34,881 bases of DNA from Candidatus Heimdallarchaeota archaeon. GTDB taxonomy: Archaea; Asgardarchaeota; Heimdallarchaeia; Heimdallarchaeales; JAJRWK01. The translations under genes and the position numbers were made by a program. The stretch lies in NCBI GenBank assembly GCA_027061945.1, contig JAMOVR010000199.1:1-34881 (forward strand). Direction: 5' to 3'. The notes below the pieces were generated by a model. The model saw only the letters and a program-made list of their open reading frames with translations, made no database searches and was not told where the DNA came from. This document shows positions 1 to 34,881 of this stretch, piece by piece; the stretch's first letter is position 1, and the number at the start of each line of letters is the position of its first letter.

Positions 1-4
1 AAAA

Positions 5-886
5 TTGTTAGAAACACAAGTAGAAGCTTTAAACCAGATATCTATTGAAGAAAAAGAAGTAACAGAACAATATGTTAAAAAGATCGAAGAAGAAGTCGAA
101 AAACTAAATAATGAATATAAGCAACGTGCAAATAACCTGAAGGAAAATGCTGAGAGAATTGTTGATACTACTATTGGAAAAACCACTGATTATCTTTTAA
201 AACAACATCAAGAAATTCTTGGTAAGCACATAGAACTTTCCAGTATTTTTAATTCCGTAATAAGTACTAGCGAACAAGTTCTCGAAGCGTCAATTGAGAA
301 TACTAAAGAAGCAATGATAAAACCATTAGATAAAATAACTGCTGAAATTGGTAGAATAAGCCAAGAATTAACCAATAAAATAACTGAATCTATCCATGTT
401 TTCTTAACTTTATTTAACGGTAAATATGGAGAATTAAGAAGAATTGCAGATGAAGCAAATCGCTATGAATTTAACCAAGAAATTAATACTTGGGGAATTA
501 TCAATGAAGATGCAGCATATGCTGTACTCCTTGATTTAGTTATGAGAAGTAAAAGACAATGTACAATAGTGTTGCCAGAACTAAAATTAGACATAATTGA
601 TAGGATTGAAAGAAAAAGAATGACTCGAATAGAACTAGTAACGGACTTAGACATTGAGCATGACAGAAGACTCATAACCAAAATAAAACAGAAAGGAAAT
701 ATTTCCTTGCGTTCTTATAAAAAACAAGACTTTTTAGCTTGCATAAGAGATGAAGAAGAAGCAATTGTCTGTTCTTATGACAAAAACGGACGGGTTAATG
801 GTATTAAAACGATTGACCCCGACTTAGTTCAAATTCTTAAATTAATAATAAAAGACAAAATAATTAGAGATAGCAAATCAATATGA
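5..886 (+). CDS. coiled-coil protein with globular C-terminal domain (possibly 5'-truncated by the window edge)
   Basis: Open frame starting at the window edge with a TTG; long charged helical N-terminus, compact alpha/beta C-terminus (RSKRQCTIVLPELKLDIIDRI..ELVTDLD). Family not identified. Confidence 0.7.
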   Translation: MLETQVEALNQISIEEKEVTEQYVKKIEEEVEKLNNEYKQRANNLKENAERIVDTTIGKTTDYLLKQHQEILGKHIELSSIFNSVISTSEQVLEASIENTKEAMIKPLDKITAEIGRISQELTNKITESIHVFLTLFNGKYGELRRIADEANRYEFNQEINTWGIINEDAAYAVLLDLVMRSKRQCTIVLPELKLDIIDRIERKRMTRIELVTDLDIEHDRRLITKIKQKGNISLRSYKKQDFLACIRDEEEAIVCSYDKNGRVNGIKTIDPDLVQILKLIIKDKIIRDSKSI

Positions 887-971
887 TATATTGAAACCTT
901 TAAACGTTAGAAAAAAGGCAATAATAACTAAGGAAGAAAACATTCCCTTGAATTAAAAGGGTGCGTGCTTG

Positions 972-1787
972 GTGAAACTAAAAAAAATTGCAATATTCGT
1001 AATAATCATTATTTTAATAATTCACACTTTTTTGCTACTCCCACCTTATATTGTTTATTCCCAGGAAGAAACAACCGAAACTTCTTTTCCATTACCAGAA
1101 AGATTTACTCAGGAAAAAGAAAAATTAGGACCTGGGGTATATTTTAATTATTCTTCCACTACTTCTCAATGGTTATTTTGGGAGATCATAACAGAAAACA
1201 GTAATAATAGCTATATCGTAGTTGTAATAAATCAGACAAAAACATCAAAAGAAACAGAATTTTTAGAAGTCCCTAAGTCTGATGCTTTGACATATAAAAA
1301 TTATTTTTGGACTAATCCGGATAATTTGGTGGTTGGACAGACAAATATCCGTTTAGCAAATGGAACTGCAGATGTGATTTCTGAGATAATTTTACGTTTT
1401 ACAGACAAGTATAAAAATACTTTAGAGATTAGTGCATACAGATTAGTTGTTACGTCTGGTGAAATGAAAGGAATGATCTTAATATGCGAAAAAGATTCAG
1501 GGGTTGTTTTACAGTTATATGAACCACATAACGAAGATACTCCTTTACTTCAAATACAAGCGACAAATCTCAAATTAGCAAATCCTAATGAAGATAATAA
1601 TGATAGCTCTAAGTTGTCTAAAGAAGACATAATAAATATGACTGTCACTTTTCTTGCATTTTTTATGTCTCTATTATTAGTATATTTAGCTAATAAAATT
1701 ACTACTCCTATCAAAAAAGATTCTAATAAGAAAGGTTTTAAAATGGATAAAAACAAATCAAGTCTCGATTCTGATAAATCAAAGTAA
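972..1787 (+). CDS. hypothetical membrane-anchored protein (N-terminal signal/TM, C-terminal TM)
   Basis: N-terminal IAIFVIIIILIIHTFLLLPP and C-terminal MTVTFLAFFMSLLLVYLA hydrophobic segments; GTG at 972 is a likelier start than TTG 969. Confidence 0.7.
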   Translation: MKLKKIAIFVIIIILIIHTFLLLPPYIVYSQEETTETSFPLPERFTQEKEKLGPGVYFNYSSTTSQWLFWEIITENSNNSYIVVVINQTKTSKETEFLEVPKSDALTYKNYFWTNPDNLVVGQTNIRLANGTADVISEIILRFTDKYKNTLEISAYRLVVTSGEMKGMILICEKDSGVVLQLYEPHNEDTPLLQIQATNLKLANPNEDNNDSSKLSKEDIINMTVTFLAFFMSLLLVYLANKITTPIKKDSNKKGFKMDKNKSSLDSDKSK

Positions 1788-1798
1788 CAGTTTCCTAA

Positions 1799-2749
1799 TT
1801 ATTTAGAATACGATTCCTTCCCAATTTTTGCAATAAAGAAGCCAATAGTCTGGTGTTTCTTAGGAAAATATCGTCCTGCATAATTAGAAATTTCTATTGA
1901 CAACTTAGAATCATCTATCATAAATGCTTTTTCTGGTGGTATCGGGACATTAAATCTTTTTAAAAAAGAGTTGTTATTTGTTTCTAAAAATTTTTTCAAA
2001 ACGAGTTCGTTTTCTTCGATTGTAAAAGAACAAGTAGAATAAATTAATTCTCCTCCTTGTCTTAGTAGTTGGAAACCTGTGGATAAAATTTTTTCCTGTA
2101 ATCTTTTCATTTCTCCTACAGAGTTAGTGGTTAGTGAAGAAAGTTTCTCTTCTTTTTTTGGTAGTAGCCCGTCTCCTGTACAAGGAGCATCAATTAAAAT
2201 TTTGTCGAATTTTTCTTTCCATTTTTCCGATGGAATTTTTGTCATATCATGAAGCGTGATTAGTATGTTTGATGAACCCATTCTTTCAATATTTGATTTT
2301 AGTGCAATTGCCCTTTTTTTATCGACTTCATTGGCAACTACAATACCCTTATTTTTTTGAAGTTGGGAAATTAATGTTGACTTTCCACCAGGTGCCGCAC
2401 AAGCATCCAAAACGAGTTCGTTTTCTTTAGGATCCAAAGCAAGTACAGTTAAGATTGATGCTAAATCTTGAATGTAAAAATATCCCGCTAAGTGTTCAGG
2501 TAAAAAACCGATTCCTTCTCCTCTTACTACCCGATATACAAACCCTAATTTATTTACAAGCTCAAGTAATATTCCTCTTTCTTTTAATTTTTTCTCAATT
2601 TTTTTGGGACTTATTCTAAGCGTATTAACACGTATGTACGAAGGAACACTAGCAACAATCAGTTCACTTACAAACTTTTTATCAAAGCTATGAGGAGAAA
2701 CTTCTGCTAATTCTTTCACTAAAAAATCAATTATTTCTCTTCTACCCAC
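1799..2749 (-). CDS. NOP2/Sun (NSUN/RsmB-family) RNA cytosine-C5 methyltransferase
   Basis: Motifs DACAAPGGKST, DAPCTGDG and YSTCSFTIEENE (the two-Cys m5C MTase signature). Confidence 0.92.
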   Translation of the reverse strand: MGRREIIDFLVKELAEVSPHSFDKKFVSELIVASVPSYIRVNTLRISPKKIEKKLKERGILLELVNKLGFVYRVVRGEGIGFLPEHLAGYFYIQDLASILTVLALDPKENELVLDACAAPGGKSTLISQLQKNKGIVVANEVDKKRAIALKSNIERMGSSNILITLHDMTKIPSEKWKEKFDKILIDAPCTGDGLLPKKEEKLSSLTTNSVGEMKRLQEKILSTGFQLLRQGGELIYSTCSFTIEENELVLKKFLETNNNSFLKRFNVPIPPEKAFMIDDSKLSIEISNYAGRYFPKKHQTIGFFIAKIGKESYSK

Positions 2750-2802
2750 AAAAATATTCCTCTTAAAATAATACTTAATATCTTATGATTAATATCTGAA
2801 TT

Positions 2803-3819
2803 TTATTTCAATGACAAATATTCTTTTAGCTTAGTGATCGTCTCAACTGGATTTGGATCAATCTTTCTAATCAGCGCTAAAAAAATGGAAGCATAATCTA
2901 ATTCATATGTAGTCTTAAGCATATCCTCAATTTTTGTTCCGTTATTAGGCATTTCAATTGTTGTATTTTCCAATTTTTTTTCTTCTAAAAATTTTTTAAT
3001 AAATTCAAATCTGTAGTTAATTCTTTCAGGAAGTCTTTTTTTGTCAATAATTAACACATGATGGATTAGTTCGTTTAAGTCTATTCCAATAGGTACTATG
3101 GCATTATGATTGTGTTCTGGAAGTTCAAAAGAAAATGCGTGTTTTTTACTATTCTCATTCAACTGTGCTCTAAAACGCAAACCAACAATAAATGTATGCT
3201 CTGCGCCTAATATTATTGGTAATGTGTTTTTTAGGGAATCAATTATTTTCTCAACAAATGGACTGGGTTGTTTCTTTGCAATTTTCTCTAATTCCCCACT
3301 AAATCCTTTCCTAAATTCTTTAGGATATGACAGAGTTTCTTGAACTATTTGGCCCGATATTGGTAACATTGCTGCCAAAGAAGCTCTAGGTGCTAATCCT
3401 TTTGGCAAGGAAACAAAAGGAATATTATATTTGTTACTTATTTTTTCCATTTCTCCACCGGTACTTATTATTACCATCGGTAAATCTAATGTTTTAGCTT
3501 TTAGCACGCCTGAGATTGTTTCTTCAGTATTCCCAGAGTATGAAGACGCGATTATTAAGCTTTTTTTTGATAATCTTGTTTTAGGGAGTCCATAATTCTT
3601 ATGTACTATTAGGTCCACATCATAATTACTAAAAACAGCAGAGATATAATTTCCTGCAATTGCAGAACCCCCCATCCCTATAAAAATAATTTTTTCTATT
3701 TCTTTTCTGTCAAATGAAGGGATCTCTTTCTCAAATGCCTCTTTCCAGAACTTGTGCCAAGAATTCATCATACCGATCTGATTCATACTATCCAATGAAT
3801 AATCCACATTTATTTTCAT
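2803..3819 (-). CDS. bifunctional phosphoglucose/phosphomannose isomerase
   Basis: SIS-type fold, IFIGMGGSAIAGNYIS, ASSYSGNTEETI, FELPEHNHNAIV, as in archaeal PGI/PMI proteins. Confidence 0.9.
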   Translation of the reverse strand: MKINVDYSLDSMNQIGMMNSWHKFWKEAFEKEIPSFDRKEIEKIIFIGMGGSAIAGNYISAVFSNYDVDLIVHKNYGLPKTRLSKKSLIIASSYSGNTEETISGVLKAKTLDLPMVIISTGGEMEKISNKYNIPFVSLPKGLAPRASLAAMLPISGQIVQETLSYPKEFRKGFSGELEKIAKKQPSPFVEKIIDSLKNTLPIILGAEHTFIVGLRFRAQLNENSKKHAFSFELPEHNHNAIVPIGIDLNELIHHVLIIDKKRLPERINYRFEFIKKFLEEKKLENTTIEMPNNGTKIEDMLKTTYELDYASIFLALIRKIDPNPVETITKLKEYLSLK

Positions 3820-3987
3820 ATCCTAAAATAGTTATTTCTGTAATATCTAAGATTTTTTCTTTTTGGTTACATTTTTTTTAGGATTGAGGTTTTTCATTCT
3901 TCTTGAAATACTTAAAATACTACGGAGTACCTTTTTATTATTAGTGGAAATAGAAACACAATGTCTTAGCGTACAGGTGGTTAATTG

Positions 3988-4632
3988 ATGCTTTCAGATG
4001 AAATATTAAGTAAAGAAGCATTTTTCATATATAATTATACTGCAGGCTTTATTCCTTACCAAAATAGATTAGATCACTGGGTAGGTACTTTTCGTGATGC
4101 TTCAGGAATTGCTCATACTGTTGAAGTTATTATGGCCCCTGATTTTCCGAATAGCCCCCCAATAGTAAAAATTGATGGAATTAGTATTGAAGATATAGAT
4201 CTCCCCTTTAGGTTAAGAACCTTAGAACGATGGAATATACATAGTCATTTATTTCACGTAATGGTTGAGATAACTGAACAGTTCAAAAAATTCGTGATTA
4301 ACACTAATAACGTGAGACAAAAGGTAATTCAACCCGTATACATAGATGAAAAAACTGTCTTAGAACAACAGGTCCAAGAATTACAGACAAGAATCGCCCA
4401 AAAACGACATGAATTAGAACAAATTAGATCAAATTCTGCGGCAATTGCCAGTAAAGATGACATTCGACAAATGATCGAAGAAGGAATTAATCAACTTGAA
4501 GCTGAAGTCTTTATGTTAGAGAAGCAATTTGAGAGGGCAGAAATGGAAACTGAAGAATTTGTTAGAAAATATATCGATACTTTAAAACGACTAGAAACAT
4601 TAAAATTACAAAAACAAGCTGTCATTTCTTGA
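3988..4632 (+). CDS. UEV/E2-like domain plus coiled coil plus steadiness-box-like C-terminus; candidate ESCRT-I Vps23/TSG101-like protein
   Basis: N-terminal UBC-like pattern (W.GTFRD..G..HTVEVIMAPDFPNSPPIVKIDG), no cysteine in the protein, central coiled coil, C-terminal LEKQFERAEMETEEFVRKYIDTLKRLETLKLQKQ resembling the steadiness box. Confidence 0.65.
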   Translation: MLSDEILSKEAFFIYNYTAGFIPYQNRLDHWVGTFRDASGIAHTVEVIMAPDFPNSPPIVKIDGISIEDIDLPFRLRTLERWNIHSHLFHVMVEITEQFKKFVINTNNVRQKVIQPVYIDEKTVLEQQVQELQTRIAQKRHELEQIRSNSAAIASKDDIRQMIEEGINQLEAEVFMLEKQFERAEMETEEFVRKYIDTLKRLETLKLQKQAVIS

Positions 4633-4851
4633 TTTTTTCAGATATCAAGAATTGTAAATAAAATTCCCCTTATAAATTAATAACTAATTCTTTTCTAATG
4701 TTTTATATGTCAAATTTAATATGATATTTGTTCTAATGTTTAATTAATAATCTGAAGTAAAAAGTTACCCTCTAACTCATTCCAACAACTTATAAGTAGT
4801 ATGTTCAAATTATCCGTAGATACTCATATCATTTGTAGAAAGGGTGAAAAA

Positions 4852-5355
4852 ATGGAACCCGATGAAGTCGTAGAAAAAGTAAAATCACAATTTGGAGATA
4901 AAATCCTTGATGTCGAAGTCCTTTCAGAAACACGGGTTCACGTCGAAGTTCCTAAAGAAGAGATTGTGAACCTAGCCTCTTATTTAAAACATGAATTAGG
5001 CTTCAATTATCCGGATACCAATTTTGGAACTGATCGAAAAGATGACGGTGTAATAGAACTTATTTGGTATGTCGGAAGAATGGATTCTCCATTACTAGTA
5101 GGTATGAAAACAAAAATAGATCGTGAAAATCCCATTGTTCCTTCAATGACAAAAATATGGCAAGGGTTTAATTGGGGAGAAAGGGAAGCATACGATATGT
5201 TAGGAGTACTTTTTGAGGGGCATCCAGACCTAAGAAGAATATATTTACCAGAAGACTGGGATGGTTTCCCATTGAGAGAAGACTATGTATACAAAAGACC
5301 ACGCTATACAAAGCCCGAAGATAATGACCCTGATTATTACGTCAAAAAATTTTAG
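4852..5355 (+). CDS. nuoC: NADH-quinone oxidoreductase subunit C-like (30 kDa)
   Basis: WGEREAYDMLGVLFEGHPDLRRIYLPEDWDGFPLREDY. ATG 4852 preceded by AGGGTGA is preferred over ORF-track ATG 4801, which is directly next to a TTATAAG box. Confidence 0.9.
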   Translation: MEPDEVVEKVKSQFGDKILDVEVLSETRVHVEVPKEEIVNLASYLKHELGFNYPDTNFGTDRKDDGVIELIWYVGRMDSPLLVGMKTKIDRENPIVPSMTKIWQGFNWGEREAYDMLGVLFEGHPDLRRIYLPEDWDGFPLREDYVYKRPRYTKPEDNDPDYYVKKF

Positions 5356-5379
5356 ATTCGTACTTGAGTGGTGAGTAAA

Positions 5380-6489
5380 ATGTCTGAAAAAACAGAAATG
5401 AATCTTTTTATGGGTCCACAGCACCCCGCAATGCATGGTTTGTGGGCAATGAGATTAATCTTAGATGGTGAAACTGTTTTAGATGCCGATGCTGTAATGG
5501 GATATTTACATAGGGGCTATGAAAAATTATTACAAAACAGGCAATATGAACAAGGCATCCCATTAGTAGACCGTCTGTGTTATGTAGAATCAATGAATTG
5601 GTCCCTTGCATATGCTCATGCCATTGAAGGCATTTTTGAAGTAGAAATTCCTGATAAGGCCAAAGCTATAAGAATAATCGCTTCAGAATTGCAACGTCTG
5701 GCAAGTCATAGCCTTTGGTTAGCCGCAATGGCTGCAGATCTTGGGCAGTTGGCAATGCTTGTTTTACCAATGAATGCAAGAGAATATATCTTAAAGCTCT
5801 TTGAAATGATGACTGGAGCCAGAATGACTTATAATCTAGCAAGAATTGGTGGAGTAGCAAAAGATTTACCTCCCCACTTTGCAAGTGCGTTAGAACGAAC
5901 TCTTGAGGACTTTCATCATAAATATGGTGAATTCTTTGACATGCTTGATGAATCCCAAATTTGGAGAATGAGAACAGAAGGAGTTGGAATTCTCTCTAAA
6001 GAACAAGCCATTGAATGGGGAACAACAGGACCTGTTCTAAGAGCTAGCGGTGTTCCTTATGATATTCGCAAGGTAGAACCATATTGGGGATATGAAAAAA
6101 TGAAATTCAAGGTAATCACCAGAACAGTTGGTGATTCCTTCGCTAGATTTAGACAAAGGCTTGATGAATTAGAAGAATCAATTAAAATTATCTATCAAGC
6201 ATTAGACTGGTATCACGAGTTTAGAGACAGCGATCCTCATCGTTTAGACAAAATACCTAAAAGACCTCCCGCAGGTAAAAAAGTATATCGACGAATCGAA
6301 GCTGCGAGAGGTGAAGCAGGTTTTTATATTGAGAGTGACGGGTCATTACAACCTAAAAGAGTAAGGATTCAATCTCCAACCTTCAAGAACTTGTATGCCT
6401 TACCAATTCTTGTTAAAAATCAAAAATTAGCAGATATACCTGCTATAATGGGTACAATAGACTTGTGTGTAGGAGATCTTGACCGATAG
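5380..6489 (+). CDS. nuoD: NADH-quinone oxidoreductase subunit D-like (49 kDa)
   Basis: GPQHPAMHGLWAMRLILDGE, GYLHRGYEKL, LQRLASHSLWLA, C-terminal GTIDLCVGDLDR. ATG 5380 preceded by GTGGTGAG. Confidence 0.92.
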   Translation: MSEKTEMNLFMGPQHPAMHGLWAMRLILDGETVLDADAVMGYLHRGYEKLLQNRQYEQGIPLVDRLCYVESMNWSLAYAHAIEGIFEVEIPDKAKAIRIIASELQRLASHSLWLAAMAADLGQLAMLVLPMNAREYILKLFEMMTGARMTYNLARIGGVAKDLPPHFASALERTLEDFHHKYGEFFDMLDESQIWRMRTEGVGILSKEQAIEWGTTGPVLRASGVPYDIRKVEPYWGYEKMKFKVITRTVGDSFARFRQRLDELEESIKIIYQALDWYHEFRDSDPHRLDKIPKRPPAGKKVYRRIEAARGEAGFYIESDGSLQPKRVRIQSPTFKNLYALPILVKNQKLADIPAIMGTIDLCVGDLDR

Positions 6490-6799
6490 TAAAACAATAA
6501 ATTATTTTTTATTTTTCTAAAATTTTGTATTATTACCAAATTATTTTTTCCAAATGTCTAGATTATTTTTTTGTTTGTTTTAGAGCAAATTTGAAAATTT
6601 CCATACATAGATAAGTCGAAATAACGAAGTTAGTTTAATTTTCTATTCCTATTTTTATCTTCATAAAATATTTTTTTGTTCAAAATTTTCCCTCCATAAG
6701 TATCCTAATCAAAAAATCCGTTGGCGACATAGACATTCTTATCAAATACTAATCATAATGTGCTTTGGAAAAACAGTGCTAGTTTACTGGTGAGATCAA

Positions 6800-9523
6800 A
6801 TGAGTAAAGAAGATAAGCCTCTCGTAATGTTCTTTGGTGAAGGAACAAAGGACATGAAGGACTTACTAGGTGGAAAGGGTGCCAACTTGTCTGAAATGAC
6901 TAGAATAGGTATTCCAGTACCACCAGGATTCACAATTACAACAGAAGTGTGCAGATATTATTATGCACATGGCGAAAAATATCCTGAAAATCTTAAAGAA
7001 TTAGTGGACAAAAATCTAAAAAGACTAGAAGAAGTAGCTGGTAGAAAGTTTGGCGACCCTGAAAAACCACTACTTGTATCTGTTCGTTCAGGTGCAAAAA
7101 TATCAATGCCTGGAATGATGGATACAATTCTTAATTTAGGCCTAAATGACCAAAGTGTAGAAGGTCTTGCTAAAGAAACAAACGATCCGCGTTTTGCGTG
7201 GGATTCTTATAGAAGATTTATTCAGATGTTTGGAAATGTTGTAATGGGCGTAAAAATGGAGAAATTCCACGAAAAATTAGAAGCAAAGAAAGAAAAATAC
7301 GGTGTTAAATATGACTACGAACTAAGCCCAGAGGCATTGAAAGAATTAGTTGAAGAATATAAACAAGTGTATAAGGAAGAAACAGGAGAAGATTTTCCAC
7401 AAGACCCATACAAACAATTGTGGATGGCAATAGAGGCAGTAATTAAATCATGGAACAACAAGAGGGCAATTGATTATAGAAACCATATGGGAATCCCTCA
7501 TGATCTTGGTACTGCAGTAAATATTCAAATGATGGTCTTTGGAAACATGGGAGATGATTCGGGTACAGGTGTATGCTTCACAAGAAATCCAAGTAATGGT
7601 AACAAAGAACTTTATGGTGAGTTCTTACCAAATGCTCAAGGAGAAGACGTGGTCGCCGGAATAAGAACTCCTTATCCTATCGAAAAATTAAAAGAAATGT
7701 TTCCTGATGTTTACGAACAATTAAAAGATACTGCAGAAAAACTAGAACGCCATTTCAAAGACATGCAGGACATAGAGTTCACAATAATGAAAGGAAAACT
7801 ATATCTCTTACAAACAAGAAATGGTAAAAGAACAGGTCTTGCTGCAGTAAAAATTGCTCACGACATGGTTCAAGAAGGGCTGATTGATAAGGAAGAAGCA
7901 ATTCTAAGAATCAAACCCCAAGACGTAGAATTCTGTATGTTTCCAAGAATTAATTGGGAAAATCCAAAGAAACATACGGTTAAAATTGACGGAAAAATTG
8001 TCGAAGCACCTCTTATTGGTAAAGGACTACCTGCAGGACCTGGTGCTGCAACTGGTGCAATAGTATTTGACAGCGATAAAGCGGAAGAAATGAAAAAAGA
8101 AAATCCCGATGTATCATTGATTTTAGTTAGAAATGAGACTAGTCCTGAAGATTTCCATGGGATGGTTGCTTCCGATGCAATAGTCACTATCCGAGGAGGT
8201 ATTACTTCTCATGCAGCGATAGTCTCCAGGCAATTAGGAAAAACATGCGTAGTTGGTTGTGAAGCTTCTGGGATGAGAATAAGAAAAACAGATGATGGCT
8301 ATGTTTTGGTTGGCCAAGATGGGACAACTCTCAAAGAAGGAGACATAATCACTGTAGATGGGTTTGAAGGTAGAATATACAAAGGTCGTCTTCCTGTATC
8401 AAGCGTAGCAGAAATGCCTCCAGAATTAGAAACCGTACTTGACTGGGCAGACAGTTTCGCAAAACTAAAAGTAAGAACAAACGCTGATAAACCTGACGAT
8501 ACCGCAACCGCCTTCAAATTTAAAGCAGTAGGGACTGGACTAGCAAGAACAGAACACCAATTCTTCGAAAAAGAACGCTTACCAATTGTCCAAGACATGA
8601 TTCTAGCAGAAACAGAAGAGGAAAGAGAAAAATACTTAGCAAAATTATTGGAATTCCAAAGAACAGACTTCGAAGGCTTGTTTAAAGTTGCAGAAGGAAA
8701 ACCTATTACAATAAGGCTTATTGACCCCCCATTACACGAATTCTTACCAAAGAAAGAAGAACTTGAAAAACAAATTAAAGAATTAGAAGAAACCGGTGGA
8801 GACCCCGAAAAACTAGCGAAATTGAAGAAAATGCTATTACGTGTAATGGATCTACATGAAGCAAATCCAATGCTAGGTCTCAGAGGATGCCGTTTAGGAA
8901 TTACTATGCCTGGAATTATAAGAATGCAAGTACGAGCTATAATTGAGGCGGCATTAAACGTAAAGTCAAAAGGAATCGAAGTTCATCCCGAAATAATGGT
9001 ACCATTAGTTGGATTTCCAGGTGAGTTTAAGCTAGTACGTAAGATTATAGATGAAACTGCAGAACAAGTAATGAAAGAGAGGAAACATACTATTGATTAT
9101 AAGGTCGGTACCATGATTGAGGTCCCAAGAGCAGCTCTTGCACCTGAAGAGATAGTTGAAGGAGAAAAAGGTGCGGAGTTCTTAAGTTTTGGAACAAATG
9201 ATCTTCACCAAATGACCCTCGGCATATCAAGGGATGATGCTGGAAAATTCTTGCCATATTATATTGAGCATGGAATCATTGAGGTTGATCCGTTCATAAG
9301 TATCGATCAGGGTGGAGTTGGTAGACTAATGAAACTATGCGTTGAAAACGCAAGAAAAGTTCGCCCTGATGTAAAAATTGGTATCTGTGGTGAACACGGC
9401 GGTGATCCCGTAAGCATTGAATTTTGTCATAACATTGGCTTAGATTATGTCTCCTGCTCACCATTTAGGGTACCTGTCGCAAGACTTGCCGCCGCTCATG
9501 CCGCATTAAAAAATAAAAATTAA
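6800..9523 (+). CDS. ppdK: pyruvate, phosphate dikinase
   Basis: Full-length 907 aa; GGKGANLSEM, phospho-His segment GGITSHAAIVSRQLGKTCVVGC, C-terminal GTNDLHQMTLGISRDDAGKFL. Confidence 0.97.
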   Translation: MSKEDKPLVMFFGEGTKDMKDLLGGKGANLSEMTRIGIPVPPGFTITTEVCRYYYAHGEKYPENLKELVDKNLKRLEEVAGRKFGDPEKPLLVSVRSGAKISMPGMMDTILNLGLNDQSVEGLAKETNDPRFAWDSYRRFIQMFGNVVMGVKMEKFHEKLEAKKEKYGVKYDYELSPEALKELVEEYKQVYKEETGEDFPQDPYKQLWMAIEAVIKSWNNKRAIDYRNHMGIPHDLGTAVNIQMMVFGNMGDDSGTGVCFTRNPSNGNKELYGEFLPNAQGEDVVAGIRTPYPIEKLKEMFPDVYEQLKDTAEKLERHFKDMQDIEFTIMKGKLYLLQTRNGKRTGLAAVKIAHDMVQEGLIDKEEAILRIKPQDVEFCMFPRINWENPKKHTVKIDGKIVEAPLIGKGLPAGPGAATGAIVFDSDKAEEMKKENPDVSLILVRNETSPEDFHGMVASDAIVTIRGGITSHAAIVSRQLGKTCVVGCEASGMRIRKTDDGYVLVGQDGTTLKEGDIITVDGFEGRIYKGRLPVSSVAEMPPELETVLDWADSFAKLKVRTNADKPDDTATAFKFKAVGTGLARTEHQFFEKERLPIVQDMILAETEEEREKYLAKLLEFQRTDFEGLFKVAEGKPITIRLIDPPLHEFLPKKEELEKQIKELEETGGDPEKLAKLKKMLLRVMDLHEANPMLGLRGCRLGITMPGIIRMQVRAIIEAALNVKSKGIEVHPEIMVPLVGFPGEFKLVRKIIDETAEQVMKERKHTIDYKVGTMIEVPRAALAPEEIVEGEKGAEFLSFGTNDLHQMTLGISRDDAGKFLPYYIEHGIIEVDPFISIDQGGVGRLMKLCVENARKVRPDVKIGICGEHGGDPVSIEFCHNIGLDYVSCSPFRVPVARLAAAHAALKNKN

Positions 9524-9760
9524 ATAAAACACCGTCTTACTAAAAATCTAAAATAATTCTCCCCTCCCCTTTTTTATGAAATATGAAACAAACCCTAAAA
9601 ACAAAAAATAAAACATTAAAACTGTAAAACGCTATATTTCAAGATATATTTTTATGAACAAACAAATAAAACAAAAGCAATCATTATAAGCACACCATAA
9701 ATACATAACAATAGAGTTAAATTATAACGTTAAGTTAAACAAATTGATTGGTGTAGCTTC

Positions 9761-10072
9761 ATGGTACAAAGAGCAAGGATCAGACTATTAGGAACAGACC
9801 CAAAAGTCCTAAATCAAGTATGTGACGAACTCAAAAAAATATCTGAAAGAACCGGCGTAAGAATGAAAGGACCTATTCCGCTCCCAACAAAAAAAGTCAT
9901 TATTCCCGTAAGAAAAAGTCCTTGCGGAAATGGTACAAATACGTGGGATCATTGGGAGCTAAGAATCCATAAAAGAGTTATTGACATGGATGCTGAAGAA
10001 AAAGCGATGAGATTACTAATGAGAGTAAGTGTTCCAGAAGACATAAGAATTGAGGTCGAACTTCTATCTTAA
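9761..10072 (+). CDS. rpsJ: 30S ribosomal protein S10 (uS10)
   Basis: [53 protein letters not shown], typical archaeal uS10. Confidence 0.96.
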
Positions 10073-10145
10073 ACAATTAACCTTTTAACACAAATTTTAT
10101 AGCATTTATCATTATCATGATTTTATTCTTCAGTATAAATTTAAC

Positions 10146-10312
10146 TTTCTCTGCGGTAAATCCCCTTCCGAAAGGGAGGGAATGAAATCCGAAAACATCA
10201 TATGTTTTTTTGTATATGTTTTTCTTGCAGGGCTGGGACGGCCCGTAGCGCCTGTGGAGAGAGTCTCCTCTGTGAAGCAGGAAGCCCCTCGCAAAAGCAA
10301 GGGGTAGTTCAC
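10146..10312 (+). mobile_element. Element A: IS200/IS605-type miniature remnant (left-end hairpin + TnpB C-terminal scrap + right-end hairpin)
   Basis: Preceded by TTTAAC (10140-10145); GCGGTAAATCCCCTTCCGAAAGGGAGGGAATGAAAT; TnpB-like G.GRPVAPVERV; right-end hairpin CCCCTCGC-AAAA-GCAAGGGG (10285-10304) then TAGTTCAC. Confidence 0.75.
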
Positions 10313-10364
10313 AAAACAAAAATAAGTAAAAAATAAAAAGAGCACCTATGGTTTCTATTTAGTA

Positions 10365-11360
10365 ATGAAAGAAGTCAAAATTATAGTCCCCAAAAAACAC
10401 GAAGATGTCTTACTGGATCTCGTAGAGAAAACCGGTCTAAAAGGACAAAAGTTTGATACGGAAGATGACTTAATGTACCTTTTTTTCATTGATACGGAAT
10501 ATATTAGTTCACTGGTTAATGAAGCGAAAAAACGGGGAATTGGCTCTGCTTTTGGAACAATAGTTATTTCTGAAGTGATAATGGTAGGAGAAGAACAATA
10601 TCCTGAACCAAAGTTAATACCTAGAAGGGGAGTAAACGTAGAAGAACTTATTAGCTCCCTAAAACCCACAGCTACCGTATCAGTCACATACATATTATTA
10701 ACAACAATTGCAGCCGTCTTGGCGGCACTAGGCCTATTTTACGACAGTGTAGTTACAATTATCGCCTCCATGATAGTTGCACCACTAATGGGCCCTATCG
10801 CCCTAACGGCAGTTGGTCTAATATATCCTGAAGGAAAAATTCTCAAACAAGGAATAATTGCAGAAATAATTGGCTTAATACTGTCTATACTAATCGGTAT
10901 TATAACCGGTTTTATACTGCCAAAAGCAGAACCAAGCAGAGAAATGCTAATAAGAGCAGTCCTCTCCCCAGACGTTTTCTGGTTCGCAGTGTTTAGTGGG
11001 GCCGCTGCAGGAGTCATTATTTCTAAAGGAATGGATCTCTCAATCGTAGGGGTCGCTATTGCCGCCTCCTTAGCCCCGCCCGCAGTAAATACCGGGCTCC
11101 TAATCGCACAAGGATATCCCATGTTAGCATTAAACGCTTCAATAATTGTACTCCTAAACGTTTTAGCAATAGACTTTTCCTGCAGTCTAATGTTCCACTT
11201 CTACGGCATCACTGAAACAGCAGGAGTATCAGAACGACAAACCAAGAAAAGCAAAAAATTAAACGCCCTAGTAATTATGGTAGTAGGCGGACTAATAGTT
11301 GTAATTGGAGTCTTTATCTTATTAAGAGGCCATGTCATAGAAGCGTTATTTAATTCTTAA
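10365..11360 (+). CDS. TIGR00341/DUF389-family membrane protein
   Basis: N-terminal ACT/ferredoxin-like segment, then multi-TM region with IIASMIVAPLMGPI and AASLAPPAVNTGLL. Confidence 0.88.
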   Translation: MKEVKIIVPKKHEDVLLDLVEKTGLKGQKFDTEDDLMYLFFIDTEYISSLVNEAKKRGIGSAFGTIVISEVIMVGEEQYPEPKLIPRRGVNVEELISSLKPTATVSVTYILLTTIAAVLAALGLFYDSVVTIIASMIVAPLMGPIALTAVGLIYPEGKILKQGIIAEIIGLILSILIGIITGFILPKAEPSREMLIRAVLSPDVFWFAVFSGAAAGVIISKGMDLSIVGVAIAASLAPPAVNTGLLIAQGYPMLALNASIIVLLNVLAIDFSCSLMFHFYGITETAGVSERQTKKSKKLNALVIMVVGGLIVVIGVFILLRGHVIEALFNS

Positions 11361-11369
11361 CTAGTATTA

Positions 11370-11669
11370 GTGAACTACCCCTTGCTTTGGCAAGGAGTTT
11401 CCTGCTTCATCAAGAAGACTTTCCCCAAGACTACTTCCTTTATTTATTGTAAGAAATGGTTCGGAGTATTTCTTTAGAATTCTCTCCGCAGTCGCTACGG
11501 TGAGTTCCGCCCCGGTCTTGATTTTGAGATGTTTAGAAAAGCGTTGTAGTCCCTGTATGCTTCCCACCCGCAAGCAAAAAACACAAACAAATACTCTGTC
11601 GCTTAGTTTTAGCTCGGTAATAGTTTTTTCGCACACGGCACACTTCTTGCTAGTGTAATGGGGGGAGAC
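11370..11669 (-). pseudogene. Element B: TnpB (IS200/IS605 OrfB) 3' fragment with zinc ribbon, frameshifted before the RuvC-III motif, plus right-end hairpin
   Basis: Minus strand reads VSPHYTSKKCAVCEKTITELKLSDRVFVCVFCLRVG (CxxC..CxxC ribbon); an alternate frame gives RDYNAFLNI (RuvC-III RDxNAxxN); C-terminus ..SLLDEAGNSLPKQGVVH and right-end hairpin. Confidence 0.85.
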
Positions 11670-11794
11670 TTTTGTTATAATATGTTTTAAAAAAGGATTT
11701 GATTAATAATGTTGATGCCTCTTTTATAAAGAAGCTGTCCACCCATGAAAAACAAGGCTTAAAATAATTATGTTATGGGATTAACTTGAGAAGC

Positions 11795-13348
11795 ATGGTT
11801 GAAATAATCAAAGACCTAATTGAAAATAACTACAAAGGATGCACGGTTCGTGATATCTTAACAGATGAAAAAGTAAGAAAAAGAATTATTGAAGACAAAG
11901 GTGTCCGAGGAAACGACCGAGCCAAAGAGTTAGTGATGGATAAACTTGCTGTTGGAGGAAAAGTTCTGTTAACAGGCCCTACAGGTGAAGCTAAAACATT
12001 ATTCGCAAGATTGGTTTTAGATTACATTGTCTCAGAAGTCAATAATAGAAAATATCACATCAAAGGATGTCCCTTCTTGGAAGATGCTTACTATATTATC
12101 GAGGTCATCAATAATTTTGATAAAAACCCCTTTGCCAGCGTATCTGTGCTTCAGTCATTATGCCCTTATTGTAGGCACACTGTAGAAGAAGTTATTAAAG
12201 AAGGCACGAAATTGGACGTAAAACTTGATAATCTCGATCAAGTCATTAAAATCGGTAAAGAACTACCCAAGCTATTAGAAAAAATACCCGTAGAAAAAAC
12301 CATTGTCAGGAGAGCACAGATAGATCCAAGGACAGATCCTGAAAGCCTTTACATGCTTATTGCAGGAGTTGAGAACTTGGAAGTATTGTTAGGTGGCGAG
12401 ACCAAAGAAACTTTCAATCCCGCCGCTCACAAAGTCGGAGTTCTTTCTCAAGGGTTTTTGGTAGTAAACGAGATCCAAAGGCTACCGCTGTCCTTATTAG
12501 AATCATTAATGGGCTTCTTGGAAGACCCACAAGGGATCAAGTATAATCTTTTAGGTCAGACAATTTACGTAGATGGTGCAATTATCTTCACTTCAAACGC
12601 TCCCCTCACAGTGTTTGGAGAAGAGTCCCAACCAATTATAAACCGTGTTCCTGAAGTGTTATGGCCCGCTCGTTCTGTCGAGGAAAGAAAGAAAATCGTG
12701 GCCGATATGTTCAGAGACCACTTAGTCGTTTTAAGACACCACGTTCCACCTAATCCTTCTATAATTAGACTATTCGAATTATCTGGTGAGGGTTACAAAG
12801 ACTTTGTGTCAAGACTTGCTGTAGAATTTATCGCCCATGTCGCCAGCGAATCTATCCCTTCAGGTCTCCAATCCGATAAAATCACCAAACTAGAAAGCAG
12901 AAAAGCTAGGAACGAATTCTACGCCGCCCTAGAAGAAATCCACAACCCACAAAAATCCCCCCACATAGACCTAAGAACCCTCAATAACGCCATAGGTGAA
13001 ATGGTAATTAGGACAGAGACAGAGATCGAAGGAATGAAGGTAATCACTTTAGAACATGTCAGAAAAACCCTTGAAAACTATGATATCGATCCCAGATACG
13101 TAAATGAAGCGCTCCAAGCAATTAAAATGAGTATTAGATCACACATCAGAGAAGGAAAGCTAAGTATTAGTGTAGAAGACGTAACAGAAGACTTAGACCG
13201 CTTGACAAGTCTTACTCCTGAACAACTAGACGAGATAATTATTTCTTATGAAAAAATCGAAACAGATGACGAAAACATCAAGAAAAAACTATTAGAAATT
13301 CTACGCCCAAGTTATGAACAGCTATTATCACTAGAATTTATGAAATAA
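11795..13348 (+). CDS. MoxR-type AAA+ ATPase with Cys-containing insertion
   Basis: Walker A GPTGEAKT (11975-11998), Walker-B position FLVVNEIQRLP (12461-12472), sensor FTSNAP, HIKGCPF ... SLCPYCRHT insertion between Walker A and B. ORF track starts at TTG 11786; ATG 11795 likely. Confidence 0.88.
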   Translation: MVEIIKDLIENNYKGCTVRDILTDEKVRKRIIEDKGVRGNDRAKELVMDKLAVGGKVLLTGPTGEAKTLFARLVLDYIVSEVNNRKYHIKGCPFLEDAYYIIEVINNFDKNPFASVSVLQSLCPYCRHTVEEVIKEGTKLDVKLDNLDQVIKIGKELPKLLEKIPVEKTIVRRAQIDPRTDPESLYMLIAGVENLEVLLGGETKETFNPAAHKVGVLSQGFLVVNEIQRLPLSLLESLMGFLEDPQGIKYNLLGQTIYVDGAIIFTSNAPLTVFGEESQPIINRVPEVLWPARSVEERKKIVADMFRDHLVVLRHHVPPNPSIIRLFELSGEGYKDFVSRLAVEFIAHVASESIPSGLQSDKITKLESRKARNEFYAALEEIHNPQKSPHIDLRTLNNAIGEMVIRTETEIEGMKVITLEHVRKTLENYDIDPRYVNEALQAIKMSIRSHIREGKLSISVEDVTEDLDRLTSLTPEQLDEIIISYEKIETDDENIKKKLLEILRPSYEQLLSLEFMK

Positions 13349-13422
13349 TAATTAATCTTAAAACATCTTTAATTAATTACTTTCAAACTCCAAAAACATT
13401 GATTGGATGGAGTGCAATAACA

Positions 13423-14811
13423 ATGCCTCATAGAATAAAAGAAATTACTGAAGGATCAATTCCTGACCCATTATTCACTATTAGTGGAGAAAATCTCGAA
13501 ATAAGTTTCTCAGATGCAGCAAGATTACTTCAAGCTTGGAGAAATCCTATCAAAGCTAGGGGAATACGTGAAGGGATTGTTGTTTCTTTGGTTAACGAGT
13601 CAAAATTGGCCATAGAAGTTATTTCTAATAAGCTAATGTACACTCCTCTTTCTCGGGAAGAAGAAGAACAACTAATAGATGAACTAAAAGTACTTAGATA
13701 CATGATTGCTAGGGCTTTGCCAGAAGCTTTAGAGTTAGTAACACAGGACAAATTAATTACGGAAGAAGATATCCGAAAATTCATTCAACGACATCTCCAA
13801 AGCTTAAAAGAGGAATACGGAGAAATAAAAGGCGCTCGTAAAATATTAAATCGCCTTCAAGAAATAACTGATCTTGAGATCGTAGATAGTTATGGAAACA
13901 AAAGGAGAGTACGAAAAGACGAAGTCATTGAGTTTCTTGGTTCCATTCTTGGTTCATTTTTAGCAAAACAAGCGGCTTTACAACCGTTAACGGGCGTAAC
14001 TGCCAGGCCAATTGGGAAAGTACTTCCCATATACACATACAAAGCAGCGGCGATAACTTCTACTTCAGTACCTCCCAAAAGTATAGATCGTGATGATATA
14101 AGAGTCTTGGATAAAGACCGGATGTCTTTAGTATCTCTAATTGTAGATATGAGCCAGTCGATGAGAAGAGTCGTTTTTGAACAAGGCCTCTCAAGACTGG
14201 ACGGAGCATTACTAACCTCTTTAGGTCTATATTATTTCTTTAATAGGATAAACAGGAAAAAAGGGCGATTAATTAAACCCTTTAAAATGGCTATTGTGCC
14301 AGTCACTAAAACCCCCCACGTAGTTGATGATAACAAAAAACTTGAGGAATTATTATTAAAAGCTAAAGCAGAAGGACGTACACGCTTGGTTCATGCGTTG
14401 ATCGAAGCAATAAATCATGCAAGAAAACAAAAAACAAAAAGTATACAAGCAGAACAACATGTCTCTTTAATTTTTATTACTGATGGCCGGCCAAATGTTC
14501 CCTATCCCGGGCCATTACCTGGTCATCCTAGTGAAGGGTTTAAAGAATATCTCCGAAAAAGAGATATTTCTGAAGACATGAAACAATGTATGCTTCAGTT
14601 AAACCAATTATTTAATTATCTAAAAATGGACAAATCAGTACAATGGTCAATACAATACTTTCTTATCGCTCCACAAGGATCAGAAAAATCTCCGATATAT
14701 AGAGATACTGAACGAATGCTTCGTGGAATAACTCAGCCAATTCTTGTTGACCCTGCAAAATTAGAACATTTAGCATCACAAATAGCGAGGGAGAGCCTTG
14801 CAAACTACTAA
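13423..14811 (+). CDS. von Willebrand factor A (VWA) domain protein, partner of the MoxR ATPase
   Basis: MIDAS VDMSQS (14146-14160), FITDGRPN downstream; immediately follows the MoxR gene. ATG 13423 preferred over TTG 13399. Confidence 0.87.
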   Translation: MPHRIKEITEGSIPDPLFTISGENLEISFSDAARLLQAWRNPIKARGIREGIVVSLVNESKLAIEVISNKLMYTPLSREEEEQLIDELKVLRYMIARALPEALELVTQDKLITEEDIRKFIQRHLQSLKEEYGEIKGARKILNRLQEITDLEIVDSYGNKRRVRKDEVIEFLGSILGSFLAKQAALQPLTGVTARPIGKVLPIYTYKAAAITSTSVPPKSIDRDDIRVLDKDRMSLVSLIVDMSQSMRRVVFEQGLSRLDGALLTSLGLYYFFNRINRKKGRLIKPFKMAIVPVTKTPHVVDDNKKLEELLLKAKAEGRTRLVHALIEAINHARKQKTKSIQAEQHVSLIFITDGRPNVPYPGPLPGHPSEGFKEYLRKRDISEDMKQCMLQLNQLFNYLKMDKSVQWSIQYFLIAPQGSEKSPIYRDTERMLRGITQPILVDPAKLEHLASQIARESLANY

Positions 14812-16333
14812 AAATAAACTGATAGAAACATATCAAAAAGCAAGAGAATTCTTTAAAGAAGAATTCGGAGAAACGCCTGAAGAATATAGGATATTCCTAT
14901 TGGCAGATGAAGACATATACACCGCCATGTCAATGATAAAAAGAACCGCAGCATCTCCCCATGCCATTCCCAGCTCATTATATAGCTACACTGTAAAAGA
15001 AGTAAAACAAAAACATGGTTTGCCAAAAGATGTTGAGCTAGTAGTAAACGGAAGTCCAACTTTAATTTTCATGTCAAAATCTTTTGTTAAAGAACATGAT
15101 GATAACGTCTTATTCTTAAAAATAGTTCATTCTTTGGCACATGCTTTTATTAACGAAAGAACAAAGTCAAGATATCCTTCCCAGAACTCAGAGATATACA
15201 AGTTAGACTATCTACAGAAAGAACTATTTCTTAATAATGTAGTTGCTTTAGTTAAAGAAAGAGATGCAGTTTGGGCATGGCAGTACTTTCAAGACTTCAC
15301 AGCATTACTTAGAATCTTTGCGTTACATAACATGGCCTACTTTTATACACCTCCACCGACAGTAAAGAAAAATTCGGTGTTTTATAATTACCTAATTGAA
15401 GCAGTTAAAATAGCTAAAAAACGAGGTGAAGTAATAAGAAAAATCCCTCTTCATGAGCTTATTGTAGAAGGATTTGCTCATTATATCCATGAAAAAGCTT
15501 TAGAAAAAGTTCCTGTGTCACAACGACAGTCTGTCCTTACCATTCTAAAGGATATACATATGAACCCTATGGGCATCATTGGTTCAGAATTACTAAAAAT
15601 TGCCTCTATAAAAAACGAAACCACAGTTTTAAACTTAGCAAAAAGTTATTATTCTGATTTAGATTTGCTTAATAATTTTGAGCTCAAAGAAATAAAGACT
15701 GAATTAGAGAGAATAAGAGTAAAAACCTCCGAAGAAGGGATACAATACCATAGTGCTCCAGCATCTTATTGGACAGAATTATGGCCATTACATGCTTTAG
15801 AATTCGATAAAGTCGAAAATTATTCTAGACAAATACTTAGATATCAATTCAAAAATTATAATCAATTACTAAATAGAAACCCGATTCTTAGACACCATGG
15901 TTATGTTAAAGTAAAAGACAGAAAAATTCAAATCTTTACAATTAATAACGATGAGGTTGGATTAAACCAGCACCTTATTCTCAGAAACCACTTACTTGAA
16001 AAAAGACAAGACTTTATTACCTCCTTACCTGGCTTACCAGACATAATTGTATTTAAGACCTCAAGCTCAATGAGTATGGCACAATACATAACCGTAGGCT
16101 ATCCCCGTAGGCAACCAAAAACACCATATGATCTTCCAAAAGAAACCAGAGCTGTAATCGTAAGCAAGTCTGTATCATATAAATCTGAATTAGAAGAAAC
16201 TCCTCCAACACTACCAGAAGAAATTGATTATTCTGAACTAAAAGACGTCACACAGCCACAAAGAAACGCAATAAGGTACTTGCTAAGATTCACAATGTCT
16301 GAAATCCCTGAAAGAGAATTTGCCGAGGAATAA
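14798..16333 (+). CDS. uncharacterised 511-aa protein with gluzincin-like H-S-L-A-H and EGFAHY motifs
   Basis: Overlaps the VWA gene by 14 bp. Contains IVHSLAHAFINE and LHELIVEGFAHYIHEKAL; no family recognised. Confidence 0.82.
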   Translation: MQTTKNKLIETYQKAREFFKEEFGETPEEYRIFLLADEDIYTAMSMIKRTAASPHAIPSSLYSYTVKEVKQKHGLPKDVELVVNGSPTLIFMSKSFVKEHDDNVLFLKIVHSLAHAFINERTKSRYPSQNSEIYKLDYLQKELFLNNVVALVKERDAVWAWQYFQDFTALLRIFALHNMAYFYTPPPTVKKNSVFYNYLIEAVKIAKKRGEVIRKIPLHELIVEGFAHYIHEKALEKVPVSQRQSVLTILKDIHMNPMGIIGSELLKIASIKNETTVLNLAKSYYSDLDLLNNFELKEIKTELERIRVKTSEEGIQYHSAPASYWTELWPLHALEFDKVENYSRQILRYQFKNYNQLLNRNPILRHHGYVKVKDRKIQIFTINNDEVGLNQHLILRNHLLEKRQDFITSLPGLPDIIVFKTSSSMSMAQYITVGYPRRQPKTPYDLPKETRAVIVSKSVSYKSELEETPPTLPEEIDYSELKDVTQPQRNAIRYLLRFTMSEIPEREFAEE

Positions 16334-16336
16334 AAA

Positions 16337-17104
16337 ATGACAAGTATAATAACTACCTTTTTTGCAAAAAAAGCTCTAAAGTCCCAAAACCCTCATATCA
16401 AAGCATATAGCATATATTATTTATCACAAACAAAAAATAGTAAAATCGCCTCTAAAGTATTAATCCCACTATTAAGTAATAAAGACTCTTTAGTAAGAAA
16501 CAGTGCTGTTTATGCAGTCAGTCAGATTATAAGAAGACTACATGAAAAAAAAAGACAAGAATTAAAAAAAGTGTTACTTGAAACTTATAGAGAATCTTCA
16601 TTACTTACAAAAATCGGTGTTTTATATTTATTACAGTATTATAACAAAGAGGAAGACGTTAAAAAACTGTTAGAAGATGAACTTAAAGTTGCAGAACATG
16701 ACTTATTATTCTCCATAATACAGGCCCTACCAGTAAGTATCTCAAAAGAAAGCTTAGATGTTCTATTAAAAATATCATCGGAAAATAAAGACCCGTTAAT
16801 TGTATTAGCGGCTTTAGATCATTGGGAGGAAAGTGTCTCTAAGATGGAAAAAGAAGAGAGAATTAACTATTGTACTCCTAGAATTCATACTTTAATTAAA
16901 GTATATGAGCTATGGAATAAAGGAGACGATATCTTATTCGAAGTATTAGATCATGCAGATTCGTCTAAATTACCGGAAGGGAAACTATATCCTGACGTAA
17001 CAATGAGAATACTTCTTGCCTTCTTAGAGAAGTACGAATATTCACCAAATGCTTACAAAAATGTTTATCGTCTAGTAATTCCCGAATATTTCGCTTTAAC
17101 ATAA
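16337..17104 (+). CDS. HEAT-repeat-like helical protein
   Basis: Repeated helical pairs (HIKAYSIYYLSQT..SKIASKVLIPLLSNKDSLVRNSAVYAVSQII); starts 3 nt after the preceding stop. Confidence 0.8.
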   Translation: MTSIITTFFAKKALKSQNPHIKAYSIYYLSQTKNSKIASKVLIPLLSNKDSLVRNSAVYAVSQIIRRLHEKKRQELKKVLLETYRESSLLTKIGVLYLLQYYNKEEDVKKLLEDELKVAEHDLLFSIIQALPVSISKESLDVLLKISSENKDPLIVLAALDHWEESVSKMEKEERINYCTPRIHTLIKVYELWNKGDDILFEVLDHADSSKLPEGKLYPDVTMRILLAFLEKYEYSPNAYKNVYRLVIPEYFALT

Positions 17105-17175
17105 AAGCAAAATAGATAATAAAATATTGAAAAAAACCATACACTGTTATATAATTCTTCTCTACTTTTTTCTTG

Positions 17176-18483
17176 ATGGAAATACCACCTGAATTCGATG
17201 TTTTGGCATTGCCCTTTCAAGGTCATTCAACCACCATAACAAAAATTACGTATGATCATGATGAAGAAGAATTAATAACTGGGGGAATGGATGGGACCAT
17301 AAGAATATGGAATCCCCTAACTAAAAGGCAAAAAATAGTTTTTACAGCCCACCATGACTATATCAGTCAATTAATACTTTTATCCCCTAAAAAACAATTA
17401 ATTAGTTCCTCTTGGGATGGTAAAATAATTTTCTGGGACTTAAAACAAAAAAGAATTGCAAAAATATTCGATAATTCAAAACCCATTTTAGATATGGTTA
17501 TATCTCCCTCTAAACAATTTCTATTAATAAGCTCCGAAGGAAAAAAAACAAAGTTAATTAATACAGAAACAGGGAAGCAAATATCATCCTTAAAAGGCCA
17601 TAAAGATGAAATAAGTGTTTTATCATTTTCACCAGATGGAAAAAGCTTTGTTTCTGGAAGTTGGGATAAAACAGTTAAAATTTGGGATTTAGAAAGCAAA
17701 AGGCCACTTAACACGATTTATTTAGAAAATGAAGTATCTGCTATTTCCTTTCTAGACCCTTTTAAAATAATAATTGGCACTTGGAATGGAAATGTGTTTT
17801 TATATGATTTAGAAATGCAAAACATTACTAAGAAAACTAAATTACATTATAATATTGTAAGCCAGATCCTATTTGACAAAAAAAATAATTATATTTTAAC
17901 AGTTTCTGCTGATAAAACCATCAAAATAGTAGATCCTATTACTTTGGAGGAAAAATACTCTTTAGAGGATCATAAATCAAGAATTTTTTCAATTGCTATA
18001 TCTAAAGACTATATTTTCTCTGCTGGAGCTGATAAAAAAATAGCTATTTGGGATAGGAGAACATTAAAAAAGGCTGATGAAATATTGGGAAGAGACAATA
18101 CTGTATTTCAAGCATTACTTACTCCTACTGCGGAATACGCCCAAGTGTTAGATTCTTCCGGAAATGAAACATTTATAGATCTTAAAACTCTTGAAATTGT
18201 TTCTAAGCCAAACGTACCTTTTTATTCTAAAGAAAAATTAAAGGGAATTATGCCTATAATTATTGGGCATGATGGTGTTAGCGTGAGGTTTAATCTTAAA
18301 AAATTAACGAGTGAACAAGCGAAATTAGCTTTTGTTTCATTAAAAGCAACTATTGCTAAAAAATATTGGGTTCATATAAATGATCATGTATACGCTAATT
18401 TGAGTCAAAACCAAGAGATTAGTGATAATTATTATCAAAAAACAGAGATGTTATTTAAGGCTCTAAAAAAAAGATTTCAATAA
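17176..18483 (+). CDS. WD40 beta-propeller protein (about seven repeats) with C-terminal extension
   Basis: Repeats such as GHSTTITKITYDHDEEELITGGMDGTIRIWNP and GHKDEISVLSFSPDGKSFVSGSWDKTVKIWDL. Confidence 0.93.
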   Translation: MEIPPEFDVLALPFQGHSTTITKITYDHDEEELITGGMDGTIRIWNPLTKRQKIVFTAHHDYISQLILLSPKKQLISSSWDGKIIFWDLKQKRIAKIFDNSKPILDMVISPSKQFLLISSEGKKTKLINTETGKQISSLKGHKDEISVLSFSPDGKSFVSGSWDKTVKIWDLESKRPLNTIYLENEVSAISFLDPFKIIIGTWNGNVFLYDLEMQNITKKTKLHYNIVSQILFDKKNNYILTVSADKTIKIVDPITLEEKYSLEDHKSRIFSIAISKDYIFSAGADKKIAIWDRRTLKKADEILGRDNTVFQALLTPTAEYAQVLDSSGNETFIDLKTLEIVSKPNVPFYSKEKLKGIMPIIIGHDGVSVRFNLKKLTSEQAKLAFVSLKATIAKKYWVHINDHVYANLSQNQEISDNYYQKTEMLFKALKKRFQ

Positions 18484-18519
18484 TCTTTTTTATAACTCAT
18501 AGATTATCTCTTGCTTTTA

Positions 18520-18771
18520 CATAACTCCCATGACTAAAGTCATGGGGTTTAGCGTATATCTGTAGAAACACATGCCACTTCGCGTCTGTACTCGCCATAT
18601 CTTGCCTATAAACTACACGCACCAATCAACTAAACTATATGGCAGTCATCTATTAATTTTTATTATGGGCATCTCACATTAGAAGTTGTAGTCTTTCTGC
18701 CCAATTTCATTGCGTGAGTCTCGTTTTTCATATCCCTACTCATCTCGAGGAAGGGGCTTCCCGCTAATAAA
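18520..18771 (-). mobile_element. Element D: divergent IS200/IS605-type miniature element
   Basis: Minus strand: TTTAAC flank (18772-18777), then TTTATTA-GCGGGAAGCCCCTTCCTCGAGATGAGTAGGGATATGAAA; ends in hairpin CCCATGAC-TTTA-GTCATGGG (18527-18546) and AGTTATG. Confidence 0.65.
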
Positions 18772-18882
18772 GTTAAAATTGGAAGATATTTCTAACATTC
18801 TTTGTTTTACTGACAATTTTGTTATTCAAGTTACAATAATAATATATTCATTTTCTTTCAATTAAAGCTCAAGGCGATTAAC

Positions 18883-19305
18883 ATGTCAGATGAGTATATC
18901 GAAGTAGAAGGCTACTTAGTAAGAAAAGACTGTTTGTATAAAGAAACTCATGAATGGGTTCGCAAGAACGAAGATGGTAACTATATCCTTGGAATCAGTG
19001 ACTATGCAGTAAAAATGCTAAAAGAAATTACTTATGTTGAGTTTCCTGATGTTGGCGAAAAATTCAATGCTGGGGATGCATTTATTGTTGTGGAATCTTT
19101 AAAAGCGAGTGGAGATGTCTATGCTCCATTTGACTTAGAAATTGTTAGTGTAAACGAATCTTTAGAGGACGAGCCTGAAAAAATGAATCAAGACCCCTAT
19201 GGAGAAGGTTACTTAGCTATCGTTAAACCTACTGGTGCTGTTGAGGGTCTTTTGACCCCTGAGGAATATATTGAAAAGCTAAAGGAATATCTCAAAGAAG
19301 AATAA
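18883..19305 (+). CDS. gcvH: glycine cleavage system H protein
   Basis: KETHEWVRKNEDGNYILGISDYAVKML, lipoylation segment VESLKASGDVYAP. Confidence 0.95.
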   Translation: MSDEYIEVEGYLVRKDCLYKETHEWVRKNEDGNYILGISDYAVKMLKEITYVEFPDVGEKFNAGDAFIVVESLKASGDVYAPFDLEIVSVNESLEDEPEKMNQDPYGEGYLAIVKPTGAVEGLLTPEEYIEKLKEYLKEE

Positions 19306-19313
19306 ACGAGGCG

Positions 19314-20690
19314 ATGGCCTTGGAAAAGCCTTATTACTCATTATTAGGGGTTTCCCCCCAAGAAAGAAAAAAAATGTTGGAAGAAATTGGTGTCAGTGAC
19401 GTAATGGAGCTATTTTCAGATATTCCTCCAAAAGTAATTCTTAAGGAATCCCCTACATTACCCTTCGATCCAATGACCGAACTGGAGCTTGTAGAGTTTT
19501 TCAATGAATTAGCCAATAAAAATGTCAATCCAAATGATCTAACCGTGTTCTTAGGAGGAGGAGTTCGTCAAATATACGTTCCTGCACTAATTGATGAGCT
19601 AATTCGCAGAGGGGAGCTGTATACTGCTTACACTGCGTATCAACCAGAAGTATCACAAGGTATTCTTCAACTACTGTTTGAATACCAGTCTTTAGTTGCT
19701 GAACTGACTGGAATGGAAGTAGTTAATGCTTCGATGTACGACTGGAGTACTGCAACTGCTGAAGCCGCACTAACAGCAATAAGAATAACTAAAAAAGATA
19801 CTCTAGTAGTTGCTTCTCCTCTTACAAAAGCAAGAAAAAGTGTCATCCATAATTACTTAGAGCCACAAGGATTCAAAGTAAGAGAAGTGTCATTGGAAGA
19901 AAACTCTCCTCTAGTTGACCTTGAAAAATTAAAAGCGGCAATTGATGACAATACTGCTGCTGTATATTTAGAGATGCCAAATGCAATGGGATACTTAGAT
20001 CCAAGAGCTAAAGAGATCAGTGAATTAGCTCATGATGTAAAAGCAAAATTTATCGTTGGTGTAGATCCCCTTTCTCTAGGACTAGTGGCTCCTCCTGGTG
20101 AATATGGTGCAGATTTAGTAGTAGGTGAAGGTCAGCCATTGGGAAATGCGGTAAACTTTGGAGGACCATTGTTAGGAATTTTTGCTTTTAATTATGATAG
20201 AAAAGAAATTCGTAGGACACCCGGAAGACTAATTGGAATAACTAAACAACTAAAGTCCGGTAAGAAAGGATTTACTATTACTCTCCAAGCAAGAGAACAG
20301 CATATTAAAAGAGCAAAGGCAACTAGCAATATTTGTTCAAATGAAGCATTGTCTGCAGTAATTTCTGCGATTTATCTTTCAGCTCTTGGACCAAGGGGAA
20401 TGGAAGAGTTATCAACAGGATTGCATAAAAGGGCATTGTTCCTAAGAGAAAAATTAGCTGAAACGGGCAAGGTAGAAATAATGTATCCGGAGATCCCATT
20501 CTTTGCAGACTTTGCAGTAAAGTTCCCTGTAGAGAACCATGAAAAGTTCATCTCTACTATGGTCAGTAAAGGATTTGTCCCCGGCGCACCTTGGGACTAT
20601 AACAACGAGCTATACGTACTAGGCGTTTCTGAATTGCATGACAAGCAACACATAGAAGCTTTTGCCAATACCTTAAAGGAGGTATTATAA
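19314..20690 (+). CDS. gcvPA: glycine dehydrogenase (decarboxylating) subunit 1
   Basis: FLGGGVRQIYVPALIDELIRRGELYTAYTAYQPEVSQGILQLLFEYQ. Confidence 0.96.
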   Translation: MALEKPYYSLLGVSPQERKKMLEEIGVSDVMELFSDIPPKVILKESPTLPFDPMTELELVEFFNELANKNVNPNDLTVFLGGGVRQIYVPALIDELIRRGELYTAYTAYQPEVSQGILQLLFEYQSLVAELTGMEVVNASMYDWSTATAEAALTAIRITKKDTLVVASPLTKARKSVIHNYLEPQGFKVREVSLEENSPLVDLEKLKAAIDDNTAAVYLEMPNAMGYLDPRAKEISELAHDVKAKFIVGVDPLSLGLVAPPGEYGADLVVGEGQPLGNAVNFGGPLLGIFAFNYDRKEIRRTPGRLIGITKQLKSGKKGFTITLQAREQHIKRAKATSNICSNEALSAVISAIYLSALGPRGMEELSTGLHKRALFLREKLAETGKVEIMYPEIPFFADFAVKFPVENHEKFISTMVSKGFVPGAPWDYNNELYVLGVSELHDKQHIEAFANTLKEVL

Positions 20691-22213
20691 TGAATGATCC
20701 AGAATACACCCATCAAGCAAGATGGGATGAACCATTAATCACTGAGCTAATAAACACTGGAAAAAGATGTTATATTCCTAAAAGATTCCAATATGATAAA
20801 GACATAGCGATTCCTGATAATCTTCTTAGAAAAACTGAACTCCGCCTCCCAGAAGTTTCAGAATTAGAACTCGTACGGCATGTAGTGAGACTATCGCAAA
20901 TGAATTATGGTGTAGACTTAGGGCCTGTTCCACTCGGTTCGTGTACAATGAAGTATAACCCAAAAGTAAATGAAACTTTAGTCAGATACCCCGAATTTTC
21001 AATGCAACACCCACTACAGCCAGAAGAGACTGTTCAAGGGACATTAAAAGCAATGTATCTCTTAGGTGAAGCATTAAAGTCTCTTACAGGATTTACAGGG
21101 ATTACTCTCCAACCAGCAGCTGGTGCGCATGGAGAATTTACTGGAGTTCTACTTATTCGAGCATATCATATGTTAAACGGAGAAACAAAAAGAGACGAAA
21201 TGCTTATTCCTGACTCTGCTCACGGAACAAACCCTGCATCTTCAGTAATGGCAGGATTCAAAGCAATCGAAATACCTAGTGATGAAAAAGGAAGAATCGA
21301 TTTAGAAGCATTAGAAAGTGCATTGAGCGAAAGAACTGCTGGAATGATGATTACTAATCCTAATACATTGGGTATCTTCGAGAGTAATATCATGGACATA
21401 AACAAAAAGATTCATGATGCTGGAGGCTTAGTATATCTAGATGGCGCAAACTTCAACGGAATAATGGGAGTAGCAAAACCAGCCGATATGGGCTTTGATG
21501 TTATGCATATTAATCTACACAAGACATTCGCAACTCCTCATGGTGGTGGTGGACCTGGCTCAGGAGTAGTTCTTGTGAATGACAAATTAAAGCAATTTCT
21601 CCCTACTCCTATAATCTCATATGACAAAGAAAAAGACAAGTACTACTTTGATTATAACATATCTCATTCTATTGGACATGTGCATGGGTATCATGGTAAT
21701 ATTGCGGTAATCCTAAGAGCCCTCGCTTATATTGCAAGAATGGGTGGAGAAGGCCTTAGAGAGGCATGTCTAACAGCTGTGACCAATGCTAATTATTTAA
21801 TGCATAAAGTAATGCATGAAGATGGTCTTGAGCTACCACAAGATCCGTCCATACCAAGAAAACATGAATTTGTAGTAAGTGCATCTCCATTACTAAGGGA
21901 AACTGGTGTATCCGCGTTAGATATTGCTAAGAGACTACTAGACTACAAATTGCATGCACCCACTATATATTTCCCATTAATTGTTCATGAAGCACTAATG
22001 ATAGAACCTACTGAAACAGAACCTTTATCTATACTCAACGAAATGGCAGATGCTATTAAAAATATACTAAAAGAAGCTAAAGAAAATCCAGAACTACTGC
22101 ATGAAGCACCACATACTGTCGCAGGATATCGACTAGATGAAGCGACTCTAGCTAAACACCCCATCTTATCAGCTAAGATGCTAGAAAAAATAAAACCGCA
22201 ATGGGAGCTCTAA
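20690..22213 (+). CDS. gcvPB: glycine dehydrogenase (decarboxylating) subunit 2
   Basis: PLGSCTMKYNPK, PDSAHGTNPASS, INLHKTFATPHGGGGPGSG (PLP lysine); TAATG overlap with gcvPA stop. Confidence 0.97.
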   Translation: MNDPEYTHQARWDEPLITELINTGKRCYIPKRFQYDKDIAIPDNLLRKTELRLPEVSELELVRHVVRLSQMNYGVDLGPVPLGSCTMKYNPKVNETLVRYPEFSMQHPLQPEETVQGTLKAMYLLGEALKSLTGFTGITLQPAAGAHGEFTGVLLIRAYHMLNGETKRDEMLIPDSAHGTNPASSVMAGFKAIEIPSDEKGRIDLEALESALSERTAGMMITNPNTLGIFESNIMDINKKIHDAGGLVYLDGANFNGIMGVAKPADMGFDVMHINLHKTFATPHGGGGPGSGVVLVNDKLKQFLPTPIISYDKEKDKYYFDYNISHSIGHVHGYHGNIAVILRALAYIARMGGEGLREACLTAVTNANYLMHKVMHEDGLELPQDPSIPRKHEFVVSASPLLRETGVSALDIAKRLLDYKLHAPTIYFPLIVHEALMIEPTETEPLSILNEMADAIKNILKEAKENPELLHEAPHTVAGYRLDEATLAKHPILSAKMLEKIKPQWEL

Positions 22214-22260
22214 AACATCGTTTATCTATCAAAAATTAAAGAATTTTTTATTTTTATTAT

Positions 22261-22737
22261 TTATTGATTCATTTGTTTTTCCTTTTTTTCTTTTTCTCTT
22301 TTTTTAATTGCTGCAACTATTGTTGCAACATCCAATAACCATTTTACGCCTTCTTCTTGTTCGCTAGTAACAAGCCAAGGATTTGCATTCAAACGGTAAA
22401 GACCCAATATCTCACTGACTTCTGCTTTTGTTAAAACATTATCTTTATAAATTATTGAAATTGGGATGCCTTCTTTAACTCTTAAAAATAAATGTTTCCA
22501 AAGATCTTCCCTAATATCTGAATAGTTCTCTATTTTTTGAAAATTAATTCCTATTATTATACCATCAACATCTGGTATTGGACGATCTCGTAATAAGTCT
22601 GTATAAGAATAATCTTTCTTTTCTAAAAATTCGTCCTCTGTAATATCAATTTTTATTTTTCCAATAAATAAAGGCATTATTATTCTAAATTGTTGTTCTG
22701 GTAATTTTTTCTTTAAAAAATTTAAAAAGTGGGGCAT
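22261..22737 (-). CDS. Arf/Ras-like G-domain-derived protein lacking a recognisable P-loop (candidate pseudo-GTPase)
   Basis: C-terminal half DGIIIGINF..IREDLWKHLFLRVKEGIPISIIYKDNVLTKAEVSEILGLYRLNANPWLVTSEQEEGVKWLLDVATIV follows the Arf pattern; no GxxxxGK[ST]. Confidence 0.6.
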   Translation of the reverse strand: MPHFLNFLKKKLPEQQFRIIMPLFIGKIKIDITEDEFLEKKDYSYTDLLRDRPIPDVDGIIIGINFQKIENYSDIREDLWKHLFLRVKEGIPISIIYKDNVLTKAEVSEILGLYRLNANPWLVTSEQEEGVKWLLDVATIVAAIKKREKEKKEKQMNQ

Positions 22738-22880
22738 ATTAATCCTTCCTTCTGATCCTTATTTATCCTTGGCTCTCAATGAGCAATAAAAAACAATCAT
22801 TAAAAATAAATTCGGTATCATCTTATTTTTAAATTAAAACGAAAAACCAATAATAACCCATTCGAATATCAATAAGACAA

Positions 22881-24743
22881 ATGACTTACGTATTCCCACG
22901 AACAAAAATAATTGATCTCGAAAAGCAAAAAATAATAAATATTAATCCTCCAGCTAATATTTTAAAACAATATCTGGGTGGAAGAGGAATAGGCACATAT
23001 TTCTTCTATAAATATTCTTATCCTAAAGATGCATTTGACCCTGAAAACATGTTGGTATTCGCAACAGGACCTTTAACAGGAACGAGTTTTCCAACAGCTG
23101 CAAGAATAACTTTAGTCTCGCGTTCTCCACTAACTAATACTGTAAGCTCAAGTAACATGGGTGGTAATTGGGGCTCTCAACTTCGTAAAGCAGGAATCGA
23201 CGTATTAGGAATAAAAGGAAAATCTGAAGATTTACTGTATATACGAATTTTCAATGATGAAATTACTTTTCACAAGGACTCCGAATTAAAAGGAAAAACT
23301 ACTCATCAAACAGAAAAATATCTAAAAACAAAATATCCAAAAGCATCTGTTCTTTCAATTGGCCCTGCCGGAGAGAAACGAATTAAATACGCTTCTATTA
23401 CTCATGACTACGAACACGATTTCGGAAGAGGTGGTTTAGGAGCAGTAATGGGTTCTAAACTACTAAAGGCAGTAGTTGTAGAAGGAAACAAAGAAATCCC
23501 TATTTCGGATCCCGAAAAATACCGTTCACTAAGCAAAAAAATGACTCAAAAACTAAAAAAAGACAAATTATACTATGAATATAATCGTTCAGGAACGCTT
23601 TTTTATATGAAAATATATCAGAAGAATAGTGGAATAACTGTAAACTATTATCAACAAAATTCTCATCCGGAAATAGAAAACCTCACTGATGATAAATTTG
23701 AACCATTCCTTAAAAAACATAATAGCTGTTACAAATGCCCTGTTGCTTGTAGACATACATATGAAGTTGATTCTGAATTAGTAAGGACTCCTGAGTTTGA
23801 GAGTGTAGGAATAATAGGAGCAAATATGGGAATATTTGACTTAAAAACAGTTCTTCTATTGACTGAATATGTAACTCAACTAGGAATGGATACAATCTCT
23901 TCTGGCCAAACTTTAGCGGCATTAAGACATTTAATAAAAGAAGGAAAAGTTTCTCTAAAGGATCCTTTAGATGGAAAAACTGATTTAAACACTTTGAAAG
24001 AAACGTTCTTAAAAATAGTTATTGAAGATAATGAAACTTATGAACTCTTAAGAAATGGTGCTAAATATATAGGAGATAAATATGCTCCCGGACAGATTGC
24101 ACATACTAAAGGAATGGAGTTTCCAGTATATGAACCAAGGAAATTTACTGGTCAAGCATTAGGATATGGCGTTTCTTCTAGAGGCGGTTGTCACCTTAGA
24201 GGAGGAGCAACTATTGCAGTAGAAGCATTAGGTACTCCTATAAAATTAAGTAACACGACATGGCAAGGAAAAGGTAGACTGGTAGCAAAATCTACTCAAA
24301 TTATTGCTCTAATTGATTCGGCGGTTACTTGTGTACACGCATTTTATGCATACGTAGAAATGAATCCTATAACTAAGATCACACCTAATTTTGTAAATGC
24401 CTTGTTAACCTCAAACTTACCAAAAGTTGCTCTGAATTTTTTACACGCTAAACCATTGTCCAGGGCTTTGCAAACAATTACAGGAGAAAAGCTCTCCAGT
24501 AATCAGTTATTCTCTATCGGTCAAAGAATATTGACCTTAGAACGTATAATAAACCTTAACTATGGTTTTTCTAAAAAAGATGACTTCTTACCAGATTTCT
24601 TTTATGAAAAATCCACTAAGGAAAACAAAGCATTAAACAAGAAAAAGTATGAAAAAGAATTAAAAAACTATTATAATGCCTTAGGATGGGACGAAAAAGG
24701 AATTCCTACCAAAAAAACGCTCCAAAAATTAAATATCAAATAA
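22881..24743 (+). CDS. tungsten-containing aldehyde:ferredoxin oxidoreductase family protein
   Basis: GGRGIGTYFFYKY, FATGPLTGTSFPTAARITLVSRSPLT, SNMGGNWGSQLRKAGID, FeS ligands CYKCPVAC and later DSAVTCVHAF. Confidence 0.95.
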   Translation: MTYVFPRTKIIDLEKQKIININPPANILKQYLGGRGIGTYFFYKYSYPKDAFDPENMLVFATGPLTGTSFPTAARITLVSRSPLTNTVSSSNMGGNWGSQLRKAGIDVLGIKGKSEDLLYIRIFNDEITFHKDSELKGKTTHQTEKYLKTKYPKASVLSIGPAGEKRIKYASITHDYEHDFGRGGLGAVMGSKLLKAVVVEGNKEIPISDPEKYRSLSKKMTQKLKKDKLYYEYNRSGTLFYMKIYQKNSGITVNYYQQNSHPEIENLTDDKFEPFLKKHNSCYKCPVACRHTYEVDSELVRTPEFESVGIIGANMGIFDLKTVLLLTEYVTQLGMDTISSGQTLAALRHLIKEGKVSLKDPLDGKTDLNTLKETFLKIVIEDNETYELLRNGAKYIGDKYAPGQIAHTKGMEFPVYEPRKFTGQALGYGVSSRGGCHLRGGATIAVEALGTPIKLSNTTWQGKGRLVAKSTQIIALIDSAVTCVHAFYAYVEMNPITKITPNFVNALLTSNLPKVALNFLHAKPLSRALQTITGEKLSSNQLFSIGQRILTLERIINLNYGFSKKDDFLPDFFYEKSTKENKALNKKKYEKELKNYYNALGWDEKGIPTKKTLQKLNIK

Positions 24744-24763
24744 ATAACTCTTTTTAAGAAATT

Positions 24764-24811
24764 ATGGCGTGAAAGTCTCCTCCTTTCGAGAACGGCGAGG
24801 AAAAGATAAGA
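24764..24811 (+). repeat. 48-bp perfect inverted repeat, left copy (left-end-like motif of the IS605-type family)
   Basis: ATGGCGTGAAAGTCTCCTCCTTTCGAGAACGGCGAGGAAAAGATAAGA, exact reverse complement of 25759-25806. Confidence 0.95.
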
Positions 24812-24984
24812 TTCTATGTCAATGTCAATGCCTGCCGGTTTTTATTGTAGAATTGGAACAATACATAGAAGATATCAGAAAGTTAGAACAATCTCTATCT
24901 CTTGTGGAAAGAAAAATGCTAATATATATCTAAAATATTAAAAAAGATAAATAATTTTTCAGGGAGATAATAATAATAAAAAAA

Positions 24985-25500
24985 TTATCCTATTTTATTG
25001 AAGGGATCAAAAGAGACAAATTTGTAATTAAGAGGATTCGTTTCTAAAATAATTACGTTTCCTTCACTTTTTAGCCAACCACCACTTTCACCGGGATTTA
25101 GATGAAGAGTTTTTTCATGTTTTTCCTCAACTTTTTCATGCGTATGGCCTGAAAATACTATATCATATTTGTTAGAATCGATTAATGATTCAACTAGATA
25201 ATGAATATGTCCATGAGTAAAAGCAATTTTAATGCCATCAATTTCTCCAACCCATGTGTATTCAGCTATTTCTCCACCAAAGTTCTGGAATATTTCACGC
25301 ATAAACTTTTTTTCTCCGTCGTTATTTCCAAATACAGCTTTTACTGGAACTCCTAAGTTGAATAATTTTTTCGCCGTGAAGGGTGAAATTATGTCACCTA
25401 AATGAATTATTAATTCAACACCCTTTTCTTTAAAGATTTTAAGAGCATTTTCTACAGCAATTCCGTTATCATGAGAGTCTGAGATAATACCGATTTTCAT
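24985..25500 (-). CDS. MJ0936/YfcE-family metallophosphodiesterase
   Basis: MKIGIISDSHDN, HLGDII, GNND, FTHGH, SGHTH, LNPGS-like NPGESGG. Confidence 0.94.
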   Translation of the reverse strand: MKIGIISDSHDNGIAVENALKIFKEKGVELIIHLGDIISPFTAKKLFNLGVPVKAVFGNNDGEKKFMREIFQNFGGEIAEYTWVGEIDGIKIAFTHGHIHYLVESLIDSNKYDIVFSGHTHEKVEEKHEKTLHLNPGESGGWLKSEGNVIILETNPLNYKFVSFDPFNKIG

Positions 25501-25564
25501 CAAGATAATGAATGAATAAAAGATTATTTTTAGATTAGGTTTTATTCTGACATACTTTTTGCAT

Positions 25565-25806
25565 GTGAACTATCCCCTGCTTTTGTAATAGGCTCCTCGC
25601 ATCATCAAGAAAGACTATTTGTCTCAGAATCATTTCCATCTCATTGTAAGAACTGAATGGATTTTTCTCTAGTTTTTCTTTCAACAGACACTATAAAATG
25701 GTGTATTTAATTTTAGTTTTTTACTAAAATATTGCTATAAATGACCAACAATATCAGTTCTTATCTTTTCCTCGCCGTTCTCGAAAGGAGGAGACTTTCA
25801 CGCCAT
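25565..25806 (-). mobile_element. Element E: IS605-type remnant (left-end-like motif + TnpB C-terminal scrap + decayed right end)
   Basis: Minus strand begins with the 48-bp repeat, contains VFLDDARSLLQKQGIVH (compare SFLDEAGSSLPKQGVVH in element C) and ends GGGGATAGTTCAC. Confidence 0.7.
25759..25806 (-). repeat. 48-bp perfect inverted repeat, right copy
   Basis: TCTTATCTTTTCCTCGCCGTTCTCGAAAGGAGGAGACTTTCACGCCAT, exact reverse complement of 24764-24811. Confidence 0.95.
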
Positions 25807-25870
25807 CGAATTGAATAAGTAACACACCTTATTAACTAATTTTGCTACCCAAGTACCGAGGGTTGACAGA

Positions 25871-28477
25871 ATGAACCTCTTTGAGAATATTCAAATGTGT
25901 AAACATCACTGGGTTGGAGGTAAAATTGTCCATTGGTATACCCATCTAGACGAAGAAAACAAAAAATTTGTTATTCCAGGAGCAAAACCACATTTTCCAC
26001 CAGACCATCCCATAGACATAAATCATGTAAAATTAGAATTCCGATTTGATATAGAAAATGAAATTGCCTATGGGCAAACTACGTTATCTTGCCTTACTCG
26101 TCATAAAGAACTTGAAATCTTGAAACTAGATGCTAAAGAAATGACAATAGAAAAAGTACTAGTCGATGGAAAAACAGTTTCTTTCGAGAACACTGGTAGA
26201 TACCTAATAATTGATCTTCCTGAAAAAAAGAAAAAAGGAGATACTTTCGAAGTTTTTATACAGCACTACACTGAACAACCACGCGCAGGAGTATACTTTG
26301 TTAAACCTGATGAAGGAGAGCCAAATAAACCAACACAAGTGTGGACACAAGGACAAGACGAAGATAGTTCATATTACTTTCCTTGTTTAGATCATCCAAG
26401 CTTCAAGCATACCAGTGAAGCAATAATACATGTAAAACCGGAGTGGTTTGCGTTAAGTAATGGAGATTTAGTCTCTTTAGAGAAAAAAGAAGAAGAATGG
26501 ATCTATCACTACAAATTTGATTTTCCCCATAGTACATATCTAATTACGATTGTGGCAGGTAAATTTATAGAAATAAGTGATGAGTGGGATGGAATTAAAA
26601 TATATTACTACGTTCCTCCTGGGAGAGAAAAAGAAGGAATCAATGCTTTTGGAGACACACCAAAAATTATTCAGTTCTTATCAGAATATTTCGGAGTAAA
26701 ATATCCTTATTCTCGATATTCGCAGATTGCAGTTGCAGATTTTATTTTTGGAGGGATGGAAAACACTACTGCAACAACACAAACAGATTTAACATTACAT
26801 GATGATCGTGCTCATATCGATTTTTCAAGTAATCCGTTAGTAGCTCATGAAGCAGTACACCAATGGTTTGGAGACTATGTTACGTGTAAAGACTGGACAC
26901 ATGCATGGTTAAACGAAGGATTCGCGACTTATTTTGAAGCTGTATTCACTGAACATTCACTTGGAAAAGATGAGTTTCGATATGAAATGCTCAGAAATAT
27001 GGAAGACTATTTTAATGAGGATGCTAAAAGATATCGGAGACCAATAGTAACAAATGTTTATAAAGAGCCTATTGATATGTTTGATTCTCACCTATATCCT
27101 GGTGGTGCTTGGAGACTACACATGCTAAGATTCATACTAGGGGAAGATCAATTTCGTGGGATCTTAAAATTTTATCTTGAGAAACATAAAGCTGGATTAG
27201 TTGAGACTTCTGATTTTCAAAGAGCAATTGAGGAAGTCACTGGAAAAAACTTAGATTGGTTTTTTGATGAGTTTATTTATAAACCGGGATATCCTATATT
27301 TAAGATAAACTATTCATGGGATAAACAAAACAAAATAGCTAAGATCTCCGTAAAGCAACAACAAGTAAAAAATGAAAGTAAAAATGATACACCTATATTC
27401 AAAATCCCCGTCACTTTACTATTTACAGATGAAAGAAATAAGAAGACAATTACGCTTGAAATAAAGGAAAAAGAACATGAATTTTATATACCCCTAGAGT
27501 TTACGCCTAAAATGTTCAGGTTTGATCCTGATTTTTGGGTCCTTAAAAAAATAGAATGGGCAGAGAATCCTCCAAAGAACATGTTGGAATATCAGTTAGA
27601 ACATGATGAAGACGTAATTGGGCGTATCGAAGCTGCAAAATTATTAGCAAAAACACCGTCTCCGGATGTAATCCGAAAATTGGGCGAAAGATTACGTAAA
27701 GATCCATTCTGGGGCGTTCAGGCAAGAATTGCCTCAGTACTTGCAAATATAGGAACTAAAGAAGCAAGGAATGAACTGATAAACTCTTTATCTATTGAAC
27801 ACCCTAAAGCAAGGAGGGGTGTTGTAAATGCTCTTGGATCTTTCTTAAGAGACAATATAGTAATGAACTCATTAAGCAGTTTTTTGTCTAATGGGGATGA
27901 AAGCTATTATGTAGAAGCCGAAGCTACTTTAAGTTTAGGAAAAATAAAAATTCCTGAAGCGTTTGATATTATTACAAAACAGTTATCTAAAGATTCTCAT
28001 GTAGAGATTATCCGTAGAATGGCATTAAAAGGTCTAGCTGAGCTTGAGATCGATAGATCCATCGAAGTATTAAAAGAGTGGTCTAAAAAGAATAAACCAA
28101 CACTAATCCGTACTGAAGCAATAACAGCATTAGGAAAATTAGGTAAAAGATATCAAACAGATGAAATATTGGAGTTCCTTGTTCCTATGCTTAAAGAAAG
28201 AAAGTTCAGAGTTAAAATGGCTGTAGTTTCAGCGATTGAGGCGATCGGGTCTCTAAAAGGTGTAAAATATCTTGAAGAAATGGAGGAAAGAGAAGTTGAT
28301 GGTAGAATAAAACGAAGAGCCTATGAGGCCATAAATAAAATACATAAAGAAGCAAAGAAACCCGAAGAAATAGATAAACTAAGAAAAGATCTTGAAGAAA
28401 TGGCAAAGACTACTAAAGAACTTAATGCAAAAGTCAGAAAATTAGAAGCAATTATTGAGAAGAATAAAGAAGAATAA
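25871..28477 (+). CDS. M1-family aminopeptidase with C-terminal HEAT-like repeats and coiled coil
   Basis: GGMEN, HEAVHQWFGDYVTCKDWTHAWLNEGFATYFE (HExxH-18-E), helical repeats after about residue 580. Confidence 0.95.
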   Translation: MNLFENIQMCKHHWVGGKIVHWYTHLDEENKKFVIPGAKPHFPPDHPIDINHVKLEFRFDIENEIAYGQTTLSCLTRHKELEILKLDAKEMTIEKVLVDGKTVSFENTGRYLIIDLPEKKKKGDTFEVFIQHYTEQPRAGVYFVKPDEGEPNKPTQVWTQGQDEDSSYYFPCLDHPSFKHTSEAIIHVKPEWFALSNGDLVSLEKKEEEWIYHYKFDFPHSTYLITIVAGKFIEISDEWDGIKIYYYVPPGREKEGINAFGDTPKIIQFLSEYFGVKYPYSRYSQIAVADFIFGGMENTTATTQTDLTLHDDRAHIDFSSNPLVAHEAVHQWFGDYVTCKDWTHAWLNEGFATYFEAVFTEHSLGKDEFRYEMLRNMEDYFNEDAKRYRRPIVTNVYKEPIDMFDSHLYPGGAWRLHMLRFILGEDQFRGILKFYLEKHKAGLVETSDFQRAIEEVTGKNLDWFFDEFIYKPGYPIFKINYSWDKQNKIAKISVKQQQVKNESKNDTPIFKIPVTLLFTDERNKKTITLEIKEKEHEFYIPLEFTPKMFRFDPDFWVLKKIEWAENPPKNMLEYQLEHDEDVIGRIEAAKLLAKTPSPDVIRKLGERLRKDPFWGVQARIASVLANIGTKEARNELINSLSIEHPKARRGVVNALGSFLRDNIVMNSLSSFLSNGDESYYVEAEATLSLGKIKIPEAFDIITKQLSKDSHVEIIRRMALKGLAELEIDRSIEVLKEWSKKNKPTLIRTEAITALGKLGKRYQTDEILEFLVPMLKERKFRVKMAVVSAIEAIGSLKGVKYLEEMEEREVDGRIKRRAYEAINKIHKEAKKPEEIDKLRKDLEEMAKTTKELNAKVRKLEAIIEKNKEE

Positions 28478-28551
28478 CTTTAGTTTATTTTTTGAGATGA
28501 TCTTGTTTTTTATGTTCCTTTTTTTGAAAAATATCGCGAATGTTATTTAAC

Positions 28552-29038
28552 ACTATCGGCGGGAAGTCCTCTTCCGAGAGGGAGGGGATGAAATTAAAGC
28601 CGATAATCTTTATAAATCGTTTGCAATCTCTTTCATAGTTCGTTCGAGTTATTGATAACTGTGAAATACGAGTTAGATAAAGGCTCCCATTCAGTATATT
28701 CGTTATATTACCACCTAATCTTTGTAGTGAAATACAGAAGAAAGGTCATTAGCCCACCAGAATTGACAACGTAATAAAACAAAAAAAATAAGAGAAATTT
28801 CAGATACTTTCGCGGTGAGAATACTGGCTATTGAAAGTGATGAAGACCATTCCACATGTTATTCAAGTCAACTCCTAAATTAGACATCCTCAAAATCAAG
28901 ACAGGGACGAGACGCCCCGTAACGCCTGTGGAAAGAAGACCTCTACTCCGAACTATTTCTTACAGTAAAGGAAGTGGTTTTGGGGCAAGTTTTCTTGATG
29001 AAGCAGGAAGCTCCTTGCCAAAGCAAGGGGTAGTTCAT
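28552..29038 (+). mobile_element. Element C: internally deleted IS605-type element (left end - tnpA 5' part - tnpB 3' part - right end)
   Basis: TTTAAC flank 28546-28551; left-end motif GGCGGGAAGTCCTCTTCCGAGAGGGAGGGGATGAAAT; TnpA N-terminus; TnpB C-terminus; right-end hairpin CTCCTTGC-CAAA-GCAAGGGG (29011-29030) then TAGTTCAT. Confidence 0.88.
28661..28890 (+). pseudogene. tnpA (Y1 HUH transposase) remnant, frameshifted
   Basis: GTG-initiated VKYELDKGSHSVYSLYYHLIFVVKYRRKVISPPELTT*; another frame continues VIKQKKIREISDTFAVRILAIESDEDH; a third gives MLFKSTPKLDI, consistent with an original DHFHMLF (HUH) sequence. Confidence 0.85.
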
Positions 29039-29068
29039 AAAAGAATTGTTATTCTGAAATAAATTAAA

Positions 29069-30769
29069 ATGGTAGTTGAAGCCAAAATGTCTTTGAAAAG
29101 CGATATAATGAGTCAGAGCTTTATCGGTTATGTTAGATTATGGGTACCACTTTCTATTGCAATTGGAATTGGTTCCGGTTTATTAATGACTTTATTTTTT
29201 ATAACCGTAGAAACTATGCGCTCTGCTTTATCACAAATACCTATTTATTATACTATGATTATGGGTGGGATTGTCACTGCTATCGCCGTAAAATACTATG
29301 GGCCTTCTATTCAGGGGAGTGGCGTTAGTGAATATATTGCAGCAAGGCATGGAAAAACGAAATTTGATTTAAAGGGAGGGATTACTAAATTTGTTACTTC
29401 TTCCGTAGTTATGGGTAGTGGATGCATAGTTGGTTCAGAGGGCCCTGCAATATATGTTGGTGGAACATTATCTCAATTAATCCCACAAAAAATTAGTAAA
29501 TTTCCTATTAAAAGAGAAACAATTACTGTTTTGGGAGGGGCAGCAGCTACTGCAGCATTATTTCAAGCACCACTTGGCGGAACAATTTTTGCAGCAGAAA
29601 TTCCTTATCGTCATGATATTGACGCTCCTGCCTATACACCTTCTTTTCTTGCGGCGATCACTGGATTTTTGACGTTTAGATATTCAACTAAGTTAATATT
29701 TGGAGCACCACCAAGGTTATTAACGCTCCATATTGGCACTTATCATGAAAACTTTCAAGGTTTTCTCTTTGCGTTATTAGTCGGCCTCAGTGCAGGACTA
29801 GTTGGACTATTATTTGTTAATATTTTCTGGCTCTCAAGAAAACTTTCTACAAAATATTTTTCTGACACTGTTAGACCAATTATAGGTACTATCCTAGCCG
29901 CAATTACTGTTTTCTTGATCGTTACACTTGTCTCTCAAGAACCCCCGTTAAACTGGAATGGTTTTGATATGCTTAACACTTTAGACCAGGAAAACGAGTT
30001 TGATGTTCTGACCTATAGTTTTTTGATTATCTTAACAATTTTAGGAACATCTTTTACTGTAGGTTTTGGTGTTAGTGGTGGTGTTTTTGCGCCCGCTTTA
30101 GTTGTTGGTGGAGGTGTTGGTGGGATCATTGGTCTTCTATTAGATCCTGCTAATGCTTCTGCATATATTGTGCTTGGAATGAGTGCAAGTCATACTGCTA
30201 CTACTAAAACACCTATTGCTTCCTTAGTTCTAATAATTGAATTGACAGGATATCCAACAGTATTCCTTGCACCATTAGCAATAGCTAATGTTGTTGCGTA
30301 CTTCGTCTCTGGGAAAAAATCTCTATATACTGGCCAGTACAACGATCGTGCAGAAGCATTCTTGAAGGATATTGAAGAGCATGAAATACTTCATAATTAT
30401 AAAGTAAAAGACATAATGACAACTAATGTTATTAGTATAAAGTCTAATTTTCCTGTTCATGCAGCAAAACAAATTATTCTCGAAACTGGGAAGCATACAT
30501 TGCCAGTTGTTGGTCCTGAAAACAAGGTTATAGGCATAATTACTCCAGAAATCATAAGAAATGCGCCTGATGATGAACCAGTTACTAAATATATGGAAAC
30601 TCGGTTTTATACAGTGCCTCCTGATATAACTCTAAAAGAATTATTTGACTTGTTCATAAAAATAGATGATGAACGGGTAATCGTTACAAATCAAGAAAAT
30701 CAGTTGTTAGGCATAGTAACAGTTAGAGATCTAATAAGAACGACTCGCAAAGCAATTGTTTTAAAGTAA
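29069..30769 (+). CDS. ClC-family chloride channel/antiporter with C-terminal CBS pair
   Basis: GSGCIVGSEGPAIYVGG, GFGVSGGVFAPALVVGGGVGG, two CBS-like segments (VKDIMTTNVISIKSNFPV; VTKYMETRFYTVPPDITL). Confidence 0.94.
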   Translation: MVVEAKMSLKSDIMSQSFIGYVRLWVPLSIAIGIGSGLLMTLFFITVETMRSALSQIPIYYTMIMGGIVTAIAVKYYGPSIQGSGVSEYIAARHGKTKFDLKGGITKFVTSSVVMGSGCIVGSEGPAIYVGGTLSQLIPQKISKFPIKRETITVLGGAAATAALFQAPLGGTIFAAEIPYRHDIDAPAYTPSFLAAITGFLTFRYSTKLIFGAPPRLLTLHIGTYHENFQGFLFALLVGLSAGLVGLLFVNIFWLSRKLSTKYFSDTVRPIIGTILAAITVFLIVTLVSQEPPLNWNGFDMLNTLDQENEFDVLTYSFLIILTILGTSFTVGFGVSGGVFAPALVVGGGVGGIIGLLLDPANASAYIVLGMSASHTATTKTPIASLVLIIELTGYPTVFLAPLAIANVVAYFVSGKKSLYTGQYNDRAEAFLKDIEEHEILHNYKVKDIMTTNVISIKSNFPVHAAKQIILETGKHTLPVVGPENKVIGIITPEIIRNAPDDEPVTKYMETRFYTVPPDITLKELFDLFIKIDDERVIVTNQENQLLGIVTVRDLIRTTRKAIVLK

Positions 30770-30822
30770 TTCTCTTTTGCCCTAACATCTATTTTAATTT
30801 ACTTCTTCTTTGAATTTAATCT

Positions 30823-31692
30823 GTGAAATGCCAAGCATGTGGCCCCGAAATAGATCATGACATTGTCATACAATGTCCATATTGTAAAGGCTTGTTCTGC
30901 GAAAAGCATATTGAGCCCATGAATCATAATTGCCCTGCATTATATGGAACCATGGGACCAATAATTAATATGGAGAACTTAATCTCTAATTTTACTGGTT
31001 CCCAAGAAAAATTTGTAAGGTCAATTAGTCCTGAGGATGAAAAACAGTATTATGAACAAGTTCTAAAAGAAAGTCCTGGAATAATTACATTAGGTAATGA
31101 ACAGCTTGATTTGTTTGCTGGCACACTACTTATTTTTCTAGCATTAAGTGGAATTACAAATATTTATAAAATGTTTACAGGTGATTTTAATGCTATCTTT
31201 GGCGTTATTATTGATTTTATGATTATTGCTCCTGGTTTTATTTTACATGAACTTTCTCACAAATATATGGCACTCAAAAAGAAGTTTTACGCTAGATATG
31301 TGTTATATGAAAAAGGAATATGGTTAACATTGTTAACTGCTCTGATTGGAATTGGTTTTATCGTTCCTGGTTTTGTTGCAATATTAGGCCGGCCTAATAA
31401 AGAAGAAAATGGTGAAATAAGCATTGTAGGCCCTGCTACAAACATTTTTTTTGCCTTAATTGGCCTCTCCTTAATAGGAATATCTCAAGGAATATTAGGT
31501 ATAACTGGAGGAGTTCTACTTTACATTTTTTATAGAATTGTATTTATCAACGGATTTATTGCTTTGTTTAATTTACTCCCATTTTGGAATTTAGACGGTG
31601 CTAAAGTATTTAAGTGGAATAAAATATATTGGTTTTCTTTAACTCTTATTTCACTATTAATGTTTTTATTTTCAATATTTTACTCGCCATAA
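30823..31692 (+). CDS. AN1-type zinc finger fused to membrane M50/site-2-protease-like domain
   Basis: C-x2-C-x11-C-x2-C-x4-C-x2-H-x5-H-x-C at the N-terminus; HELSHKY and FNLLPFWNLDGAK within a multi-TM region. Confidence 0.85.
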   Translation: MKCQACGPEIDHDIVIQCPYCKGLFCEKHIEPMNHNCPALYGTMGPIINMENLISNFTGSQEKFVRSISPEDEKQYYEQVLKESPGIITLGNEQLDLFAGTLLIFLALSGITNIYKMFTGDFNAIFGVIIDFMIIAPGFILHELSHKYMALKKKFYARYVLYEKGIWLTLLTALIGIGFIVPGFVAILGRPNKEENGEISIVGPATNIFFALIGLSLIGISQGILGITGGVLLYIFYRIVFINGFIALFNLLPFWNLDGAKVFKWNKIYWFSLTLISLLMFLFSIFYSP

Positions 31693-31776
31693 TTCCGGCT
31701 TTCAAATTTATTCTATAATACGATTATTTTTTGTAGTTTGATAAACTATATCTTCTTTATAATAAATAATTGTTAT

Positions 31777-32412
31777 GTGAGTCTTAAAATTAAAAAACAA
31801 CTAAAAGGGATCATTATTGATTTTGATAATACTTTGGGGCGTTTTCCTTTAGATCTAACAGTCGTGAGACAAGAGTTAGCTAAAAAAATAGAAGAATTAA
31901 CAGGTAGAAGATTACTTTTTTCCCCTTATTTAGTTACTATTGATAATTATGTTGATAATCCTGAAATAAAACAACAACTTTATGATATAATTGAAAGTCT
32001 TGAATTTGAAGTTGCTGAAAAGTTTGAATTATTCCCAGAAGTTATTACTAAATTAGATGAGTTTAAACAAGAGGGCCTACAAAGATTTGCAATTTTCGCA
32101 AACAATAGTGAGAATGTTATAAATCATATTTTAAAAGAAAATGGATTGGAACACTGGTTTAATCCTGTAATCGGCTTGCGTAGTGTTAATTTTCATAAAC
32201 CGGAGCCTGAAGGATTACAAAAAATAATTAATTCTTGGGGTTTTAAAGCATGGAGGGTAATGTACGTTGGAGACGTTACTCCTGATGCTCATGCTGCAGC
32301 AAGGGCAAGAATGCAATATCAGCCTGTTGTAGATTTTATTGAGTTAGATCTAAATGATTATAAAATCATGTCCCCCGAAGAGGGATTAAAAAGAAAAGAA
32401 AAAAGTAAATGA
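31777..32412 (+). CDS. HAD-superfamily phosphatase (YqeG/type IIIA-like)
   Basis: IIIDFDNTLG, FANNSEN, HKPEPEGLQ..VMYVGDVTPDAHAAARA. GTG 31777 suggested as start because a TATA-like TTATAATAAATAAT precedes it. Confidence 0.82.
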   Translation: MSLKIKKQLKGIIIDFDNTLGRFPLDLTVVRQELAKKIEELTGRRLLFSPYLVTIDNYVDNPEIKQQLYDIIESLEFEVAEKFELFPEVITKLDEFKQEGLQRFAIFANNSENVINHILKENGLEHWFNPVIGLRSVNFHKPEPEGLQKIINSWGFKAWRVMYVGDVTPDAHAAARARMQYQPVVDFIELDLNDYKIMSPEEGLKRKEKSK

Positions 32413-32418
32413 TCTAAC

Positions 32419-33801
32419 ATGTCAAAAGAAAATAAAGATCCAGTTGAAAATAATAATAATTTCAATGCATCTTTTAGCTATCTTCTTTTCTTTTTATCAG
32501 TAGAAATGCTTATTCAGAGTATTAAGCCAAAAACCAGCATGAAATTATTATTAAAAAAATATAGGGCAAATTATTCTACAAAACTTTCTTTTAAAGATTG
32601 GAATATTGTGCATAAATGGGTGCTTGAAACCTTAAGATGGAAAATCACAATTGATTATTTGATTGAAGAGTTTTTAGGTTTATCAATCACTAAAAACTTA
32701 TTAAAAATAACAACGTTAGAGCTTGCATCTTATTTAATATTATTTGAAAAATTTCCGATAACAAATGTTATTACATGGACAAAGGAATTTCTTAGAAATA
32801 ATAATATTTTCTTTAAAAAAGCGTATGTCTCTTATTTTTTTCAATTAAAAAACTTAGATTTAAATAGGTATAAACCCCAAGGAGGCAAGATCACTCAACT
32901 TTCTTTTAAATATTCATTACCAAAATGGTTTGTAAAAAAACTTCTTTCTCAATTAGGTCTTGAAATGGCTAAAAAAATTTTTATTTCATATTCTAAAACT
33001 CCTGAGAATAGATATGTGTTCTTAAATCCTTTGATCCAACCAATAGAAAAAACAGTACAAGAACTTTTTAAACAAGACATATTACTTGAACAGGATTCTA
33101 TACTTGAAAACACTTTTTTGATTAAGAAGAATTCCTCTAAATTAGTATTTACAGATGCATATAATAACGGAGCAATCGTCTTTCAGGACTGGGGTAGTAT
33201 TGCAATAGGGCAAGCACTTCCTATCGGAATTGGATGGACAGTACTTGATGCTTGTGCTGCACCTGGGAATAAAACATTGCAGTTAGTAACTAAAAGAAAA
33301 GCTTCAATTATTATTGCCGGAGAATTTAATTTTTCCAGAACAAAGCTTTTGAAAGACAGGATATCTAATTTTAAACTTGGAATGCCAGTAATTACTTATG
33401 ATGCCCGTATGCCTTCTTTTAATTATAAATTTGATTCTGTGCTTGCTGATGTACCATGTACTGGAACAGGTACGTTTTCATCTCATCCCGAATTAAAATG
33501 GAGGATTACCCCTGAATTGGTTAATGCTAATTCTAAATTACAACTAGAAATATTAAAAGGAATTACTCGTTTTATTAAGAATAATGGATATGTTCTTTAT
33601 TCTACGTGTAGTGTCTTAAAAGAAGAAAATGAGGATAATGTAATTTCTTTTCTTGAAGAAAATCCTTCTTGGAAATTAGTCGAAGATTTTGAGGTAGATA
33701 TAGGTGTCCCCTCCTCTTTTTTAAGAGAGACTAGGAGAATTTTTCCAAATAATAAATCAAATGAAGCTTTTTTTATTGCATTGCTTCAAAAAAAGAAATA
33801 A
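32419..33801 (+). CDS. RsmB/NOP2-family m5C methyltransferase with NusB-like N-terminal region
   Basis: LDACAAPGNKTLQL, ADVPCTGTGTF, YSTCSVLKEENED. Confidence 0.9.
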   Translation: MSKENKDPVENNNNFNASFSYLLFFLSVEMLIQSIKPKTSMKLLLKKYRANYSTKLSFKDWNIVHKWVLETLRWKITIDYLIEEFLGLSITKNLLKITTLELASYLILFEKFPITNVITWTKEFLRNNNIFFKKAYVSYFFQLKNLDLNRYKPQGGKITQLSFKYSLPKWFVKKLLSQLGLEMAKKIFISYSKTPENRYVFLNPLIQPIEKTVQELFKQDILLEQDSILENTFLIKKNSSKLVFTDAYNNGAIVFQDWGSIAIGQALPIGIGWTVLDACAAPGNKTLQLVTKRKASIIIAGEFNFSRTKLLKDRISNFKLGMPVITYDARMPSFNYKFDSVLADVPCTGTGTFSSHPELKWRITPELVNANSKLQLEILKGITRFIKNNGYVLYSTCSVLKEENEDNVISFLEENPSWKLVEDFEVDIGVPSSFLRETRRIFPNNKSNEAFFIALLQKKK

Positions 33802-33849
33802 ATAAAAAAATAAGGAATTAATAACATAATTCTTAATGAGTTATTATTT

Positions 33850-34776
33850 TTATTTTCGGTATTTTTTAATTATAATCGGCACGGCAAGTAATGCTGTTAA
33901 TGAAATGTATAACTCGAAACCAGGTAAACCTAGTATTCCTCCTTCATCTTGTGTTTCAGTAGAGTTGTCCCAACCTATTGACATGAAGGCTAATGAGCTA
34001 GCAGAACCTATATTAACTTCATATTTTAATTCTAAAAGATATTTAAATACGAAACTTCGGGCTACATCTATATACGTGATATATTTGTATATCATGTGTG
34101 TACTCCAACTATCTCCTTTGCTATTTACGCCATGGTTCGTAATATCAATGATTATGGTAAAGTTGAAGAATTTTTCCGCACTATTGTAATTTACGTCAAA
34201 AATATTTTCAGCCATAGTAATATTTGGATTAGTACTTGTGCTTGTAGTTGTAGTTGTTGTGGTTTCGGATGAATTGTACTTGTTTACTAATTCAGTATAT
34301 TGTGTTTCATTACTAGATGCAAAAATTGGAAGCGGGTCAATTTTATCGACACTGGTAATTGTTGTATCCGTTGGTGCAGAGAAATCATAATTATCCGGAT
34401 TAAAGTATACTTGTGCTAATATCAAGAAAAGCAAAAGTCCTAATCCGAACATCCACTCATCAACTTCTACTGTTCCTTCGATTTTTAATTCTCCTGCGTT
34501 TCCTGTAACATTGACATAAGTACTTTTGCCTTCATCATATATTGCAGTAATTTTCATTTCAGCGATCTGGTTTACTGATAATTGAGAAAGCTCTGGCATA
34601 TCTGTATCAAAATATTCTGTACCGTTTATTTTGTGCTCAACGGACGCATTTGTTATTCTTATTTTAAAAACATCTCCAATATTCAAATTTACCGGAATGT
34701 TAAATGCTGCAACATTTCCAGGCGTGGAAAAGGCTAAAATGCCTATTATGAATATTGAAAGTGCTATTCTTTTCAT
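33850..34776 (-). CDS. secreted/cell-surface protein with Thr-rich linker and C-terminal sorting-signal-like tail
   Basis: N-terminal signal (ALSIFIIGILAFSTPGNVAAF), TTTTTTSTSTN linker, C-terminal GLPGFELYISLTALLAVPIIIKKYRK. Confidence 0.75.
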   Translation of the reverse strand: MKRIALSIFIIGILAFSTPGNVAAFNIPVNLNIGDVFKIRITNASVEHKINGTEYFDTDMPELSQLSVNQIAEMKITAIYDEGKSTYVNVTGNAGELKIEGTVEVDEWMFGLGLLLFLILAQVYFNPDNYDFSAPTDTTITSVDKIDPLPIFASSNETQYTELVNKYNSSETTTTTTTSTSTNPNITMAENIFDVNYNSAEKFFNFTIIIDITNHGVNSKGDSWSTHMIYKYITYIDVARSFVFKYLLELKYEVNIGSASSLAFMSIGWDNSTETQDEGGILGLPGFELYISLTALLAVPIIIKKYRK

Positions 34777-34881
34777 GCGGATATAACTATTTCTCTATTA
34801 GTAATTAAATGTTTACTAAAATAAGATTTTTTCATAGTACAATTATTACTTTTTGAACATATTCTTAAGTAGTTTTATACA

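Follow-up and report, generated by a model that had tools for sequence, protein, structure and literature searches.

Five co-directional open reading frames, encoding an AAA+ ATPase, a VWA protein, a third protein, a HEAT-repeat protein, and a WD40 protein in this order, were found by ORF calling on the plus strand of the window (the whole analysed stretch of 34,881 nucleotides from a Candidatus Heimdallarchaeota archaeon), raising the question of which of these genes form one system and whether that system is related to a described one. The initial annotation had proposed a five-part, possibly defence-type module built on a MoxR ATPase. Its placement of the five genes was correct, and the overlap between the second and third genes and the 3-nt gap between the stop of the third gene and the start of the HEAT gene were exact (Table 1). 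The Pfam scan of the window matched HEAT_2 in gene 4 and WD40 in the fifth gene (5.2e-43). For gene 2, a weak VWA_2 match was obtained under the cut-off (4.3e-4); no AAA family was found above its cut-off in gene 1, and no family was matched in gene 3. Gene 1 starts with the ATG at 11795, the mechanical ORF being 9 nt longer upstream via a TTG. The ORF of gene 2 with a TTG start spans 13399-14811, and family alignment suggests the ATG at 13423 (MPHRI...) as the start of the VWA protein.

Table 1. Positions of the operon and neighbouring features in the window.
Feature	Position	Strand	Description	Basis
DUF389/TIGR00341 gene	10365-11360	+	Upstream of module, outside the system	
Gene 1	11795-13348	+	PrkA-like AAA+ ATPase, 517 aa	ORF calls, motifs, hhalign vs PrkA
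Gene 2	13423-14811	+	VWA protein	ORF, Pfam, family alignment, motif columns
Gene 2 end/gene 3 start overlap	14798-14811	+	14 bp	
Gene 3	14798-16333	+	SpoVR-like, 511 aa, degenerate zincin-like	AlphaFold model, BFVD match, motif columns
Gene 4	16337-17104	+	HEAT-repeat protein, 255 aa; fourth gene of operon	HEAT_2 9.2e-7; conserved
WD40 propeller protein	17173-18483	+	436 aa, outside the core	Pfam, neighbourhoods
gcvH-gcvPA-gcvPB	18883-22213	+	Downstream of module, outside the system	

Of the named Heimdallarchaeia (Asgard) loci, 30 contained the full set of four genes, and every one of them showed the order AAA-VWA-third-HEAT; eight more loci, cut by contig ends, were left outside this count. 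The HEAT gene directly followed gene 3 in every locus long enough to tell (30/30), and the same four-gene order was present in independently fetched neighbourhoods. Since the distance matrices of the four proteins were also correlated (r 0.88-0.96), the association of the genes is not due to chance. In other genomes, gene 3 and the HEAT gene usually overlapped by 4 nt, and overlap of genes 2 and 3 was common, mostly by 8 bp. The module was single copy and collinear throughout the clade and was found in Heimdallarchaeia only. A plasmid search with the ATPase as query yielded no match. The WD40 gene adjoined the four-gene unit in the window's genus only, on which ground the five-part unit was rejected. 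The conserved unit is thus a four-gene operon of AAA+ ATPase, VWA protein, 511-aa protein, and HEAT protein, with WD40 outside. Free variation of the genes accompanying the AAA+/VWA pair, which would have refuted the earlier proposal, was seen for WD40 and not for the third gene or HEAT. The earlier view that the pair is accompanied by HEAT and by a degenerate, protease-like third protein was supported by the conserved operon. Among the flanking genes, gcvH-gcvPA-gcvPB adjoined the module in the window's genus only, and the DUF389/TIGR00341 gene lay upstream of the module in two further genomes from this genus as well.

Gene 1 carried the Walker A motif GPTGEAKT (aa 61-68), a Walker B motif VNE (aa 224-226) with Asn in place of Asp, and sensor-1 FTSNAP (aa 265-270). 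The Walker B Asp is missing from both the gene 1 family and the PrkA family. Between Walker A and Walker B, a KGCP...LCPxCR cysteine signature was identified (KGCPFLED, aa 90-97; LCPYCR, aa 122-127), which is degenerate in E. coli YeaG; the KGCP-LCPxCR interval was 30 residues in both the window gene and Thermomicrobium PrkA. Comparisons by hhalign with single E. coli proteins were uninformative and became informative once families were aligned. Gene 1 then matched PrkA with P 8.6e-8 across 192 columns, versus 4.8e-5 for MoxR (42 columns, P-loop only), 4.9e-4 for RavA, and 5.4e-4 for sigma-54. The score against the PrkA profile was 56.8, and the maximum among 60 column-shuffled PrkA profiles was 28.6. 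The best PHROG was phrog_22605 (E 9.8e-4), which E. coli YeaG matches at 2e-252. The confident similarity to PrkA was limited to the AAA part, with the C-terminal ~200 aa outside the match. When 18 members were scanned at E<=1, the listed families did not include PF08298 (PrkA), and PF06798 (PrkA C-terminal, kinase-like) was absent from the Pfam matches of the window gene and these 18 members. PrkA-model matches in two further genomes, G177 and G178 (one checked), were MoxR/Mg-chelatase-like proteins and were rejected. Genuine MoxRs in the same genomes as gene 1 were recovered by PF07726 with scores reaching 225 bits, and the window gene was absent among the matches listed; Pfam scans of the 18 family members likewise left PF07726 unmatched, and bpMoxR PF20030 was matched neither in the window nor in these members. 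The assignment of gene 1 to MoxR was therefore abandoned: by profile comparison, gene 1 is not a canonical MoxR, and its nearest family is PrkA/YeaG.

In the gene 2 family, the MIDAS residues D250-x-S252-x-S254, T328, and D362 (numbered from TTG 13399) were invariant. By hhalign, gene 2 matched DUF444/YeaH with P 2.6e-4 and other VWA sets with 9.5e-5 and 1.1e-5. It thus resembles CoxE-like and other VWA families no less than DUF444, and the likeness is not DUF444-specific.

For gene 3, the AlphaFold model (pLDDT 82.9, pTM 0.84) had a sole significant match in BFVD, a viral fold library, to A0A3Q8HYQ4 (E-value 1.9e-5). The sole significant BFVD match of an independent SpoVR model was the same entry (6.7e-10), and TM-scores to it were low (0.34-0.43). 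A0A3Q8HYQ4 has 617 aa, as does the protein annotated as SpoVR in Thermus phage phiLo, and it is named by this length. Judged by this common fold match, the gene 3 protein appears to share the SpoVR fold. Secondary structure order and spacing were alike across the first ~120 residues, and the motifs NSxP, HxxxH, and EG-A occurred in the same order in gene 3 and SpoVR, being represented in the window by NGSP (aa 83-86), HSLAH (aa 111-115), and EGFA (aa 224-227). The SpoVR motifs N..P, AHxxxH, and EGxA were found in the window and many relatives and were degenerate in one family (L114-L119). The gene 3 score against the SpoVR profile was 32.4 (maximum among 60 shuffles, 28.4), and the similarity from sequence alone was weak (P about 0.003-0.007). 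By HMMER, PF04293 (SpoVR) was matched by 0 of 54 relatives and by none of 29 members. A PDB fold search with the gene 3 model gave no significant match, and no solved structure was convincing by sequence for the gene 3 protein or SpoVR. Weak gene 3 profile matches in four other Asgard genomes sat in an AAA_5 protein adjoining a VWA protein and were therefore rejected as relatives.

PrkA-YeaH-SpoVR is a widespread bacterial stress operon, and the order prkA-DUF444-spoVR was seen in bacteria; of 86 phage loci, 74 showed it too. YcgB, YeaH, and YeaG have been described as a co-conserved triplet (PMC2375023), yeaG and yeaH have been linked under nitrogen starvation (PMC4664914), and a 2011 survey (PMC3102087) reported that, among archaea, the triad is a signature of the haloarchaea and missing elsewhere. 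Canonical SpoVR was detected in 2 of 228 Asgard genomes, neither of which has the module, and no paper in the literature searched mentioned both Asgard and SpoVR. The module resembles the PrkA (YeaG)-DUF444 (YeaH/YhbH)-SpoVR (YcgB) operon of bacteria, phages, and haloarchaea in its AAA-VWA-third order, in VWA and third genes that overlap or abut, in the cysteine signature and nearest profile of its ATPase, and in the fold match and length of its third protein (E. coli SpoVR, 510 aa). In contrast, its sequences lie beyond HMMER/Pfam detection, gene 1 has no detectable PrkA C-terminal domain, metal-site residues are degenerate in some gene 3 members, a fourth gene (HEAT) is added, and the module occurs in Heimdallarchaeia only. 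The combination, previously not recognized as a described system, thus matches one in its first three genes by order and distant homology. This homology is fairly secure, and we consider it likely that genes 1-4 encode one complex, of a divergent PrkA-DUF444-SpoVR kind plus a HEAT subunit.

Among the other explanations, a conventional MoxR-VWA metalloenzyme-maturation chaperone of the CoxD-CoxE, NorQ-NorD, CbbQ-CbbO, or RavA-ViaA type, without PrkA/SpoVR kinship and with a lineage-specific third subunit of unrelated fold, is unlikely. RavA-ViaA, NorQ-NorD, and CoxD-CoxE share the AAA+/VWA pairing, the VWA protein is as close to CoxE-like families as to DUF444, and the HxxxH of gene 3 could bind metal. 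However, gene 1 had no MoxR match where true MoxRs were detected, its MoxR, sigma-54, and RavA scores fell under the PrkA score, the third protein had the same sole significant fold match as SpoVR, SpoVR-like and HEAT subunits are extra to those pairs, and a non-exhaustive search beyond the genus revealed no enzyme gene as a consistent neighbour.

Less probable is that the operon encodes an AAA+ protease system, with gene 3 specifying a metalloprotease that is, or once was, active and that resembles SpoVR only through a shared zincin-like core. As in zincin metallopeptidases (HExxH...E), an HxxxH helix is followed downstream by an EG-A helix in zincin helix/strand order, and zincin and SprT entries appeared as weak, non-significant matches in the fold search. 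Yet Glu was absent from the HxxxH of every gene 3 member (HSLAH/HAFAH and degenerate forms only), the His and Glu of the motifs were lost in the family L114-L119, and gene order and the common fold match fit SpoVR as well. Because the zincin catalytic Glu is absent and the motifs are lost in one family, the protein is probably a scaffold rather than a protease.

Least probable is a defence system of the MoxR-vWA ternary type (PMC7159879), with the third, HEAT, and WD40 proteins as sensor or effector parts: that paper reports ternary systems carrying HEAT and propeller modules, the MoxR-vWA-beta-propeller system is the closest described case, the AAA+/VWA core, third protein, and repeat-protein partners are shared with the ternary systems, and here a propeller and a HEAT protein lie close to adjoining AAA and VWA genes, but the described propeller systems are bacterial and have the propeller fused C-terminally to the VWA protein, whereas here it is a separate gene in one genus, PF07726 and bpMoxR were unmatched by the gene 1 family, no variable effector gene was seen in the single-copy, collinear module, and PADLOC matches to the core genes were absent or weak generic repeat/AAA ones, so that the defence-type complex proposed earlier is disfavoured.

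For the divergent PrkA-DUF444-SpoVR kind of complex, ATP hydrolysis by a PrkA-like AAA+ ring would drive remodelling of a client or partner, with the VWA protein as a MIDAS-dependent adaptor between ATPase and client. The SpoVR-like protein, with a zincin-like fold lacking the catalytic Glu, would be a client-binding or regulatory scaffold, and the HEAT protein an adaptor keeping the complex together; WD40 would be an optional neighbour at genus level. Walker A and MIDAS were intact, and the ATPase signature, SpoVR fold, and gene order were kept, whereas metal-site residues were gone in some gene 3 members; a scaffold role is therefore predicted for the SpoVR-like part. More tentatively, this pseudo-protease might have turned into an ATPase-driven client-recognition scaffold, forming with HEAT a new AAA+/VWA/pseudo-zincin machine, in Heimdallarchaeia only, that replaces the canonical PrkA-SpoVR system.

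From the analogy to E. coli yeaGH, we infer a stress or proteostasis function for the module, the complex probably serving adaptation to stress or quality control of proteins. The divergent Asgard version would provide a second, independent sample of PrkA-YeaH-SpoVR, and its HEAT subunit an added candidate partner for complexes of this type.

The conserved part of the locus is a four-gene unit encoding an AAA+ ATPase, a VWA protein, a 511-aa third protein, and a HEAT protein. This unit is most likely distantly related to the PrkA-DUF444-SpoVR system (also known as YeaG, YeaH/YhbH, and YcgB) and probably works like it. The initial annotation had placed all genes correctly, including the 14-bp overlap and the 3-nt gap on either side of the third gene, as confirmed by an ORF check. 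Its five-part module was reduced to four genes, because WD40 adjoined the unit only in the genus of the window, as did the downstream gcv genes. The window comes from an Asgard genome that is 87% complete and split over 377 contigs (2.95 Mb in all). By Pfam, HEAT and WD40 were assigned confidently and VWA weakly, and no family was accepted for gene 1 or gene 3 in the window.

Features of the four-gene unit and its surroundings
Feature	Coordinates	Strand	Remark
Short ORF	11367-11636	-	residues recalling TnpB C-terminal zinc ribbon; near IS200/IS605-end-like palindrome
Gene 1, AAA+ ATPase	11795-13348	+	
Gene 2, VWA protein	13423-14811	+	ATG at 13423 the probable start; TTG ORF from 13399
Gene 3, SpoVR-like protein	14798-16333	+	511 aa
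Gene 4, HEAT protein	16337-17104	+	
WD40 protein	17173-18483	+	
Non-coding stretch	18500-18790		palindrome CCCATGACTAAAGTCATGGG; between WD40 and gcvH
M1 aminopeptidase	25871-28477	+	fused to C-terminal HEAT repeats
289-aa protein	30823-31692	+	weak AN1 zinc finger and weak M50 peptidase similarity

The order AAA-VWA-third gene-HEAT in one direction was found in all 30 loci holding the four genes among 38 named loci; the remaining 8 of the 38 were cut by contig ends. Order and direction were also the same in 20 fetched neighbourhoods wherever the contig was long enough, many of these being the same places as the named loci. HEAT was missed by single-sequence search in some members of one family and recovered with a family profile. 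In the two other genomes of the genus, VWA was interrupted by a contig end, and the resulting fragments matched the order of the window, including the upstream DUF389 gene. Overlaps were usually 8-23 nt for VWA/third gene and 4 nt for third gene/HEAT. Distance matrices of the four proteins correlated at r 0.88-0.96, the pattern of genes inherited together.

Gene 1, with an intact Walker A, reached the cut-off of no Pfam AAA family. The MoxR assignment of the initial annotation was not upheld: gene 1 was not listed by the MoxR model, whereas true MoxRs of the same genomes scored up to 225 bits. In profile-profile comparison the nearest family was PrkA (P 8.6e-8 over 192 columns), against 4.8e-5 for MoxR (42 columns around the P-loop), 4.9e-4 for RavA, and 5.4e-4 for sigma-54 activators. 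The PrkA match is not generic AAA+ similarity, since the MoxR and sigma-54 profiles themselves scored PrkA poorly. Independently, the best PHROG of gene 1 was that of YeaG. Between Walker A and B, gene 1 carried KGCPFLED and LCPYCR, corresponding to KGCPMHEE and LCPWCR at the same 30-residue interval in Thermomicrobium PrkA, and neither protein had the Asp typical of Walker B. No match to the C-terminal domain of PrkA was detected in gene 1. Gene 2 had MIDAS residues invariant in its family; it resembled other VWA families as much as DUF444, and therefore carries little weight for or against the PrkA reading.

None of 29 members of the third protein was convincingly matched by any Pfam family. 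Its AlphaFold model was good (pLDDT 82.9, pTM 0.84) and had no significant fold match in the PDB. In a viral fold library it had exactly one match at E<=0.001, A0A3Q8HYQ4 (E 1.9e-5), which at 617 aa is as long as the protein annotated as SpoVR in Thermus phage phiLo and was identified with it by this length only; a SpoVR model built from a separate phage sequence set returned the same sole significant match (E 6.7e-10). Secondary-structure order corresponded between the third protein and SpoVR models over the first 120 residues, and NSxP, HxxxH, and EG-A motifs occurred in the same order. The sequence profiles scored weakly, yet above all 60 shuffles. HxxxH and EGFA recall zincins, but the catalytic Glu was missing throughout, and one family was without the motifs.

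The prkA-DUF444-spoVR order was present in Thermomicrobium, Pontibacillus, Novosphingobium, Sphingobium, and Comamonas. Among phage loci, reference phages included, 74 of 86 showed it, many of them on uncultivated viral contigs (loci L194-L273). In haloarchaea, two PrkAs occur together with DUF444 and SpoVR (PMC3102087).

Phylum-wide, 34 of the 36 genomes in the order of the window carried the third gene, as did 6 genomes from a single other family of the class; the distribution of the ATPase followed it. Relatives were confined to Heimdallarchaeia in a GTDB scan, and named ones comprised Candidatus Heimdallarchaeota (including Heimdallarchaeum endolithica) and one Kariarchaeota MAG. Canonical SpoVR exceeded the cut-off in just 2 of 228 Asgard genomes, neither of which held the four-gene module. 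A genome of the same class and a different family (G063) carried canonical prkA-yeaH-spoVR on a short contig (L105), with more copies on other contigs, which could be real or bacterial contamination. Weak sub-cut-off SpoVR-model matches lay in ORFs of ~1,300 aa in three genomes (G176, G177, G179; L278-L280, L282). In another part of the phylum, an AAA_5 ATPase adjoined a VWA protein (L101 in G097, 7848-9593 and 9654-11348; L108 in G095), a pair separate from the four-gene module.

Around the unit, the TnpB-like candidate had no Pfam match. Partial copies of the non-coding stretch (67-85% identity) occurred at 8 other places in the genome, and the WD40-gcvH gap was ~400 bp in the window vs ~150 bp in a sister genome; the stretch is likely to be a dispersed repeat or the remains of an IS/MITE.

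By strict membership tests, the module was neither a MoxR system nor a Pfam-level member of PrkA or SpoVR. Alongside the gene content, gene order, distant homologies, and conserved ATPase and MIDAS residues observed here, we infer that the four proteins assemble into a single machine: the AAA+ ring would act on a client via the VWA protein as adaptor, the SpoVR-like protein would serve as scaffold and HEAT as connector, and the whole would function in stress adaptation.
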